Assembly (NCBI GenBank): GCA_002256205.1 | Contig: NKIW01000003.1 | Coordinates: forward strand, 62,001 to 126,000 | Source of the DNA: Rhizobiales bacterium PAR1 | GTDB taxonomy: Bacteria; Pseudomonadota; Alphaproteobacteria; Rhizobiales; Beijerinckiaceae | DNA: 64,000 nucleotides | Direction: 5' to 3' | Part shown: one piece after another, positions 1 through 64,000 of the stretch | Layout: the number at the start of each line of letters is the position of its first letter | Position numbering within the stretch: the first letter of the stretch is position 1 | Position numbers and translations under genes: made by a program | Notes under the pieces: generated by a model | Told to the model about the DNA's origin: nothing | The model's input: only the letters and a program-made list of their open reading frames with translations | The model's database searches: none

Positions 1-936
1 GAGTGGCCGAACGGTGCGCTGGCGCAGGGATTTTCGGCGGAAGACCCGGAGAGCCTGCGTGGACCACAATTCGAGGCGGCGTGGTGTGACGAACTCGCCA
101 AGTGGCAATATGCCGATCAGGCGTTCGACATGTTGCAATTCGGTTTGCGGCTCGGGGACAACCCGAAGCAGGTGATCACCACGACCCCGCGTCCCACGCC
201 TTTGCTCAAACGTTTGGTCGCGGACCCGAGGACCGCGCTCAGCCATGCGCCGACGCGGGCAAATGCGGCAAACCTCGCGCCGAACTTCCTTGCGCGGATC
301 GTCTCCCGTTATGCCGGGACGCAGCTGGGTCGGCAGGAACTCGACGGCATCATGATCGAGGACAATCCGGATGCGTTATTCCGGCGCGAGATGTTCGAAG
401 CGAGCCGGATCGACCGGGCACCGCACCTCGTGCGCATCGTGGTGGCGGTGGACCCGCCAGCCGGGGGCAAACGCGGTGGTCGCTGCGGAATTGTCGTCGC
501 CGGCAAGGACGAGAACGGCGCGGTGTTCATCCTCGAGGATGCCTCGCTGGAAGTCGCGCGCCCGGAGGTCTGGGCGGCGAAAGCCATCGACGCCTATCAG
601 CGCCATGCGGCGGATGCACTGGTTGCCGAGATCAATCAGGGCGGTGAAATGGTCTCGAGCGTGCTCGGCGCCATCGATGCCAGCGTGCCGGTAACAACGG
701 TGCGGGCCAAGCGCGGCAAGCACACCCGCGCCGAGCCGGTCGCGGCGCTCTATGCGCAAGGGCGGGTGAAGCATGTCGGTCCTTTCCCGGCGCTGGAAGA
801 TGAAATGGCGGCCTTCGGGGCCGATGGTCTCGCCGATGGGCGCTCGCCCGACCGGCTCGATGCGCTGGTCTGGGCGGTGACCCATCTGGTGCTCGAAGGT
901 GAGGCGGGCGCGCCAAGAGTGCGACGGCTGGGCTGA
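1..936 (+). CDS. GTA/phage terminase large subunit (5' end outside window)
   Basis: The reading frame is open from base 1, so the N-terminus with Walker A lies outside the window. The visible part has the acidic Walker B region (AWCDELAKW), the coupling motif ITTTPRP, and then a C-terminal RNase H-like nuclease domain starting near VAVDPPA. This is the motor that packages DNA into the capsid. It is RcGTA gene 2 by position and is followed directly by portal, protease and capsid. Its base composition resembles the rest of the window, as expected for a domesticated GTA rather than a recent prophage. Assignment as terminase is secure; GTA rather than phage is inferred from the whole cluster. Confidence 0.95.
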   Translation, partial: EWPNGALAQGFSAEDPESLRGPQFEAAWCDELAKWQYADQAFDMLQFGLRLGDNPKQVITTTPRPTPLLKRLVADPRTALSHAPTRANAANLAPNFLARIVSRYAGTQLGRQELDGIMIEDNPDALFRREMFEASRIDRAPHLVRIVVAVDPPAGGKRGGRCGIVVAGKDENGAVFILEDASLEVARPEVWAAKAIDAYQRHAADALVAEINQGGEMVSSVLGAIDASVPVTTVRAKRGKHTRAEPVAALYAQGRVKHVGPFPALEDEMAAFGADGLADGRSPDRLDALVWAVTHLVLEGEAGAPRVRRLG

Positions 937-956
937 GCCTGTTTTTGGATGTTTCG

Positions 957-984
957 AGGCCGCCCGCGAGGCGGCCTTTTTGTT
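957..984 (+). terminator. Terminator-like hairpin ahead of portal gene
   Basis: A perfect 8-bp stem, AGGCCGCC (957-964) with GGCGGCCT (970-977) and a 5-base loop, is followed by a run of T (977-981). It has the form of an intrinsic terminator but lies inside the GTA operon, about 40 bases before the portal start. It is preceded by GGATGTTTCG. Similar hairpins precede capsid and adaptor. Confidence 0.7.
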
Positions 985-1025
985 GGGCCAAGGTCTGGTC
1001 CCTAAACCTCGTCATGGAGAGACGC

Positions 1026-2234
1026 ATGGTCAATCTTCTCGAACGCCTCTTCGGGGGCGAGGCAAGCCGCACGAAAGCGGTGCGGCAGGCGCCGATGGTG
1101 GCCTTCCATCAACCCGGCTCCGGGTTCTTCTCGGACAGATCGGGGCCGGGGCTGGTGCATGCGGGTTTTCATCGCAACGCCATCGTCTACCGCTGCGTGA
1201 GGCTCATTTCCGAAGCCGCGGCGCAGATCGCCTGGACGGTGCTGATCAACGGGTCCGAACAGAAGGACCACCCGGTTGAGGCACTGCTGACACGCCCCAA
1301 TGCCCGCGAAAGCGGCACGGACATGCTCGAAGCACTCTACGGTCACCTCCTTGTTTCCGGGAATGCCTATTGCGAAGTGATCGCGGCCAGCGGCAAGCCC
1401 GCGGAACTCCATGTGCTGAGGCCGGATCGCGTCAGCCTCGTGCCGGGACCAGATGGCTGGCCGTTGGCCTATGACTATGCCGTGGGCACGGGGCTGACGC
1501 GGTTTCCGATTCCGGAGAACGGGCCGTCGCCCATCCTGCATCTCCGGCTTTTTGATCCCCTGAATGATCACTATGGCTTCGCGCCACTTTCGGCGGCGCA
1601 GGTGGCGCTCGAAATGCACGATGCCGCAAGCCGCTGGAACAAGGCGCTGCTTGATAATTCCGCGAGGCCCTCCGGCGCGTTGGTCTATGGCTCGACAGAT
1701 CAGATGAGCGAAGATCAGTTCGAACGGCTCAAGGGTGAACTCGAAAGTGCCTTTCAGGGTTCGACCAATGCCGGACGCCCGATCCTCCTCGAGGGCGGGC
1801 TCGATTGGAAACCGCTATCGCTCACGCCGAAGGATATGGATTTTCTCGAAGCGCGCGCCGGGGCTGCGCGGGAAATCGCGCTGGCCTTTGGCGTGCCGCC
1901 GCTGCTGCTCGGCTTTCCGGGGGACAATACCCACGCCAACTATGCCGAGGCGAACCGGGCTTTCTGGCGCTCGACGGTGTTGCCGCTCGTGCAGCGGACG
2001 CAAGGTGCGCTTGCACATTGGCTCCAGCCCTACTTCAGCGAAGACATTCGCTTCAAGCCGGATCTCGATGGCATCGAGGCTCTTTCCAGTGAACGCGAGG
2101 CGCTCTGGCGCCGGGTTACTGCCGCAACCTTCCTCACCGAAGAAGAGAAGCGTGAGGCGATTGGCTACGGCAAGCGGACAGCGCCGCTGAACCCGGCCAA
2201 GCCTGTCAAGCCCGTCCTGCCTGCCAAGCCGTGA
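1026..2234 (+). CDS. GTA/phage portal protein (HK97 type)
   Basis: A 402-residue HK97-family portal protein. It forms the dodecameric ring at one capsid vertex through which DNA enters and leaves, and to which the neck binds. The ATG at 1026 is chosen because GGAGAG lies about 6 bases upstream; the frame is open further upstream but that sequence does not look like a portal N-terminus. Family-like stretches include FHRNAIVYRCVRLISEAAA near the N-terminus and FGVPPLLLGFPGDNTHANY in the C-terminal half. It corresponds to RcGTA gene 3. The C-terminus is a short Pro/Lys/Ala tail (NPAKPVKPVLPAKP). Confidence 0.95.
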   Translation: MVNLLERLFGGEASRTKAVRQAPMVAFHQPGSGFFSDRSGPGLVHAGFHRNAIVYRCVRLISEAAAQIAWTVLINGSEQKDHPVEALLTRPNARESGTDMLEALYGHLLVSGNAYCEVIAASGKPAELHVLRPDRVSLVPGPDGWPLAYDYAVGTGLTRFPIPENGPSPILHLRLFDPLNDHYGFAPLSAAQVALEMHDAASRWNKALLDNSARPSGALVYGSTDQMSEDQFERLKGELESAFQGSTNAGRPILLEGGLDWKPLSLTPKDMDFLEARAGAAREIALAFGVPPLLLGFPGDNTHANYAEANRAFWRSTVLPLVQRTQGALAHWLQPYFSEDIRFKPDLDGIEALSSEREALWRRVTAATFLTEEEKREAIGYGKRTAPLNPAKPVKPVLPAKP

Positions 2235-2240
2235 TCCCGC

Positions 2241-2432
2241 ATGGGTTCGATCACGGAGTCGATCCTCACGCGGGGAGATCTCGCGCATCTCGCACTTTTT
2301 CTCTGGGCGAGCGGCGCCTCGGCGCTGCTCTACCAGGCCTTTCGTGAAATCACCGCTGCCAACCGGCGGTTCGATGCCTTCGTGCGTGAACTCGCGCGCT
2401 TCAACAACCGTCACGGAGAAACACCGCCATGA
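2241..2432 (+). CDS. Small GTA-associated membrane protein
   Basis: A 63-residue protein between portal and prohead protease, the place of small accessory genes such as RcGTA g3.5. It has one hydrophobic segment (about residues 14-33, LAHLALFLWASGASALLYQA) followed by a charged helical tail rich in Arg and Asn. It begins 6 bases after the portal stop and overlaps the next gene by 4 bases (ATGA), so translation is probably coupled. I do not recognise a characterised family. The position suggests a role in particle assembly or membrane association, but this is inference. Confidence 0.7.
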   Translation: MGSITESILTRGDLAHLALFLWASGASALLYQAFREITAANRRFDAFVRELARFNNRHGETPP

Positions 2433-2629
2433 ACCGCCTGCGCTTACCTCCGGCGCTGAGGAAGAAGGATGAACCCGCCGCGCCACGCGGGGTACGGGAT
2501 GTCTTCCAGCGCTTTTTCGATCTCATCGAGCGGCTCGAACGCCCGTTTCACCCCGGTGATAGCCGCCCTGCGCCGGAGGTGAAGGCGCGGATCACCCGTC
2601 TGGACGACAAGCCGCACCGCCCTTCCTGA
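2429..2629 (+). CDS. Small hypothetical GTA protein
   Basis: A 66-residue basic, mostly hydrophilic protein coupled to the preceding small gene by an ATGA overlap. The middle (about residues 20-38) is a predicted helix, VFQRFFDLIERLERPF, and the ends are Pro/Arg/Lys-rich. No cysteine pair or catalytic motif is visible. Its conserved-looking coupling between portal and protease genes supports a real gene. Its function is unknown to me; a scaffold or portal-associated role is possible but unsupported by the sequence alone. Confidence 0.65.
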   Translation: MNRLRLPPALRKKDEPAAPRGVRDVFQRFFDLIERLERPFHPGDSRPAPEVKARITRLDDKPHRPS

Positions 2630-2647
2630 CGGCGGTGCTGCCCGTTT

Positions 2648-2682
2648 CCATCTGATCCGAGGTTTCCCAAAATCCGAGGTTT
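2648..2682 (+). repeat. Short repeats in leader of prohead protease
   Basis: The leader contains two copies of ATCCGAGGTTT (2655-2665 and 2672-2682, 17 bases apart), ending a few bases before the protease ATG at 2686. The overlapping 12-mer CCATCTGATCCG (2648-2659) occurs again at 5483-5494 in the leader of the adaptor gene. This suggests a shared control element within the cluster. Confidence 0.5.
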
Positions 2683-2685
2683 TCC

Positions 2686-3246
2686 ATGACCATTGGTTCG
2701 ATTTCCGGCCGGCTTCCCTCCCCACTGGCCGGAATAGGCGTCCGCGCGCCTGCCCCCTCACTGTGTAGCGCGGACGCCACCTTCTCCACTGATCCGGTGC
2801 GCGGCGAATTCGAGGGCTATGCCTCGCTGTTCGGCGTGATGGATCTCGGCCGCGATGTCGTGATGCCCGGCGCCTTTCGGGATACGATCGAGCGGCGCGG
2901 CGCGCCGGGCGTGAAGCTTCTCTGGCAGCATGATCCGGGCCAGCCGCTTGGTGTCTGGACCTCCATCGAGGAGGATGGCCGGGGGCTTTATGTCCGCGGC
3001 GCGCTCGACCTTCAGCAGGGCAAATCCCGCGAGGCGCTAAGCCTGATGCAGAAGGGCGCGCTCGACGGATTGTCCATCGGCTATCGCACCGAGATTGAAC
3101 GCAAGGACCCTTCCACGGGTCTGCGCCGGCTTGAGCGGATCGACCTGTGGGAAATCTCGCTGGTGACTTTTCCGCTGCTGCCGCAGGCGCGGGTGCGCTC
3201 GGTCAAAGCCGCGCCGCCGCCGGGTCGGAACCCCTATTTCATGTGA
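2686..3246 (+). CDS. HK97-family prohead protease
   Basis: A 186-residue serine protease of peptidase family S78 (U35) that removes the N-terminal delta domain of the capsid protein during maturation. The catalytic His is H82 in LLWQHD and the catalytic Ser is S130 in LDGLSIGYR. The fold-typical stretch EGYASLFGVMDLGRDVVMPGAF (residues about 43-64) is present in full. The N-terminal 30 residues are variable and proline-rich. It corresponds to RcGTA gene 4 and sits just upstream of its substrate gene. Confidence 0.95.
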   Translation: MTIGSISGRLPSPLAGIGVRAPAPSLCSADATFSTDPVRGEFEGYASLFGVMDLGRDVVMPGAFRDTIERRGAPGVKLLWQHDPGQPLGVWTSIEEDGRGLYVRGALDLQQGKSREALSLMQKGALDGLSIGYRTEIERKDPSTGLRRLERIDLWEISLVTFPLLPQARVRSVKAAPPPGRNPYFM

Positions 3247-3326
3247 ACGGCCACCGATCCGATTTTCGCCAGCGATCGTGATCGCGGTGAGTTCAAGTCT
3301 ATCCGGCTCGCAAGGCCCGGATGTTC

Positions 3327-3348
3327 GCCGCCTTCGGGCGGCTTTTTT
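3327..3348 (+). terminator. Terminator-like hairpin ahead of capsid gene
   Basis: The stem GCCGCC (3327-3332) pairs with GGCGGC (3337-3342) across a very stable TTCG tetraloop and is followed by six T (3343-3348). It lies 21 bases before the capsid start. Like the hairpin before the portal gene it is preceded by GGATGTTCG. Either it attenuates readthrough or it marks a capsid-specific transcript end. Confidence 0.75.
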
Positions 3349-3369
3349 GCGTGAAAACAGAGGATACTG

Positions 3370-4602
3370 ATGATGGATCTCTCCAACAGCGGGCGCATGG
3401 CGCCCGAGACCAAGATTGATGACGCCCGCACGCATGAAGCGGCGGTGATGCAGACTTTCGAGGCGTTCAAGGCCGCAAATGACGAGCGTCTCGCCGAGAT
3501 CGAGCGCAAGCAGCGCGCCGATGTCCTGCTGGAAGAGAAGGTGGATCGCATCAACCGCGACATGGATCGGATGATCTCCAAGGCGGCCCGTCCGGCTCTT
3601 GGCGCCCCGGTGCGTCGCGACGAGGTGATTGCCATCGAGCACAAGGCGGCGTTCGAGTCCTATGCCCGTACGGGACAGGCCGATGCGATCCGCATGATCG
3701 AATCGAAGGCGCTGAACGGGGCCATCGCGCCGGATGGCGGCTACCTCCTGCCCCCGGATGCCGAAGCCTCCATCCTATCCCGCATGGCGGCGCTTTCGCC
3801 GATCCGTTCGGTGGCGATGGTGCGGACGCTTGCCAATTCGACCCTCAAGAAGGCCGTGTACCCGACAGGTTCGAATGGCGGCTGGTCGTCGCAGTCGACG
3901 GCCTCGAATACCGTGACGACGAACCAGTATTCCGAGCTGAGCTTCCCGACCATGGAGCTCTTCTCGCAGCCGGCGGCGACGCAGACCATGCTCGACGATG
4001 CGGCGGTGGATGTCGAATCCTGGATTTCGGATGAGATCGTCTACTCGTTTTCGGCGGCGGAAAGCACGGCCTTCATCAATGGTGACGGCATCAACAAGCC
4101 CAAAGGTCTCCTGAGTTACACCACGGTGGCCGATACCTCCTGGGCCTGGGGCAGCCTTGGAACTATCGCGACCGGCGTCTCCGCCGGTTTCTCCGCGACC
4201 AACCCGTCGGATATCCTGTTCGACTTCGCCCATGGCCTGAAAAGTGCCTACCGCCAGCATGGCACCTTTGTAATGAACCGGAAAACGCAAGGCGTGATCC
4301 GCAAGTTCAAGGATACGACCGGCAATTACATCTGGGCACCGCCGACCATGATCGGCGCCAAGGCAACCCTGATGAACTTCCCGGTCGTCGAAGCCGAGGA
4401 CATGCCGGATATCGCGGCAAATTCGCTCTCGGTGGCTTTCGGTGATTTCCGCCGCGGTTATCTCGTGATTGACCGCGTCGGCATCCGGGCGCTGCGCGAC
4501 CCGTATTCCGCCAAGCCCTATGTGCTGTTCTACACGACCAAGCGTGTCGGCGGCGGAGTGCAGGACTTCCAGGCGATCAAGCTATTGAAGTTCGGCGTTT
4601 AA
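3370..4602 (+). CDS. Major capsid protein (HK97 fold)
   Basis: A 410-residue capsid subunit. Residues about 15-75 form a charged coiled-coil delta domain that the upstream protease would remove; the mature shell domain starts near ALNGAIAPDGGYLLPP. The C-terminal half has typical HK97 features, including the FINGDGINKPKGLLSY loop. It corresponds to RcGTA gene 5. The start is ATG 3370 (ATG 3373 is possible), with AGAGG upstream. Its TAA stop at 4600-4602 overlaps the stop of the convergent serine protease gene through the shared palindrome TTAA. Confidence 0.95.
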   Translation: MMDLSNSGRMAPETKIDDARTHEAAVMQTFEAFKAANDERLAEIERKQRADVLLEEKVDRINRDMDRMISKAARPALGAPVRRDEVIAIEHKAAFESYARTGQADAIRMIESKALNGAIAPDGGYLLPPDAEASILSRMAALSPIRSVAMVRTLANSTLKKAVYPTGSNGGWSSQSTASNTVTTNQYSELSFPTMELFSQPAATQTMLDDAAVDVESWISDEIVYSFSAAESTAFINGDGINKPKGLLSYTTVADTSWAWGSLGTIATGVSAGFSATNPSDILFDFAHGLKSAYRQHGTFVMNRKTQGVIRKFKDTTGNYIWAPPTMIGAKATLMNFPVVEAEDMPDIAANSLSVAFGDFRRGYLVIDRVGIRALRDPYSAKPYVLFYTTKRVGGGVQDFQAIKLLKFGV

Positions 4603-5405
4603 TCGCTCGATGAAATTGGGACAGCGCCTGCCACCCGGCTGCGGCTGCCCCAACGGATCAGCACACTATCGATCCATCCGCGTTGCGGGGCGATGCGCAC
4701 GGCCTGCGCTGTCGTCCCGCAATGCCGAGCGGTGCCGAATTTCTCTTTTCCGTAGATGACGCCGACCATCACGGAGCCATCGAAAACCGGGCCACCGGAA
4801 TCGCCGGTGCAGATGGCGAAATCGCCGAGGTCGGCATCAACGCGATAGCCGATCCGCATGAAGCGTGGGTAGATCTTCGGCAAGACGCTGGCCGAAGCGC
4901 TCCGCAACGTGCCGGAACTCGCTTCCTCGCGCTCGCCGATCAGACCGAAGCCCGCAATGGTTCTCCGGTCGCCAATGGCATGGGGATGCCCGTCCGCCTC
5001 AAGTTGAACCGGCACGAAACGATCCGGCAGGTTGGTCTCGAGCTTCAGCAGCGCCATGTCGATGGAGACATTGGACGCGCGGGAATAACCCGGATTGACC
5101 GCTTTGGTGGCGACACGCTGCACAATATGGGAGCCGTGCTCCTCGTAGGCGATGATCACCTGCTTCGCCTGCGCGACACAATGCGCGGCGGTGAGGATGA
5201 TATCCGGCGCGATGACGGTGCCGGTGCATGTGCCAAAACCGCGCGCGGCCGCCGATTCGACAATGACGACATGCGGCTTGAGGCCGGAATCAGCGCTGGT
5301 CGCCCTTCCGCCTAGGGAAAAGGCAGGAAAACTGGCGAAAGAACCGGTCAGAACGCCGGTGGCGAGGACGAGCGCAATGCGCCGGAAGCAAAAATCGTAG
5401 GTCAC
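4599..5405 (-). CDS. Secreted trypsin-like serine protease (family S1) inside the GTA cluster
   Basis: A 268-residue protein with a GTG start, an N-terminal signal peptide (hydrophobic about residues 10-30) and a complete chymotrypsin-type triad: H75 in TAAHC, D116 in SIDMALLKL and S203 in GDSGGP. Paired cysteines (C60/C76 and C199/C229) fit the usual disulfides, so the enzyme is expected to act outside the cytoplasm. It lies opposite in direction between capsid and adaptor, so transcription reaching the adaptor genes crosses it in antisense. The role is unknown. Possibilities are release or processing of particles, or an unrelated gene inserted at a tolerated site. The family call is secure; the GTA link is only positional. 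Confidence 0.9.
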   Translation of the reverse strand: MTYDFCFRRIALVLATGVLTGSFASFPAFSLGGRATSADSGLKPHVVIVESAAARGFGTCTGTVIAPDIILTAAHCVAQAKQVIIAYEEHGSHIVQRVATKAVNPGYSRASNVSIDMALLKLETNLPDRFVPVQLEADGHPHAIGDRRTIAGFGLIGEREEASSGTLRSASASVLPKIYPRFMRIGYRVDADLGDFAICTGDSGGPVFDGSVMVGVIYGKEKFGTARHCGTTAQAVRIAPQRGWIDSVLIRWGSRSRVAGAVPISSSD

Positions 5406-5436
5406 GGACGGACCATTACACCGGTCACGGGACCGC

Positions 5437-5494
5437 GCAAGTCATCTGTCTACCCCAGCAAGTCATCTGTCTACCCGCCAAGCCATCTGATCCG
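5437..5494. repeat. 21-bp-period tandem repeat between protease and adaptor genes
   Basis: Two identical 19-base units GCAAGTCATCTGTCTACCC lie at 5437-5455 and 5458-5476, 21 bases apart, followed by a degraded third copy (about 5479-5494). The spacing equals two helical turns, which fits a protein-binding array. The third copy contains the 12-mer also seen upstream of the prohead protease gene. Confidence 0.7.
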
Positions 5495-5539
5495 CCAGGC
5501 TCCACCCATGCTGCATCGGGGGGGGCTTTGGACAGATCT

Positions 5540-5560
5540 GCCGCCCGAGCGGCCCTTTTT
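5540..5560 (+). terminator. Terminator-like hairpin ahead of adaptor gene
   Basis: The stem GCCGC (5540-5544) pairs with GCGGC (5549-5553), loop CCGA, followed by CC and five T (5556-5560). It lies 23 bases before the adaptor ATG. It is weaker than the hairpins before portal and capsid but has the same layout. Confidence 0.55.
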
Positions 5561-5583
5561 CAAAACAGAGATTGGATAGCCCC

Positions 5584-6147
5584 ATGATCCCCGTGCTGCT
5601 GGACGGCCCGACCGTCGAACCGATTTCCCTTGCCGAAGCCAAACTGTGGTTGCGCCTTGATACAACCGACGAGGATGATCTCGTGCGCGCGCTGATTGTT
5701 GCTGCGCGGCTGATGGTCGAGGCCGAAATCGGGCAGGTGCTGATCGGCCAGAACTGGCGCCTCGTCGGGGATGCCTGGCCGGCTGGAGAACTGATCCCGG
5801 TGCGGATCGGCCGCATCCGCAGTGTTTCCGGAGGCCGGGTGTATTCGGTGGACGGTGTCGCGACAGCCATTGCTGCAAACCGATTCACGGTGTTTGCCAA
5901 CAGCGAGCCGCCGGCGATCCTCGCGCTCGATCGGCTGATTCCAGGGCGGGCTTATGCCGGCATCGAGATCGATATCCGCCTCGGCTTTGGCGAGGCCGCG
6001 AGCGATGTGCCGGAGACGATCCGGCTCGCGATCCGTCGCCTTGTGACGCTTTGGTACGAAAATCGTGGCGATACGCATGATCCGCAGGCGGGAATACCGC
6101 CGCAGATCCGCGCCTTGCTGCGTCCCTTCCGTCGTATCCGGCTGTGA
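5584..6147 (+). CDS. Head-tail connector/adaptor protein (gp6-like)
   Basis: A 187-residue protein of the phage phiE125 gp8 / gp6-like connector family, equivalent to RcGTA gene 6, the adaptor ring below the portal. The N-terminus (VEPISLAEAKLWLRLD) and the helical stretch DDLVRALIVAARLMVEAEIG are characteristic, as is the C-terminal ETIRLAIRRLVTLWYENR. ATG 5584 is chosen over an in-frame TTG at 5572. It starts the second run of closely packed GTA genes (gp6 to gp15) after the interruption by the antisense protease gene. Confidence 0.9.
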   Translation: MIPVLLDGPTVEPISLAEAKLWLRLDTTDEDDLVRALIVAARLMVEAEIGQVLIGQNWRLVGDAWPAGELIPVRIGRIRSVSGGRVYSVDGVATAIAANRFTVFANSEPPAILALDRLIPGRAYAGIEIDIRLGFGEAASDVPETIRLAIRRLVTLWYENRGDTHDPQAGIPPQIRALLRPFRRIRL

Positions 6148-6154
6148 GGGTGCC

Positions 6155-6514
6155 ATGACAATAACAGGACGCATGGCAACGGCAGAACGACATCCCACCA
6201 TTGAAACCCGCCGCTCCCGCGTCTCGCTGGAGGCGCCGCAGGAAACCGCCAACGCGCTCGGCGGCGCAGCGATTCAGTATCAACCACTCGTGACGCTTTG
6301 GGCACGGCTCGAAGCGCGCGGTGGCGCCGAGAAGCTCCGGGGCGGACGGCTGGAAGGCACCAGCGATACCCGCATTACCCTGCGTTGGCGCGGCGGAGTG
6401 GATACCCGGCACCGGCTTCGCCTCGGCAGTCGGATTTTCGCGATCCGCGCCGCCTTCGATCCTGATGGACGCAAGCGCGATCTCGTCTGCCTTTGCGAGG
6501 AGATTTCGGCATGA
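6155..6514 (+). CDS. Head closure/stopper protein (head-tail adaptor, gp7)
   Basis: A 119-residue protein of the SPP1 gp16 / HK97 gp10-like head-tail adaptor family, matching RcGTA gene 7 by order and size. The conserved core is QYQPLVTLWARLEARGG followed by a beta-rich half with TRITLRWRGGVDTRHRLRLG. It would plug the neck after DNA packaging. ATG 6155 has GAGGG a few bases upstream. Its stop overlaps the next ATG (ATGA). Confidence 0.85.
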   Translation: MTITGRMATAERHPTIETRRSRVSLEAPQETANALGGAAIQYQPLVTLWARLEARGGAEKLRGGRLEGTSDTRITLRWRGGVDTRHRLRLGSRIFAIRAAFDPDGRKRDLVCLCEEISA

Positions 6515-6924
6515 GCCTCACCGCGCACCCCATTGCCGCATTGAAGGCGGCGCTTCGGACAAGGCTTCTGGCGGATGTCGATCTCGCAGCACTGATTGGA
6601 GCGTCGATCTACGACGCCCCGCCGCGCGGCGCCGCCCCGCCCTACCTCGTGCTTGGCGAGGCAGATGCGCAAGAGAGCGGCACGAGCGAGCGCGACGGTC
6701 TCAAGATCGAGCTGGAGTTGGTCTCGGTGACTTCCGAACGCGGCACCTCGGCCGCCCTGGCAATGGCTTCGGCCGTCGCCGCAGCAATCGCCGCGCCGCT
6801 GCCGAGCGCTGATGGCCAACGCCTGATCGTGCTCGGTCTACGCCAGATGTCGACCCGCTACGACGCAACGAATGAACTGGCGCGTGTCACCCAGCGGCTC
6901 AGCGCCTTCACCGAACCCCTTTAA
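6511..6924 (+). CDS. Tail terminator protein (DUF3168, gp8)
   Basis: A 137-residue DUF3168 protein, equivalent to RcGTA gene 8, forming the ring that caps the tail tube and joins it to the neck. Family-like features are HPIAALKAALRTRLLADVDLA at the N-terminus, the PPYLVLGEA strand, and the C-terminal RYDATNELARVTQRLSAF. Translation is probably coupled to the stopper gene by the 4-base overlap. Confidence 0.88.
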   Translation: MSLTAHPIAALKAALRTRLLADVDLAALIGASIYDAPPRGAAPPYLVLGEADAQESGTSERDGLKIELELVSVTSERGTSAALAMASAVAAAIAAPLPSADGQRLIVLGLRQMSTRYDATNELARVTQRLSAFTEPL

Positions 6925-6939
6925 TCTCTGGAGAGCTCC

Positions 6940-7350
6940 ATGGCAGCACAACGCGGCAAGGATATTCTGCTCAAGGTCGATGATGGCACGACGCAATTCG
7001 TGACCGTGGCGGGCCTGCGCACCAAGCGTTTCGCGCTCAACGCCGAAACAGTGGATATTACCCACGCCGAATCCGCCGGGCGCTGGCGCGAATTGCTGGA
7101 TGGTGCTGGCGTCAAACGCGCCAGCGTGTCGGGCAACGGCATTTTCAAGGACGCGACCTCCGATGTGCTGGCAAGGCAGATCTTCTTCGACGGGCTGATC
7201 CGGAACTGGCAGGTGATCCTGCCGGATTTCGGCACGATCACCGGTGCCTTCCAGATTACCAGCCTTGATTACAAGGGCGAGCATGCTGGTGAGATGACCT
7301 TCGATCTCACGCTCGAGAGCGCCGGCGCGCTCAGCTTCACCGCGCTGTGA
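6940..7350 (+). CDS. Major tail tube protein (TP901-1 family, gp9)
   Basis: A 136-residue tail tube protein, equivalent to RcGTA gene 9. It starts with the typical AAQRGKDILLKVDDG and contains the family-like KRFALNAETVDITHAESAGRW. The C-terminus (GEMTFDLTLESAGALSFTAL) is the usual beta strand ending. GGAGAG lies about 8 bases before the ATG. Hexamers of this protein stack to form the short flexible tail. Confidence 0.93.
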   Translation: MAAQRGKDILLKVDDGTTQFVTVAGLRTKRFALNAETVDITHAESAGRWRELLDGAGVKRASVSGNGIFKDATSDVLARQIFFDGLIRNWQVILPDFGTITGAFQITSLDYKGEHAGEMTFDLTLESAGALSFTAL

Positions 7351-7357
7351 GGCCGCG

Positions 7358-7687
7358 ATGAGTAATCCCTTGAGGGCGGAGGCGAGCGTCGAACTCGCAG
7401 GGCAGCGCTATGTTTTGCGGTTGACGCTTCAGGCGTTGGCGGAAATCGAGGCCGCTTTTGCGGTCAAGGGGCTCGATGCCCTCGGCTCCCGGCTATCGGG
7501 CGGGAACCTCGGCGCGCAGGATTTGCTGGCGTTGCTCGGTGCGCTGATCCGGGGCGGCGGCGGGAGGATCGCCAATGCTGATCTTGCGAGCCGGATCGAG
7601 GCACGCGATCTTCCGATTCTAATCGAGGCCATCGGGGCAGTATTTACTACCAGTTTTGGCGAAAGCGAGGCAGCGGACCCTCGCTAG
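7358..7687 (+). CDS. Tail assembly chaperone (GTA gp10, TAC_11 family)
   Basis: A 109-residue protein of the GTA gp10 family, with the characteristic N-terminal half (EASVELAGQRYVLRLTLQALAEIEAAF). It is the first of two chaperone genes that lie between tail tube and tape measure, as in RcGTA. By analogy with lambda G/GT, these proteins coat the tape measure during tail assembly. The gp10.1 frame is -1 relative to this one, and both are open together from 7582 to 7687. Confidence 0.85.
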   Translation: MSNPLRAEASVELAGQRYVLRLTLQALAEIEAAFAVKGLDALGSRLSGGNLGAQDLLALLGALIRGGGGRIANADLASRIEARDLPILIEAIGAVFTTSFGESEAADPR

Positions 7688-7740
7688 CCGCAGCGCGCCC
7701 GAAGCCTGCTGTCAGCAGTCCTGGCCTGCCCTGGGCAGAG

Positions 7741-7926
7741 ATGATGGCATTTGGCCTCGGTGTTCTGCGGCTTTCATCGATCGATTTCTGGCACCTCACC
7801 ATTCCCGAATTCCGGGCCGCCGCAAGGGGCGTGCGTGGTGAATTCGACCTCGCCGAGCCGCTGCCACGCGGCGCTTTCGCGGCGCTGATGCAGCGCTTTC
7901 CTGACCAGACACCTCAAGGAGCCTGA
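7741..7926 (+). CDS. Tail assembly chaperone (GTA gp10.1, rcc01693/TAC_6 family)
   Basis: The ATG-started product has 61 residues (MMAFGLGVLRL...), with a core typical of the rcc01693 family (FGLGVLRLSSIDFWHLTIPE). The residues just before the ATG read LPWAE, and a Trp at that position looks like part of the family N-terminus, so the true start may be upstream. No ATG, GTG or TTG exists in this frame between the upstream stop (7579) and 7741; only CTG 7726 or ATT 7642 are available. Start at CTG or fusion to gp10 by a -1 frameshift are alternatives. I saw no canonical slippery heptamer in the overlap. Confidence 0.75.
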   Translation: MMAFGLGVLRLSSIDFWHLTIPEFRAAARGVRGEFDLAEPLPRGAFAALMQRFPDQTPQGA

Positions 7927-7929
7927 TCC

Positions 7930-8427
7930 ATGGCAACCGATCTCTTCGGCGGCACCGATACCGTCGGCACACTGACCGGCCAGATGGCACGGCTCGATAC
8001 GCTCACCAACCAGTTTGGTCGCTCGCTCTCGAAAGCGCTCTCGACCGGCATCATTCAGGGCAAGAGTTTTGACGACATCCTGCGTTCGCTCGGTCAGAGA
8101 TTGATCGATATCTCGCTTCGGGCGGCGTTCAAACCACTCGAAACCGGCATCAACAGCCTGCTCGGCGGGCTCACCAACAGTCTGAGCGGAGTGCTCTCGG
8201 GCGGGCTGTCCGGTGGTGGCTCGCTGGTTTCCGGGCTGACGGGAGAAGGGGCGAGCGGTGGCTTTGCGGGGTTCACCAGCAGTTTTGCCAATGCCGCGGC
8301 ACCGAAGGCCGGCGTGACCGTCAACATGGCGGTTTCAACGCCGGACGCCGCGAGTTTTTCCCGCTCCGAAGCGCAGATCAGCGCCGCACTGGCGCGGGCC
8401 GTGTCGCGCGGCCAGCGCAGTCTTTGA
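7930..8427 (+). CDS. Short tape measure protein (GTA gp11)
   Basis: A 165-residue tape measure protein matching RcGTA gene 11. The N-terminal half is helical (TGQMARLDTLTNQFGRSLSKAL); the middle (about residues 75-120) is a Gly/Ser/Leu-rich hydrophobic stretch; the C-terminus (SRSEAQISAALARAVSRGQRSL) is a conserved-looking helix. The small size predicts a very short tail, as in GTAs and unlike siphophages, whose tape measures usually exceed 600 residues. GGAG precedes the ATG. Confidence 0.9.
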   Translation: MATDLFGGTDTVGTLTGQMARLDTLTNQFGRSLSKALSTGIIQGKSFDDILRSLGQRLIDISLRAAFKPLETGINSLLGGLTNSLSGVLSGGLSGGGSLVSGLTGEGASGGFAGFTSSFANAAAPKAGVTVNMAVSTPDAASFSRSEAQISAALARAVSRGQRSL

Positions 8428-8439
8428 CAGGAGAAGCCG

Positions 8440-9087
8440 ATGCCGATCACCGGATTTCATGATGTGCGCTTTCCGCTGGACATTGCGCTCGGTGCGCGCG
8501 GAGGACCGGAGCGTCAGACCGATATTGTCACGACGGCATCCGGGCGTGAGGAGCGCAACGCGCGCTGGGCGCATTCACGCCGCAAGTATGACGCGGGCTA
8601 TGGTGTTAGAACGATCACGCGGCTTGCCGAGGTGATTGCGTTCTTCGAGGAGCGCCGTGGGCGACTTTACGGTTTTCGCTTTCGCGACCGGCTCGACTGG
8701 ACCTCGGCTGTCGGCAATGCCACCCCGACCGCGCTCGACCAGCAGATCGGTACCGGAACCGGAACGCTTGCAAGTTTCAACCTGACAAAGACTTACGGCA
8801 ACGCCTTTGCGCCTTACGCCCGCCCGATCTCCAAACCTGTCGCAGGCTCCATCAAGCTGGCGGTGAATGGCGTAGAGAAGGTGATCGGGACGGATTTCAC
8901 GGTGGATACAGCGACCGGAACCATCACGTTTCTCGCCGGGAAAATTCCCGGCAGCGGGGCGGCGGTGACGGCGGGCTTCCTGTTCGATGTGCCGGTGCGT
9001 TTCGATACTGATTACCTCGAATTCGACCTCTCCGCCTTCGAGGCCGGGGCCATACCGGCGATTCCGCTGGTCGAGCTGAGGAGTTAA
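8440..9087 (+). CDS. Distal tail protein (DUF2460, gp12)
   Basis: A 215-residue DUF2460 protein, equivalent to RcGTA gene 12, which forms the ring joining the tail tube to the baseplate hub. Typical segments are FPLDIALGARGGPERQTDIV near the N-terminus, EERNARWAHSRRKYDAGYGV, FFEERRGRLYGFRFRD and the C-terminal PVRFDTDYLEFDLSAFEAG. GGAGAAG precedes the ATG, and the next gene starts 3 bases after the stop. Confidence 0.93.
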   Translation: MPITGFHDVRFPLDIALGARGGPERQTDIVTTASGREERNARWAHSRRKYDAGYGVRTITRLAEVIAFFEERRGRLYGFRFRDRLDWTSAVGNATPTALDQQIGTGTGTLASFNLTKTYGNAFAPYARPISKPVAGSIKLAVNGVEKVIGTDFTVDTATGTITFLAGKIPGSGAAVTAGFLFDVPVRFDTDYLEFDLSAFEAGAIPAIPLVELRS

Positions 9088-9090
9088 GCC

Positions 9091-9975
9091 ATGCGCAAAA
9101 TCCCTGCCGCGCTCGCCGGTGCGCTTCAAACCGGCGCGACGACGCTCTGCCGCTGCTGGCGGCTCACCCGCCAGGATGGCGTTGTGCTCGGTATCACCGA
9201 TCATGACATCGATCTCGTGATCGAGTGCACGGCCTTCGAGGCCAATGGTGGCTTCGAGGCGAGCGCTCGCGAGGCGGAAGCGGGTCTGGCGACGCTGGGT
9301 GGCGAGGTCAACGGCGCCCTGACATCGGACCGCATCCGCGTCGAGGATATCGAGGCGGGGCTTTATGACGGCGCGGAATTGCGCTGCTATCTTGTCAACT
9401 GGCAGGCGCCGGCGCTCAATTTCCTGACCGATGTATCGACGCTCGGCGAAATCCGTCGCATCGACGGGCGCTTCGTTGCGGAGACCCGCAACGCCTTCCA
9501 TACCTATGATCAGGAGCGCGGGCGGCTTTTTACCGCGAGTTGCAGCGCGGAACTTGGTGATAACCGCTGCGGCGTGGTGCTCGCCGCACCACCGTTTCGC
9601 ATGACCGGGACGGTTGCGAGTACAGATGGTCGGCACAAATTGACCGCGACGGCCGTGGCCAATTCGGTGACCGGGCTATTCACGCGCGGAACCGTTACTT
9701 TCACGTCCGGCGCGAATGCGGGGTTTTCCACCATCATCAAGGATCACCGGGCAGGGGGAGAACTCGTCCTTTGGCAGGGGTTGGTGCGCGAGCTTGCGCC
9801 CGGCGATGGTTTCTCCGTCACGGCAGGCTGCGACAAGCGCTTTGCCACTTGCCGCGACCGCTTCGCCAATGCGGCGAATTTTCGCGGTTTCCCGTTCATG
9901 CCGGCACCCGAATTCGTGATGACCTACGCCCGACCGGGCGAGGGGCATCACCAGGGTCGTCCGCTGGTTCGATAG
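9091..9975 (+). CDS. Baseplate hub protein (DUF2163/BR0599, gp13)
   Basis: A 294-residue protein with an N-terminal DUF2163 domain and a C-terminal phage BR0599-type region, equivalent to RcGTA gene 13 (hub). Cysteines cluster in the C-terminal half (SCSAELGDNRCG and GCDKRFATCRDRF). In the RcGTA hub, as I recall, conserved cysteines bind an iron-sulfur cluster, so the same is likely here. The typical end FRGFPFMPAPEFVMTYARPG is present. Confidence 0.93.
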   Translation: MRKIPAALAGALQTGATTLCRCWRLTRQDGVVLGITDHDIDLVIECTAFEANGGFEASAREAEAGLATLGGEVNGALTSDRIRVEDIEAGLYDGAELRCYLVNWQAPALNFLTDVSTLGEIRRIDGRFVAETRNAFHTYDQERGRLFTASCSAELGDNRCGVVLAAPPFRMTGTVASTDGRHKLTATAVANSVTGLFTRGTVTFTSGANAGFSTIIKDHRAGGELVLWQGLVRELAPGDGFSVTAGCDKRFATCRDRFANAANFRGFPFMPAPEFVMTYARPGEGHHQGRPLVR

Positions 9976-9985
9976 GAGAGAGGAC

Positions 9986-10441
9986 ATGGCAGAAATCGAT
10001 ATGCCGTCCTCCGGTCGCCCGGAGGTCGTGGCTGCCGCACGCGCCTGGGTCGGCACGCCCTATCGGCATCAGGCATCGTTGCGCGGGGTCGGCTGTGATT
10101 GCCTCGGGTTGCTGCGCGGCGTCTGGCGCGACCTTTTCGGCGATGAACCGGAGACGCCGGAGCCCTATTCACCCGCCTGGGCGGAACTTGCCGAGGGTGA
10201 CCCCCTGCTGGCCGCGGCGATGCGCCATCTCGTGCATTCCACGGATGGCATCATCCGGCCCGGCTCGGTGCTGGTGTTCCGCTGGCGTGCCCATGTCGCG
10301 GCCAAGCATTGCGGCATCGCGACGGACGATACGCATTTCCTGCATGCCCATGACGGCGCCTCGGTCGCGGAAGTCGCGATTGTGTCGGGCTGGCGACGTC
10401 GGATCGTGGGCATTTTTGATTTTCCGGATCGGATGAGCTGA
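9986..10441 (+). CDS. NlpC/P60-family cell wall peptidase of the tail (gp14)
   Basis: A 151-residue NlpC/P60 peptidase, equivalent to RcGTA gene 14, thought to degrade peptidoglycan of the recipient during DNA entry. The catalytic Cys lies in RGVGCDCLGLLRG (about residue 39) and the His in the VAAKHCGIA strand (about residue 109), followed by FLHAHDG. A strong AGGAGAGAGG precedes the ATG. The last base of its stop is the first base of the next gene's ATG, so translation is coupled. Confidence 0.92.
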   Translation: MAEIDMPSSGRPEVVAAARAWVGTPYRHQASLRGVGCDCLGLLRGVWRDLFGDEPETPEPYSPAWAELAEGDPLLAAAMRHLVHSTDGIIRPGSVLVFRWRAHVAAKHCGIATDDTHFLHAHDGASVAEVAIVSGWRRRIVGIFDFPDRMS

Positions 10442-13400
10442 TGGCGACCATTGCACTCCAGATTGCCGGCACGGCGCTCGGCACCTTTCTTGGCGGCCCG
10501 ATTGGTGGGGCGCTCGGCTCCGCCCTGGGGGGCACGCTTGGCGCGATGGTCGACCGCTCACTGCTCGGCGGCGGCAAGGCGATCGAAGGGCCGCGCCTCT
10601 CCAATATCAACGGGATCACCGCGACAGAAGGGGCGCCGATCCCGCGTGCCTATGGCCGCGTGCGGCTTGGCGGACAGGTGATCTGGGCCACGGAATTCGA
10701 AGAGCAAAGGGTTGTCGAAAAGAACGGGACCAGCGGCGGCAAGTCCACCGGCGCAACGGCGACCAAAACCGTCCGCTACACCTATTTTGCCAATGTCGCG
10801 ATCGGCTTATGCGAAGGGCCGATCCATTTCGTGCGCCGCATCTGGGCCGATGGCGAGGAACTCGATCTCGCAGCGCTGACCTTCCGCACCTATACCGGCA
10901 GCGAGACGCAGGAAGCTGATCCGTTGATCGTCGCCAAGCAGGAGACGAGCGCTGTGCCGGCGTTTCGTGGGTTGGCTTACGTTGTATTCGAGCGCTTGCC
11001 GCTTGCGAACTACGGAAATCGCTTGCCACAGTTCAGCTTCGAGGTGGTGCGCGCCGCGCCCGGACTGCCGGAGCAGCTTCGGGCTATCAATCTCATGCCT
11101 GGCTCCACTGAATTCGGCTATGCCACCACCGAAGTTCGCGAAGACTTCGGGCTGGGCTCCTCGCAGCCGATCAACCGGTCGCAATGGACCCATGCCACCG
11201 ATTGGGAAGCGGGGCTCGATGCCTTGATGGCGGTTGCACCCAATCTCGAACGTGCGACGCTGATCAGTGCCTGGTTCGGCGACGATTTGCGGGCGGCATC
11301 CTGCACCTTCCGGCCCAAGGTCGAGAAGAATGCGAAGGCGACAACCGGCCAGCAATGGCAGGCGGCGGGCTTGACCCGTGCGAGTGCTCAAGCGGTCTCT
11401 GAAAGCGACGGACGCCCGAGCTTTGGCGGTTCGCCCTCTGACCAGAGTGTGGTCGAAGCGATCCGCGATCTCAAGGCGCGCGGGCTGAAGGTTGCGCTCC
11501 ACCCTTTCGTGTTGATGGATATTCCGGCGAGCAATGTCAGGCCTGACCCCTGGACCGGCGCCGCGTCGCAGCCTGCCTATCCCTGGCGGGGGCGGATCAC
11601 CTGTGACCCCGCGCCGGGACGCGCTGGAAGTCCTGAAAGCTCCACGGCGGTTTCCGCTCAGATCAATACTTTGATGGGAACCGCGACGGCTGCGCATTTT
11701 GCTCTTACGGGCGATACAGTTGTCTATTCGGGGCCGAACGAATGGTCGTTCCGGCGAATGGTGCTGCACCATGCCATGCTCGCCAAGGCGGCGGGCGGAG
11801 TGGAGACCTTCATCCTCTCCTCTGAATTGATCGGCTTGACGCGCTTGTCATCCGGCAACGGGAATTACCCCTTCGTGCAGGCGATGATCGGGCTGCTGGC
11901 GAACCTGCGCAGCATTCTCGGACCCTCGACCGTGATCACCTATGCGGCGGACTGGAGCGAATATGGCGCGGATACCCGCAATGGCGGGCAGGAGGTGCGC
12001 TTCCCGCTCGATCCGCTTTGGGCACATGCCGAGATCGGAGCGATCGGGATCGATTTTTACCCGCCACTCACGGATTGGCGCGATGGGCGCGACCATCTCG
12101 ATGCGGCGGAGGCGAAGAGCGCCGTTGATGCGGGGTACATTGCGGATCGCATCACGGCCGGCGAAGCCTTCGATTGGTATTACGCGAGCGAGGCTGGCCG
12201 GAAGGCGCAGCAGCGTCTGTCGATCAGCGATGGCGCTTATGGCAAGCCGTGGGTGTTCCGCCAGAAAGACCTGAAGAACTGGTGGAGCCAGCCGCATGTC
12301 GAGCGCGTCGGTGGGGTGGAGTTGGCGCAGCCGACGGCCTTTGTGCCGGGCGCCAAGCCGATTTACCTCACCGAGATCGGCTGCCCGGCTGTCGACAAGG
12401 GCGCAAACCAACCAAACGTCTTTCCCGATCCGAAGTCGACCGAAAATGCGTTGCCGTATTTTTCGAATGGCAGCCGCGACGATCTCGTCCAATGCCGCGT
12501 GCTGGAAGCCTATCTCCGGCGCTTTGATCCGGCTGTGTCGGGATTTGATCCTGCGGATAATCCGGCAGCGAGCCTCTATGCCGGTCGTATGATCGATCCC
12601 TCGTTCATCGCGCCATGGGCCTATGATGTCCGGCCTTATCCGGCTTTTCCTTTGCAGCGCAGCCTCTGGGCAGATGGGACGAATTGGCTGCACGGGCATT
12701 GGCTAAATGGCCGGCTTGAGGCCCTGCCCGTCGATGCGCTGCTCACGATGATCGCCGAGGATATGGAGGTTCAGGCACCCGCTTTCGAGCACGCCGACGG
12801 TTTTGTCGATGGCTATGTAATCGATCGTCCGATGAGTGCACGAGCGGCGGTTGAGCCTGTCGCGGCCACTTTTGGCCTTGTTGCAACGACGACCGGCGAT
12901 GTGATCCGGTTCGGCGGGAGGCCGGTGACTGTCGATGTCACGCTCATTGAGGAAGATCTCGTTCCGGCCAAGGATGGCAAGCTGGTCGAGATCACCCGCA
13001 AGCAGGAGAGCGAACTGCCCCGGCAATTGAGCTTCGGGTACATCGATGGCGAGAACGGCTTTCGGCAGGCGGTGGCTTTAGCGGAAACCTCGGTGGTGGA
13101 ATCTAGCCGCGAGCAAACGCTTTCGGCGGCGCTTCATTTGCCGCGCGGGTTGGCGCGGCGACTGGCTGAAACCCGACTTCAGGATATCTGGAGCGGACGC
13201 GAGACCTTTTCCTTCCGCCTGCGCCCAAACCTTCAGACGCTGGAGCCGGGCGATCTTGTCTCGCTGCCCACCGCTTCCGGCGCTCGGCTGGTGCAGATCA
13301 CGCGGATCACCGATGGGGCCTATCGCGAGTGCGAGGCGCGGGCCTATGATCCGCAATTCGCGGAAACCAGCCCAACGCTTGACGAACTGCCTCCCGAAAC

Positions 13401-14346
13401 GGGTATTCCTGCTCTGCCGGGGGCGGCCTTCGTCCGGTTGATGGAACTGCCGCTGGATCGGGGAGGAGGACTGTTATCGGCGGTGGTGCGGGCCGATCCC
13501 TGGCGCGGGCCGTATTCCGTTCTGCTCAACGCCGGTGGAATACCGACCTTGGCAGGCACAGTGCCGACAACAGCACTGGTCGGAAAGACACTGACGCCGC
13601 TTTCCGCGGGACCGCTCTGGCGCTGGGATGAGGCGGCGAGCCTTGAAGTTCAGGTTGAAGGCGGAGCGCTTGGAAGCCTTGGTGCCGAAGCAACGCTTGC
13701 GGGCGGAAATGCGCTCGCCCTGATCGCGCCTTCGGGCGAGATCGAGGTGATCCTGTTCCGGCGTGCGGAGCTTGTGGGTGAGAAGCGTTACCGCGTTTCG
13801 GGTCTGTTGCGCGGAATAGGCGGATCGGAAGCCGCAGCGACGCGCGTTCTCGCACCCGGCGCAGATGTCATCGTGCTCGACGATGCCGTGACGGATATTG
13901 GCATGGGCAGCGAGGCCATTGGCGCGGCCAAGAACCATATCATCCTCCCGGCGGGCCGCGATCTTGGCGATCCGACAGCGGTGAATGCGAGTGCGACGCC
14001 CTCAGGTGTCGCTCTGATGCCGCTTGCACCGGTACACCCCAAGGCGCGGCGCGAGGCGGGCGGAGTTCGCTTTTCCTTCATCCGGCGCACCCGAAAGGAT
14101 GGCGACTCCTTCGATCTCTTCGAGGTCCCCTTGGGGGAGGAAGTCGAGGAATACCGCTTCGAGGTGATGAACGGGGCCGCCGTGGTTCGAACGGTTGTCC
14201 TCTCGACTCCAGACTATCTCTACCCGACAGCGAGCGAGTTGGCGGATTTTGGTGCCGGCCAATCGAACATCGCCGTTCGCGTTCGGCAGGTGAGCCGAAC
14301 CGTGGGGCCCGGTGCCGCGCTCATCGCGACCATTCCGGCTTTGTAA
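10441..14346 (+). CDS. GTA megatron / host-specificity tail protein (gp15)
   Basis: A 1301-residue protein equivalent to RcGTA gene 15, the largest tail protein, forming the baseplate megatron. The N-terminus has a glycine-rich hydrophobic segment (about residues 13-40) followed by GAPIPRAYGRVRLGGQVIW. The centre (about residues 235-670) is the GTA TIM-barrel-like domain, with VETFILSSELIGLT and PIYLTEIGCPAVDKGANQP. The next part matches phage tail protein 3 (EEDLVPAKDGKLVEITRKQE...LPRQLSFGYID), and the C-terminal third is beta-rich and probably contacts the recipient surface. It is intact and of normal length, which argues that the GTA is functional. Confidence 0.95.
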   Translation: MATIALQIAGTALGTFLGGPIGGALGSALGGTLGAMVDRSLLGGGKAIEGPRLSNINGITATEGAPIPRAYGRVRLGGQVIWATEFEEQRVVEKNGTSGGKSTGATATKTVRYTYFANVAIGLCEGPIHFVRRIWADGEELDLAALTFRTYTGSETQEADPLIVAKQETSAVPAFRGLAYVVFERLPLANYGNRLPQFSFEVVRAAPGLPEQLRAINLMPGSTEFGYATTEVREDFGLGSSQPINRSQWTHATDWEAGLDALMAVAPNLERATLISAWFGDDLRAASCTFRPKVEKNAKATTGQQWQAAGLTRASAQAVSESDGRPSFGGSPSDQSVVEAIRDLKARGLKVALHPFVLMDIPASNVRPDPWTGAASQPAYPWRGRITCDPAPGRAGSPESSTAVSAQINTLMGTATAAHFALTGDTVVYSGPNEWSFRRMVLHHAMLAKAAGGVETFILSSELIGLTRLSSGNGNYPFVQAMIGLLANLRSILGPSTVITYAADWSEYGADTRNGGQEVRFPLDPLWAHAEIGAIGIDFYPPLTDWRDGRDHLDAAEAKSAVDAGYIADRITAGEAFDWYYASEAGRKAQQRLSISDGAYGKPWVFRQKDLKNWWSQPHVERVGGVELAQPTAFVPGAKPIYLTEIGCPAVDKGANQPNVFPDPKSTENALPYFSNGSRDDLVQCRVLEAYLRRFDPAVSGFDPADNPAASLYAGRMIDPSFIAPWAYDVRPYPAFPLQRSLWADGTNWLHGHWLNGRLEALPVDALLTMIAEDMEVQAPAFEHADGFVDGYVIDRPMSARAAVEPVAATFGLVATTTGDVIRFGGRPVTVDVTLIEEDLVPAKDGKLVEITRKQESELPRQLSFGYIDGENGFRQAVALAETSVVESSREQTLSAALHLPRGLARRLAETRLQDIWSGRETFSFRLRPNLQTLEPGDLVSLPTASGARLVQITRITDGAYRECEARAYDPQFAETSPTLDELPPETGIPALPGAAFVRLMELPLDRGGGLLSAVVRADPWRGPYSVLLNAGGIPTLAGTVPTTALVGKTLTPLSAGPLWRWDEAASLEVQVEGGALGSLGAEATLAGGNALALIAPSGEIEVILFRRAELVGEKRYRVSGLLRGIGGSEAAATRVLAPGADVIVLDDAVTDIGMGSEAIGAAKNHIILPAGRDLGDPTAVNASATPSGVALMPLAPVHPKARREAGGVRFSFIRRTRKDGDSFDLFEVPLGEEVEEYRFEVMNGAAVVRTVVLSTPDYLYPTASELADFGAGQSNIAVRVRQVSRTVGPGAALIATIPAL

Positions 14347-14371
14347 ATCGACCGACAATCAGGAGACCTTG

Positions 14372-15262
14372 ATGGCAAGCGAAAGCTTCGAGCCAGCGCT
14401 GACCTGCGTCCTTGCGCAGGAGGGTGGCTACTCCGACCACCCCGCTGATCCCGGCGGTGCGACCATGATGGGCATCACGCAAGGAACGCTCGCGGAATGG
14501 CGTGGGAATGCGGTGACGAAAGCCGATGTCCGGGCGTTGAGCCGGACGGAAGTCGCCGAGATCTATCGTAAACGCTACTGGGATTCCGTGCATGGTGATC
14601 AGTTGCCGGCCGGACTCGATCTGGCCGTGTTTGATTTTGCGGTCAACTCCGGCGTCTCGCGGGCGGTCCGGAGCCTCCAACGCGTGCTCGGGGTTGCCGC
14701 GGATGGACGCGTCGGGCCGGAGACGCTTCAAGCGGTGGCCATCTGCGATCCGGGCGAGATGGTCACGCGATTGTCTGCGCTGCGGCTCGCGTTTCTTGAA
14801 GCGCTTTCGACCTTCCCGGTCTTCGGTCGCGGCTGGACGCGGCGCGTACGCGAGGTCGAGGCCGAGGCCCGCAAGCTGGTGTCAGCTTTATCCGTCACCC
14901 CCGCTCGACTTCCCTCTACCACAAAGGAGCTTGCCCCCATGGACATCACCAAAGGAATTCTGACCAGCCGCACCGTTTGGGCAAATGCGATTGGCATAGG
15001 CGCGCTCGCGCTCTCCTGGCTTGGCTTTGATACAAGCGGTCTCGACAAGGGCGCGCTGACCGATAGCCTGTTACAGGCTCTCGCCGGGGTCAGTTTTGTC
15101 GCTTCGACGATGTTCCGCATTCTCGCGACGAAACGTCTGGATTCTCGCGACGAAACGTCTGGCCTGATCGGAGAGCCCCGTTTGACCGTTTTGTATGCAA
15201 GCGGGGTGGATCACGGATTTTCTGTCGAAACGCCGGCGAGTTGGTATATGTGTGCGCGATAG
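14372..15262 (+). CDS. Endolysin (GH108-type muramidase) fused to holin-like membrane domain
   Basis: A 296-residue protein; ATG 14372 has AGGAG upstream. Residues 1 to about 100 are a glycosyl hydrolase 108 domain with the catalytic Glu at E17 in AQEGGYSDHPADPGG, followed by a peptidoglycan-binding region (ADGRVGPETLQAV) to about residue 172. Residues 190-256 form a holin-like domain, MDITKGILTSRTVWANAIGIG through FRILATKRL, with two membrane segments. Such domains are usually a separate small gene, and the linker (about residues 174-189) reads like translated intergenic DNA with an internal ribosome-binding site. The last 40 residues arise from a frame-shifting 22-bp duplication. The gene probably serves release of GTA particles. 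Confidence 0.85.
   Translation: MASESFEPALTCVLAQEGGYSDHPADPGGATMMGITQGTLAEWRGNAVTKADVRALSRTEVAEIYRKRYWDSVHGDQLPAGLDLAVFDFAVNSGVSRAVRSLQRVLGVAADGRVGPETLQAVAICDPGEMVTRLSALRLAFLEALSTFPVFGRGWTRRVREVEAEARKLVSALSVTPARLPSTTKELAPMDITKGILTSRTVWANAIGIGALALSWLGFDTSGLDKGALTDSLLQALAGVSFVASTMFRILATKRLDSRDETSGLIGEPRLTVLYASGVDHGFSVETPASWYMCAR
14923..14941 (+). promoter_or_regulatory. Internal ribosome-binding site and start for holin-like domain
   Basis: AAAGGAG (14923-14929) lies 9 bases before an in-frame ATG (14939-14941) that begins the holin-like part of the endolysin gene. The match to the 16S anti-Shine-Dalgarno sequence is better than that of many real starts in the window. Separate translation from this ATG would give the holin alone, as in relatives where the two genes are distinct. 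Confidence 0.65.
15119..15162 (+). repeat. Perfect 22-bp tandem duplication in the holin-like domain
   Basis: Two identical adjacent 22-base units (15119-15140 and 15141-15162), each starting ATTCTCGCGA, lie at the end of the holin-like domain. Twenty-two is not a multiple of three. With one copy the frame would read ATKRLA and stop at the TGA now at 15165-15167; with two copies the frame continues 40 residues past ATKRL to 15262. Confidence 0.95.
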
Positions 15263-15284
15263 CCGGGCGCGTCGGTGCGCCCGG
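15263..15284. other. GC-rich hairpin between endolysin and response regulator genes
   Basis: The perfect 8-bp stem CCGGGCGC (15263-15270) with GCGCCCGG (15277-15284) and a 6-base loop begins directly after the TAG stop of the extended endolysin gene. No T run follows, so it is not a standard intrinsic terminator. It would lie in the leader of the response regulator gene, whose ATG is 28 bases further on. Confidence 0.45.
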
Positions 15285-15311
15285 ATTCGGCTGGACGAAC
15301 CGGAGTTTGAA

Positions 15312-15989
15312 ATGCGCCTTCTCGTGATTGAGGATGATCGGGACCTGAACCGCCAACTTGTGGCGGCACTGGAAGACGCAGGATATGCCGTCGACAAGGC
15401 GTTCGACGGCGAAGAAGGGCATTTTCTCGGCGATACCGAACCTTATGATGGTGTGATCCTCGATATGGGTCTTCCGCTGATGGACGGTATTCGCGTGCTC
15501 GAAAAATGGCGTCGGGGCGGCCGGACCATGCCAGTGCTGATCCTTACCGCGCGCGATCGCTGGAGCGAAAAGGTGCAGGGCTTCGATGCCGGCGCCGACG
15601 ATTACGTCACCAAACCGTTTCATATGGAAGAAGTACTCGCGCGGCTGCGGGCACTGCTGCGCCGCGCAGCGGGCCATGCCACAAGCGAGTTGATGTGCGG
15701 GCCCGTGTTGCTCGATACGCGCTCAAGTCGCGTGGTGGTGGACGGCAGTGCGGTGCGGCTCACCAGCCATGAATACCGCCTGCTGGCCTATCTGATGCAC
15801 CATCAGGGGCGGGTGGTTTCGCGGACCGAGTTGGTCGAGCACCTTTACGATCAGGATTTTGATCGCGATTCCAACACGATTGAAGTCTTCGTTGGCCGTT
15901 TGCGCAAGAAACTCGGCGTCGACATCATCCAGACCGTGCGTGGCCTCGGATATATTGCTGCCCCGCCGGAACCGCCGGCCAAGCGCTAA
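15312..15989 (+). CDS. OmpR/PhoP-family response regulator (FeuP/PhoP-like)
   Basis: A 225-residue response regulator with an N-terminal receiver domain (acidic pocket EDD at residues 7-9, phospho-acceptor D51 in VILDMGLP, conserved Lys in VTKPFH) and a C-terminal winged-helix DNA-binding domain (LTSHEYRLLAYLM through TVRGLGYIA). The start is ATG 15312; the frame is open upstream but that sequence overlaps the endolysin tail and is not receiver-like. The partner kinase begins 6 bases downstream. The pair resembles PhoPQ/FeuPQ of Hyphomicrobiales, which sense envelope or osmotic conditions; the exact signal cannot be read from the sequence. Confidence 0.92.
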   Translation: MRLLVIEDDRDLNRQLVAALEDAGYAVDKAFDGEEGHFLGDTEPYDGVILDMGLPLMDGIRVLEKWRRGGRTMPVLILTARDRWSEKVQGFDAGADDYVTKPFHMEEVLARLRALLRRAAGHATSELMCGPVLLDTRSSRVVVDGSAVRLTSHEYRLLAYLMHHQGRVVSRTELVEHLYDQDFDRDSNTIEVFVGRLRKKLGVDIIQTVRGLGYIAAPPEPPAKR

Positions 15990-15995
15990 GCTGCC

Positions 15996-17393
15996 ATGCC
16001 TCTGGCGTTCCGCAGCCCCATCACTCCGAAATCGCTGGCGGGCCGCCTGTTCTTCTCGGCGGTGGTGCTGTCTGTTCTTGTTCTGGTAACGGCGGGCACC
16101 ATTCTCTCCGCGATTAACCGACGGACGGTCGAGGCGGCCTTCGACGAGCGCCTGAAACTTTATCTCAAGGTGCTGGTGGCGGACGTCGCAGCCTTGAGCG
16201 ATGGCGGCAATGTCGAGCCGGGCAATCTCGGTGAGCCGCAATTCCAGATCCCGCTCTCCGGCTGGTACTGGCAAATTATTCGCGTGGACCGCGAAAGCGC
16301 GGCCTCCAGTATCCTCAGAACCTCCCGATCCCTGTTTTCAAGCCGACTGCCGGCTTTGGTCGAGCCGGGCCTTCCCTCCGCGCGTGGCGATTTTCGTGAT
16401 GGCTACCTGACCGGACCGGAAGGGCGGCGCATCCGCATCGTCGAGCAGGAAATCGATCTTGGCGAGCAGAACCGGTTTGTCATTTCCGTTGCTGGCAATG
16501 CAGAGGAAATCGCCGAGGAAAGCCGCCGGTTCGAATTCACCCTCGCCATTACGCTGACTTTGCTCGCCTCGGCGCTCGCGGTCTCTGCTTTCTTGCAGGT
16601 GCGCTATGGCCTCACACCGCTGCGGCGGCTCTCGCAATCGCTGGCGGAAGTGCGCGCCGGCGAGAAGGATCACGTTGAGGGCGATTTTCCCGAAGAAGTC
16701 GCGCCGCTCGCACAGGAACTCAACCAGGTGCTGGATGTGAACCGCGAAATCGTGGCGCGGGCACGGGGGCAGGTAGGCAATCTCGCCCATGCACTCAAGA
16801 CGCCATTGAGCGTTCTGCTCAATGAGGCGGGCTCTGATTCAGGGCTGCTAGCCGAGAAGGTGCGCGAACAATCCGCTGTGATGCGCGATCAGGTCCAGTA
16901 TTATCTGGACCGTGCCCGTGCTGCGGCGCGCGCGGCAACAATCGGCAACATTACCGATATTGAGCCCGTCATTGCCTCCTTTGTTCGCGCCTTCGAGAAA
17001 ATTTACCGCGACCGGGATCTCGTTTTCGAGACGGAAATCGAACCCGGCTTGCGGTTCCGCGGCGAAAAGCAGGATTTCGAGGAAATGATCGGAAATCTGG
17101 CCGATAATGCAGGTAAGTGGGCCAACGGTCGTGTGATGATCCGTGCGACGCGCATGGAAGGCGGTGCGACTCCGATGCTGATCCTCACGGTCGATGATGA
17201 TGGGCCGGGGCTCGCGGAGGAAGCGCGCAAGGAAGCCACCAAACGCGGGCGTCGCCTCGATGAAACCAAACCGGGTTCCGGATTGGGGCTCTCGATCGTG
17301 GTCGATATGGCTTCCCTTTATGGTGGCTCGTTTCATCTCGACGATTCCCCGCTTGGCGGACTGAGAGCACGCCTTGTCCTGCCGACATTGTGA
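15996..17393 (+). CDS. PhoQ/FeuQ-like sensor histidine kinase
   Basis: A 465-residue membrane kinase with transmembrane segments at about residues 19-40 and 181-200 flanking a periplasmic sensor domain of about 140 residues. A HAMP-like linker follows (PLRRLSQSLAEVRAGEKD). The dimerisation box has H265 in NLAHALKTPLSVL. The ATPase domain has the N box (EEMIGNLADNAGKWA), G1 (DDDGPGL) and G2 (GSGLGLSIV). The HALKTPLSVL form is typical of PhoQ-type kinases. It forms a tight operon with the preceding regulator and lies 160 bases upstream of ccmI on the same strand. Confidence 0.92.
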   Translation: MPLAFRSPITPKSLAGRLFFSAVVLSVLVLVTAGTILSAINRRTVEAAFDERLKLYLKVLVADVAALSDGGNVEPGNLGEPQFQIPLSGWYWQIIRVDRESAASSILRTSRSLFSSRLPALVEPGLPSARGDFRDGYLTGPEGRRIRIVEQEIDLGEQNRFVISVAGNAEEIAEESRRFEFTLAITLTLLASALAVSAFLQVRYGLTPLRRLSQSLAEVRAGEKDHVEGDFPEEVAPLAQELNQVLDVNREIVARARGQVGNLAHALKTPLSVLLNEAGSDSGLLAEKVREQSAVMRDQVQYYLDRARAAARAATIGNITDIEPVIASFVRAFEKIYRDRDLVFETEIEPGLRFRGEKQDFEEMIGNLADNAGKWANGRVMIRATRMEGGATPMLILTVDDDGPGLAEEARKEATKRGRRLDETKPGSGLGLSIVVDMASLYGGSFHLDDSPLGGLRARLVLPTL

Positions 17394-17553
17394 CCTACCT
17401 CATGGTTTGATTTGGCGTGCTCACGGCACTCTGGTATGCGGGCGCCATGGTTTGGCTCACTGAACAAAATTTCCGCGCCAATTTGCGTATGATCATGGGC
17501 GGGGGCGAAGGCCTGTGCTCGAGATCGGCGCCATTTGCCTTCAGGACTGCACC

Positions 17554-18666
17554 ATGATCCTCTGGTTCTCCATTGCTGCTTTGATTGTCGGCGCGAGCCT
17601 GTTCGTGCTTTGGCCGCTGATCCGTGGTGGTGTCGGCGAGAATCGGCTGGCGCGCGAAGTCGCGATGTACGAGGCGCGCAAGGCAGAGTTGATCCGGCAG
17701 CGGGATGCTGGCGAGATTTCGACGGGCGAATGCGACGCCGCACTTGCCGAACAAGGGCGTGCGCTATTGGTTTTGAGCCGGGGCAGGGCTGCCGCCGCAG
17801 GTGAGGATGCCGGCAAGAGCGGCGCGCGCCGCAAGCTGGCAGCCTTGATGATGCTGATTGGTGTGCCGGTTCTTGCGCTCCCGATTTATCTGCGCGTCGG
17901 CGTACCAAGCTTGCCAGATGCCCCGCTCGCCTCGCGCGAGCGCTCTCAGCAACCGTTTGATGTCGAGACAGCGCTTCAGAAAATCGAGGCACATCTCGCG
18001 CAGAACCCCGGCGATGTCCGCGGGTTTGAGGTTGTCGCGCCGGTTTATCTGAAGGCGGGGCGCTATGCCGACGCCGCGCGCGCTTATGCCCGCGTGATTG
18101 AGCTTTCCGGCGAAACCCCGGAGCGGCTGGCTGATCTTGGCGAGAGCCTTGTCGCTGATAAGGATGGCCTCATCAGCGCCGAAGCGCGGCAAGCCTTCGA
18201 GCGTGCGTTGAAGCTGGATGGGCGCTTTGCAAAACCCAAATTCTATCTCGCCCTTGCCCGGGAACAGGACGGCGATATCGCCGGGGCGCTTGCTGAACTC
18301 GAAAAAATCGCCGCAGAACTGCCGGAGAGCCCGGCAAAATCGCGTGTAAATGGCGAGATCGAACGGTTTCGGGCGCAAAACAAGATGCCATCAAATCCTG
18401 CGGGACAAGCCATCGCGAACCTTCCTCCGGCAGAACGCGAGGCGATGATTCGCTCAATGGTGGAAGGGCTGGATGCGCGCCTATCCGAAAAGGGCGGCAC
18501 CCTGGCGGAATGGCGCCAGCTTGTTCAGGCGCGACTCGTGCTGCGCCAGCGCGATGCAGCAGAAGCGGCTCTGGCCAAAGCACGCGCGGCGCTGGCCGCC
18601 GATATGTCTGCCGTATCCGAACTTGACGCGCTTGCTGCCGCGATCAAAGCCCAACCGACGCCGTGA
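17554..18666 (+). CDS. ccmI: Cytochrome c maturation protein CcmI (CycH)
   Basis: A 370-residue membrane-anchored protein that chaperones apocytochrome c to the heme ligation complex. There are two membrane segments (about residues 2-22 and 93-112), between them a cytoplasmic leucine-zipper-like loop ([25 protein letters not shown]), and a periplasmic TPR region (about 135-370, for example [21 protein letters not shown]). ATG 17554 is chosen because [21 protein letters not shown] is the conserved start; the frame is open for 13 codons upstream. It is first of four genes in the order ccmI-E-F-H. Confidence 0.93.
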
Positions 18667-18676
18667 GGAACGAGAG

Positions 18677-19135
18677 ATGACCCGCAAGCAGAAGCGTTTG
18701 GCGTTGATCGGTGGCATTGGGGTCGTTCTGGCATTGGCGGTTGGCCTGATCCTGACGGCCCTGCGCGATCAGATCGTCTTTTTCCGCTCCCCGACCGAAG
18801 TGGTTCAGGGGAAAGTAAAGCCCGGCGATTCATTCCGGCTGGGTGGTCTTGTTGAAAAGGGAAGCGTCAACAAGGAATCGGGACAGATTGTCCGCTTCGT
18901 TGTGACCGATGGCGCAAATGCTGTGAAAGTGACCTTTACGGGTCTGTTGCCGGACCTTTTCCGAGAGGGGCAAGGTGTCGTCGCCGAGGGCAAGCTTGAT
19001 CCTGCCGGACAATTCACAGCCTCGAACGTGCTCGCCAAACACGACGAGAATTATATGCCGCGCGAAGTGGCAGATTCGCTCAAGAAGCAGGGCGTTTGGC
19101 GTGATGATGCCGGAAGCAAAGGAGCCAAGCCATGA
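18677..19135 (+). CDS. ccmE: Heme chaperone CcmE (CycJ)
   Basis: A 152-residue periplasmic heme chaperone anchored by one N-terminal membrane segment (about residues 8-28). It receives heme from CcmC and delivers it to CcmF/CcmH. The heme-binding His is H122 in [10 protein letters not shown], with the usual Tyr (Y126) four residues later. ATG 18677 follows GAGAG. The start of ccmF overlaps its end by 4 bases. Confidence 0.96.
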
Positions 19136-21105
19136 TCGTCGAGCTTGGTCATTTCGCGCTGGTCATGGCGCTGGTTGTCGCCTTGTTTCAGGCCAGCGTG
19201 CCCCTCTGGGGGGCACTGAGGCAAGATGACGTTCTGCTCCGCCTTGCGCCGCGCGCAGCTATTCTGCAATTCATTCTCGTTGCGATGGCGTTCAGCGCGC
19301 TAACCTGGGCGTTCCTGACGTCCGATTTTTCTGTCGCGAACGTTTTCCAGAATTCCCATTCGCTCAAGCCGCTGATCTACAAGTGGAGCGGCGTCTGGGG
19401 CAATCACGAAGGCTCGATGCTGCTCTGGGTGTTGATTCTGGCGCTTTTTGGGGCAGCTGTGGCGGTTTCCTCCGGTCATTTACCAGAGGATATGCTAGGT
19501 GTGACGCTGGCCGTTCAGGCCATGGTGGCAGCGGCGTTTATCGCCTTTCTGGTGTTTGCCTCCAACCCTTTCCTGCGGATCCTTGCTGCGCCCTTCGAGG
19601 GACAGGGGCTGAACCCGGTGTTGCAGGACCCCGGTCTCGCGATCCATCCGCCTCTGCTTTACCTTGGCTATGTCGGGTTTTCGATTGTGTTTTCGTTCGC
19701 GGCGGCCGCGCTCATTCTGGGCCGAGTCGATGCGGCATTTGCGCGGATGGTGCGTCCCTGGACGCTTGCGGCCTGGATTGTGCTGACACTTGGAATCGCG
19801 ATGGGCTCCTATTGGGCCTATTATGAGCTTGGCTGGGGCGGTTACTGGTTCTGGGATCCGGTGGAAAACGCCTCGCTGATGCCGTGGCTCACCGGCACGG
19901 CGCTGCTTCATTCCGCCATTGTGATGGAAAAGCGCGAGGCGCTCAAAACCTGGACGATCTTGCTCGCGATTGTCACGTTTTCGCTCTCACTGCTTGGAAC
20001 TTTCCTTGTCCGTTCCGGGGTCCTGACATCGGTTCATGCGTTTGCGGTCGACCCCGAACGCGGGTTGTTCATTCTGGCGATCCTGATCGCGTTTATCGGC
20101 GGAAGCTTGTTCCTTTTCGCCATGCGGGCCAGTGCGATGGATGGTGGCGGCCTGTTTGCGCCAATCAGCCGGGAAGGCGCGCTGGTCTTCAACAACCTGT
20201 TTCTGTCAGTTGCCGCACTGGCGGTCTTTATCGGCACGCTTTACCCGCTGTTGCTGGAAGCGTTGACCGGTGCCAAGATCTCGGTGGGGGCACCGTTCTT
20301 CAATCTGACGGCCGTGCCTTTGATGATCCCGCTCTTCATTGCGATCCCGATCGGTCAGAAGCTGGCGTGGAAGCGGGGAAATCTTGCTGGTGCCGTGCAG
20401 CGCATCTGGTGGGCTCTGGCGTTGGCTCTGACGCTGACGGCGGGTGTAAACTTCATGATCGGCGGTGGCCCCGTGCTGGCGCTGGCGGCTATCGCGCTTG
20501 GGCTCTATCTTGTGTTTGGCGCACTTGATGAACTGGTGGACCGGGCATCGCGAGGGGGGGCGTCCATGGTTTCGGCCCGTCTACGAGCGATCCCTCGATC
20601 CGTCTACGCGATGGTGATTGCCCATGCCGGCGCTGGAATCATGGTGCTGGGGTTGGCTGGAACGGCCTTCGAGCAGGAACGGATCGTGGCGGTCAAACCA
20701 GGCCAGACCATCACGCTCGGTGGTTATCTCCTGACATTCAAGGGCATTAGCAATCAGCCGGGACCGAATTACTTGGCGACGGCAGCCCGTTTTGAACTTC
20801 GGGATGGCGCGACACTGGTCGCCGAACTGGTACCGGCCAAACGGGTTTATATCGGGCGTCAAATGCCAACCTCCGAAACAGCACGATATCGTCATGGCTT
20901 CAGCGAAGTGTATCTCGCGATCGGTGAGGTTCAGGACGATACCAGTGTGGACCTCCGCGCCTATAACAAACCCTTCGTGCTCTTTATCTGGCTTGGTCCT
21001 TTGATCATGGGGATCGGCGGAATGCTCTCGCTCTCGGATCGCCGGTTGCGGGTGGGCGCACCACGACAGGCACAGCGCGCTAAACCACAGGGAGCGGCGG
21101 CATGA
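19132..21105 (+). CDS. ccmF: Cytochrome c heme lyase subunit CcmF (CycK)
   Basis: A 657-residue polytopic membrane protein, the core of the heme ligase. It has the tryptophan-rich WWD-type motif ([20 protein letters not shown], about residues 232-251) that faces the periplasm and contacts heme held by CcmE. The CcmF-type sequence near residues 79-93 ([15 protein letters not shown]) and many hydrophobic segments along the chain fit the family's usual length. It overlaps ccmE and ccmH by 4 bases each, indicating coupled translation. Confidence 0.96.
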
Positions 21106-21602
21106 GATTGCGTGCGATTTGCCTCGCCCTTCTGGTGAGCTTGAGCGCGGCAGCCCCGGCTTTCGCGGTCCGGCCCGGTGAGCAACTGCCCGATGCGACG
21201 CAGGAAGCGCGCGCGCGACGTATTTCTGCTGAGTTGCGGTGCCTCGTCTGCCAGAACCAGTCGATCGATGACTCGGACGCCTCACTGGCGACAGACCTGC
21301 GTCGTCTCGTCCGGGAGAGGATTGCCGCAGGCGATTCTGATCAGTCGGTGCTCGATTTTATTGTTGCCCGCTACGGCGAATTTGTCCTGCTGAAACCGTC
21401 CTTTTCCACGCAAACACTGATCCTTTGGGGGCTCCCTGTCGTTGCCCTGCTGTTGGGCGGTATGGCGGCATTCAGGCTCTTTCGTCGCGTGAGGGCTGGC
21501 GAAGAACCTTCCGGCGATGAAGCTGGCAAGTCGGTTGCCGGGCTGTCGGAGACCGAACAGCAGGAACTGGCAAAACTGATTGCACAGAAATCCCTGCGCT
21601 GA
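21102..21602 (+). CDS. ccmH: Cytochrome c maturation thioredoxin-like CcmH (CycL)
   Basis: A 166-residue protein with a signal peptide (about 1-22), the redox motif LRCLVCQNQ (C47, C50) and one C-terminal membrane segment (about residues 106-125). It reduces apocytochrome cysteines before heme attachment. It ends the operon. The other maturation genes (ccmA-D, ccmG) are not in the window, as in many Hyphomicrobiales where they form another locus. Confidence 0.95.
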   Translation: MRLRAICLALLVSLSAAAPAFAVRPGEQLPDATQEARARRISAELRCLVCQNQSIDDSDASLATDLRRLVRERIAAGDSDQSVLDFIVARYGEFVLLKPSFSTQTLILWGLPVVALLLGGMAAFRLFRRVRAGEEPSGDEAGKSVAGLSETEQQELAKLIAQKSLR

Positions 21603-21858
21603 ACTTTTCGAGCAGCGCCGAAGATTACGAAGTTTTCATACTGCCGACAGGTGGGTGACATCAGCCAGACGTTAGACCGTACTGGTGTCTCGCGGCGAGG
21701 CTTTCTGGTCACCCCCGTCGCCCCCCGCTCCGGAATTCCCGCCGCGAGACCGCCCGATTTTCAGGCGAGGCGCCAGCCGCTTGACGCATACCCCTAGGGA
21801 TGGCGATGGTGCGTGGAGCTGCGCGGCAAGAGGCGTTTCGAGAGGAAGAGTCCCCTGC

Positions 21859-22539
21859 ATGAAAATTCTGGTGGTTGAAGACGACGCCGAGGCGGGGCGC
21901 TACCTCACCCGCGCGCTCAACGAGTCCGGACATGTCGCGGATCTTGCTGCTGATGGTGAAATTGGTCTCGAAATGGCGCTCTCCGGCACCTATGATGTGC
22001 TCGTTGTTGACCGGATGCTGCCGAAGCGTGACGGCCTTTCACTGATCATGGCGCTCAGATCGGAAAAGCGATCCACGCCAGTGCTGATCCTCTCCGCACT
22101 CGGGCAGGTTGATGACCGCGTGCTCGGCCTCCGGGCCGGCGGCGATGATTATCTCACCAAGCCCTATGCCTTCACGGAGTGCCTCGCGCGGATCGAGGCG
22201 CTGGCCCGTCGGCAAAACCCGCAGAGCGCGCAACTGACGTATCGCGTCGGCGATCTGGAGCTTGATCGGCTCGCGCATCGGGTCACGCGTGGCGATGAGG
22301 AAATCCTGCTTCAGCCGCGTGAATTCCGGCTGCTCGAATATCTGATGCGCCATGCCGGACAGGTCGTGACCCGCACGATGCTGCTCGAAAACGTCTGGGA
22401 TTATCATTTTGATCCCCAAACCAATGTCATCGACGTCCATATCTCACGGCTGCGCGGCAAGATCGACAAGGGGCAGGGTGCTTCGTTGCTTCATACTGTG
22501 CGCGGCGCCGGCTACATGATTCGCGACAATGCCCGCTGA
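21859..22539 (+). CDS. OmpR-family response regulator upstream of glnE
   Basis: A 226-residue regulator with a receiver domain (phospho-acceptor D51 in VVDRMLP, Lys in LTKPYAFTE) and a C-terminal winged helix (LQPREFRLLEYLMRHAGQVVT through TVRGAGYMI). ATG 21859 is the first start matching the receiver; the upstream open frame is not conserved-looking. It overlaps the kinase gene by 11 bases. The 256 bases between ccmH and this gene contain no gene that I can see; in several related genomes a DegP-type protease gene is found there. Confidence 0.92.
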   Translation: MKILVVEDDAEAGRYLTRALNESGHVADLAADGEIGLEMALSGTYDVLVVDRMLPKRDGLSLIMALRSEKRSTPVLILSALGQVDDRVLGLRAGGDDYLTKPYAFTECLARIEALARRQNPQSAQLTYRVGDLELDRLAHRVTRGDEEILLQPREFRLLEYLMRHAGQVVTRTMLLENVWDYHFDPQTNVIDVHISRLRGKIDKGQGASLLHTVRGAGYMIRDNAR

Positions 22540-23965
22540 GGGAACCGGTTTTATCGCATCGGTAGGGCGCATCGTCCGCACGACGGCCTTCAAGCTGTCG
22601 GCGGTCTATCTAATGATGTTCGTCTTTTTCGCGGTGTTTGTGCTCGGCTACCTCGCCTGGAATACCCGCCGCTTGCTCGATGCGCAGATTACCGAAACCA
22701 TTGAAACCGAGATCAATTCGTTGGCCGCGCAATCCCGGCAGGGCGATATCCGTCGGCTCACGGCCATCATTGAACGGCGGGGCCGACAGCTCGGCTCGTT
22801 CATCTACCTGTTGGTGGATAACAAGGGTGATTCCGTCACCGGCAATGCCATTCTTCACGTCCCGGCGCTTGACCAGCGTCCCGGCTGGATCGAAGCCGAG
22901 TTCAATTGGCCCGACGAGGCGGATGACCGGAAGCGGCTCGCGAAGATCCGGGTCTTCCTGCTCCAGTCTGGTCTACGCCTCTTCGTCGGGCGAGACCTTG
23001 AAGAGCGCGCGCGGCTCGAACTTTCCATCCGCCGGGCACGCGGCTGGTCGCTCCTGATGGTGCTGCTGCTCGGTGGCTTTGGTGCGTGGTTTGTGACCAA
23101 GCGCGTGCTCGGGCGCGTCGATGCCATTGCAGCCTCCAGCGCTCGCATCATGGATGGCAACCTTTCCGAGCGACTCCCGGTTTCAAATACCAACGATGAG
23201 TTTGACCGCTTGGCTGGCCATCTCAACCAGATGCTGGATCGCATCGGCGAGTTGATGGACGGGTTGCGCGAACTCTCCGACAATGTCGCGCATGATCTCC
23301 GCACGCCGCTGACCCGGCTGCGCAACGGTGCGGAAGAAACGCTTCGAAAGGCAACAAGCCTTGAAGAAAGCCGCGAGGGGCTTGAGCGCGCCATCGCCGA
23401 ATCCGATGGTCTGATCCGCGTCTTCGAGGCGATCCTGATGATCGCGCGGGCCGAGACCGGCAATCTCGCGACATCCCTGAAGGATGTCTCACTGGAGGAA
23501 ATCGCCTCCAGCATCGCCGAGCTTTATGAGCCGTTGGCGGAGGAGGCTGGCATGCCCTTGCGTCTCGCGCTGGAGCCCGGCCTTTGCGTCCGGGCCAACC
23601 GCGAGCTGTTGGGGCGCGCGCTGGCGAACCTCGTCGATAACGCGCTGAAATATGGAGCTTCGACGGCTGTCGGTGCGTCGGAGATCATGATTACAGGTCG
23701 GAAAATTGACGGCATGATCGAGCTTTCCGTTTCGGATCGCGGGGCGGGCATCCCTGAAGATGACCGTGAGCGCGTGATGGAGCGGTTTGTGCGGCTTGAT
23801 CGCAGCCGCGCCAAGCCCGGCTTTGGCCTTGGCCTCAGCCTCGTTGCCGCCATTGCAAAGCTGCATGGCGGCCAGATGCGACTAGAAGATAACGCGCCGG
23901 GTCTTCGCGCTGTGCTTGTCTTGCCGGCTGCGAGCGGCAATGATCCGGGCGATGAAAAAGCCTGA
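22529..23965 (+). CDS. Sensor histidine kinase upstream of glnE
   Basis: A 478-residue membrane kinase. Transmembrane segments lie at about residues 24-44 and 171-190 with a periplasmic sensor region of about 125 residues between. A HAMP domain follows (LGRVDAIAASSARIMDGNLSERL, residues about 194-216). The H box has H255 in DNVAHDLRTPLTRL; the ATPase part has NLVDNALKYG, DRGAGIPE and GFGLGLSLV. It is translationally coupled to the regulator upstream and its end overlaps the glnE start by 14 bases. The signal is unknown. Confidence 0.92.
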   Translation: MPAEGTGFIASVGRIVRTTAFKLSAVYLMMFVFFAVFVLGYLAWNTRRLLDAQITETIETEINSLAAQSRQGDIRRLTAIIERRGRQLGSFIYLLVDNKGDSVTGNAILHVPALDQRPGWIEAEFNWPDEADDRKRLAKIRVFLLQSGLRLFVGRDLEERARLELSIRRARGWSLLMVLLLGGFGAWFVTKRVLGRVDAIAASSARIMDGNLSERLPVSNTNDEFDRLAGHLNQMLDRIGELMDGLRELSDNVAHDLRTPLTRLRNGAEETLRKATSLEESREGLERAIAESDGLIRVFEAILMIARAETGNLATSLKDVSLEEIASSIAELYEPLAEEAGMPLRLALEPGLCVRANRELLGRALANLVDNALKYGASTAVGASEIMITGRKIDGMIELSVSDRGAGIPEDDRERVMERFVRLDRSRAKPGFGLGLSLVAAIAKLHGGQMRLEDNAPGLRAVLVLPAASGNDPGDEKA

Positions 23966-26885
23966 CTCGTCCGCTTCCCTGATTTCCCGTTTGACCAGAA
24001 CGCCCAAGGCAGGCCGGGCCGGCGCCCGAAGCGTCGCTGACCTGCTGGAATCGGAAGAGGCGGCTGATCTGCGCGCTCTTCTGGCGGAGGCGCCGCAGGC
24101 GGTCGATCTGCTCGCGGGCATCGCTGAAGGCGCGCCCTACCTCTGGCGGCTGATTTCTCGCTGGCCCGAGCGCGTTGCGCCCTTCTTGTCGCAGTCGCCG
24201 GAAACCTCCCTTGAAGCGATTTTTGCCGAGACACGCGCCGCCGGTGACCTCACCGATGCCTTGGCTGCGATGCGCATTCTGCGTCACGGCAAGGCGAAAG
24301 CCGCGTTGCTGATCGCGCTCGCCGATCTAGGCGGCGCCTTCGATACTGTCGAGGTGACCACCGCGCTCTCGGATTTCGCCGATGCCTCGGTTCAGGGCGC
24401 CTTGCGCTTTGGCCTCAACGAGGCGATGCGCGCCAAGCAAATCTCCCCGCCCGATCCTGAGCAACCCGAGCTTGCCTTCGGCCTTTTCGTGCTGGCACTT
24501 GGCAAGCACGGCGCGCGCGAACTCAACTATTCCTCCGATATCGATCTTGCGGTCTTCTACGATCCCGAGCAGCCCGGAATCGCCTCCGCCAGCGATCCGC
24601 AAAAGATAGCAATCAGCCTCGTCAAGACCATCGTGAAGCTGCTCAACGAGCGCAACGCCGATGGCTATGTCCAGCGTGTTGACCTGCGTCTCCGGCCCGA
24701 TCCGGGGCTCACGCCGATCGCGATGCCGGTGCAGGCAGCCCTGGGTTACTATGAGACGGTGGGTCAGAACTGGGAGCGCGCTGCCAACATCAAGGCGCGG
24801 CCCGTGGCGGGCGATATCGAAGCCGGAAAGGCCTTTATCCGCGAACTCGCGCCCTTCATCTGGCGCAAATACTTCGATTATGCCACCATCGCCGATATTC
24901 ACGCGATGAAGCGCCAGATCTATGCCGTACGCGGACATGACCAGATCACCGTGCCGGGACATGATTTGAAGGTCGGGCGCGGCGGCATCCGCGAGATTGA
25001 ATTCTTCGTTCAGACCCAGCAGTTGGTTTACGGCGGGCGCCGCCCCAGTCTCAGAGGCGCGCGCACGCTCGATATGCTCGATGAACTTGCGCGCGAAGGC
25101 TGGGTGACGCCGGAGGCCGCAGCCGAACTGGCCACAGCCTACCGCTTCCTGCGCGATCTTGAGCATCGCGTCCAGATGGTCAACGACGAGCAGACCCAGA
25201 AACTCCCCAAATCCGAAGATGACCTTGCCGCTCTCGCGCGTCTCGCCGGTTTCACGCGCGCGGGTCTCGATAAGGCGCTGCTCAAGGAAATGCGCATCGT
25301 CGAGCGGCACTATGCACGCCTGTTCGAGGCAGTGCCGGGCCTCGCGTCAGAGGCAGGAAGCCTCGTTTTTACCGGCGTAGAGGATGACCCCGAAACCCTC
25401 AAAACTCTCCGCCGCCTCGGCTTCCAGCGTCCCGAGTTGGTGGCGGAAACCGTGCGCGGTTGGCACTTCGGACGCCGCCCGGCGGTGACAACGCCGCGCG
25501 CGCGCGAAATCGTCACGGAACTCGTGCCAGGCCTGCTCGAAGCCTTCGGCAATTCCTCCGACCCCGATGGCGCGCTGATGACGTTCGACAACGCGCTCCA
25601 GCGCATGCCTGCGGCGATCGAGCTGTTTTCCATCCTCAAGAATAATGACGAATTGCGTCGCCTCTTCGCCGAAATTCTCGGCACTGCGCCGCGCCTCTCG
25701 GATATTGTTGCGCAGAACCCTCATGTGCTCGATGTGCTTGTCGACCCCGAGTTTACGCGGGGCCTGACGGTGGAGGCGACGCGCGAACGCATCGCACCGC
25801 GCCTCGAACGCGAAACGGATTTCGAGCTGTTCCTCGACCGCGCCCGCGAGCTCGCCCGCGCCGAGCGCTTTCTGCTGGGCACCCGCGTTCTTTCCCGCGT
25901 GCTCCCACTTTCGGAAGCCGGGCATGCCCATACGGCGATTGCCGAAACCTTCCTCGATATGGTCTTGAAGCGCACCCGCGCCGAATTCGCGCGCCAGTAC
26001 GGCGTGATCGAAGGCGCGAGCATGGTGCTGCTCGGCTATGGCAAGGCCGGCTCACGCGAGATGACCGCCAATTCCGATCTCGATCTCGTGGTCATCTACG
26101 ATGCGCCGCCCGATGGCATGTCGGACGGCAATCGCAGCCTGATGCCGGCAGAGTATTTCGCCAAGCTGACCCAACGTCTGATCTCGGCACTTTCGGCCCA
26201 GATGCGCACCGGTACGCTCTACGAGATCGACCTGCGCCTGCGCCCTTCCGGCCGCAAAGGCACGGTCGCGACTTCGCTGGCCGGCTTCCGCGATTACCAG
26301 ACCACCGAGGCCGAGACCTGGGAGCACATGGCGCTCACCCGTGCCCGCGTGCTGGCCGGCGATAGCGATCTCGCCAATCGTCTCAAGGTGACCATCGGCG
26401 AAATCCTCTCGCGGCCACGCGAGGACAAGCCCACCCGCGCCGATGTCTCTTCCATGCGCGGCTTGATGGGGGGGGGAAAGCCGGGCCGCAACGCTTTTGA
26501 CGTCAAGGATTGGCCGGGCGGACTCGTCGATTGCGAGTTTATCGCCCAGATCGTGGTGATCCTGCACGCGGGGCGGTACCCGGATCTGATCGGTCTTGGT
26601 ACCCTCTGCGCTTTGCAGAGGGCAGGTGAACTGGGACTGATCCCGATGGAGGACAGCGAGACGCTTGGCGCGGCATGGCAACTCCAGAGCGCGCTGACGC
26701 AGGCGACGCGTCTCTGCATCTCAGGGCCGTTTGCCGAGGCGCAGGCGACGCCGGTTTACAAGCGGCGGCTCGCGAGCCTGATGGATATGCCGGATTTCGC
26801 CTTCCTGATCGCCGAACTCACCACGAGCCAGAAAAAGGTGCGCGCCATCTTCGAACGCCTGATCGGCAAGGTGAAGGTGGGATAA
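23952..26885 (+). CDS. glnE: Glutamine synthetase adenylyltransferase/adenylyl-removing enzyme
   Basis: A 977-residue bifunctional enzyme that switches glutamine synthetase off by adenylylation and on by deadenylylation, under PII control. Two nucleotidyltransferase domains are visible: the N-terminal removing domain with NYSSDIDLAVFYD (about residues 189-201) and the C-terminal transferase domain with NSDLDLVVIYD (about 706-716). Helical PII-related segments lie between and after. ATG 23952 is internal to the kinase 3' end. A run of nine G (26468-26476) falls in the transferase domain and encodes Gly-Gly-Gly after SMRGLM. Confidence 0.95.
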   Translation: MKKPDSSASLISRLTRTPKAGRAGARSVADLLESEEAADLRALLAEAPQAVDLLAGIAEGAPYLWRLISRWPERVAPFLSQSPETSLEAIFAETRAAGDLTDALAAMRILRHGKAKAALLIALADLGGAFDTVEVTTALSDFADASVQGALRFGLNEAMRAKQISPPDPEQPELAFGLFVLALGKHGARELNYSSDIDLAVFYDPEQPGIASASDPQKIAISLVKTIVKLLNERNADGYVQRVDLRLRPDPGLTPIAMPVQAALGYYETVGQNWERAANIKARPVAGDIEAGKAFIRELAPFIWRKYFDYATIADIHAMKRQIYAVRGHDQITVPGHDLKVGRGGIREIEFFVQTQQLVYGGRRPSLRGARTLDMLDELAREGWVTPEAAAELATAYRFLRDLEHRVQMVNDEQTQKLPKSEDDLAALARLAGFTRAGLDKALLKEMRIVERHYARLFEAVPGLASEAGSLVFTGVEDDPETLKTLRRLGFQRPELVAETVRGWHFGRRPAVTTPRAREIVTELVPGLLEAFGNSSDPDGALMTFDNALQRMPAAIELFSILKNNDELRRLFAEILGTAPRLSDIVAQNPHVLDVLVDPEFTRGLTVEATRERIAPRLERETDFELFLDRARELARAERFLLGTRVLSRVLPLSEAGHAHTAIAETFLDMVLKRTRAEFARQYGVIEGASMVLLGYGKAGSREMTANSDLDLVVIYDAPPDGMSDGNRSLMPAEYFAKLTQRLISALSAQMRTGTLYEIDLRLRPSGRKGTVATSLAGFRDYQTTEAETWEHMALTRARVLAGDSDLANRLKVTIGEILSRPREDKPTRADVSSMRGLMGGGKPGRNAFDVKDWPGGLVDCEFIAQIVVILHAGRYPDLIGLGTLCALQRAGELGLIPMEDSETLGAAWQLQSALTQATRLCISGPFAEAQATPVYKRRLASLMDMPDFAFLIAELTTSQKKVRAIFERLIGKVKVG
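26468..26476 (+). repeat. Nine-G homopolymer within glnE
   Basis: Nine consecutive G encode most of MGGGK in the adenylyltransferase domain. The frame is intact here. Such tracts are prone to slippage in replication and to sequencing error. Confidence 0.9.
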
Positions 26886-26896
26886 TTCTCTATATC

Positions 26897-29188
26897 TCAA
26901 CCGTTCATCGGCAGGTCGAGTTGCACCGGCTGCACGGTGACCGGCAGGTGGATCATCACAAGAGAACCGATCTGCTGCGAGGAACGCAGGCGCATTGTGC
27001 CGCCGTGAAGCTCAATCAGCGAGCGGGCGATGGAAACGCCGAGGCCCGAGCCCTTGCAGCCGTCTTGTAGCATCCCGTCGATATGCCCGAAGGGATCCAC
27101 CATTTTCCCGAGATCGCCCGCCGAGAGCATATAGCCACGATCCGCGACGAAGATGTTGACGTGGTCGCCGTTCATCCGGGCACGGATCGAAACCTTGCCC
27201 CCTGCCGGCGAAAGACGAATGCCATTGCGCAGGAGGTGGGCGAGTGCCTGGCTGATAGCATTGGCATCGACGTGGATGAGGCGTTGTGCGGCCTTGTCGG
27301 TCGGGTCGGGCTCGATTTCAAGCGTAATGCCCTTGGCCTCCGCAGCAGGGATGACTTCCGCCGTTGCCTTTTCGAGGAGGGCTCCGAGCGCGGTAGGCGC
27401 ACGGTCGAGTGAGACGCGTCCGGCTTCGATGCGGGCCATGTCGAGAATATCGGAGATCAGCGCGAGCAGGTTGATGCCGCTTTCGCGAATATCGCGGGCG
27501 TATTCGATGTAGCGCGGTGACCCGCAGGTGCCGAAAACTTCCGTTTCGATGATCTCCGAGAAGCCGATGATGTGGTTCAGCGGCGTGCGGATCTCGTGAT
27601 TCATGTTGGCGAGGAATTCGGCTTTCGCCTTGTTGGCGCTGATCGCCTCAGCCTTCTGCTCAAGGTAGCGATCGGCAAGCTCGGCGAGCTGCCCGGCTTG
27701 ACGGCGGAAGGCTTCGCGGGAGTTGCCGAGGTCAGTCACGGTCATCCGGAGCTGGCGCTCGTTCTCGACAAGGCGCTCTTCCTGAAGCTTGCGGGCAGTA
27801 ATGTCTGTACCGACCGAAACGTAGCCGCGATCATTGGTGTGGCGTTCGCTGATCAGCAACCAGCGGCCATCCTGGAATTGTGCTTCATAGGAGCGCGCGC
27901 CGCTCTCGGGTTCCGAGCCGCGATCGATCTCGATCAGAACGCGCGGCTCGCGCGCCTCCGCCATCAGCACCTTGTAGGCCACGCCGCGGCGGACGTGGTC
28001 GGGGTTCAGGCCGTGGAAGGTCTGGTATTTCGAATTGCACATCACGAGGCGGTTGTTTTCGTCCCAGAGCACGAAGGCTTCGGAGATCGATTCAATCGCG
28101 TCGCGCAGGCGAGCGTCGGCCCTATGGCTCTCTTCCTCGACAGCGCGTTCGCGGGTCACATCCATCACGATGCCAAGAAGGCGCGGCGAGGCGGTCTGGG
28201 TCGTGGCGTCGATCACAGCGCGCATCCGGAGCCAGACCCACTCGCCCGCCTCATTCATCATGCGGAAGAGATAATCGAACTCGCAGTGACCAAGGCGCGC
28301 GCCCTGCTCGATACGGGTGAACAGGTCCGCGTCATCCTCATGCAGGCGCGAGAGAATTTCAGCCCGGGTGAGGTGCACCTGATTGGTCAGTCCGAGCATG
28401 CGGAACATCGATTCCGACCAGATCAGCGCATTCGCCGAGAGCGACCATTCCCAAAGACCGCAACGGCCATGGTCGAGCGCAACCTCGAATTGTGAGCGCA
28501 CCTGTCGTCCTGCGCTCACCGTGCGTTGGCGCTGCGCATAGTAGACCAACGTGAAAGCAATGGTCACCGCGCCGAAACAGGCGAGGATCGCCCCGATGAT
28601 CCCGACATGCTGACGCCAGAATCGCAACTCGTCCTCAATGGGCTGCATCACCACCAGCGAACCGGCAAAGCCCTCGGGCTGATGCGCGACGAGGCTGACC
28701 ATGCGACCATCCGCCAGTTGGACGCGCGCAAGTTTATGCTCGTCCAGCATCGATTTCATTCGATAAGGCTCTGCGAGAACCCGGCTCGCTTCCTGATTGA
28801 TGCCTACAAGTCCGGCATGGCCGCCACGGATCATGCCATTCTGATCGAGCAGGAGAAACTGTCGGCCAGGCTGGTATGCAAGTTGGGGGAGTTGCGGCAG
28901 ATCGTAGCCTGTGGCGCCGTTTTCCCGCGTCTGGCGGGCGATCTCGTTGGTGGCGATATGCGCGGCAAGCGCTAGGCTGGCCTCGCCGCTTTCCAGATGT
29001 TCCTGCCGCGAAGAGGTAAACTGGAGCGTGATGCTGACAGCCGTCACGGCAAGAAAAATAACCACGAGCAGCGGAACTGCATGGTCGAGCATGGAGCGGG
29101 CCTGCGCGATCTCGCTGCGCGGAGGAAGGCCGGTCTGGCTCTTGCTATTGCCCACGCCAATAGCGTTGGCCGCGAATGCTCGCACCAT
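26897..29188 (-). CDS. PAS-domain hybrid-free sensor histidine kinase (PleC candidate)
   Basis: A 763-residue kinase with membrane segments at about residues 37-57 and 195-217 flanking an extracytoplasmic domain of about 140 residues, two PAS domains (about 228-350, with LWEWSLSANALIWSE, and about 355-465, with AFVLWDENNRLVMCN), a coiled coil, and HisKA/HATPase domains. The H box has H531 in NMNHEIRTPLNHIIGFSE, the PleC/DivJ/PdhS type. The convergent position next to glnE is where I recall pleC in rhizobia, so it may be the DivK phosphatase/kinase of cell-cycle control. This is inference. There is no receiver domain. Confidence 0.85.
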   Translation of the reverse strand: MVRAFAANAIGVGNSKSQTGLPPRSEIAQARSMLDHAVPLLVVIFLAVTAVSITLQFTSSRQEHLESGEASLALAAHIATNEIARQTRENGATGYDLPQLPQLAYQPGRQFLLLDQNGMIRGGHAGLVGINQEASRVLAEPYRMKSMLDEHKLARVQLADGRMVSLVAHQPEGFAGSLVVMQPIEDELRFWRQHVGIIGAILACFGAVTIAFTLVYYAQRQRTVSAGRQVRSQFEVALDHGRCGLWEWSLSANALIWSESMFRMLGLTNQVHLTRAEILSRLHEDDADLFTRIEQGARLGHCEFDYLFRMMNEAGEWVWLRMRAVIDATTQTASPRLLGIVMDVTRERAVEEESHRADARLRDAIESISEAFVLWDENNRLVMCNSKYQTFHGLNPDHVRRGVAYKVLMAEAREPRVLIEIDRGSEPESGARSYEAQFQDGRWLLISERHTNDRGYVSVGTDITARKLQEERLVENERQLRMTVTDLGNSREAFRRQAGQLAELADRYLEQKAEAISANKAKAEFLANMNHEIRTPLNHIIGFSEIIETEVFGTCGSPRYIEYARDIRESGINLLALISDILDMARIEAGRVSLDRAPTALGALLEKATAEVIPAAEAKGITLEIEPDPTDKAAQRLIHVDANAISQALAHLLRNGIRLSPAGGKVSIRARMNGDHVNIFVADRGYMLSAGDLGKMVDPFGHIDGMLQDGCKGSGLGVSIARSLIELHGGTMRLRSSQQIGSLVMIHLPVTVQPVQLDLPMNG

Positions 29189-29488
29189 GATTGCCCCCTC
29201 GGTAGTCCCCCAAATTGACCCGAGGAATGTGCCGCATCGCCCCGAATCACCCCTAGTTGAATCGACGGGAATCAGGCTGACAAGAGGGTTTTTACGATTG
29301 ATTCATCTTCTACCGGAGGCTGCAATGCTTGCCTCCGGGGCAAAGGAATCCTTGCCTTGAACTGGATTCTCTTTGCCCTCTATTTGTTCGCGTTTGTTCT
29401 CATTTCATTGCATGAATTATTTTGCATGAACGAGAAGTACGGGTGCTGAAAAACACCCGCATAGAGGGACGGCTTGAAGATAATCAAC
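29189..29488. other. Intergenic region between kinase promoter and pepN end
   Basis: Three hundred AT-richer bases without a convincing gene. Two hairpins stand out: CCGGAGGC (29313-29320) with GCCTCCGG (29331-29338), and CGGGTG (29439-29444) with CACCCG (29453-29458), the latter 30 bases beyond the pepN stop and possibly its terminator although no T run follows. The kinase promoter should lie near 29200-29260. Confidence 0.5.
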
Positions 29489-32104
29489 CTATGAGAGTGT
29501 TCGTTCCAGAATATCCGTGAGATCACGCGAACGGCTCTTGCCCTCCGCCAGCCCGCGCAAGGCCTTCTCGGCCAGGGCGCGACGCCCCGCCTCAAGGCTT
29601 CGCCAGCTCCGGAAGGCGGTGGCGAGACGCGCCGCGATCTGCGGATTGCGTTCGTCGATCTGGCCGATGATCTCCGCGACGAGCGCGTAACCGCTCCCGT
29701 CAGCGGCGTGAAAGCCGCGCAGGTTGGTGTTCGCAAAGACCGCGATGAGCGACCGCGCACGGTTCGGGTTCGCTAGCGTGAACTTCGGATGCGTTGTGAG
29801 GGCTTTGACCCGAGAGACGCAATCCGGCCCCGGTACACGCACCTGTAACCCGAACCACATGTCGAGGATGAGGGCATCCTCGGAGTAGCGCGCGTAGAAC
29901 GCGTCGAGCGCTTTTTCACGTTCCGGTGTCTCGCAGACGAGCAAGGCAGAAACCGCCGTCATCCGGTCGGTCATATTGTCGGCAGCCTCAAACTGCGCGG
30001 AGGCGAGCTTCGCACCGGCTGCCATATCCGCAGCGATCAGGTAGCGCAGAATCTGCGCCCGCAAGGCGCGGCGGCCCGCGCTCGCGCCATCCGGGCTAAA
30101 CGGCAACGGTACCGACAGCGTTGCATAGACCTTCTCGGCGACGGGGCGCACCGCGCGCCCAATTTCGGCCCTGAGATGGTCAATCGCCTGTCCGATGGCT
30201 TCGGGATCAATCTCCGTGCCGATGTCGCGGGCCAGATCACCTTCTGTCGGCAGGCCAATCGCCAGTGCGGCGAAGGCGGGGTCAGTAGCGCTGGTTTCGA
30301 TGAGCTTGCCGATGGCCGCGGAAAGTCGCGGATCGCTCAGCGGTGCCTTGCCTTGGCGGATCGCCGCCACGGATTGTCTGAGCAGCGCCGTCTCGGCATC
30401 CTGCAAGGCCTGCCAGCGGTTGAACGGGTCACTGTCATGCTGGGCAAGCACAAGGAGATCACCGTCCTCCCGGCTGATCACCGGCTTCACGGGGGCCGAG
30501 AAGCCGCGGAACAGCGAGGGCAGGGGGCGTTGCGTGAGGCCAGCATAAACCCTGCTGGTGCTCTCCGTGTCGAGCACGATGAGATCATCTTTCACAAGTT
30601 CGGTGCCGTCCTGTCCGATCAGGCCGAGGCGGATCGGAATCACCTGTGGTCCCTTGTCAGGCTGGCCCGGCGTCGGCGCGGTTTCCTGTCGCGCGGTGAG
30701 GCTGAAGGTGCCCTTGGCCGCGTCATACGCCTGCTCGATGGTGACAACCGGCGTGCCGGCCTGATCATACCAGCGCATGAAGGGCTTGAGATCCCGGCCT
30801 GAAACATCCGCGAAGCACTGGATGAATTGCTCGACGATCGCGGCCTCGCCATCGTGACGCTCGAAGTAGAGATCCATGCCCTCGCGGAATTTCTCCGGGC
30901 CGATCAGGATGCGCAGCATCTGGATCAGCTCGGAGCCCTTGTTGTAGACGGTTGCCGTGTAGAAGTTGTTGATTTCCTTATAGGTCTGCGGGCGTACCGG
31001 ATGCGCGAGCGGGCCGGAATCCTCAACGAACTGCGCCGCACGCAGGGTCTGCACATTGGCGATCCGCTCCACCGGACGGGAGCGCATGTCGGAGGAGAAC
31101 TCCTGATCGCGGAAAACTGTCAGCCCTTCCTTGAGGCAGAGCTGGAACCAGTCGCGGCAGGTGATGCGATTGCCGGTCCAGTTGTGAAAATACTCATGTG
31201 CCACAATGGCTTCGATGTTGTGGTAGTCCTGATCCGTCGCGGTTTCCGGCGTCGCCAGAATATAGCGATCGTTGAACACATTCAGGCCCTTGTTCTCCAT
31301 CGCGCCCATGTTGAAATCCGACACGGCGACAATGTTGAACAGATCGAGATCGTACTCGCGGCCGAACTTTTCCTCGTCCCATTTCATCGAGCGGATCAGC
31401 GCATCCATGGCATAGGTTGCGCGCGCGCCCTTGCCCTTCTCGACATAGACGTTGAGCTCAACCTTCCGGCCCGAGGGCGTAGTGTGATGGTCAGTCACCG
31501 CATCAAGATCGCCCGCGACCAGCGCGAAGAGGTAGCAGGGCTTCTTGTGCGGATCATCCCAGACAACGAAATGCCGATCGGTGCCGGGCACGTCGCCCCG
31601 TTCCACCGGATTGCCGTTGGAGAGCAGCAGCGGGATCGCCTTCGCGGCTTCGATCCGCACTTTCCATGTCGCCATGACATCGGGGCGGTCAAGATAATAG
31701 GAGATGCGGCGGAAGCCGTCGGCCTCGCACTGGGTGCAATAGACGCCGTTCGAGCGATAAAGCCCCATCAGCTTGGTGTTTGCCGCCGGGTTGACCAGCG
31801 TTTCGATCACCAGCGTGAAAGCATCCTTCGGCGCGGCAGGAATGATCAATTTCTCCGGCGAGGCGATGAACTCGGATGGAGCCAGTTTGCGCCCGTCAAT
31901 CGCCACCGCGACAAGGCTCAACTCATCGCCATCGAGTTCCAGCGCGGCGCCCGGTATCCCTTTCGGATTGCGTCGCATCGAGAGCGTGGAAACAACGCGC
32001 GTCGCCTCCGGTTCGAGCGAGAAGTCGAGTGCCACGTGGTCGATCAGGAAATCGGGAACCCGATACTCGGACAGGCGGATGACGGGCGGATTTTCAGAGC
32101 GCAT
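29489..32104 (-). CDS. pepN: Aminopeptidase N
   Basis: An 871-residue zinc aminopeptidase of family M1 (E. coli PepN type) that removes N-terminal residues from peptides. The exopeptidase motif GAMEN and the zinc motif HEYFHNW (H303, H307) with the downstream Glu in KEGLTVFRDQEF are complete. The start at 32104 (MRSENPPVIRLSEYRVPDFL) is preferred over one 33 bases upstream because it matches the family N-terminus. Length is normal. It is probably monocistronic, with the MFS gene 110 bases upstream on the same strand. Confidence 0.95.
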   Translation of the reverse strand: MRSENPPVIRLSEYRVPDFLIDHVALDFSLEPEATRVVSTLSMRRNPKGIPGAALELDGDELSLVAVAIDGRKLAPSEFIASPEKLIIPAAPKDAFTLVIETLVNPAANTKLMGLYRSNGVYCTQCEADGFRRISYYLDRPDVMATWKVRIEAAKAIPLLLSNGNPVERGDVPGTDRHFVVWDDPHKKPCYLFALVAGDLDAVTDHHTTPSGRKVELNVYVEKGKGARATYAMDALIRSMKWDEEKFGREYDLDLFNIVAVSDFNMGAMENKGLNVFNDRYILATPETATDQDYHNIEAIVAHEYFHNWTGNRITCRDWFQLCLKEGLTVFRDQEFSSDMRSRPVERIANVQTLRAAQFVEDSGPLAHPVRPQTYKEINNFYTATVYNKGSELIQMLRILIGPEKFREGMDLYFERHDGEAAIVEQFIQCFADVSGRDLKPFMRWYDQAGTPVVTIEQAYDAAKGTFSLTARQETAPTPGQPDKGPQVIPIRLGLIGQDGTELVKDDLIVLDTESTSRVYAGLTQRPLPSLFRGFSAPVKPVISREDGDLLVLAQHDSDPFNRWQALQDAETALLRQSVAAIRQGKAPLSDPRLSAAIGKLIETSATDPAFAALAIGLPTEGDLARDIGTEIDPEAIGQAIDHLRAEIGRAVRPVAEKVYATLSVPLPFSPDGASAGRRALRAQILRYLIAADMAAGAKLASAQFEAADNMTDRMTAVSALLVCETPEREKALDAFYARYSEDALILDMWFGLQVRVPGPDCVSRVKALTTHPKFTLANPNRARSLIAVFANTNLRGFHAADGSGYALVAEIIGQIDERNPQIAARLATAFRSWRSLEAGRRALAEKALRGLAEGKSRSRDLTDILERTLS

Positions 32105-32214
32105 GGGAAACCTGATCGCGGGAGTTGGCGTGTTCAAATCGAAGGACAGTCGCGACCAGCCTTACACGCGCCGGTGGCTCGGCGCAAAGGTCTGGCGCCT
32201 ACTGATGTCGTTCT

Positions 32215-33429
32215 TCAGTGGAGACCGTTCCGGGCACAATGCCGATGCAGGACGAGCAGCAGAGCGAGCCCCAGGGCGGAAATCCCGAGCATGATATCGA
32301 GCACCGTATTGGCACCGACACTATCGAGCATATAACCGCCCGCTACTGGGGCCAGTGCACCGGCAATATTCTGCGCCACAGTGATCTTGTTAATCTGCTC
32401 GCCATAGCCGCGTGCGCCGAAGATCGCGAGCACCATGCCACCGCGCGCGATGGTGAGCAGGCCATTCGAAATTCCGTAGAAGGCTGCAAACGCGCTGCCG
32501 ATCACAACATTCCCGCCCGCGTTCAGCAGGATCGTGAAGGCGATCGGCAAGAAGCCGACGGCGACAAGGCCGGTCCAGAAAATCGAGAGCCGCCGCGCCA
32601 GTAGCATCTCGCCCATGCGGCCGACAACCTGCCAGATGCCGACGATAGAGCCGACAAACACCGCGACCCCTGAGGTGAAGCCGATGCCGATAAGCACTGG
32701 GAAAACCAGCAGCGACCAGCTGTTCACAATCGCACCGGTCAATGCCAGCATTGCCGAAAGCAGAATAAATGCCAAAGGTTGCGCCTCGCGCGGAATCCCC
32801 GCCTCGATAACCTCGGCAGCTTCGGCCCCGTTCTCATCAATTGTCCTGCGACCCAGGCAGGTAAGATGGATCGGGATGCAAATCGCGAGATTTAATCCTG
32901 CAAACATCAGCGCGATCGTGCGCCAGTCGAGAAACCCCATCAGCCACGCTGTTGCTGGCCATGACAATGTCGAGGCAAGACCGCCCATGAAGGTGAGGTA
33001 AGAGATTGCCCGCCGTGATGATCGCCCGGCAATCTGCGTCAGGGCGGTAAAAGAGGCGGAGTAGAGTGCCATCGGTGAGCCGATGCCGATAATGATCCAG
33101 CAGAGGTAGTAGGTGATCCAGTTCTGCGCCAGGGAGAGCAGCGCAAGGCCGGCGGCAATGATGACCGATCCCGTCGTCATCACAACACGAGAGCCGGCTC
33201 TGTCCTGCCATCGCCCGACCTGGGGGCCAATGACTGCGGCGCACCCAAGTGTAATCGAAACGCCTGCCAGGATAAGCCCGTTGGACAGTCCAAGATCGCT
33301 GCCGATCCGGGACCCCAAAAGTGATAGCAGGTAATAGGTCGTGCCCCAGCCGACAATCTGGCTGAGGCCAAGACCCAAGATGGCGCGCCGCACTTCAAAA
33401 GGAAGCGGGGTCACCGCAGGCGCGTGCAT
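32215..33429 (-). CDS. MFS transporter
   Basis: A 404-residue major facilitator with 12 hydrophobic segments in two halves and a cytoplasmic loop near residues 186-210 (LGRRTIDENGAEAAEVIEAG). The first half has a motif A-like loop (GPQVGRWQDRAGSR). The start at 33429 (MHAPAV) is chosen because GGGG lies about 8 bases upstream; the frame is open another 26 codons. The substrate cannot be assigned. The C-terminal residues (HRHCARNGLH) are polar with one Cys. Confidence 0.82.
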   Translation of the reverse strand: MHAPAVTPLPFEVRRAILGLGLSQIVGWGTTYYLLSLLGSRIGSDLGLSNGLILAGVSITLGCAAVIGPQVGRWQDRAGSRVVMTTGSVIIAAGLALLSLAQNWITYYLCWIIIGIGSPMALYSASFTALTQIAGRSSRRAISYLTFMGGLASTLSWPATAWLMGFLDWRTIALMFAGLNLAICIPIHLTCLGRRTIDENGAEAAEVIEAGIPREAQPLAFILLSAMLALTGAIVNSWSLLVFPVLIGIGFTSGVAVFVGSIVGIWQVVGRMGEMLLARRLSIFWTGLVAVGFLPIAFTILLNAGGNVVIGSAFAAFYGISNGLLTIARGGMVLAIFGARGYGEQINKITVAQNIAGALAPVAGGYMLDSVGANTVLDIMLGISALGLALLLVLHRHCARNGLH

Positions 33430-33670
33430 CGATTGCCCCGCAAAATCATGTCTGCCCGGAATCGAGCAAGCGTTGCCTAAAAGAATGGCGCTGAATGGCC
33501 AGAGCATTCAAGCGTGTTCTGCCGCCTGTTAGAAAAATTTTCTGCCGTATTGGCGCTGGCGTCCGTGTGTGGGGTGGTATGTCATGCATAGGCGACATGC
33601 AGGGTACGCGCTGTGCAGCCTCTTGATTTGGATTGCCAATCTCCCCCTCCTCCTTTAGGCGGAGATGGCT

Positions 33671-33682
33671 TTGAGCGCTCAA
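33671..33682. promoter_or_regulatory. 12-bp palindrome upstream of TauE/SafE gene
   Basis: TTGAGCGCTCAA is a perfect palindrome 29 bases before the ATG of the transporter gene and could be an operator for a dimeric regulator. AAGGCCTT follows directly. Confidence 0.35.
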
Positions 33683-33711
33683 GGCCTTCCTCCCGCGAGA
33701 GATTTTCCGCC

Positions 33712-34542
33712 ATGTTTGGAATTCCTGTTGCCGATCTCATCACGCTCGTGATCGCCCTTGTCGGCGCGGGGCTGATCACGGGCCTGCTCGCGGGCATGTT
33801 CGGGGTCGGCGGCGGCGCGGTGATCGTGCCGGTGCTCTACCAGATCTTCGGGTTTCTCAACGTACCGGAAGAGGTCCGGATGCACCTCTGCGTTGGCACC
33901 TCGCTGGCCATCATCATCCCGACTTCGGTGCAGTCCTTCCGCACCCATCATGCCAAGGGCAAGGTACTGATGGATGTGCTGAAGGTCTGGGCCGTGCCGG
34001 TCGTGGCCTCGGTGATCGCGGGCGCGGCGATTGCGGCCTATGCGCCGGGCCTTCTGCTCAAGCTCGTGTTCATCTTTGTCGCAACCTCGAACGCCATCAA
34101 GCTGCTCTCGGGCCGTGATGACTGGCGCCTTGCGGAAAAATTGCCGGGCGTGGTTGGCATGCGGGCTTATGGCGTCCTTATCGGCCTCGCCTCGGCGTTG
34201 ATGGGCATCGGCGGCGGCGCGATCTCGAACATGATCCTCTCACTCTATGGCGTCGCGATCCACAATGCGGTCGCGACTTCTTCTGGCCTGGGCATCCTCA
34301 TCTCGATCCCCGGTGCGATCGGCTACATCATCGCCGGCTGGCCGAAAATGGCGATGTTGCCGCCCCTTTCCATCGGCTTCGTCTCTATCCTCGGCTTTGC
34401 GCTCGTTGCACCGACCTCGACGCTGATCGCACCATTCGGTGCCAAGCTTGCGCATGCCATGCCGAAGCGCCGGCTGGAGGTGGCGTTCGGTCTGTTCCTG
34501 CTCACCGTCAGCGCCCGCTTCATCTGGGGCTTCATCGGGTAA
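33712..34542 (+). CDS. Sulfite exporter TauE/SafE family protein
   Basis: A 276-residue TSUP-family membrane protein with about eight transmembrane segments in two repeated halves. The family glycine motifs are visible: GLLAGMFGVGGGAVIVPVLY in repeat 1 (about residues 25-44) and GLASALMGIGGGAISNMILS in repeat 2 (about 162-181). These proteins move sulfite, sulfoacetate or other organosulfur anions. ATG 33712 is used because the upstream open frame contains no hydrophobic or conserved sequence. The substrate is unknown; neighbours do not point to sulfur metabolism. Confidence 0.9.
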   Translation: MFGIPVADLITLVIALVGAGLITGLLAGMFGVGGGAVIVPVLYQIFGFLNVPEEVRMHLCVGTSLAIIIPTSVQSFRTHHAKGKVLMDVLKVWAVPVVASVIAGAAIAAYAPGLLLKLVFIFVATSNAIKLLSGRDDWRLAEKLPGVVGMRAYGVLIGLASALMGIGGGAISNMILSLYGVAIHNAVATSSGLGILISIPGAIGYIIAGWPKMAMLPPLSIGFVSILGFALVAPTSTLIAPFGAKLAHAMPKRRLEVAFGLFLLTVSARFIWGFIG

Positions 34543-34614
34543 ATCCAGCGGCTGCCAATTGCATGGCATCCTCGAGGCGCTATGCTGCGCCCGTTACAGG
34601 GAGGTCGTGCGGCG

Positions 34615-35931
34615 ATGACGAAGGGTGAAGGAGCGGGTGGCCTTGCTGATGATGTCAGCCGGCTTTTCCAGCGCATCGACGCCGCCCGCGATGATCTCGT
34701 TCGCCTGACGCAAGATCTCATCCGCTTCCCTACCATCAATCCGCCCGGCGACGCCTACGAGGTATGTGCGCGTTTTCTCGGAAAGCGCCTCGCGGATCGC
34801 GGCGCGGCGGTGGAATATGTGCGCGGGCTTGGTGAGCCGGATGACACCGATCTCCACCCGCGCTTCAACGTCATCGGTCGCTTTTCTGGCGCAAGTCCCG
34901 GCCCCTGCATCCATTTCAATGGGCATATTGATGTCGTGGAGGCCGGACTGGGCTGGACCGTTCCGCCCTTCGAAGGCCTCGTGCGCGACGGCAAGGTTTA
35001 TGGGCGTGGCGCCTGTGACATGAAGGGCGGCATTGCTGCTGCGATCATCGCCATGGAGGCCATTCTTGATGAAGGGCTGCTGAGCGTCGGCGCACTCGAA
35101 TTTTCTGGCACGGTGGATGAGGAATCCGGTGGTTTCGGCGGCGCGGGGATGTTGGCTCGAAAGGGCTATTTTGCTCGTGACAGGGTCGACCACGTCATCA
35201 TTCCCGAGCCACTGAACCCGGATCGCGTCTGCCTCGGTCATCGCGGTGTATGGTGGGCGGAGGTCGAGATCACCGGCCAGATCGGTCATGGCGCGATGCC
35301 ATTCCTCGGTGTCTCGGCCATTCGCGGCATGGGCGATTTTCTGGGGCTTCTTGAAGCCGAATTGCTGCCCGCGCTCGGTACCCGCATCACGCGGATGCCT
35401 TGCGTTCCGGAAGGCGCGCGCGCCGCGACGCTCAACCTCAATTCCGTGCACGGCGGCCAGCCCGAGCCCTACAACGGTCGCCCCGCGCCGGTGGTGGCGG
35501 ATCGCTGCCGCCTCGTGCTCGACCGGCGCTACCTCATCGAAGAAGACCTCGATGGCGTCAAAGCCGAGATCGTCGCGCTGCTGGAGCGGGTGAAGGCGCG
35601 TCGCGCTGGGCTCGATTACTCGGTGCGCGAGATCATGACTTTCGAACCGACCATGACCGAACCGGAAGCACCGCTCGTGCAAACGCTCGATCACTGGATC
35701 GAGGCGCTGTTCGGCAAGCCTTCGACGCATGTCGCTTCACCCGGCACCTACGACCAGAAGCACATCACGCGCTTTGGGTCGGTGCGCGATTGTGTCGCCT
35801 ATGGTCCCGGCATTCTCGATCTCGCGCATCAGCCGGATGAGTGGGTCGGCATTGACGATATGATCCTTTCCGCCAAGGTGATGGCGGCAACGGCATTGAC
35901 CCTGTTGCGGCGGCGTTGCACGGCGGCATAG
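34615..35931 (+). CDS. M20-family deacylase (acetylornithine deacetylase / succinyl-diaminopimelate desuccinylase-like)
   Basis: A 438-residue zinc amidohydrolase. Metal ligands are visible in HFNGHID (His), GRGACDMKGG (bridging Asp) and DEESGG (catalytic and ligand Glu), and a dimerisation domain insertion spans about residues 215-330. GGGAGG lies about 10 bases before ATG 34615. It lies 71 bases upstream of a complete dipeptide-type ABC importer on the same strand, so it probably cleaves N-acylated amino acids or peptides brought in by that system. It is longer than DapE (about 375), nearer to the ArgE/peptidase group; the exact substrate is unknown. Confidence 0.88.
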   Translation: MTKGEGAGGLADDVSRLFQRIDAARDDLVRLTQDLIRFPTINPPGDAYEVCARFLGKRLADRGAAVEYVRGLGEPDDTDLHPRFNVIGRFSGASPGPCIHFNGHIDVVEAGLGWTVPPFEGLVRDGKVYGRGACDMKGGIAAAIIAMEAILDEGLLSVGALEFSGTVDEESGGFGGAGMLARKGYFARDRVDHVIIPEPLNPDRVCLGHRGVWWAEVEITGQIGHGAMPFLGVSAIRGMGDFLGLLEAELLPALGTRITRMPCVPEGARAATLNLNSVHGGQPEPYNGRPAPVVADRCRLVLDRRYLIEEDLDGVKAEIVALLERVKARRAGLDYSVREIMTFEPTMTEPEAPLVQTLDHWIEALFGKPSTHVASPGTYDQKHITRFGSVRDCVAYGPGILDLAHQPDEWVGIDDMILSAKVMAATALTLLRRRCTAA

Positions 35932-36002
35932 GATCGACGAATCGAAGCAGTCAATTCCTGTGATTGGATAGTGCTGCAACGCGTAAAACTGGAGTGGTAA
36001 CG

Positions 36003-37511
36003 ATGGCTGCAACGACCGGACGGGTTTTCGGGAAGCTTCTCGTGCGGAGCGTCGCGACGTTCGCGCTCATGGGCGCAGCCGCGATTCCGGCGCTCGCCCA
36101 GAACAAGGATACGGTCGTCATCTGCCAGACGCTGGAACCGCCGATCCTCGATCCCTCGGCCGGTGCCGCTGCCGCGATCCGCGAAGTCACCTACGCCAAT
36201 ATTTTCGAGGGTCTCGTTGGGCTTGACCGCACGTCGAAAATCATTCCGCGCCTCGCCGAAAGCTGGACCGTCAGCGACGACGGGCTGAAATTTCGCTTCA
36301 AACTCCGCAAGAACGCGACCTTTCATGATGGCAGCCCGCTGACCTCGGCGGATGTGAAATTCTCCCTTGAGCGCGCGGTCGCGCCCGATTCCAAGAACAC
36401 CCAGAAATGGATTTTCGAACCCATAGCCGCCATTGCGACGCCCGCGCCGGATGAGGTCGAGATTACGCTGAAGACTTTCTCAGCCGATTTCCTCGATGGT
36501 CTCGCCTGGGGCGATGCCGTGATCGTCTCGGAAAAAACCATCGCCAAAGCTGCAACCGAGCCGGTTGGCACTGGTCCATACAAGTTCGTGCGCTGGAACC
36601 GGGGTGACCGGCTGATGCTTGAGCGCAACGACACGTGGTGGGGTGGACAGGCTGCGATCAAGTTCGCGACCTTCCGCTTCATCACCGATGCGCAAGCGCA
36701 GGTCTCCGCGCTGTTGGCCGGAGATTGCGACGCCAACACCAACATCGGTGCGCAGGAAGCGGTGCCGCAGCTGATGTCGAACGCGAACCTCAAGGTTAAC
36801 GTGGGACGTACCGAAGGCGAAACTATCGTCGCGATGAACAATGCCAAGGCGCCGCTCAACGATGTCCGCGTGCGGAAGGCGCTGGCGATGGCGATTGACC
36901 GTCGTCTCGTCAATGAAGGCGCGGTCTCGGGTCTTGGCACGCCGATCGGCAGCCATTTCTCGCCCAATCACCCGGCCTATGTCGATCTGACGGGTGCAAT
37001 TCCCTACGATCCTGCAAAAGCAAAGGCCCTGCTCGCCGAAGCGGGCTTCCCGAATGGTCTGAACCTCACCCTGCGTCTGCCGCCGCCGGCCTATGCGCGG
37101 CGTGGCGGCGAGATCGTCGCTGCGATGCTCAAGGAAATCGGCGTCAACGCGACCATCGAGCCGCTCGAATGGCCGCAATGGCTGGAGCGCGTATTCCGCG
37201 GCAAGGATTTCGATCTCACCATCGTCAGCCACGTCGAGCCGATGGATCTGAACATCTACGCACGCGACAACTACTATTTCGGCTACACCAATCCGGCGTT
37301 CCGCGCGGCCCTTGCGCAGACAAAAACCGCTAAAACCGAGGCGGAACGTAACGCTGCCTTCGCTGCCGCGCAGCGCCAGATCGCGGAAGATCAGGTCAAC
37401 GTTTTCCTGTTCATGCTGCCCAAGGTGACGGTTGCGAAGAAGGGGCTGTCCGGCATGTGGGAAAACTGGCCGCTGCCGGCCAACCCGCTCGCCGAACTGA
37501 AGTGGAACTGA
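36003..37511 (+). CDS. Peptide/opine-type ABC transporter substrate-binding protein
   Basis: A 502-residue SBP_bac_5 family protein with a signal peptide (about 1-36, ending near PALAQ). Typical blocks are SWTVSDDGLKFRFKLRKNATFHDGSPLTSADV and the following LERAV segment, and YKFVRWNRGDRLMLERNDTWW. It binds the ligand in the periplasm for the two permeases and two ATPases encoded next. GGAGTGG precedes ATG 36003. No Cys at the cleavage site, so it is soluble rather than a lipoprotein. Confidence 0.93.
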   Translation: MAATTGRVFGKLLVRSVATFALMGAAAIPALAQNKDTVVICQTLEPPILDPSAGAAAAIREVTYANIFEGLVGLDRTSKIIPRLAESWTVSDDGLKFRFKLRKNATFHDGSPLTSADVKFSLERAVAPDSKNTQKWIFEPIAAIATPAPDEVEITLKTFSADFLDGLAWGDAVIVSEKTIAKAATEPVGTGPYKFVRWNRGDRLMLERNDTWWGGQAAIKFATFRFITDAQAQVSALLAGDCDANTNIGAQEAVPQLMSNANLKVNVGRTEGETIVAMNNAKAPLNDVRVRKALAMAIDRRLVNEGAVSGLGTPIGSHFSPNHPAYVDLTGAIPYDPAKAKALLAEAGFPNGLNLTLRLPPPAYARRGGEIVAAMLKEIGVNATIEPLEWPQWLERVFRGKDFDLTIVSHVEPMDLNIYARDNYYFGYTNPAFRAALAQTKTAKTEAERNAAFAAAQRQIAEDQVNVFLFMLPKVTVAKKGLSGMWENWPLPANPLAELKWN

Positions 37512-37536
37512 TTTCGCGCGCGGCGAAGGCCGGGGC

Positions 37537-38487
37537 GTGGTCCGGTTTCTGATCAAACGACTGGCCGCGATGGGGCTCACGCTCTTCTTCGCGGCCCTTG
37601 TCGTTTTTGGCGTGCTCGAAGTGCTCCCCGGTGATCCCGCCGCGACGATGCTCGGCCTGAGCGCAACACCGGATACCATCGCGGCGCTGCGGCTTGAACT
37701 CGGGCTGGACGCCCCACCGCTGGCGCGCTTCTGGGGCTGGGTCGTCGGCTTTTTTTCCGGCAACCTTGGCATCTCCTACACCTACCGCGTGGCGGTGGGC
37801 GGCCTCATTGCCGAGCGCATGGCGGTGACCCTGCCGCTCGCGCTGATGGCGCTGGCACTGGCGGCGAGCCTCGGCATCGCGCTTGGCGCACTCGCTGCTG
37901 CCAAGGCGAATACGCGGATCGATGCGTTGGTGATGGGCCTTGCCCAGCTCGGTCTTGCGATCCCGAATTTCTGGTTCGGCATCCTCTTCGTGCTGCTGTT
38001 TTCGATCACACTCGGCTGGTTTCCTTCCGGCGGCTTTCCCGGCTGGCGCGAGGGTCTTTTCCCGGCCATTCAGGCACTGGTTCTGCCCGCCTTCGCGCTC
38101 GCGCTGCCGCAATCGGCGGTTCTCGCCCGCATCACCCGCTCCTCAATGCTGGAAACCCTCAGCGAGGATTATATCCGCACCGCCCGCGCCAAAGGGTTGA
38201 CGCGCGGACAGACGCTGCGTCGCCATGCCCTGCGCAACGCGCTGGTCCCGGTGCTGACCATGCTCGGCCTGCAATTTTCCTATCTCGTTGCCGGCACGAT
38301 TATCGTCGAGAACGTTTTTGCACTGCCGGGCCTCGGACGGCTCCTGGTGCAGGCGATTGGCGGGCATGATCTCATCCTGATCAAGAGCCTCGTGCTGTTC
38401 TTTGTTGCGGCGGCCGTGATCACCAATGCGCTGGTCGATATCGCTTATGGCTTTGCGGACCCACGCCTGAGGGTCGCGCGGACATGA
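37537..38487 (+). CDS. Dipeptide ABC transporter permease (DppB-like)
   Basis: A 316-residue inner-membrane permease with six hydrophobic segments. The family N-terminus (FLIKRLAAMGLTLFFAALVVF) and the EAA loop for ATPase contact (DYIRTARAKGLTRGQTLRRHALRNAL, about residues 210-235) are present. The start is GTG 37537; no ATG lies close enough to give the full first helix. It overlaps the next gene by 4 bases. Confidence 0.92.
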   Translation: MVRFLIKRLAAMGLTLFFAALVVFGVLEVLPGDPAATMLGLSATPDTIAALRLELGLDAPPLARFWGWVVGFFSGNLGISYTYRVAVGGLIAERMAVTLPLALMALALAASLGIALGALAAAKANTRIDALVMGLAQLGLAIPNFWFGILFVLLFSITLGWFPSGGFPGWREGLFPAIQALVLPAFALALPQSAVLARITRSSMLETLSEDYIRTARAKGLTRGQTLRRHALRNALVPVLTMLGLQFSYLVAGTIIVENVFALPGLGRLLVQAIGGHDLILIKSLVLFFVAAAVITNALVDIAYGFADPRLRVART

Positions 38488-39308
38488 GGCGCGCGCTGTC
38501 TCACCCTTCCTTCATGATTGGCGTTGTGCTCAGTGCCGCGATCCTTGCCGTTGCGCTCATTTCACTGGTCTGGACACCCTATGACCCCGGTCAGATGCGC
38601 ATCATCATGCGCCTCAAGCCGCCCGGCGCTGATTTCTGGCTCGGAACAGACCAGTTCGGGCGCGATGTCGTCTCCATGCTGATGGTCGGCACGCGCAATG
38701 CCCTCATGGTCGGGCTGGTGGCGGTCGGCCTCGGGCTGACAGCAGGGTTGGTGCTCGGCATGCTCGCCGCGCGTTTCCAAGGCTCGTTCCTCGATGAAGC
38801 GCTGATGCGCAGCCTCGATTTTGTCTTCGCCTTCCCGGCGGTGCTGACGGCGATCCTGATCCTGACCTTCATGGGCCCCGGCCTTGCCAATGCGATGATC
38901 GCCATCGGCATTTTTAACATACCCGTCTTTGCCCGGCAGGCGCGTGGGGCGGCCTTGCAGGTGATGGCGCAGGATTATGTCCGGGCCGCGCGCCTTGCCG
39001 GCTGTGGCACCTTTTCGATCCTCCGCCGCCACGTGCTGCCGAATATCGCCGGGCTGATGATCGTTCAGGCGAGCACGCAATTTGCACTCGCCATTCTTGC
39101 AGAAGCCGGACTCTCGTATCTCGGCATCGGCACCCAGCCGCCGAACCCCTCATGGGGGCGGATGCTCAACGATGCGCAAACCTTCCTCTCCCGCGCGCCG
39201 CTGCTGGCGATCTTCCCCGGCGCGGCGATTGCGCTTTCGGTGCTGGCGTTCAACCTTCTGGGTGATGGCCTGCGCGATCTTCTTGATCCACGCCTGAAAG
39301 AGCGTTGA
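38484..39308 (+). CDS. Dipeptide ABC transporter permease (DppC-like)
   Basis: A 274-residue permease partner with six hydrophobic segments, the family motif WLGTDQFGRDVVSMLMVGTR (about residues 52-71) and the EAA loop DYVRAARLAGCGTFSILRRHVLPN (about 160-183). Together with the preceding permease it forms the membrane channel. ATGA overlap with the gene upstream and a gap of 2 bases to the ATPase gene indicate one operon. Confidence 0.93.
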   Translation: MRRALSHPSFMIGVVLSAAILAVALISLVWTPYDPGQMRIIMRLKPPGADFWLGTDQFGRDVVSMLMVGTRNALMVGLVAVGLGLTAGLVLGMLAARFQGSFLDEALMRSLDFVFAFPAVLTAILILTFMGPGLANAMIAIGIFNIPVFARQARGAALQVMAQDYVRAARLAGCGTFSILRRHVLPNIAGLMIVQASTQFALAILAEAGLSYLGIGTQPPNPSWGRMLNDAQTFLSRAPLLAIFPGAAIALSVLAFNLLGDGLRDLLDPRLKER

Positions 39309-39310
39309 GC

Positions 39311-40279
39311 ATGCTCAAGGTCACCGATCTTTCAATCACGCTGGGGTCTATCACGGCGCTTCGCGGCCTGAACTTCGCGATCCGGCCCGGCGAAACGCTC
39401 GGCATTGTCGGCGAATCCGGCTCGGGAAAATCGATCACGGCGCTCGCGATCATGGGGCTTCTGCCGAAGGTGATGCGGGCCTCGGGCCGGATCGAACTCG
39501 AAGGAAATGACCTTCTCGCGCTCGATGAATCCGCGCTCTGCAGATCGCGCGGACGGCGCATGGCGATGATCTTTCAGGAGCCGATGACGGCGCTCAACCC
39601 GGTGATGCCTATCGGCGCGCAGATTGCCGAAGGGCTGGTGTTGCACGGAATCATGAGCCGGCATGAGGCGGCAGAGGAAGCCATCCGCCTCGTGGGTCGT
39701 GTTGGCCTGCCGGACCCCGCCGCACGCGCGCATTCCTATCCGCATGAACTTTCCGGCGGCCAGCGCCAGCGCGCGATGATTGCGATGGCGATCGCCTGTC
39801 GCCCGGCGTTGCTGATTGCCGATGAGCCGACCTCCGCTCTGGATGTTACGGTGCAGGCGGAAATTCTCGCGCTTCTGAAGGAGGTCCGTGAAGAAACCGG
39901 CATGGCGATGCTGTTCATCAGCCACGATCTCGCGGTGATCTCGAAGCTCGCGGAGAATACCCTTGTGCTATACGGCGGCGCAGCGATGGAAATGGGCGAA
40001 ACCCATGCGCTGCTGGCCGCGCCGCGCCACCCCTATACGCGCGGGCTGATCGCGGCGATTCCGAGCGGAAACGCCCATAATACGCGCCTCAACCCCATTC
40101 GCGGACATGTGCCGGAACTGGCAAAGCTGCCGCCGGGCTGTCCGTTTCATGGTCGCTGCCCGCTCGGCGACGAGCGTTGCCGTATCGAGCGCCCGGCACC
40201 GGATATCGCAGAAACAACCGCATGGTGCCATCACGCGGGTGCGCATGCGCCGCTTGCACCTCTTGGAGTGACCTCATGA
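39311..40279 (+). CDS. Dipeptide ABC transporter ATP-binding protein (DppD-like)
   Basis: A 322-residue ABC ATPase with Walker A (GESGSGKS), signature LSGGQRQRA, Walker B LLIADEPTSALD and switch His in FISHD. The C-terminal oligopeptide/dipeptide domain has the cysteine cluster CPFHGRCPLGDERC, which in relatives can hold an iron-sulfur cluster. ATG 39311 is used; an in-frame TTG lies two codons earlier. Confidence 0.93.
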   Translation: MLKVTDLSITLGSITALRGLNFAIRPGETLGIVGESGSGKSITALAIMGLLPKVMRASGRIELEGNDLLALDESALCRSRGRRMAMIFQEPMTALNPVMPIGAQIAEGLVLHGIMSRHEAAEEAIRLVGRVGLPDPAARAHSYPHELSGGQRQRAMIAMAIACRPALLIADEPTSALDVTVQAEILALLKEVREETGMAMLFISHDLAVISKLAENTLVLYGGAAMEMGETHALLAAPRHPYTRGLIAAIPSGNAHNTRLNPIRGHVPELAKLPPGCPFHGRCPLGDERCRIERPAPDIAETTAWCHHAGAHAPLAPLGVTS

Positions 40280-41064
40280 GCGTGATCCTCGAAGCGGTTG
40301 ATCTTCACCGGCACTACCCCCTGCCGCGTGAGGGCATTTTCGCCCGTCGGCGTCATGTTTCAGCGGTGAACGGGGTCTCCTTCGCGCTGGAAGAGGGCAA
40401 AGTCCTGGGCATTGTTGGCGAATCCGGCTCCGGAAAGTCGACACTCGCGCGCCTGTTAGTCGGGCTTGAAGCGCCGGAGAAGGGCGAGGTCCGCTTTCTG
40501 GGACAACGCATTTCCGGCCTTGGCGATGCCGCGCTGCGCCCGGTTCGACACCAGATCCAGATGGTGTTTCAGGACCCCTTCGGCTCACTGGATCCGCGCA
40601 TGCGGGTTCTCGACAGCATCGGCGAGCCGCTGGATGTCGCCGAGCCGGGTCTCGCGCCTGAGGCTCGCCGGGAGCGCATCATCGGGATGCTGGAGCGCGT
40701 TGGCCTCGGGGAGGGCGCGCTGACGCGTTATCCGCACCAATTCTCCGGCGGTCAGCGCCAGCGCATCGCGATTGCCCGCGCGCTGATCACCCATCCGAAG
40801 CTGCTGATTGCGGATGAACCCGTTTCCGCACTCGATGTCTCGGTGCAGGCGCAAATCCTCAACTTGCTGCTCGATCTCAAGCTCGAATTCGGCCTCAGCC
40901 TCGTCTTCATCAGCCACGATCTCGGCATCGTGCGCTATCTGTCCGACCGCGTGATCGTGATGCAGAACGGTAAGATCGTCGAGGAGGGCGAGACGGAGGC
41001 GCTTTTTTCCGCCCCCGCCGAGGCCTACACACGCCAGCTGATCGCGGCGATGCCCAAGCTGTAG
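40276..41064 (+). CDS. Dipeptide ABC transporter ATP-binding protein (DppF-like)
   Basis: A 262-residue ABC ATPase, the second of the heterodimer: Walker A GESGSGKST, signature FSGGQRQRIAIARA, Walker B LLIADEPVSALD, switch FISHD. It is shorter than OppF/DppF (about 320) because the C-terminal cysteine-containing extension is missing; it ends soon after AYTRQLIAAMPKL. ATGA overlap with the previous gene. It completes the importer, so the operon from 34615 to 41064 is self-sufficient. Confidence 0.92.
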   Translation: MSVILEAVDLHRHYPLPREGIFARRRHVSAVNGVSFALEEGKVLGIVGESGSGKSTLARLLVGLEAPEKGEVRFLGQRISGLGDAALRPVRHQIQMVFQDPFGSLDPRMRVLDSIGEPLDVAEPGLAPEARRERIIGMLERVGLGEGALTRYPHQFSGGQRQRIAIARALITHPKLLIADEPVSALDVSVQAQILNLLLDLKLEFGLSLVFISHDLGIVRYLSDRVIVMQNGKIVEEGETEALFSAPAEAYTRQLIAAMPKL

Positions 41065-41086
41065 AGCATTGAGCTTTTAGCGGGTC

Positions 41087-41830
41087 TCAGATGCACCGCC
41101 CGCCATCGACCTCGAGAACCGAGCCGGTCGTCATACTGGCTTCGTCGGAAGCCAGAAACAGCGCCGCGTTGGCAATGTCGGCAGGGGTCGAGAACCGCCC
41201 GAGCGGGATGGTCGAGATGAACTTCGCGCGGATCTCGGGCGTATCCTGGCCCATGAAGGTGGCGAGAAGCGGCGTCTCTCCCGCAACGGGAGCGATGGCG
41301 TTGACGCGGATCCGGAACGGCGCGAGTTCTACTGCCATCGATTTCGAGACGAGATTCACCGCACCCTTCGAGGCGTTGTACCAGGCGAGGCCGGGGCGCG
41401 GACGAATGCCGGCCGTCGAGCCGATATTGATGATCGCGCCGCCCTTTTCCTTCATGGCCGGCACGCCAGCGATGGCGAAGTTGTAGATCGATTTCACGTT
41501 GACCGCGAAGACCCGGTCAAATTCCTCTTCGCTTACCTCGGTCATCGGCTTGTTGCGATGAGAGATGCCGGCATTGTTGACGATGATATCGAGTTTGCCG
41601 AAAGCCTTGAGCGTCTCCGCGACGATGGCCTTCACATCAGCAAGTTTCGAGACATCACCGCCGATGCCGATGGCGCCGCCGGGCAGGCTGGCGGCCAGTT
41701 TCGCCGCGCCCTCGCCGTTGATATCGGTGACGACAACCTTCGCTCCCTCGCGCGCGAAGACCTCGGCGATGCCCGCACCGAACCCCTGCGCGCCGCCGGT
41801 AACGATGGCAACCTTGCCCTGAAGACGCAT
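41087..41830 (-). CDS. Short-chain dehydrogenase/reductase (SDR)
   Basis: A 247-residue classical SDR. Cofactor motif TGGAQGFGAG (residues about 12-21), structural NNAG (about 88-91), and catalytic Ser in INIGS with YNASK are all present. Asp in VVTDI at the end of the second strand favours NAD over NADP. The start at 41830 (MRLQGKVAIVTGG) is chosen because it is the family N-terminus. It resembles 3-oxoacyl-ACP reductase and glucose dehydrogenase types; the substrate is open. It is divergent from dusA and convergent with the ABC operon. Confidence 0.88.
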   Translation of the reverse strand: MRLQGKVAIVTGGAQGFGAGIAEVFAREGAKVVVTDINGEGAAKLAASLPGGAIGIGGDVSKLADVKAIVAETLKAFGKLDIIVNNAGISHRNKPMTEVSEEEFDRVFAVNVKSIYNFAIAGVPAMKEKGGAIINIGSTAGIRPRPGLAWYNASKGAVNLVSKSMAVELAPFRIRVNAIAPVAGETPLLATFMGQDTPEIRAKFISTIPLGRFSTPADIANAALFLASDEASMTTGSVLEVDGGRCI

Positions 41831-41955
41831 ATTCCACCCCTGATGTGTTGTTGGCTTTGCCGCAGGATGCGCGGACTTGGCGCCGCGAGCAAGGTACCGC
41901 CACAGAAAATTCGCCTCCCGTTGGCAACTTGGAGAAAAGTCGGTAGGAGGCTCCC

Positions 41956-42984
41956 ATGTCGAGCGATGCGCCCCGCCTGAAACCCGTTGATCTGCGCTTT
42001 TCCGTCGCCCCGATGATGGATTGGACGGACAGGCATTGCCGTGTCTTCCACCGCCTGCTTTCTCGTCACGCACGGCTCTATTCCGAAATGGTGACGACCG
42101 GCGCGATCCTGCATGGCGACCGCGAACGCCTGCTCGGGTTTTCGGCGGTCGAGCAGCCGGTCGCGTTGCAACTCGGTGGTTCAGATCCGGATGATCTTGC
42201 CCGCGCGGCGAAAGTCGGCGCGGAGTTCGGCTATGTCGAGATCAATCTCAACTGCGGTTGCCCCTCCGACCGTGTACAGAACGGGCGCTTTGGTGCTTGC
42301 CTGATGCGTGAGCCTGCGCTCGTGGCGGACTGTGTGGCTGCGATGCGTGAGGCAGTTTCGCTGCCAGTCACCGTCAAGTGCCGCATCGGCGTCGATGAGC
42401 AGGAGCCGGATGAAGCACTGTTCAGGATGGCGGAAGCGGTTGTTGCCGCGAAGGTCGATGCGCTGGTCGTCCATGCGCGGAAGGCCTGGCTGAAAGGCCT
42501 GTCGCCAAAGGAAAATCGCGATATTCCGCCGCTGGATTATGGCATCGTGCGGCGTCTCAAGGCGGTTCACCCGGCGCTGCCCATCGCGATCAACGGCGGG
42601 ATCGCGACGGTTGAGGAGGCTCAGGCGCTCCTTGTTGCTTCTGAGGAAGGCCCAGCGCTCGACGGCGTGATGATTGGCCGCGCGGCCTACCAGAACCCCT
42701 CGATCCTGCTCGATGTCGATCCCGTTCTCTTTGGCGAGCCCGCTCCGCATGTGGATGCCTTCGAGGTGCTCGAAGCGCTGATCCCCTATCTCGATAGCCT
42801 CATTGCGACGGGGCATTCGCCGCATGCTCTCACGCGCCATGTGCTCGGGATTTTCCAGAGCGTACCCGGTGCGCGCGGCTTCCGCCGTCACCTTTCAACT
42901 GAGGCGGTCAAAACAGGTGCGGGGGCGGAAGTCCTGCGTGATGCCATGGCGCTGGTGCGACGAACCCCGAAAATCGCAGCCTGA
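41956..42984 (+). CDS. dusA: tRNA-dihydrouridine(20/20a) synthase DusA
   Basis: A 342-residue flavoenzyme that reduces uridines in the tRNA D-loop. The N-terminal VAPMMDWTDRHCR motif, the catalytic cysteine C102 in NCGCPSDRVQNG, VKCRIGVDE and the HARKAWLKGLSPKENRDIPPL loop are typical of DusA rather than DusB/C. The AINGGI motif closes the FMN site. ATG 41956 follows GTAGGAGG. The thioesterase gene starts 9 bases after the stop. Confidence 0.94.
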   Translation: MSSDAPRLKPVDLRFSVAPMMDWTDRHCRVFHRLLSRHARLYSEMVTTGAILHGDRERLLGFSAVEQPVALQLGGSDPDDLARAAKVGAEFGYVEINLNCGCPSDRVQNGRFGACLMREPALVADCVAAMREAVSLPVTVKCRIGVDEQEPDEALFRMAEAVVAAKVDALVVHARKAWLKGLSPKENRDIPPLDYGIVRRLKAVHPALPIAINGGIATVEEAQALLVASEEGPALDGVMIGRAAYQNPSILLDVDPVLFGEPAPHVDAFEVLEALIPYLDSLIATGHSPHALTRHVLGIFQSVPGARGFRRHLSTEAVKTGAGAEVLRDAMALVRRTPKIAA

Positions 42985-42993
42985 GGAAGCCCG

Positions 42994-43431
42994 ATGAGCA
43001 ACGCCCTGTTTGACCGTATCGCCGAGAGCTTTGGCCGTCAGGGTCTGATGGGCACGCTTGGCGCGACGCTCGAAATCGTCGAGCCGGGCAGGGTGATGAT
43101 CCGCATGCCGTTCTCGAAAGCGATCTCGCAGCAACACGGCTTTGCCCATGCCGGCTCGATCTCGACCATTACCGACACCGCCTGCGGCTATGCCGCGCTG
43201 ACGCTGATGCCGGATGACAAGGCCGTGCTGACCAGCGAATTCAAAATCAACCTTCTTGCGCCCGCCATCGGTACGCATTTCGAGGCCGAGGGGCGCGTGC
43301 TGCGCGCTGGCAAGCGTGTCCATGTCGTGCAGGGAGAGGCTTACGCCGTTCAGGGCGAGAGCCGGAAGCAGGTCGCGGTCATGCTCGCAACGATGATGGT
43401 CATCGAGGGTGAGACGGGATTAAAAGCTTAA
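42994..43431 (+). CDS. PaaI-family hotdog thioesterase
   Basis: A 145-residue hotdog-fold protein of the PaaI/YdiI group that hydrolyses acyl-CoA thioesters. The helix region has HGFAHAGSISTITDTACGYAA (about residues 48-68) with the Gly and Asp expected for the active site, followed by TSEFKINLLAPAIG. It is probably cotranscribed with dusA. Its TAA stop (43429-43431) overlaps the stop of the convergent small membrane protein gene through TTAA. Confidence 0.88.
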   Translation: MSNALFDRIAESFGRQGLMGTLGATLEIVEPGRVMIRMPFSKAISQQHGFAHAGSISTITDTACGYAALTLMPDDKAVLTSEFKINLLAPAIGTHFEAEGRVLRAGKRVHVVQGEAYAVQGESRKQVAVMLATMMVIEGETGLKA

Positions 43432-43688
43432 AACCCGAAATGCGCCTTGTAGCTGTAGGCGAAGGCGACCACGGCGATGATCACGCCCCAGATCAGCAGG
43501 TTGCGCAGCGATTCCGAGAGGTTGCCGCGCATTTCCGCGAGTGTCCAGGAGCCAATGAGCGTGAGCACGAGGCCTGCATAAGCAAGGCGCCCGAGGGTGT
43601 CACCGGAAAGCGCGCCGCCAGCGAGGCCCGCCACCACCAGCGCGACCAGCAGCACGACAATCACCCCGATCAGGATCCTCTGTGACAT
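43428..43688 (-). CDS. Small membrane protein resembling the N-terminal part of TIGR02281 aspartic proteases
   Basis: An 86-residue protein with three hydrophobic segments (about residues 4-24, 33-49 and 64-80). The stretch RGNLSESLRNLLIWGVIIAVVAFAYSYK resembles the membrane part that precedes the retroviral-type protease domain in TIGR02281 proteins, but the protein ends right after (AHFGF) and no protease domain follows. Start 43688 (MSQRIL) is preferred to one 57 bases upstream. It lies 57 bases downstream of cobS on the same strand. The similarity is from memory of the family and needs a search. Confidence 0.6.
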   Translation of the reverse strand: MSQRILIGVIVVLLVALVVAGLAGGALSGDTLGRLAYAGLVLTLIGSWTLAEMRGNLSESLRNLLIWGVIIAVVAFAYSYKAHFGF

Positions 43689-43745
43689 GAGCAACGCCCT
43701 CCTTTGCACCCAGATGTGACGCTTGCTTCGTGCGTTTTCAAGCAC

Positions 43746-44585
43746 CTAGACCGGTCCATGTGCGCCCGCGACAGCGGAAAGGCCGATCAGCAAGGTGATC
43801 TCGACAAGCTGCTGGCAACCGCCGAGAACATCGCCCGTATAGCCCCCGATCTTGCGCTGAGCGATGGCCATGCCCAGCGCCAGCATGCCGAGTGCGGCAC
43901 CCAAGGTCAGAAAAACACCGGGCAGGAGATCGAGCGAAAAGGCGCCCCCGACGAGAGCGGCAAGGCCAAGTGCCACAGCAATTCCGAGGCCCGACGCGCC
44001 GGGCATCGGCACGCCTGCCGCAAGACCCGAGCCCTGCGCCGGTGAAAGCATCAGCACGGGCAGCAATGCGAGTGGACGCGAGAGCGCCGCGATGCCGATC
44101 ACGAGCACCAGCGCCATGGGACCGACGAGGCGGAAGAGTTCTGCTAGCGCGAAAATCCGCAAGGCGAGCGACAGCGCAACCGCCGCTGCGCCAAAGGTGC
44201 CGACGCGACTATCTTTCATGATCTCCAGCCGACGCTCGCGCGTGGCGCCGCCCCAGAACCCGTCGCAGCAATCTGCAAGACCATCCTCGTGGAAGGCACC
44301 GGTCGCCATCACCAGCGCGCCGATGGTCAGTGTCGCGGCGATCAGCATCGAAATGCCAGCAAGATAGGCAAGAATGCCAATGCCCGCGCCGGTGAGGCCG
44401 ATCAGCACCCCCGCCAGCGGGATCGCCCATGCCGCGCGGGTGAAATCCGGCAAGGCATGCGGATCACGCTCGAACCCCATCACAGGCGCGGGCAGACGCG
44501 AATAAAACCGCAGCACGGCAAGAAAATCGCTCGCCCAGCCGGAAAGGCCGGTTCGATATGAGGGAGGGTTCGGCGCTTGGGTCAT
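43746..44585 (-). CDS. cobS: Adenosylcobinamide-GDP ribazoletransferase (cobalamin synthase)
   Basis: A 279-residue polytopic membrane enzyme (also called CobV) that joins adenosylcobinamide-GDP with alpha-ribazole in the last step of nucleotide loop assembly. The conserved motif HEDGLADCCDGFWGG (about residues 98-112) followed by RRLEIMKDSRVGTFG is complete. The start at 44585 (MTQAPNPP) precedes the conserved FLAVLRFYSRLP. It is divergent from cobT with 115 bases between. I see no B12-box-like sequence in that gap. Confidence 0.94.
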   Translation of the reverse strand: MTQAPNPPSYRTGLSGWASDFLAVLRFYSRLPAPVMGFERDPHALPDFTRAAWAIPLAGVLIGLTGAGIGILAYLAGISMLIAATLTIGALVMATGAFHEDGLADCCDGFWGGATRERRLEIMKDSRVGTFGAAAVALSLALRIFALAELFRLVGPMALVLVIGIAALSRPLALLPVLMLSPAQGSGLAAGVPMPGASGLGIAVALGLAALVGGAFSLDLLPGVFLTLGAALGMLALGMAIAQRKIGGYTGDVLGGCQQLVEITLLIGLSAVAGAHGPV

Positions 44586-44700
44586 CGGCGGCGGACTCCC
44601 GGTTTGTGATGCGAGCCTCACGCGGGTTGCGAAAGCCTTGGCGCGCATGATAGCGAGCCGGAGCACGGGCTGTCATCCCCGTGGCATCAAGGAACATCCC

Positions 44701-45720
44701 ATGTCCGCCTCTGGTCTGCCCTTTGACGATATCCGCGTGCTGATCCATTCCTGTCAGGGGCCGGATGAAGCCGCCTATGCTGCCGTCAAGGCGCGCGAAG
44801 ACCAGCTGATCAAGCCGCGTGGCGCTCTGGGGCGGCTCGAGAGTATCGCCGCGCATGTCGCAGCCTGGCAGGGCAAGGCGATGCCGCGGATCAACCGGCC
44901 GATGGTAGCGATCTTTGCCGGCTCGCATGGCGTAACGGCGAAGGGGGTCTCGGCTTTCCCAAGCGATGTGAACCGCGCGATGCTGGCGAGCTTCTCGGCG
45001 GGGCATGCGGCGATCAACCAGCTCTGCAAGAGCTTTGATCTCGGCCTCAAGGTATTCGATCTTGCAATCGACCTGCCGACCGGGGACATCACCGAAGGGC
45101 CAGCGCTGGAGGAGGCTGCCTGCGCGGCGACCATCGGTTTTGGCATGGAAGCCATTGCCAACGGCACGGATCTCCTTTGCCTCGGCGAAATGGGCATCGG
45201 CAACACGACGCCCGCCGCCGCGATCTATGCCGCGCTCTATGGCGGCAAGGCTGGCGAATGGGTCGGGCGTGGCACCGGCGTGGACGACAAAGGCTATGCC
45301 CGCAAGGTCGCGGCGGTAGAGGCCGCGCTGGCGCTCCACCGTGATCATCTCGGCGATCCGCTTGAGGTGCTACGCCGTCTCGGCGGACGCGAAATCGCGG
45401 CGATGGTTGGCGCAATTCTGGCAGCGCGGGTTGAGCGCGTGCCGGTGATCCTCGACGGCTATGTCGTCACCGCTGCTGCCGCCATTCTCCATGCCATCGA
45501 GCCGTCCTCCATTGCGCATTGCCTTGCCGGACATTGCTCGGCGGAAGGGGCGCATGCCCGGGTGCTCGAAAAGCTGGGGCTACAGCCGATCCTCGATCTC
45601 GGCTTGCGACTGGGCGAAGGCTCCGGCGCGGCGCTGGCGGCCTCGATCGTCAAGGCGGCGGTGGCGTGTCACACCGGCATGGCGACCTTCTCGGAAGCAG
45701 CAGTTCCGACGCTGAATTAA
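44701..45720 (+). CDS. cobT: Nicotinate-nucleotide-dimethylbenzimidazole phosphoribosyltransferase
   Basis: A 339-residue enzyme (CobU in the Pseudomonas denitrificans naming) that makes alpha-ribazole phosphate from dimethylbenzimidazole for the lower ligand of cobalamin. The family motifs GSHGVTAKGVSAFP, GEMGIGNTT and the catalytic Glu in RLGEGSGAA (E306) are present. It works with the divergent cobS gene, so both final branches of the pathway start here. ATG 44701 is preferred; the upstream open frame overlaps the cobS promoter. Confidence 0.95.
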   Translation: MSASGLPFDDIRVLIHSCQGPDEAAYAAVKAREDQLIKPRGALGRLESIAAHVAAWQGKAMPRINRPMVAIFAGSHGVTAKGVSAFPSDVNRAMLASFSAGHAAINQLCKSFDLGLKVFDLAIDLPTGDITEGPALEEAACAATIGFGMEAIANGTDLLCLGEMGIGNTTPAAAIYAALYGGKAGEWVGRGTGVDDKGYARKVAAVEAALALHRDHLGDPLEVLRRLGGREIAAMVGAILAARVERVPVILDGYVVTAAAAILHAIEPSSIAHCLAGHCSAEGAHARVLEKLGLQPILDLGLRLGEGSGAALAASIVKAAVACHTGMATFSEAAVPTLN

Positions 45721-45736
45721 GGCACTGATTTGGGCG

Positions 45737-47272
45737 TTACGCCGCGCGACCGCGCGCTGCAGGGCCTTTTTCCTGCACGGCCGCCATCGCGGTCATTACG
45801 CGGCTCGGCGGGAACATGGCGATGGCTTCGGTGCCTTCGCGCAGCTTCGAGCGCAAGCGGAAGGCTCCGCCATGCAGCTCGACGAGGCTCTTGACGATCG
45901 GCAGGCCAAGGCCGGAACCCTGCTCGGCGTTCTTGATCGCCTGGCTGCCGCGCCCGAAGGTTGAGAGTACAATCTCGATTTCTTCTTCCGGAATGCCCTG
46001 CCCATTGTCGCGGACGGAGAGATACTGCCCCCCGCTGGCGGTCCACCCGACATGGGTGACGACCTCGGAGCCCTGCGGTGTGAACTTGATCGCGTTGGAA
46101 AGAAGGTTCAGCACCACCTGCCGTACGGCGCGCTCGTCGGCCCAGAGGCGCGGCATACCATCGGTATAGCTGGTTTTTAGCTTGATGCTGCGGGCATTGG
46201 CCCGAAGCTCCAGCATATGGACGCAGGCATCGACGGTGGAGACGAGATCAATCGCTTCCTCGACAAGCTCGTGCTTGCCGGCCTCGATGCGCGAGAGATC
46301 CAGCACCTCGTTGATCAGCGCGAGCAGATGCCCGCCGCTCTGGTGGATATCCTCGACGTAGGATTTGTATTGCTCATTGCCGACAGGGCCAAAAAGTTCG
46401 TCCTTGATCACTTCGGAGAAGCCGAGGATGGCATTGAGCGGCGTGCGCAACTCGTGGCTCATGGTCGCCAGAAAGCGGGACTTTGCCGCGCTCGCCTCTT
46501 CCGCGCGTCGCGTTGCCTCGCGCAGACGCATGTTGGCCTGCTCAACCTCGGCGAAGAGATCATCCTTTTCCGCCCGTGCCTGAAGATTTTCGAGCGTCGT
46601 GAAATAGAGCCGGTTCGCAAGGCCGACGAACAGCAGCAGCGCCGTGAAGCACAGCCCCGCGATTGCCCAGCGTTCGGACGGCGTCCGGTCCACCACAAGC
46701 TGCGCGATCACCACTGCGAGCGGGATCGCTGCGCCATAGACCGCCGCCGGCAAGGTATGCGCCAGAACGGTGGAAACCGCGCCGATCACCAGCACCGAAA
46801 TCAGCAGGAAGAGGCGCAGCGCTTCATTGGCCGGAATGCCGACGATGGTCGGCAACAGAGCCCAGATCGATACAAAGGCGATTTCACTGATGATCAGCCG
46901 TTTGATCCAGCTCGAAAGATGAACTTCGACCTGATCAATCTGGAGAAAGTTGCGACACGAGAAGAACTGGAAAATGACGACCATGGTCGCCATCAGCAGC
47001 CAGATCGCCGAATGGATCGGTTTCGCCCAGGCCAGCGTCGTGCCGGCGATGATCATCGAGAACGGCACCAGCGCGATCGAGGCACTGACGTGATTCTGGG
47101 CAAATTCACGCGCGAGTTCGAGCTCGAACGCGCGGTTGAGCCCGGAGGAGGAATTGATCTTTTCCCGTGCTTCCTTGACAGCACGCTGCATCCCGCGACG
47201 ATGCCTCGTCGCGCGCTCATTGGCGGCCTGTTTCCGCTCGATTTCCGAGGCGGTGGGAATGTTCGGGTTCAT
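45737..47272 (-). CDS. Membrane sensor histidine kinase (DivJ/PleC-type H box)
   Basis: A 511-residue kinase with about six transmembrane segments (roughly residues 65-230), a coiled coil (NLQARAEKDDLFAEVEQANMRLREATRRAEEA), and HisKA/HATPase domains. The H box has H273 in TMSHELRTPLNAILGFSEVI followed by ELFGPVGNEQY, as in alphaproteobacterial DivJ/PleC/PdhS kinases; the G2 box is GSGLGLPIV. No PAS or receiver domain is visible. Two in-frame starts lie 30-39 bases further upstream (ATG 47302, TTG 47311) and the start is uncertain. Its target is unknown; DivK is a candidate. Confidence 0.85.
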   Translation of the reverse strand: MNPNIPTASEIERKQAANERATRHRRGMQRAVKEAREKINSSSGLNRAFELELAREFAQNHVSASIALVPFSMIIAGTTLAWAKPIHSAIWLLMATMVVIFQFFSCRNFLQIDQVEVHLSSWIKRLIISEIAFVSIWALLPTIVGIPANEALRLFLLISVLVIGAVSTVLAHTLPAAVYGAAIPLAVVIAQLVVDRTPSERWAIAGLCFTALLLFVGLANRLYFTTLENLQARAEKDDLFAEVEQANMRLREATRRAEEASAAKSRFLATMSHELRTPLNAILGFSEVIKDELFGPVGNEQYKSYVEDIHQSGGHLLALINEVLDLSRIEAGKHELVEEAIDLVSTVDACVHMLELRANARSIKLKTSYTDGMPRLWADERAVRQVVLNLLSNAIKFTPQGSEVVTHVGWTASGGQYLSVRDNGQGIPEEEIEIVLSTFGRGSQAIKNAEQGSGLGLPIVKSLVELHGGAFRLRSKLREGTEAIAMFPPSRVMTAMAAVQEKGPAARGRAA

Positions 47273-47407
47273 GCGATGATCGTGTTTGTCCACCCTGATC
47301 ATGCCTGACAAAGGGTTAATCGAAGACTGACGCGGTCCGCAAAATGCGGTTCAATGGCGTGGTCTTTTTTCGCGCCGGCCTCGGGCGGAATCGGATAGAA
47401 GGGCGCG

Positions 47408-47941
47408 ATGTTGACGCCCCGCTTCACCCTTGCCACGGCTATCATCGCGATGAGCTTGCTGATCCTCGCGATCATCGGCCGCGTGCCGGACGAGCTTGTC
47501 ACCGGCGCCGCCCGTGCCATCGACGGCGACAGCGTGGTCGTCAGCGGGCGGGAAATGCGCCTCAAGGGCATGGATGCGCCGGAATCACGCCAGACCTGCG
47601 AGGTTGCCGGCCAGCAGACGCCCTGTGGGCGGCAGGCGGCGATGGAGCTTCGGCGCTGGCTCGCGCGAGGCCCAGTGACCTGTACCGGCAATGAAACCGA
47701 CCGCTACAATCGCCTGCTCGTCGTTTGCCGCGTCAACGGGCAGGATATCGGCGCGGATATGGTCCGCAACGGCTTTGCCGTGGACTATGGCGCCTATCCC
47801 AAAGAGGAAAAGGCCGCTGCAGCGGAGTTTCGTGGCATCTGGGCCGGAACGTTCGAACGCCCCGAGGCGTATCGTCGCCGGATGCGCGAAACCGGGCAGG
47901 CCTATCATCATCCGCCCAGTAATCCGACGATGCGGCCTTGA
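47408..47941 (+). CDS. Thermonuclease-like (SNase-fold) protein
   Basis: A 177-residue protein with an N-terminal membrane anchor or signal (about residues 7-25) and a staphylococcal-nuclease OB fold. Active-site-like elements are AIDGDSVVV (Asp), RLKGMDAPE (Arg, Asp, Glu) and DRYNRLLVVC (Arg). Three to four cysteines (TCEVAGQQTPCG, VTCTG, VVC) could form disulfides, which fits an extracytoplasmic protein. The residues for nuclease activity appear to be present, but activity is not certain. Confidence 0.85.
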   Translation: MLTPRFTLATAIIAMSLLILAIIGRVPDELVTGAARAIDGDSVVVSGREMRLKGMDAPESRQTCEVAGQQTPCGRQAAMELRRWLARGPVTCTGNETDRYNRLLVVCRVNGQDIGADMVRNGFAVDYGAYPKEEKAAAAEFRGIWAGTFERPEAYRRRMRETGQAYHHPPSNPTMRP

Positions 47942-47990
47942 CCCATCCACAATCCTCGTGTCCGCTTGGCACAAACAGGGAGGCATGATC

Positions 47991-48602
47991 ATGCGGCTTT
48001 TCGACGGGGGCAGGGTGCCCAATGCACGCCGGGTGCGGATTTATCTGAGCGAAAAGGGGCTTTCAGTTCCCATCGCGGCGGTCGATCTCAGTAAATCGGA
48101 GCACAGATCCGGCGAGTATCTCGCGAAAAACCCGCTTGGCCGCGTGCCGATGCTTGAACTTGACGATGGCACGGTGATCACCGAGTCCATCGCCATCTGC
48201 CGCTATTTTGAGGAGCTTCACCCCACGCCGCCCCTGTTCGGAACCGGTGCGCTCGGCAAGGCGCAGGTGGAAATGTGGAACCGCCGTGCTGAACTCGAGC
48301 TCTATTTCGCCATTCAGGCCGTCTTCCGCCACCTCCACCCCGGCATGGCGACTTCCGAAGTCCCGCAAGTTGCTGCCTGGGGCGAGGTGAACAAGGAGAA
48401 GGCCAACGCGGCCATGGCGCTCCTCGCCAGCCAGCTCGCCAACAACCGTTTTCTCGCGGGTGAAGCTTATTCTGTGGCGGACATCACGGCACTGGTATCC
48501 GTGGATTTCCTCAAGGCCAGCAAGCTTGCGATGCCGGCCCATCTGACCAACCTTGCCCGCTGGCATGCCGAGGTTTCCGCGCGGCCAAGTGCCAAGGCGT
48601 GA
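47991..48602 (+). CDS. Glutathione S-transferase family protein
   Basis: A 203-residue GST with an N-terminal thioredoxin-fold domain (RLFDGGRVPNARRVRIYLSEKG, conserved cis-Pro in GRVPMLELDDG, and ESIAICRYFE) and an all-helical C-terminal domain (FLAGEAYSVADITALVSVDF, with the N-capping Asp). ATG 47991 is chosen because GGGAGG lies 7 bases upstream; ATG 47985 is too close to it. It is 49 bases downstream of the nuclease-like gene and 5 bases upstream of a small secreted protein gene. The substrate is unknown. Confidence 0.9.
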   Translation: MRLFDGGRVPNARRVRIYLSEKGLSVPIAAVDLSKSEHRSGEYLAKNPLGRVPMLELDDGTVITESIAICRYFEELHPTPPLFGTGALGKAQVEMWNRRAELELYFAIQAVFRHLHPGMATSEVPQVAAWGEVNKEKANAAMALLASQLANNRFLAGEAYSVADITALVSVDFLKASKLAMPAHLTNLARWHAEVSARPSAKA

Positions 48603-48607
48603 TTTTC

Positions 48608-49081
48608 ATGACAAACCGGCGTTTGTTCCAGGCGTTCCTGTTGGCGGCTTCGGCACTCGCCCTGAGCGGCAGTGCTCAGGCGCAGATGCTGACCGGGCCG
48701 GAGATCAAGGAGCTCTTCTCGGGCAATACGGTGGCCGGAATCTACGTCGCCGGAAATTTCTTCTCGGAGTTCCATTCGAGCGATGGGCGTGCGCTCGGTG
48801 ATAACGGCTACACGCTCAACGTCGATGCCTGCTGGAATACCGATGGCGACAAGGCGTGCTATCACTACGGCCAGCCGAAGGATCGGCGCACCTATTGCTT
48901 CACGGTCGAGAAAAACGGTGACAGTTACAGCCTGCGTACGTCGGATACGGGGCGCCTCAATGCCGTGGCGAGCATTGAAAAGGGCAATCCCCGCAACCAC
49001 ACGGACGGCGGAAAACGCTGGTCCTGTGACGATCTGATGTCGCGGCGCGGTGCCGTGCCGCACATGGCGCGCCTGAAATGA
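48608..49081 (+). CDS. Secreted protein of unknown function
   Basis: A 157-residue protein with a signal peptide (about 1-24, ending SGSAQAQ). The mature part begins MLTGPEIKELFSGNTVAGIY and has the look of a small beta-rich periplasmic domain with four cysteines (in VDACWNT, DKACYHY, TYCFTV and WSCDDL). I do not recognise a function; similar EIKELFSGNTV starts occur in uncharacterised alphaproteobacterial exported proteins. It starts 5 bases after the GST stop, so it is probably cotranscribed. Confidence 0.75.
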   Translation: MTNRRLFQAFLLAASALALSGSAQAQMLTGPEIKELFSGNTVAGIYVAGNFFSEFHSSDGRALGDNGYTLNVDACWNTDGDKACYHYGQPKDRRTYCFTVEKNGDSYSLRTSDTGRLNAVASIEKGNPRNHTDGGKRWSCDDLMSRRGAVPHMARLK

Positions 49082-49197
49082 CGTGCATTCAAATGATCCG
49101 TGTCATGGCGCAGGCCCTGATTTCGCCCTTCTCTGTTCATCTCGAGTCTAGGCGCGTGCTGCGAGGCTAGCGTACGGAAATTTCCAGGAGGAAAGCC

Positions 49198-51534
49198 ATG
49201 CAAACCGATGCAATGATGCGAACCGAGGGAAAAAGGACACCCGTCCTTCGCCTTTTGGCGCTCGCCTGTCTGACACTGCTGGTTGGCCTGTCCGCCGCCG
49301 AGGCGCAGGGTAAACGGCTGGGGCTTGTGATCGGCCTTGCGGATTACGGCGATGTCAAGCACCCTACCGCCTTGCAGGATGCCGGTCTTGTCGCGCAGAG
49401 CCTCAAGCAGGACGGTTTCGAGCTGATGGAGGCCGCCAACCTCACTCAAAGCGAATTCCGTGCGATGTTCCGCGATTTCACCGAACGCGCTGGCGCTGCA
49501 GGGCCGGATGCCGTGCTCGCGGTCTATATCTCGGGTGTCGCGCTTCAGGACGATGGCGAGAACATTTTGCTCCCGGTCGGCGCGCGCCTGCGCCAGCGGT
49601 CCGATTTGGCGCTGGAAGGCCTGCGCGTCGGTGATTTTCTCCGCTCGCTCTCCAGCCTCCCGGCTTCGGCGCGGATCGTGATGCTGGATGCGTCCTACAC
49701 TCACCCGCTTGGTCAGCTTGTGGCGGAAGGTGGCCAAGGCCTGGCCCCCGCCGAAAAGCGTGACGGGCTGCTTGTCTCCTACAACCAGAGCCCGGATCAG
49801 GTCGCGACCTTGCCGCGTACCAACTACGGTCATTACGCGATGGCGCTCGCCGAAGCACTGCGTGAACCGGGACTCGATACCAACGGCATCTTCGAGCGGG
49901 TTCGCCTGCGCGTTCATGATCTCAGTCAGGGCGCGGAAACGCCTTGGGCGGTTTCCGGTCTTTCGGCGCCGCTGATCCTTGTGCCCGGTGTGGCCGGTGC
50001 ACCGGTGGCCGCGCAAACACAGGAGTTCATCGAGGCCCGCCGCAAGCCGATCGGTCAGCTCGGCGCCGATGATGCCTATTCCCGCGCCATCGAACTCGAT
50101 ACGATTCCCGCTTACGAGGAGTTCCTGAAGGCCTATCCGAGCCACGTTCAGGCCAAACGCGTGCGCGCCATGATTGCCGCACGCCGCGAGGCCTACACAT
50201 GGCAGCGTGCCCGCCGGACGAATACCGATCGCGCCTACTGGACCTATCTCCGCCGCTACCCGAATGGCGCGCATGCCGCCGAAGCCGAATCCCGGCTTGC
50301 ACGCCTTGCCGCGCCGGTGGTGCCGCCGCCGCAGTTCGAGGAGGTGATCTATGATGACCTCCCGCCGCCCTTGCCCGAAGAGCTGGAAATCTACGAATCG
50401 GTGGTGATCGAAAATCGCTGGGGCATGTTGCCGCCGCCGACGGGCTATTCGGATCGCTTTCTGCCGCCGCCGCCGATCGAGATCATCGAACTGGCGCCGC
50501 CGCCGCCGAACCCGTCCTCGCGCCTGCTTCCGGCCGTCGTGATCGGCGCTGGCGTTGTCGGGGCCGCCATTCTGGCTAATCGCGCATGGAAGCGCCCGGC
50601 AGAGGTTCGCCCGGTTGTGGCCCCACCCGTCATGCGTCCTCCCCGTGTGCCTGGCCAGTTCGGCATTCAGCAGCCGGTTCGCCCGCCAATGGGGCAACCG
50701 CCTGTGGGCGCTGTCCAGCAGCCGGTTGCGCCTCTGGGAGGTATGCGCCCACCCATTGGCCAACCACCGGTTGGCGTGGTTCCGCCGGTCGGTGGCGTTC
50801 AGCAGCCGGTTGTGCCACCGGGGGGCGTTCGTCCGCCGGGTTCGCCGCCGGTAGGCGTGGTTCCGCCCGTTGGTCAACCGCCAGTCGGTCAGCCCGGTGC
50901 CATCCGCCCGCTTCAGCCGGGTGCTGTGCCGAATGCGCCGTCGGGCTTGCCGCGTCCCGGCGCGATTCCGCCGCAAGGGGGACTGCGTCCGCCGCAGGCG
51001 CCGAATGCCCCAGGTGCTCCGGTTCAGACCGCGCCTCCTCCTGCCACGTCGGGGCAGCCGGGCGCCTTGCCTCCGAGCGCCTTGCCTCCGGGTGCTGCGC
51101 CGCAGGGCCGCCCCTTGGTCGGTGCTCCGCCGTCGGTAAGTGGTGCCCCGTTGGGCGGTCCGCGTCCGCCACAGGCACCGACCGCGCCGGTTGCTGCCCC
51201 GCCGACAGGTCCGAGGCCGGTTCGGCAGGTGCCGCTGACGCAATCGCCGCAGATGCGTCCTTCACCGCCGCCGGCCAATGCACCGCGCTATATGCCGGTG
51301 CCGCAACGCCCCGCGCCGCAGGTTCGTCAAGGGCCCGTGCCGCAATATCGACAGGCCCCGCCGCCTCAGGTGCGTCAGGCACCGCCGCCGCAGGTCAGGC
51401 AAGCGCCTCCGCCGCAGCAGTTCCGGGCGCCTCCGCCGATGATGCGCCAGGCCCCGCCGCCGCAAGCCCGACCGGCTCCGCCGCCCGCGGCAAGGCCTTG
51501 CACACCGCAGATGCGTGCTGCCCGTCAGTGCTGA
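49198..51534 (+). CDS. Inactive caspase-fold (pseudocaspase) protein with proline-rich C-terminus
   Basis: A 778-residue protein; AGGAGG lies just before the ATG. Residues 1-37 form a signal peptide. Residues about 38-260 have the layout of a C14 caspase (p20) domain: GKRLGLVIGLADY, LQDAGLVAQSLKQDGFEL, then AVYISGVALQDDGENILLP and IVMLDASYTHP. The catalytic His of the usual YxGHG is replaced (V114) and the catalytic Cys of LDACR is Ser (S166), so it should not be a protease. Residues about 290-375 carry alpha-helical repeats (YEEFLKAYP, YWTYLRRYPNG), about 443-463 form a hydrophobic Gly-rich segment, and 464-778 are Pro/Gln/Val-rich repeats ending in two Cys. Function unknown; perhaps envelope scaffolding. 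Confidence 0.82.
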   Translation: MQTDAMMRTEGKRTPVLRLLALACLTLLVGLSAAEAQGKRLGLVIGLADYGDVKHPTALQDAGLVAQSLKQDGFELMEAANLTQSEFRAMFRDFTERAGAAGPDAVLAVYISGVALQDDGENILLPVGARLRQRSDLALEGLRVGDFLRSLSSLPASARIVMLDASYTHPLGQLVAEGGQGLAPAEKRDGLLVSYNQSPDQVATLPRTNYGHYAMALAEALREPGLDTNGIFERVRLRVHDLSQGAETPWAVSGLSAPLILVPGVAGAPVAAQTQEFIEARRKPIGQLGADDAYSRAIELDTIPAYEEFLKAYPSHVQAKRVRAMIAARREAYTWQRARRTNTDRAYWTYLRRYPNGAHAAEAESRLARLAAPVVPPPQFEEVIYDDLPPPLPEELEIYESVVIENRWGMLPPPTGYSDRFLPPPPIEIIELAPPPPNPSSRLLPAVVIGAGVVGAAILANRAWKRPAEVRPVVAPPVMRPPRVPGQFGIQQPVRPPMGQPPVGAVQQPVAPLGGMRPPIGQPPVGVVPPVGGVQQPVVPPGGVRPPGSPPVGVVPPVGQPPVGQPGAIRPLQPGAVPNAPSGLPRPGAIPPQGGLRPPQAPNAPGAPVQTAPPPATSGQPGALPPSALPPGAAPQGRPLVGAPPSVSGAPLGGPRPPQAPTAPVAAPPTGPRPVRQVPLTQSPQMRPSPPPANAPRYMPVPQRPAPQVRQGPVPQYRQAPPPQVRQAPPPQVRQAPPPQQFRAPPPMMRQAPPPQARPAPPPAARPCTPQMRAARQC
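50680..51500 (+). repeat. Imperfect tandem repeats encoding proline-rich tail
   Basis: The tail of the pseudocaspase gene is built of short degenerate repeats: units of the type QPPVGVVPPVG (about 50690-50905) and units of the type QVRQAPPP (about 51310-51470). The repeats are of coding period and not spaced like a CRISPR array. Confidence 0.8.
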
Positions 51535-51560
51535 ACCTCTCAAGAGGCTAAACCAACAAA

Positions 51561-51585
51561 AAAGGCCGGGTTTCCCCGGCCTTTT
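51561..51585. terminator. Bidirectional intrinsic terminator
   Basis: AAAGGCCGGG (51561-51570) pairs with CCCGGCCTTT (51575-51584) across a TTTC loop, with A runs before and T after. It lies between two convergent genes and fits termination in both directions. Confidence 0.88.
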
Positions 51586-51610
51586 CTTTGTCTGAACGTT
51601 AGGCTCGTGA

Positions 51611-52480
51611 TCAGCGATCGAGGCGCGCGATCAGGCTGGAGGTGTCCCAGCGCTTGCCGCCCATCTTCTGGACTTCGGAATAGAACTGATCAACCAGCGC
51701 CGTGACCGGCAGGTTGGCGCCATTGCGGCGACCTTCCTCAAGCACAATGCCGAGATCCTTGCGCATCCAGTCGACGGCGAAGCCGAAGTCGAACTTGCCA
51801 GCATTCATCGTCTTGCCGCGATTTTCCATCTGCCATGAGCCGGCGGCACCCTTGGAAATCACGTCGAGCACGGCCTCAATATCGAGACCTGAGCGCTTGC
51901 CGAAGTGGATGGCCTCGGCGAGGCCCTGTACGAGGCCAGCGATGCAGATCTGGTTCATCATCTTGGTGAGCTGGCCTGAGCCCGAGGGGCCAAGCAGGCG
52001 GCAGGCACGCGCAAAGCCCATGATGACCGGCTCGGCCTTGGCATAAGGTTCGGCATCGCCACCGCACATCACGGTGAGGACACCGTTTTCAGCTCCGGCC
52101 TGACCACCCGAAACCGGTGCATCAACGAATTCGAAGCCGCGCTTTTTGGCTTCGGCGTGGAGTTCGCGTGCCACCTCGGCGCTTGCCGTAGTGTTGTCGA
52201 CGAAAATCGCGCCCCTCTTCATGCCGTGGAAGGCGCCGTCCGGCCCGATGGTCACGGCGCGGAGGTCATCGTCGTTGCCCACGCAACAGAACACGAAATC
52301 CTTGCCGGAGGCGGCTTCCTTCGGCGTCTTGGCGAAGGCACCGCCGTGCTGCTTCACCCAGGCCTCGGCCTTGGCGGTCGAGCGGTTATACACGGTGACG
52401 GCATGGCCACCCTTGTTCTTGAGGTGCCCTGCCATGGGATAGCCCATCACGCCAAGCCCGAGGAATGCGATTTCCGCCAT
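51611..52480 (-). CDS. Beta-hydroxyacid dehydrogenase (3-hydroxyisobutyrate / tartronate semialdehyde reductase type)
   Basis: A 289-residue NAD(P)-dependent enzyme. The Rossmann motif is FLGLGVMGYPMAGHL (residues 5-19), the substrate-binding motif DAPVSGGQAGAENG is present, and the catalytic Lys lies in GQLTKMMNQ. The adenine-side sequence VYNRSTAKAE (Arg after Asn) suggests NADP. Specificity among 3-hydroxyisobutyrate, tartronate semialdehyde and succinic semialdehyde cannot be decided. It lies 28 bases downstream of an amino-acid ABC permease gene on the same strand and could be in its operon. Confidence 0.9.
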   Translation of the reverse strand: MAEIAFLGLGVMGYPMAGHLKNKGGHAVTVYNRSTAKAEAWVKQHGGAFAKTPKEAASGKDFVFCCVGNDDDLRAVTIGPDGAFHGMKRGAIFVDNTTASAEVARELHAEAKKRGFEFVDAPVSGGQAGAENGVLTVMCGGDAEPYAKAEPVIMGFARACRLLGPSGSGQLTKMMNQICIAGLVQGLAEAIHFGKRSGLDIEAVLDVISKGAAGSWQMENRGKTMNAGKFDFGFAVDWMRKDLGIVLEEGRRNGANLPVTALVDQFYSEVQKMGGKRWDTSSLIARLDR

Positions 52481-52508
52481 GGTTCTCTCCGAAGGAATTT
52501 CTTGTTGA

Positions 52509-53222
52509 TTAGCGCAACACGAGATGCCGCGTCAGCCGATGCTCCATCCCATCCCACAATCGCCGGATGATTTCCACCAGACAGAGATAGATCAAAGCGG
52601 CGACAAGATAGATCGAGAGATCAAAACTGCGCGCGAAAGCAAAGCGTGTTGCGCCCATCAGGTCGAAAAGGGTCACAAGCGAGGCCAATGCACTCGCCTT
52701 GATCATGACGATGAGTTCATTCCCGAGCGGACGGAGCGCGACGATCATCGCCAGCGGTATCTCGATCTTGAGGAAGATCGGCAGCGGACGCATCCCGAGC
52801 GCGCGCGCCGCTTCCGCCTGCCCGGAAGGGAGTGAAGACAGCGCGCCGCGGAAAATCTCGGCCTGATACGCCGCCGTGTTCAACGTGAAGGCGAGCAGGC
52901 AACAATACGTCGGATCGCGGAAGAACCACCACAGGCCGACATCCTGCCAGAACAGACGGATCGATCCGAGGCCGTAGTAGATCAGGAACAGCTGCACCAG
53001 CAGCGGCGTGCCGCGAAAGAAGGTCGTGTAGCCATGAATGAGCGCGGCGGAGATGCGCCCGCCACGCAGTTTCGCCACCGCCAGCCCAAGCCCGATGAAA
53101 AGCCCGAGGCCGAAGGAGATCGCCACGAGGTACATCGTCAATCCGAAGCCGCTCGCCATGCGGCAGCCGTATTTCTCCAGAACCTCAAGGCCAATGAACG
53201 CGCCGGGCCATTCACACCACAT
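52509..53222 (-). CDS. Polar amino acid ABC transporter permease (HisM/GlnP-like)
   Basis: A 237-residue permease with about five hydrophobic segments. It has the family signature YTTFFRGTPLLVQLFLIYYG and the EAA loop QAEAARALGMRPLPIFLKIEIPLA. Translated after the other permease, from which it is separated by 150 bases with two hairpins. The matching ATPase gene is not in the cluster. Confidence 0.92.
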   Translation of the reverse strand: MWCEWPGAFIGLEVLEKYGCRMASGFGLTMYLVAISFGLGLFIGLGLAVAKLRGGRISAALIHGYTTFFRGTPLLVQLFLIYYGLGSIRLFWQDVGLWWFFRDPTYCCLLAFTLNTAAYQAEIFRGALSSLPSGQAEAARALGMRPLPIFLKIEIPLAMIVALRPLGNELIVMIKASALASLVTLFDLMGATRFAFARSFDLSIYLVAALIYLCLVEIIRRLWDGMEHRLTRHLVLR

Positions 53223-53251
53223 CAGCGTGCACTCCCGATGTGATCGCGAGA

Positions 53252-53331
53252 CCGAGGGCCGCTTTGGCCCTCGGCAAGCGCAATTGCGCGCCCGAGCTTA
53301 TGCAAGGAAGGTGAAGCCGGTGAGGCTTCAC
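53252..53331. other. Two hairpins between permease genes
   Basis: CCGAGGGCC (53252-53260) pairs perfectly with GGCCCTCGG (53266-53274), and GTGAAGCC (53311-53318) with GGCTTCAC (53324-53331). Neither is followed by a T run on the coding (minus) strand. They may shield or process the operon mRNA. Confidence 0.6.
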
Positions 53332-53372
53332 GCAAGAAGGACCAATCGCGGGAATTCTCTCGGCAAAACGGC

Positions 53373-54089
53373 TCATCGCGCCCTCACGTAACCGCGATTG
53401 GCGCGTTCTTCGAGTTTGCCGAAGCCCCAGGTCGAGAGCATCGAAAAGGTGAGGTAGATCATCGCCGCGACACCAAAGAACAGGAACGGCTCCTTGGTGA
53501 CGACGTTCGCGCGTGTCGCGATGAACATCGTGTCCTGCAACGTGATGACCGAGACGAGCGAGGTCTCTTTCAGGAGCACCATCCAGTTGTTGCCAAGGCC
53601 TGGCAGGGCGACGCGCATCAGTTGCGGAAACACCACCAGCCGGAATGCCTGAAATCGGGTGAGGCCCAGCGACGAAGCCGCCTCGCGCTGACCCTTCTGG
53701 ATCGCGTTCAGGGCGCCAAGCCAGACCTCAGCAGAAAACGCTGCGAGTACGACACCGAGCGCGACCATGCCTGCGAAGAAGGGGGACATCTCGATCGAAC
53801 TTTCGAAGCCCAAAAATTTCCAGAGCCGCTGCACCAGAAGCTGGATGCCGAAATAGATGACATACAGCGTCAGAAGCTCGGGCACGCCGCGAAAGATCGT
53901 CGTGTAGAGTGTCGAGATGAGCCTGATCGGGTAGGAGCGCGAGCGCTTGCCAAGCGCGACCAGTAGTCCCAGCGTCAACCCGAAGGGCACCGTCGCGAGT
54001 GCAATGGAAATCGTGATCCACGCGCCTTGCAAGAGCGCCAGACCCCAGCCTTCCGGGCCGAACGAGAGGAGGGTGAGGTATTTTTCCAT
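53373..54089 (-). CDS. Polar amino acid ABC transporter permease (HisQ/ArtQ-like)
   Basis: A 238-residue permease. Family motifs are YTTIFRGVPELLTLYVIYFG (about residues 62-81) and the EAA loop REAASSLGLTRFQAFRLVVFPQLMR. The ATG at 54089 (MEKYLTLLSFG) is used; an in-frame TTG lies three codons upstream. It follows the binding-protein gene after 50 bases that contain a strong terminator-like hairpin. Confidence 0.92.
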   Translation of the reverse strand: MEKYLTLLSFGPEGWGLALLQGAWITISIALATVPFGLTLGLLVALGKRSRSYPIRLISTLYTTIFRGVPELLTLYVIYFGIQLLVQRLWKFLGFESSIEMSPFFAGMVALGVVLAAFSAEVWLGALNAIQKGQREAASSLGLTRFQAFRLVVFPQLMRVALPGLGNNWMVLLKETSLVSVITLQDTMFIATRANVVTKEPFLFFGVAAMIYLTFSMLSTWGFGKLEERANRGYVRAR

Positions 54090-54096
54090 GGCGCGC

Positions 54097-54125
54097 AAAA
54101 AAGGCCGGCGGGAGTGCCGCCGGCC
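54097..54125 (-). terminator. Attenuator-like terminator between binding protein and permease genes
   Basis: On the minus strand a perfect 9-bp GC stem (GGCCGGCGG with CCGCCGGCC, plus-strand 54103-54111 and 54117-54125) is followed by six T (54097-54102). It stands after the binding-protein stop and 8 bases before the permease start. Partial termination here would keep the binding protein in excess over the permeases. Confidence 0.85.
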
Positions 54126-54139
54126 GTCATCGCTTCAAC

Positions 54140-54931
54140 TTACTGGATCGCCTTCTTGCCGAGCCACTTCATGGCGGGCTTATCGATCGAACCATCGGCC
54201 TTGGATTCGGCAATCGCCTTGTCGAGCATCGCCTTGAGGGCGGTATCTTCCTTGCGCATCGCCATGCCGACGCCCGGACCGTGCGTCTGCGGATCGCGCG
54301 GAACGTTCGCGATCATCTTGCAGCATTCCTTGCCCTTGCCGTTGAGGAAAGTATCGAGCGATTCCTGATCCGCAACGACGTAGTCGAGGCGACCGTTGAG
54401 GAGATCGAGGTTGGCTTCTTCCTGTGTCGGATAGGGACGCAGCACCGAATCCTTGTAGTTCGCTTCAAGGAAGTTGGTGTGGACCGTCGAACCCTGCGCA
54501 CCGATGGTCTTGCCCTTGAGAGCGGCTGGAGAAATATCGGTCGAGGTCACGGACTTCGCAGCGATGATCGCGATCGGGCTGCGGGTATAGACGTCCGTGA
54601 AGGCGACCTTCTTCTGGCGCTCCGGCGTCGCGTTCATGCCCGCAACGATGACGTCATACTTGTTCGAAAGCAGCGCCGGGATGATGCCATCCCAATCCTG
54701 CACGACCCAGGTGCACTTCACCTTCATACGTGCGCAGAGATCGTTCATGTAGTCGATCTCGAAGCCTTCAAGTTCCTTCTTGGCGTTCAGGTTGTTGAAG
54801 GGAGGATAGGCACCCTCGGTGCCGACGCGGATTTCTTTCCATTCCTTGGTCTGCGCCATTGCCGGGCCGGCAAGCGCCACGCCGAGCGTCACCGCAAAGG
54901 CCGAAGCCATCAACACGCGAAACGATTTCAT
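54140..54931 (-). CDS. Polar amino acid ABC transporter substrate-binding protein
   Basis: A 263-residue SBP_bac_3 protein with a signal peptide (about 1-26, ending GPAMAQ). Ligand-site blocks are GTEGAYPPFNNLNAKKELEGFEIDY, VAGMNATPERQKKVAFTDVY and the SPIAIIAAK strand. It is of the HisJ/ArgT/GlnH type; the exact amino acid is not predictable. The start at 54931 has GGGAG about 9 bases upstream. First gene of the operon SBP-permease-permease-dehydrogenase. Confidence 0.93.
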   Translation of the reverse strand: MKSFRVLMASAFAVTLGVALAGPAMAQTKEWKEIRVGTEGAYPPFNNLNAKKELEGFEIDYMNDLCARMKVKCTWVVQDWDGIIPALLSNKYDVIVAGMNATPERQKKVAFTDVYTRSPIAIIAAKSVTSTDISPAALKGKTIGAQGSTVHTNFLEANYKDSVLRPYPTQEEANLDLLNGRLDYVVADQESLDTFLNGKGKECCKMIANVPRDPQTHGPGVGMAMRKEDTALKAMLDKAIAESKADGSIDKPAMKWLGKKAIQ

Positions 54932-55237
54932 TTGATTGATCTCCCTGATGTCGTCCTGCCGCCGGATTGCTTCTTGATTTTTCCAAGGACGGCCTTGTCC
55001 GGAGGCAGCGAACTTGTACCAGTCTGCCAAGCAAAACGCAGATTTGGCAATGCGGTTCTTGGTTCAATGCAGAAGTTTTTTCTGGCGCATCCTCATCTTC
55101 TGCCGCGCCGCGCAGCAGGTTGCTGAAGGAATTTGCGCAGCTCCCATTGACCGCGCACCGCTGGCATTCATATCTGCCGGGGGGATGGGGTCGATTTGAA
55201 AATATCGCAGGCATCGACAAAGATCGGAAGTGACGGA
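54932..55237. other. Divergent promoter region between SBP and mrp genes
   Basis: About 306 bases without a credible gene. It should hold the promoter of the amino-acid transporter operon (leftward) and that of the Mrp gene (rightward). No tRNA, riboswitch or clear operator is evident. A TTG at 55196 would extend the Mrp frame by 14 codons. Confidence 0.5.
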
Positions 55238-56347
55238 ATGTCGGACAAGAATGCTATTCTCGCCGCGCTGGAGCGCCTGATGATGCCGGATGGCAAAACC
55301 AGTCTGGCGCGCTCCGGTGCCCTGTCCGAAATCGTGCTGCATCAGGGCAAGGCCTATTTCTCGATTTCCGTCCCTGCCAATGCTGTCGCGGCCTCCGAAA
55401 CCTTGCGAAAGGCAGCCGAAGAGGCTGCGCGCGCCGTGCCCGGCATTGTCTCGGCGCTGGTGACGCTGACTGCCGAGAAGGCACCCTCACCGCAGGCCGC
55501 GCAAGCCGCAAAACCCGCCGCACAGGGTGGCCCGGCAGGAGCCAAGGTTGCCGTGGCAGGCGTCAAGCACATCATTGCGGTGGCGAGCGGCAAGGGCGGC
55601 GTCGGTAAATCGACAACCGCTGCCAATCTGGCCCTGGCGCTCAGTTCGAAGGGCCTCAAGGTCGGTGTACTCGATGCCGATATCTACGGTCCTTCAATGC
55701 CCAAGCTTTTCGCCATTCACGGGAAGCCGACGCTGGCCGGCGGGCGTGTCCTCAACCCGATGGAGGGCTATGGCCTCAAGGTGATGTCGATTGGTTTCCT
55801 CGTCGATGAGGAGGCGGCGATGATCTGGCGCGGCCCGATGGTGATTTCCGCCATACAGCAGATGCTGCGTGAGGTCGCATGGGGCGAACTCGACGTCCTC
55901 GTCGTCGATATGCCGCCGGGCACCGGTGATGCCCAGCTTACCATGGCGCAGAACGTACCGCTCGCCGGAGCGGTGATCGTCTCGACGCCACAGGATCTCG
56001 CGCTGATCGATGCGCGGCGTGGGGTGGCGATGTTCCGCAAGGTCGAGGTGCCGATCCTCGGTGTGGTCGAGAATATGTCGACCTTCATCTGCCCGTCTTG
56101 CGGCACCCGGCACGATATTTTCGGACATGGCGGCGCGAAAACGGAGGCCGAGCGTATCGGTGTGCCGTTCCTCGGCGAAGTCCCGCTGGCTATGGCGATC
56201 CGTGAGCGTTCAGATGCTGGCCTGCCGATTGTCGTCACCGAGCCCGATGGTCCGCATGCCGCAGCCTATCGCGCAATTGCCGACAAGGTGTGGACGATTC
56301 TCGAAAGCGGCACGCAAAAGGCCGCGCCGAGGATTGTCTTCGATTGA
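55238..56347 (+). CDS. apbC: Mrp/ApbC/NBP35-family iron-sulfur carrier ATPase
   Basis: A 369-residue P-loop protein that binds and transfers Fe-S clusters. The N-terminal domain (about residues 1-85) is DUF59/MIP18-like, followed by an Ala/Pro-rich linker and the deviant Walker A SGKGGVGKST (about 119-128). Switch motifs DADIYGPSMPKL and DMPPGTGD are present, as is the CPSC motif (FICPSCGTRHDIFG) that bridges the cluster between subunits. ATG 55238 follows CGGAA. Also known as mrp; it acts in the cytoplasm. Confidence 0.94.
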   Translation: MSDKNAILAALERLMMPDGKTSLARSGALSEIVLHQGKAYFSISVPANAVAASETLRKAAEEAARAVPGIVSALVTLTAEKAPSPQAAQAAKPAAQGGPAGAKVAVAGVKHIIAVASGKGGVGKSTTAANLALALSSKGLKVGVLDADIYGPSMPKLFAIHGKPTLAGGRVLNPMEGYGLKVMSIGFLVDEEAAMIWRGPMVISAIQQMLREVAWGELDVLVVDMPPGTGDAQLTMAQNVPLAGAVIVSTPQDLALIDARRGVAMFRKVEVPILGVVENMSTFICPSCGTRHDIFGHGGAKTEAERIGVPFLGEVPLAMAIRERSDAGLPIVVTEPDGPHAAAYRAIADKVWTILESGTQKAAPRIVFD

Positions 56348-56518
56348 AAAGCAGGCTGAAAGGCACCGCTGCTGATCAGAAAAGACCGCTTTTGATTGAG
56401 TGTCAGCGACATGGATCTATAAGGCATGTCTCTATCGCATATCTCGCATGCGTTAAAGTGAGAGATATTTGCCTGTTCCCTTCGGCAAATTGATTGATCT
56501 CATGCCGTTGCGATCTAA

Positions 56519-57697
<1,179 letters not shown>

Positions 57698-57728
57698 TTT
57701 CAGCTGTTCTGATCATGCATAATGAAAG

Positions 57729-57756
57729 CGCCGGCCTTTTTAGGTCGGCGTTTTTT
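57729..57756 (+). terminator. Intrinsic terminator after TakP copy 1
   Basis: CGCCGGCC (57729-57736) pairs with GGTCGGCG (57743-57750, one G-U pair), then six T (57751-57756). It separates the two binding-protein genes into independent transcripts. Confidence 0.88.
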
Positions 57757-57951
57757 GTTTCAGGCCGGCAGGCCACTTGCTGTAATTTCCGCAGTGTTCT
57801 ACCTATGCGAGAGGTGTATGGCAGCTATCAATTTTTCGCATAATGGTAGGACGTGATATGTCCTTCCCAAACTTCGAATTCGCTGGATGCCTGACCGGTA
57901 CAGAACCGGAGAGGGGATAACCCTCCCGGGAGTGCAAGGACACTTCATTGA

Positions 57952-59052
<1,101 letters not shown>

Positions 59053-59083
59053 GTGCCGATCAAGGTCGATCAGGAACAAGCAA

Positions 59084-59108
59084 CCCCGGATGTAAATCCG
59101 GGGTTTTT
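59084..59108 (+). terminator. Intrinsic terminator after TakP copy 2
   Basis: CCCCGGA (59084-59090) pairs with TCCGGGG (59097-59103), loop TGTAAA, followed by five T (59104-59108). Confidence 0.88.
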
Positions 59109-59207
59109 CTTTGCCTGGTTTCGTTCGCACAAAGTGTGGAGAAGGCCTACGGCAGGCTGCTAGGAATGCCTAGCCCGCAAGCGAGGCTGACGCTGGCGCA
59201 AAAGATA

Positions 59208-59230
59208 AGGCCGGGTTTTGCTCCCGGCCT
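59208..59230 (-). terminator. Probable terminator of dctQ-dctM transcript
   Basis: AGGCCGGG (59208-59215) pairs with CCCGGCCT (59223-59230). On the minus strand it follows the dctM stop by 26 bases and is followed by a T-rich stretch (TATCTTTT). Confidence 0.65.
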
Positions 59231-59256
59231 TTCCTGAATTGACGCCTCGTTGCGCT

Positions 59257-61128
59257 TTATGGCGCCTTGGGCGGCGGCGTAAGGCCCGGCAGGCTCGGCG
59301 GTGCGAGACCCGGCGGCGGGCTGAGGCCCGGAGGTGCACCAAGGCCCGGAGGAGCGAGCCCAGGAAGACCGCCACCCGGATTGTCGAAACCCGGAATGGT
59401 CAGGTTCTTGAGCTGCTGCTCGATCTTGGCCGGATCGATCACCGCCTGCGTGCCCTTATAGTGCATCACCATTTGCGGGAAGATAATCACCAACGCGACC
59501 ATGATGCACTGGATGATCACGAACGGCACCGCACCCCAGTAAATCTGGCCGGTGGTGACGGGTTCGGTCTCCTTGCCCGTGACCTTGTCGAAGTAGGGAT
59601 TTTTGGGCGCGACCGAGCGCAGGTAGAACAGCGCGAAGCCGAACGGCGGATGCATGAAGCTCGTCTGCATATTGACGCCGAGGATGACGCCGAACCAGAT
59701 GAGATCGATCCCGAGCTTCTCCGCCGGCGGCCCGAGCAGCGGCACCACGATGAATGCCAGCTCGAAGAAGTCGAGGAAGAACGCCAGCAGGAACACGAAG
59801 ACGTTGGTGAAGATCAGGAAGCCGATCTTGCCGCCCGGCAGCGAGACAAGCATCTCTTCCACCCAGATATGGCCGTTGACGCCATAGAAGGTGAGCGAGA
59901 ACACGCGCGCGCCAACCAGGATGAAAACCACGAAGGCCGAGAGCTTGGCAGTGGAGTCCAACGCCTGCCGCACGAGATCAAGGCTCAGGCGGCGCTTGGC
60001 GATGGCAATGATCATCGCGCCCGTTGCACCCATTGCACCGCCTTCGGTCGGCGTTGCAAGGCCGATAAAGATCGTGCCGAGCACGAGGAAGATCAGCCCC
60101 AGCGGGGGCATCAGCACCATGATGACTTCCTGCGAGAGGCGGGAAAGCAGCGGGAGTTTGAACACCTTGTTCGCCAGCGCGACGCAATAGGCGATGATCA
60201 TCGCGGCAAAGGCTGCGAGGATCGTCTCCGAGCCCGGCTCGACATGGCCGACAAATTTGCCTTGCAGCAGATATGTCAGGCCGCCGGCCAGCGCGAGCAT
60301 GACGATCAGCGACGTGATACCGCCACCGAGGGTGCGCGCTTCGATCGGCAGAGCCGGAACCCACTTCGGTCGAATGATCGACACGAGGAAGATGTAGCCG
60401 GCGTAGAGGATCGACAGCACGATGCCGGGGATGAAGGCGCCCTCGTACATATCGCCGACTGACTTGCCGAGCTGGTCAGCCATCACGATCAGCACGAGCG
60501 AGGGCGGGATGATCTGCGCCAGCGTGCCCGAAGCGGCGATGACGCCGGAGGCCACGCGACGATCATAGCCGTAGCGCAGCATGATCGGCAGCGAGATCAG
60601 GCCCATCGAGATTACCGAGGCGGCGACAACGCCGGTGGTTGCCGCAAGCAGCGCACCGACGAAAATCACCGCGTAGGCAAGACCGCCCCGGATTGGCCCG
60701 AAGAGCTGGCCAATGGTGTCGAGCAGATCTTCCGCCATGCCCGAACGTTCGAGAATAAGGCCCATGAAAGTAAAGAACGGGATCGCGAGCAACACGTCGT
60801 TGTTCATGATGCCGTAGATGCGTTCCGGCAGCGCCTGCAGGAAGTTCGGCACGAAGAGGCCAAGCTCGATGCCAAGCAAGGCATAGAGCAGGCCGCAGGC
60901 CGCAAGCGCGAAGGCGACAGGGTAGCCGAGCAGCAGCATCAGCACGAGCGATGCGAACATGATCGGTGCCATGTAATGCGTCAGGAACCCGGCGAGGCCC
61001 GGTTTCGCATCAGCGGCGAGGGCCGGGTCAGCGCTGAAGAGCACCAGCACGGCAAGGGCAAGAAATGCGCTGAAGAGGGAACCGCCCAGCGATTTGCCAC
61101 CCAGCAATTGGAAAAGACGCGATTGCAT
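59257..61128 (-). CDS. dctM: TRAP transporter large permease DctM
   Basis: A 623-residue membrane protein of the large (about 600-residue) DctM group that goes with TakP-type binding proteins. Many hydrophobic segments run through residues 15-575. Family motifs include IPFFTFMGLILERSGMAEDLL, ASGTLAQIIPPSLVLIVMADQ and GLATPTEGGAMGATGAM. The last 40 residues are a Pro/Gly/Leu repeat tail (PGLAPPGLGAPPGLSPPPG...) not needed for transport in this family. It is translated after dctQ (32 bases between). Confidence 0.93.
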   Translation of the reverse strand: MQSRLFQLLGGKSLGGSLFSAFLALAVLVLFSADPALAADAKPGLAGFLTHYMAPIMFASLVLMLLLGYPVAFALAACGLLYALLGIELGLFVPNFLQALPERIYGIMNNDVLLAIPFFTFMGLILERSGMAEDLLDTIGQLFGPIRGGLAYAVIFVGALLAATTGVVAASVISMGLISLPIMLRYGYDRRVASGVIAASGTLAQIIPPSLVLIVMADQLGKSVGDMYEGAFIPGIVLSILYAGYIFLVSIIRPKWVPALPIEARTLGGGITSLIVMLALAGGLTYLLQGKFVGHVEPGSETILAAFAAMIIAYCVALANKVFKLPLLSRLSQEVIMVLMPPLGLIFLVLGTIFIGLATPTEGGAMGATGAMIIAIAKRRLSLDLVRQALDSTAKLSAFVVFILVGARVFSLTFYGVNGHIWVEEMLVSLPGGKIGFLIFTNVFVFLLAFFLDFFELAFIVVPLLGPPAEKLGIDLIWFGVILGVNMQTSFMHPPFGFALFYLRSVAPKNPYFDKVTGKETEPVTTGQIYWGAVPFVIIQCIMVALVIIFPQMVMHYKGTQAVIDPAKIEQQLKNLTIPGFDNPGGGLPGLAPPGLGAPPGLSPPPGLAPPSLPGLTPPPKAP

Positions 61129-61160
61129 CGGTTTGACCTTGGAAAAAAAGCGTGGGGGGA

Positions 61161-61763
61161 TCAGTTGCGGCCGGGAATGTCAGCCTGCGCGGCCTGAAGC
61201 AGGCGCTCGGCTTCGGCTTCGGCTGCACCGTGATGGCCAACGAAGACATGAGGATCTTCCATGTCGCCGCGCATGATCGCGATACGCTTGATGAGTTCGG
61301 AAATGCCCTGAATGAGCAGCAGGATGAAGCCCAGCGGGAGCAGTGCCTTCGCCGGCCAGACCGTAAGGCCGCCTGCATTCATCGAGGATTCGCCAATGGC
61401 GAACGAGCGGTAGAAGAACGGAAGGCCATGATAGATCATGATCCACGTGAAGGGGACCAGGAAGAAAATATGGCCGAACACGTCAATCCGGTCGCGGGTG
61501 CGCTTCGTGAAGTTCGAGGTCACGATGTCAATGCGGATATGCTCGTTCTTGAGGAAGGTATAGGCGGCTCCGAGCATGAATACGGCGCCGAAAAGATACC
61601 ACTGCAACTCAAGCCACGAATTCGAGCTGACGTTGAAGAGTTTGCGGATAATGGCGTTGACGGTCGACACGAGCACCGCTGCCAGAATGAACCATTTGAC
61701 GACCTGGCCAACGCGCTCGTTGATCGCATCGATCACGGCACTGATTTTGAGTAAATTCTGCAC
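61161..61763 (-). CDS. dctQ: TRAP transporter small permease DctQ
   Basis: A 200-residue protein with four hydrophobic segments (about residues 20-40, 55-73, 93-113 and 135-155). The family signature is ELQWYLFGAVFMLGAAYTFLKNEHIRIDI (about residues 52-80). With DctM it forms the sodium-coupled permease for which the convergent TakP-like proteins probably deliver ligand. The C-terminus is long and Glu/Ala-rich. The start at 61763 is the first in the frame. Confidence 0.92.
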   Translation of the reverse strand: MQNLLKISAVIDAINERVGQVVKWFILAAVLVSTVNAIIRKLFNVSSNSWLELQWYLFGAVFMLGAAYTFLKNEHIRIDIVTSNFTKRTRDRIDVFGHIFFLVPFTWIMIYHGLPFFYRSFAIGESSMNAGGLTVWPAKALLPLGFILLLIQGISELIKRIAIMRGDMEDPHVFVGHHGAAEAEAERLLQAAQADIPGRN

Positions 61764-61831
61764 GCCGCCCTCCCTGTGGGCATTGCGAGACTGGCGAGAG
61801 CCAGAGTCGCTTCGACAAGACTACTTTTCGT

Positions 61832-61849
61832 TACGAACCCGGTTTCGTA
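61832..61849. promoter_or_regulatory. Inverted repeat upstream of dctQ
   Basis: TACGAA (61832-61837) and TTCGTA (61844-61849) form a 6-6-6 inverted repeat about 70 bases upstream of the dctQ start, a size and place suited to a dimeric repressor. The regulator is unknown and no regulator gene is adjacent. Confidence 0.4.
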
Positions 61850-62016
61850 CGTCTTATAATTGACGCCTGCCCGAATTCCGCCACCGCTTTGACACAAGGG
61901 TTGATCCCGAACAACGCGATCACCCATCACCAACCCGCATGGATGCCATGCGAAATTGTGATGCACTCTGATGGTGCTGCACGCAAATTGGCGGGATTTG
62001 AGCGAAAAGCAACCCT

Positions 62017-62895
62017 TTATTCAGACTTTCGCCTGACGCGCTCTCGGTGCAGGGTGTAAAGGCCGCTCGCGCCAATTAAGGCAATGCCGAGAATCGCCAG
62101 CGACGTCGGCCATTCGCCGAAAACGAAGATCCCGAGCGCCACGGCCCAGACCAGCACGATATAGCGGAACGGCGAGATCACCGAGAGTTCGGTGTCGCGG
62201 CATGCTTCAATCATGGCGTAATTCCCGAGAACCACAAAAGCCGCCGCACCGCCGGTCAACCAGAGGAAATCGCTGGTCATGGTGTGCCAGGCTGGTCCTG
62301 TCGCGGAAAGCGCGGTTCCCGCAAGCAAGGTACCGGTTGAACTCGTGATCGCGACGATGACGCTGGGAATGCCTGCCGGGATTTGTCGGGTCAGAATGTC
62401 GCGAAAACCGACGCCGATCACCGAAATCACCGCCAGCATCACGGCAAATAACGGCACCGAACCACCGGGGCGGACTACGAGCAGCATGCCGCAGAAGCCG
62501 ACGACAACAGCGCTCCAGCGGCGCCAGCCCACCTTTTCACCGAAGATGACCGTCGACAGCGCCGTGATGATCAGCGGCGCCAGCATCAGGATAGCGGTAA
62601 TGTCGGCGAGAGGAATGTCGCTGATTGCGGAAATGAAGCAGCCGGCAATGCAGCCTTCGATCACGCCGCGCAGCACAAGCTTAGGGTGAAACAACATCCG
62701 CGCTTTGTCTCTCAGGCCGGCGAGAAAAAGCCATAACGTGAGGAGACCCAGCGAAAACACGCCCCGGATCACGAGGACCTGGCCGGTCTCGAAATGCTCG
62801 CGTGCCAGTTTGACGCAGGTGTCGTTCAGCACAAACAGCGCCATGGCCAGCGTCATCGCGACAATGCCGCGAAGGTTCTTTTGGGCTTGGGACAC
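62017..62895 (-). CDS. EamA/DMT-family transporter (10 TM)
   Basis: A 292-residue drug/metabolite transporter with ten hydrophobic segments in two EamA repeats. Repeat 1 contains RGVFSLGLLTLWLFLAGLRD and repeat 2 ends with FVFGEWPTSLAILGIALIGASGLY, both typical. GTG 62895 is taken as the start; a TTG at 62931 and an ATG at 62856 are alternatives. The substrate is unknown; such proteins export amino acids or other metabolites. Confidence 0.85.
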   Translation of the reverse strand: MSQAQKNLRGIVAMTLAMALFVLNDTCVKLAREHFETGQVLVIRGVFSLGLLTLWLFLAGLRDKARMLFHPKLVLRGVIEGCIAGCFISAISDIPLADITAILMLAPLIITALSTVIFGEKVGWRRWSAVVVGFCGMLLVVRPGGSVPLFAVMLAVISVIGVGFRDILTRQIPAGIPSVIVAITSSTGTLLAGTALSATGPAWHTMTSDFLWLTGGAAAFVVLGNYAMIEACRDTELSVISPFRYIVLVWAVALGIFVFGEWPTSLAILGIALIGASGLYTLHRERVRRKSE

Positions 62896-63042
62896 GATGC
62901 GCGCTCGGCAAATCCGGCGGGGCGCCGGCAACGATTTATCTTAGACGATTGGATGAAGGCATGGCCAGAAATCTCTTCTTTCTGTCCCCACCCCAATAAG
63001 TTGCAAAACTGCAAAGTAGACTTTGAAAGAAAATCATCAGGC

Positions 63043-63057
63043 TTAATAGTTGCTTAA
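63043..63057 (+). promoter_or_regulatory. Perfect TTAA-N7-TTAA box (CtrA type) upstream of chemoreceptor gene
   Basis: TTAA (63043-63046), seven bases, TTAA (63054-63057), ending 50 bases before the ATG of the chemoreceptor gene. This is the full consensus spacing of CtrA binding sites in alphaproteobacteria, where CtrA controls many motility and chemotaxis genes. The surrounding leader is AT-rich compared with the window. Confidence 0.6.
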
Positions 63058-63107
63058 GGGCAATTTGATCTAATTTATAGGACAAAGCCAACGGACTCAA
63101 AATCAAC

Positions 63108-64000
63108 ATGATGCGCAACTTGAAATTGAAATTGTTTTCAAGCGCTACAAAAAGCGCACCCGAGGAGTCTGAAAAATTGGCAGTCTCGGCTGAGAGCGCA
63201 TCAAATTCGGCCCATTCTCCCGAATCGGACAATTCGGCAGTCGGCGCCGCGCTCGATCTTTTCGAGCAGGATGTCACCCGGATCGTCAAAGGCCTAAGCT
63301 TGGATATCCTGGAGGCTCGGGATCGTTCGAACTCGGCCTGCGATCGCCTCTCAAATGTTAAAGGCGCAATGCAGACGCTCGTTGCCTCCAGCGAGCAGAT
63401 CAATGCCGAAATCGCCGGCATTGCCCATTCCACCGATGAGCTGAGCGCCGCCGCCAACGAGATTTCCGCGACAGTGTCCACCGTGCAGGAACGTGCCGCC
63501 GCGACGCTGCATTCGGCGGATGCCTCAGCCTCGGAGATCGAGAGCCTTGGCGCGGCGGTCAACGAGATCGGCGCGCTCCTCAATTCCATCGCCGAGATCG
63601 CGACGCGCACCAATCTGCTGGCCCTCAATGCGACCATCGAGGCCGCGCGCGCGGGCGAGGCTGGACGCGGGTTCGCCGTGGTTGCTGGAGAAGTGAAGGC
63701 GCTTTCCGTCGCAGCCGCACAGTCGGTGGGTGCCATCCGCACCCGCATGGAAGCGCTTCAGCGCGCGAGCGTTGTCTCAATCGAGAACATGCATCGCATT
63801 CGCCATGAGATCGGCGGGCTGACCCCGATTTGCGGCACAATTGCCGATGCCGCGCAGGAGCAGCGCGAAACGATTGCCGATCTGGCCGCGCGTATGCAGG
63901 TGGCGCAGGGGGCGGTCTCGCAGGTGACTTCTGCCGTCCGGACGGTCGATACGATGACCGAGGAGGCCGTCGCTGTCAGTCTTGAGGCAGGGGAACTCAG
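63108..64000 (+). CDS. Soluble methyl-accepting chemotaxis protein (3' end outside window)
   Basis: A chemoreceptor signalling domain of at least 297 residues running off the window. No transmembrane segment or periplasmic domain precedes it; the first 40 residues are polar and Ser/Ala/Glu-rich ([20 protein letters not shown]). The conserved hairpin tip is visible as [20 protein letters not shown] with [17 protein letters not shown]. It is expected to be cytoplasmic and to couple to CheA/CheW, or to act with a non-chemotaxis partner. Two adjacent ATGs (63108, 63111) are possible starts. Confidence 0.9.

Follow-up and report, generated by a model that had tools for sequence, protein, structure and literature searches.

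A fused muramidase and holin-like gene with a conserved candidate internal start in gene transfer agent clusters of Hyphomicrobiales

The 64,000-nt stretch of Rhizobiales bacterium PAR1 analyzed here (the window) carries a single open reading frame (ORF) that is predicted to encode a GH108 muramidase running in frame into a two-helix, holin-like membrane domain, with a second in-frame start codon and its own Shine-Dalgarno (SD) sequence where the membrane domain begins. We consider it likely, at roughly three chances in four, that the ORF serves a chromosomal RcGTA-like gene transfer agent (GTA) as its lysis gene, and that one frame with two starts provides both a tethered muramidase–hairpin and a free hairpin that co-assemble at a lesion. 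The dual-start arrangement is apparently conserved and recurrent across Hyphomicrobiales, with a single frame making both products, and comparison among relatives shows selection both on the in-frame fusion and on the site of internal initiation, as read from patterns of sequence change.

Results and discussion

The lysis gene and its GTA cluster

Features of the window on which the analysis draws are as follows.

130–10441, + strand: remaining RcGTA-like cluster, comprising terminase, portal, prohead protease, capsid, connector, tail tube, DUF2460 and NlpC/P60 genes (Pfam, ORFs)
10441–14346, + strand: GTA g15 homologue, directly upstream of the lysis gene (GTA_TIM 3.5e-126, Rcc01698_C 9e-25)
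14361–14365, + strand: AGGAG, SD of the long product, which starts at 14372 (SD energy -7.4 kcal/mol)
14372–15262, + strand: fused endolysin–membrane-domain ORF, 296 aa (single copy in the genome)
14405–14653, + strand: GH108 catalytic domain, residues 12–94, with E17 of the EGG motif (Pfam PF05838, 5e-31)
14660–14845, + strand: PG_binding_3 domain, residues 97–158 (Pfam PF09374, 7e-9)
14888–14938, + strand: linker, variable, G-poor and of low confidence in the structural model (fused relatives, pLDDT)
14923–14929, + strand: internal SD AAAGGAG, 9 nt 5' of the ATG at 14939 (-8.4 kcal/mol)
14939–14941, + strand: internal in-frame ATG (M190), putative start of a free holin-like protein (relatives)
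14939–15139, + strand: two-helix membrane domain, conserved part, 67 aa, of the 'SRTVWAN' type (AlphaFold helices)
15119–15140, + strand: 22-bp tandem duplication, unit 1 (sequence)
15141–15162, + strand: 22-bp tandem duplication, unit 2, 100% identical, shifting the frame (sequence)
15140–15259, + strand: 40-residue out-of-frame tail common to both products (not in any relative; pLDDT)
15165–15167, + strand: TGA matching the end of the relatives' domain, now out of frame (sequence)

The RcGTA-like core genes (terminase, portal, protease, capsid, tail genes and a g15 gene with GTA_TIM) lie in homologous order, and by this content the cluster is a predicted RcGTA-like gene transfer agent. Genes for a response regulator and a sensor kinase, with families assigned by reading the sequence, lie 3' of the lysis gene. 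Judged by its named relatives, the host genome is Rhabdaerophilum-like (GTDB places it in Beijerinckiaceae).

A gene for a trypsin-like protease (4599–5405, - strand; PF00089, 7e-24) lies antisense within the GTA cluster, between the capsid and connector genes, and has a homologue in 17 of 17 members of the genus, mostly about 9–10 kb from the lysis gene. Adjoining it at 5433–5489 is a 21-bp tandem repeat of 2.7 copies, nearly two of them perfect, which is another short exact duplication in this GTA cluster. One genome of the same genus lacks GH108 but still encodes the final ~21 residues of the membrane domain, some 150 bp away from its trypsin-like gene (G002:C19:62500-66500); in that genome most of the GTA has apparently been deleted and the protease spared.

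Within the lysis gene, the Glyco_hydro_108 and PG_binding_3 matches together span residues 12–158, E17 of the EGG motif is invariant in 40 relatives, and matches to relatives in the PDB reach E-values down to 1.6e-71. With a GH108 catalytic domain that includes the EGG-motif glutamate, the ORF is a predicted GH108 muramidase gene. Against NCBIfam NF040573 (holin-associated N-acetylmuramidase) it scores 81 bits, under the 240-bit cut-off. AlphaFold models the GH108 domain with confidence and the linker with little (pLDDT below 50 over residues 185–191), and places two helices after it at residues 200–216 and 226–262. The ORF, Pfam and AlphaFold thus bear out the first-pass annotation where it described a GH108-type endolysin continuing in frame into a two-helix membrane domain, and the AAAGGAG that it placed 9 bases ahead of the internal ATG is indeed there.

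No family in Pfam or NCBIfam matched the membrane domain, and its hydropathy is moderate, with Kyte-Doolittle peaks of 1.40 and 1.59 that fall below 1.6 and are borderline for a holin. In the PHROG holin families its relatives find weak matches (1e-4, 1e-3), including that of a stand-alone GTA homologue to phrog_34682 at 1.4e-4. As a 67-aa domain with two helices that adjoins both the lysin and g15, it has the attributes of a holin in the sense of a short protein with at least one transmembrane helix in a lysis cassette. Size, hairpin, position and the weak matches of relatives thus suggest that the domain is holin-like. Mean charge is -1.85 in the loop and +2.6 in the C-terminal tail, and because of these charges the positive-inside rule would give the hairpin an N-in/C-in topology; the lysin would therefore be cytoplasmic and wait on that face of the membrane.

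The fusion is maintained in frame

The loci were drawn from 61 relatives that were searched, from a scan with one genome per species covering 84,980 species, and from 397 genomes searched for the family. We classified 73 loci with both domains, the window included (46 fused and 27 split in the SD counts), and placed 69 loci on a tree. All 36 non-Microvirga GH108 loci in the tree are fused and split genes are confined to Microvirga, within which a clade of 8 is fused again, such that the fused or split state requires two changes. Fused is apparently both the common and the ancestral state in this sample. The first-pass annotation described the membrane protein as a separate small gene in related loci. 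This holds for some lineages only: the domain has a gene and an SD to itself in most Microvirga, in Salinarimonas and in one Methylocystis metagenome-assembled genome (MAG), where g15 directly precedes it. That the fusion is an assembly artefact or a one-off event is rejected, given that it is shared by the genus and by several further lineages.

Linkers of fused relatives measure 54–135 nt (60–135 nt outside Microvirga). Outside Microvirga the tree requires at least 22 changes of linker length, with all lengths divisible by 3; in split Microvirga, it requires at least 12 length changes, and the frame class changes at least 7 times. In the linkers of fused loci 0 of 1162 in-frame codons are stops, vs 39 of 2234 codons in the other two frames. 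Because all lengths are multiples of 3 and no in-frame stops occur, we conclude that selection preserves the frame through the linker outside Microvirga. In a further Hyphomicrobiales MAG (locus of 4271 bp), the GH108 lysin is split over two frames, with the SD and membrane domain still intact.

The internal start site is under selection

On the window alone the internal SD is unremarkable, as 4.9% of + strand ATGs score as well or better; it is raised above chance by its conservation in relatives. Of 40 relatives at least 90% have M190, although the linker around it varies, and most relatives without it have GTG or a nearby ATG instead. An SD motif occurs 4–17 nt before the internal start in 37 of 46 fused and 21 of 27 split loci, whereas two windows just upstream of the SD position contain one in 0 and 2 of the 46 fused loci, which argues that SD and start are maintained rather than left over. 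Across the fused loci (n=46) the median anti-SD energy is -8.25 kcal/mol for the internal SD, compared with -6.15 kcal/mol at the start of the lysin itself and -4.7 kcal/mol for in-frame ATGs inside the lysins (p=4e-11, a value that ignores the relatedness of the loci). The internal SD is also 1.6 kcal/mol stronger than in synonymous shuffles (p=3e-8, again ignoring relatedness). Linker G content is 0.19 vs 0.34 in the lysin, and pairing is lower at the internal start site than in lysin sequence (0.48 vs 0.62).

The codon phase of the SD varies among lineages (it is translated as KE, QGG or QE), indicating selection at the level of the DNA; conservation of KE residues for protein reasons is unlikely, given these phases and an SD beyond synonymous expectation. 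The first-pass annotation regarded the SD as retained from a separate holin gene. A relic of recent fusion is rejected, however, since the linkers have fully diverged while the SD persists, and selection is the better account. The same annotation held that relatives all fused and lacking an internal SD would count against a dual start. Outside Microvirga every GH108 relative in the tree is indeed fused, but the SD is present in most of them and a start codon in nearly all. With SD, start and frame kept in relatives, comparison supports the dual-start lysis cassette that it proposed, in which initiation would occur at 14939. An in-frame internal start with its own ribosome-binding site and a shared stop also characterizes two-polypeptide endolysin genes, in which the short product binds the cell wall; here it would be a membrane domain.

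A tandem duplication in the PAR1 copy

With one 22-bp unit the ORF would end in ATKRLA-stop as in relatives; with two, it continues for 40 residues past the last conserved leucine, and both products therefore lose the conserved KRL-stop end and gain the 40-residue tail. Neither duplication nor tail is seen in any relative, and the tail is disordered in the model (pLDDT 32–36 over its last 30 residues). We rejected 296 aa as the normal length of the protein, relatives stopping within a few residues of a KRL-like motif. The ORF and fusion described in the first-pass annotation thus stand, while the duplication was overlooked there and the last 40 residues fall outside the membrane domain. The frameshift may impair this copy.

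The membrane domain in other contexts

Five MAGs encode, after g15, an in-frame fusion of this membrane domain to a Glyco_hydro_19 plus PG_binding_1 lysin unrelated to GH108, and an internal SD is present in these fusions too. Because stand-alone and GH19-fused versions both occur, we regard the hairpin with its own start as, on sequence comparison, the constant module and the enzyme as exchangeable. In IMG/VR, 7 contigs carry the membrane domain. Among phage records, there was no near match to it apart from a sewage sequence labelled 'Bacteriophage sp. 103231' (MW091529.1), which looks like a GTA cluster; there, a large 'glycoside hydrolase' gene is followed by a stand-alone homologue of the domain.

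Among 90 GH108 loci sampled across Hyphomicrobiales, two other membrane types were found repeatedly, type B ('GYKTYIVAA') and type C ('KWWGQSLTIWG'). At its start the membrane domain has an in-frame ATG or GTG, with an SD of at least -6 kcal/mol in strength, in 31 of 33 loci of these types, and g15 precedes in 26 of 33, compared with 3 of 39 loci encoding other long-tailed GH108 proteins, mostly single-TM, which served as a rough contrast. Nearly all strong matches to type C are inside long open frames containing GH108, and 14 of 16 strong matches to type B are fused. Types A and C may be distantly related (hhalign probability 56%), and no relationship was seen when types A and B were compared.

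Proposed mechanism and alternative explanations

In the mechanism we favor, initiation at 14372 would give the holin-like two-helix hairpin with a GH108 muramidase attached to it by a flexible linker, and initiation at 14939, where a G-poor leader with weak pairing provides a separate SD, would give the hairpin alone. With the hairpin N-in/C-in, the lysin of the tethered form would wait at the cytoplasmic face; free hairpins would form a membrane lesion, and the tethered form would join it through the same hairpin, placing the muramidase there. We infer the use of the start at 14939, the topology, the co-assembly and the role of each product. A more tentative extension, for which the odds are well short of even, is that Hyphomicrobiales GTAs repeatedly evolved a lysis strategy specific to GTAs, with one gene for a tethered lysin-holin and a free holin, the ratio of starts serving as a lysis clock in which the tethered form would delay the lesion and then deliver the enzyme at its rim.

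It could instead be that only the fused protein matters, as a self-sufficient endolysin with a C-terminal transmembrane domain (TMD) and an incidental internal ATG and SD. Enc34 ORF39 and M4Lys have just such an N-terminal catalytic domain and C-terminal TMD and act without holin (PMC7143992, PMC8943055), and the frame is strictly kept in the GH108 fusion family. Because M4Lys lyses E. coli without a holin (PMC7143992), a free holin need not be required. However, SD and start persist in fully diverged linkers, in varied codon phases and beyond synonymous expectation, they are kept in stand-alone homologues, and when we scored the M4Lys sequence for an internal SD before its TMD we found none, with candidate starts at -3.2 or weaker, all of which makes this explanation unlikely. 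Less probable still is the converse, that two ordinary genes were joined by loss of a stop codon and that the fusion is neutral, only free holin and lysin (or a processed fusion) being of consequence: stand-alone homologues exist, and the separate genes of most Microvirga together with the re-fused 8-member clade indicate that both states are viable there, but neutrality does not predict at least 22 frame-preserving changes of linker length with no stop outside Microvirga.

Two further explanations are compatible with the dual-start mechanism. One would refine it by making the long form mainly an antiholin-like inhibitor, as S107 is to S105 in lambda, with the lysin acting only after triggering. 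The hairpin is common to both products and in dual-start holins the longer-start product is the antiholin (PMC9636201), but the extension here is a whole conserved enzyme with an invariant E17 rather than a short charged stretch, and we regard this role as possible but doubtful. The other, whose chances we put only somewhat below even, is that the cassette is decaying in this genome, the 22-bp duplication (or an assembly error) spoiling both products. The duplication is a perfect tandem one, its disordered tail occurs in no relative, and sister genome G002 has lost the GTA. On the other hand, both helices are intact, those GTA genes in the window that were checked against Pfam fit their families, and holin C-termini can tolerate changes.

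Relation to known lysis systems

C-terminal-TMD endolysins are known from Enc34 (ORF39), M4Lys (Chivirus group) and LysAP of phage AP1 (PMC8943055, PMC7143992, PMC8879335). Like the PAR1 gene, these combine an N-terminal catalytic domain, a linker and a C-terminal TMD (of two helices in Enc34) in one protein with no signal peptide; they differ in their catalytic families (PHA02564, GH24), in having a separate upstream holin gene and in belonging to phages, with no GTAs among them. The two-polypeptide endolysins CTP1L, phi2638A and others share with the PAR1 gene two in-frame starts in one gene, a shared stop and a C-terminal second product (PMC9430671, PMC4777826, PMC12203907), which in those Gram-positive systems is the cell-wall-binding part instead of a membrane hairpin; a survey of such endolysins excluded Gram-negative phages on the grounds that internal starts were unlikely there (PMC9430671). 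In lambda (S105/S107) and phage 21 (S68/S71), two starts in the one frame of a single lysis gene also yield two membrane proteins (PMC9636201), although the starts are 2–3 residues apart there and 189 residues apart here, with the enzyme included.

As in RcGTA (rcc00555/rcc00556) and Caulobacter (LypABC), the system would serve release of an alphaproteobacterial GTA by host lysis. RcGTA has a putative lysozyme and a putative holin as separate genes (PMC3423380) and Caulobacter has no holin or endolysin and lyses by LypABC (PMC13236601), whereas the window has one fused gene after g15. Each element is known, be it C-terminal-TMD endolysins, in-frame internal endolysin starts or dual-start holins, and their combination was not found in the open-licence literature: in place of a native endolysin–holin fusion with an internal holin start, we found there only engineered fusions and C-terminal-TMD endolysins.

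How GTA producers lyse is known in only a few species, which do so by quite different means (Rhodobacter vs Caulobacter), and a conserved dual-start lysin–holin gene right after g15 suggests an answer for much of Hyphomicrobiales. It would also bring Gram-negative hosts, in which such genes had been considered unlikely, into the range of two-polypeptide endolysins, the second product being a membrane hairpin. Microvirga, in which the gene was apparently split and then fused again, offers a natural experiment.

Follow-up and report, generated by a model that had tools for sequence, protein, structure and literature searches.

A predicted exported pseudo-orthocaspase with a proline-rich tail and a C-terminal cysteine pair in Rhizobiales bacterium PAR1

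We have analysed a 778-amino-acid ORF (49198-51534, + strand) in a 64,000-nucleotide stretch of the Rhizobiales bacterium PAR1 genome, hereafter the window. Its product belongs to the known pseudo-orthocaspase kind. Computation shows that the caspase fold has been kept and the catalytic dyad lost across the clade, and that the fold and its specificity pocket are under purifying selection. We put at about an even chance the reading that the protein is a vertically inherited, exported, non-proteolytic alphaproteobacterial pseudo-orthocaspase that would serve as an envelope binding protein with a disulfide-tipped arm. A scaffold role in the envelope, suggested in an earlier sequence-only reading of the window, is plausible.

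From N- to C-terminus, the protein comprises a predicted signal peptide (residues 1-36, 49198-49305, cleavage site between AEA and Q, no lipobox Cys), a caspase (Peptidase_C14) domain (residues 40-257, 49315-49968), a short TPR-like helical repeat segment (residues 281-374, 50038-50319), a hydrophobic Gly-rich stretch (residues 443-463, 50524-50586, LLPAVVIGAGVVGAAILANRA) and a Pro/Gln-rich tail (residues 464-778, 50587-51531), all on the + strand. The ORF, coordinates and residues given in the sequence-only reading were matched exactly, including its tail of about 315 residues (length 315, 32% Pro, 11% Gln), and its protein layout stood. It had overlooked a conserved C-terminal cysteine pair, C768-C778 (CTPQMRAARQC and then the stop codon; 51499-51531, + strand). 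Of three cysteines in total, C24 belongs to the signal peptide; exactly two, C768 and C778, are left in the mature protein, and they stand at its very C-terminus. Export, also proposed earlier, is a prediction from the hydrophobic, signal-peptide-like N-terminus present in 105 of 106 relatives and from the paired terminal cysteines. A 772-aa antisense ORF (48925-51243, - strand) was rejected as a shadow of the GC-rich sense frame; its 38-49% matches in relatives reflect conservation of the sense strand. A terminator-like hairpin just past the stop codon, readable on both strands (51558-51587), is a weak prediction, as two such hairpins were found versus 2.7 expected by shuffling.

A caspase fold without its catalytic dyad

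Peptidase_C14 was the single Pfam family over the cut-off, and far over it (residues 40-257, E 1.6e-19). Alignment with intact GHG/DACR homologues places V114 (49537-49539, + strand; YISGV) in the catalytic His column and S166 (49693-49695, + strand; LDAS) in the catalytic Cys column, which bears out the substitutions named earlier. Residues 36-375 were modelled using AlphaFold with an alignment of 22 relatives as input (pLDDT 89.6, pTM 0.89). The caspase fold claimed beforehand was predicted confidently over residues 36-263 and recognized by both Foldseek and VIA, and the refuting outcome named in the sequence-only reading, a prediction without this fold, did not occur. The best solved matches were MALT1 and animal caspases (Foldseek E 9.9e-12), and MALT1 was aligned over 211 residues at 2.6 A and 18% identity (VIA Z 25.6). 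As to a p10 part, no further Pfam family was detected, yet the modelled fold covers the complete caspase domain of MALT1 (339-562). The likeness to the MALT1 paracaspase is that of the closest solved fold; MALT1 itself is an active, Arg-specific eukaryotic protease with Ig domains, whereas the window protein has lost the dyad. A sequence search against known structures gave nothing useful, NCBIfam caspase_w_EACC1 matched far below its cut-off, and no PADLOC anti-phage defence profile matched the window protein.

C24, C768 and C778 being the only cysteines, there is no displaced catalytic Cys that could restore a different His/Cys pair. A non-enzymatic protein, as had been supposed, is well supported: the domain is without Cys, and Cys is absent in 103 of 103 dead-clade rows and His in 97 of them. 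Catalysis through S166 or another residue would draw on the Ser at the nucleophile position, but the His position is Val, the domain has no Cys, and among 46 non-redundant dead members Ser occupies the Cys position in 3 and Ala in 41, which makes residual activity extremely unlikely.

The gene was found in 15 of the 17 genomes from the genus, which includes Rhabdaerophilum sp. SD176, and in 7 of a further 20 from the family (E below 1e-60). The SD176 domain (L034) is identical to that of genome G002, and one genome of the family carries two tandem pseudocaspase genes (L162, G025:C1:2988000-3003000). Named relatives occur in Bradyrhizobium, Afipia, Rhodopseudomonas, Chelatococcus, Methylocapsa, Microvirga and Mesorhizobium. 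Among 113 aligned rows, 9 are intact (HC) and the rest are mostly YA (63), followed by IA, LA, HA, VS, VA, RA and rarer pairs; the searches were seeded with dead members and returned only nine intact rows, and these counts describe this clade rather than all caspases. A single branch (support 100/99) splits the dead clade from the intact homologues. The V/S pair is private to two lineages, that of the window protein and that of G008 with its duplicate record L037. The idea that the pair might be conserved across a clade did not hold, and it is dyad loss that the clade conserves instead. Loss of Cys first, and of His later and several times, fits the tree, but this ordering hinges on where the root lies and on deep branches with weak support, and we make no claim for it. 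The HA members are scattered over the tree.

Constraint on the domain lies elsewhere than in the former catalytic columns, which come only 118th and 137th out of 227 when positions are ordered by conservation among the 46 non-redundant dead members. Asp61 (49378-49380, + strand), the equivalent of an S1-pocket Asp, is Asp in 113 of 113 aligned rows; together with Asp164, the second such equivalent, two residues N-terminal of the Cys position (49687-49689, + strand), it is invariant in all 46 dead members, with the equivalence set by alignment. Pairwise dN/dS in the dead domain is ~0.03-0.12, and the domain is under purifying selection. Loss of both catalytic residues could also be the mark of a decaying pseudogene, to which we assign practically no probability; it is refuted by the selection data, and the frame is open in 15 of 17 congeneric genomes and conserved in place. 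According to PMC6426788, where the metacaspase S1-pocket aspartates are named, pseudo-orthocaspases have a p20 domain with a substituted His-Cys dyad, lack a p10 domain and carry two acidic residues in the specificity pocket. The window protein has the caspase fold of an orthocaspase p20, lacks the catalytic dyad (V114, S166) and, by alignment, carries D61 and D164 in the pocket.

Helical segment, tail and terminal cysteines

Residues 281-374 are strongly conserved (WQRARRTNTDRAYWTYLRRYPxGxH) and, when modelled alone, reached an AlphaFold pLDDT of 93.8. The best solved matches were to BamD (VIA Z 7.6), a weak score within reach of unrelated helical repeats, and the profiles OM_YfiO (NCBIfam, E 0.047) and TPR_16 (Pfam, E 0.077) stayed below cut-off. 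This weak resemblance in fold and profile to BamD/YbgF-type TPR proteins lies below the level separating true relatives from chance, with no sequence family over the cut-off. The hydrophobic stretch at residues 443-463 is conserved within the genus, and a Pro-rich aromatic stretch stands in its stead in Bradyrhizobium and Afipia. Lacking conservation beyond the genus, it is unlikely to be essential to how the protein is built. Followed as it is by Lys/Arg, it could be a membrane helix that leaves the tail in the cytoplasm, an arrangement that would argue against a disulfide.

The tails of relatives vary in length and composition. In 75 complete dead members with a tail of more than 250 residues, a set that includes some duplicate records, the last 30 residues contain exactly two Cys in 64 cases and no Cys in 11. 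After removal of members at least 85% alike, 32 non-redundant relatives were left, with two terminal Cys in 28, none in 4 and one in 0; the two are spaced 4 to 9 residues apart, with 0 to 4 residues after the last. The cysteine pair comes and goes as a unit. Additional mature Cys are absent in 31 of the 32, and an all-or-none pair with almost no other Cys is the pattern predicted by a disulfide. We infer from this pattern that a C768-C778 disulfide forms. The four relatives without the pair count against the main reading. The terminal pair was not found in the nine intact outgroup proteins. A general sorting signal was rejected as an explanation of the motif on the basis of two patterns scanned in this genome, CTPxxR-type and C-x-P-x7-C-stop, which occur in no other plausible gene of it.

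The locus and a caspase-less relative

The gene is flanked by genes for a histidine kinase, an SNase, a GST, a small exported protein upstream and a hydroxyisobutyrate-type dehydrogenase. This neighbourhood is conserved throughout the genus and in part between families, which points to vertical descent. The small exported protein (48608-49081, + strand) is encoded directly upstream on the same strand at every one of the 12 congeneric loci inspected, and also in G035, which branches deeply. It has several Cys, is conserved in the genus, occurs as tandem duplicates in G027, G030 and G035, and has no Pfam, NCBIfam or PADLOC match. Its link to the pseudocaspase is suggestive only, because G003 and G027 have it without a caspase-bearing neighbour.

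G003 is a congeneric genome, 100% complete, with no C14 gene. Its same syntenic slot holds a 268-residue protein (L160 7977-8786, - strand) with a signal-peptide-like start, a Pro-rich chain, no caspase and the end GRCTPQMVQQKMC. It has only two mature Cys, both in this CTPQM...C end, which is similar to that of the window protein. From its place, signal peptide and C-terminal motif, we read it as an orthologue minus the caspase head. Its Pro-rich chain resembles the other tails only weakly (z 0.4 to 4.1), and because the chain is of low complexity, sequence similarity cannot prove orthology. In G027, no such Pro-rich, Cys-ended ORF lies between these flanking genes.

The G003 protein favours an alternative, which we hold to be possible though clearly less probable than the main reading, in which an exported, cysteine-tipped Pro-rich chain would be the functional unit, and the dead caspase and TPR-like part an optional, secondary head. 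Against it, only one such genome was seen, its common descent is argued from place, signal peptide and C-terminal motif beside that weak Pro-rich similarity, purifying selection on the caspase domain is strong in every case measured, and 4 of 32 relatives keep the head without the Cys pair.

Relation to published pseudo-orthocaspases and proposed function

Bacterial pseudocaspases had been called little described in the sequence-only reading, which two surveys contradict. In 2012, ~25% of alphaproteobacterial caspase homologues were found to be without the dyad (PMC3501461), and a 2019 survey described 862 pseudo-orthocaspases from bacteria (PMC6426788). Of these, 561 belong to Rhizobiales, and YA types with a long, undefined C-terminus are included. 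The YA/YS proteins described there are mostly from Rhizobiales and share with the window protein the p20 domain, the lost dyad, the pocket Asp pair and a long domain-less C-terminus; our relatives from Bradyrhizobium and Afipia belong to the YA type. The genus of the window protein differs in its aliphatic His position (I, L, V), outside the common dyads given in PMC6426788, whose consulted passages also make no mention of a terminal cysteine pair. A role as a photosynthesis-related factor would follow from the correlation published there for pseudo-orthocaspases, and is extremely improbable for this protein: the link is absent here, in that the genome holding the window has no reaction-centre gene and such genes are missing from 10 of the 22 genomes that bear the pseudocaspase; for the genus, the figure is 6 of 15. 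Like the window protein, the Synechocystis pseudo-orthocaspase SyOC is a dead bacterial caspase homologue; it is a cyanobacterial protein, and its knock-out tolerates oxidative stress better (PMC7889975, abstract). In open-access main texts, we did not find reports of the aliphatic His replacement, the Cys pair, the head-less orthologue or the failed photosynthesis link, nor, in the envelope and secretome literature, anything on such proteins.

An animal precedent exists for dead caspase homologues as decoys or regulators of an active caspase in the same cell, in the well-known role of c-FLIP, which regulates caspase-8. The genome holding the window has one intact C14 gene, but 12 of 15 congeneric pseudocaspase genomes have no other C14 gene, so that an endogenous partner is largely refuted and regulation of this kind is very unlikely. 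The sole other C14 gene of the window's genome (L002 1381-3633, G000:C21) keeps its SGHG and DACHSG motifs intact and begins with a signal-peptide-like sequence.

With a regulator of an active caspase unlikely and a photosynthetic role unsupported, a non-enzymatic envelope binding protein remains. In this preferred reading, the two terminal cysteines would close a small disulfide loop in the oxidising periplasm or at the surface, and the extended tail would hold the head away from whatever the disulfide tip contacts. The p20 domain would bind, without cleavage, an Arg/Lys-carrying protein or peptide; the Asp pair behind this proposed basic-residue binding is also present in intact members, which counts against it. 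The TPR-like segment may be a second binding face. Candidate contact sites are the pocket, the TPR-like segment and the cysteine tip, and the small exported protein encoded just upstream would be the first candidate partner.

In the open-access literature found, dead bacterial caspases are known mainly from surveys and one knock-out. The present clade is a clean case: predicted to be exported, without a second caspase-type gene beside it in most congeners, and not consistently linked to photosynthesis; the published ideas therefore do not fit it. The paired terminal cysteines and the caspase-less relative, new with respect to the papers found, hint at an arm that is as important as the caspase; together they split the protein into two separately testable parts. 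We regard as tentative a wider view in which these proteins form a widespread exported Hyphomicrobiales family whose core would be a Pro-rich arm with a terminal disulfide loop, the dead caspase being an exchangeable, even dispensable, binding head. If this is true, the caspase fold here would be an envelope adhesion or adaptor module.
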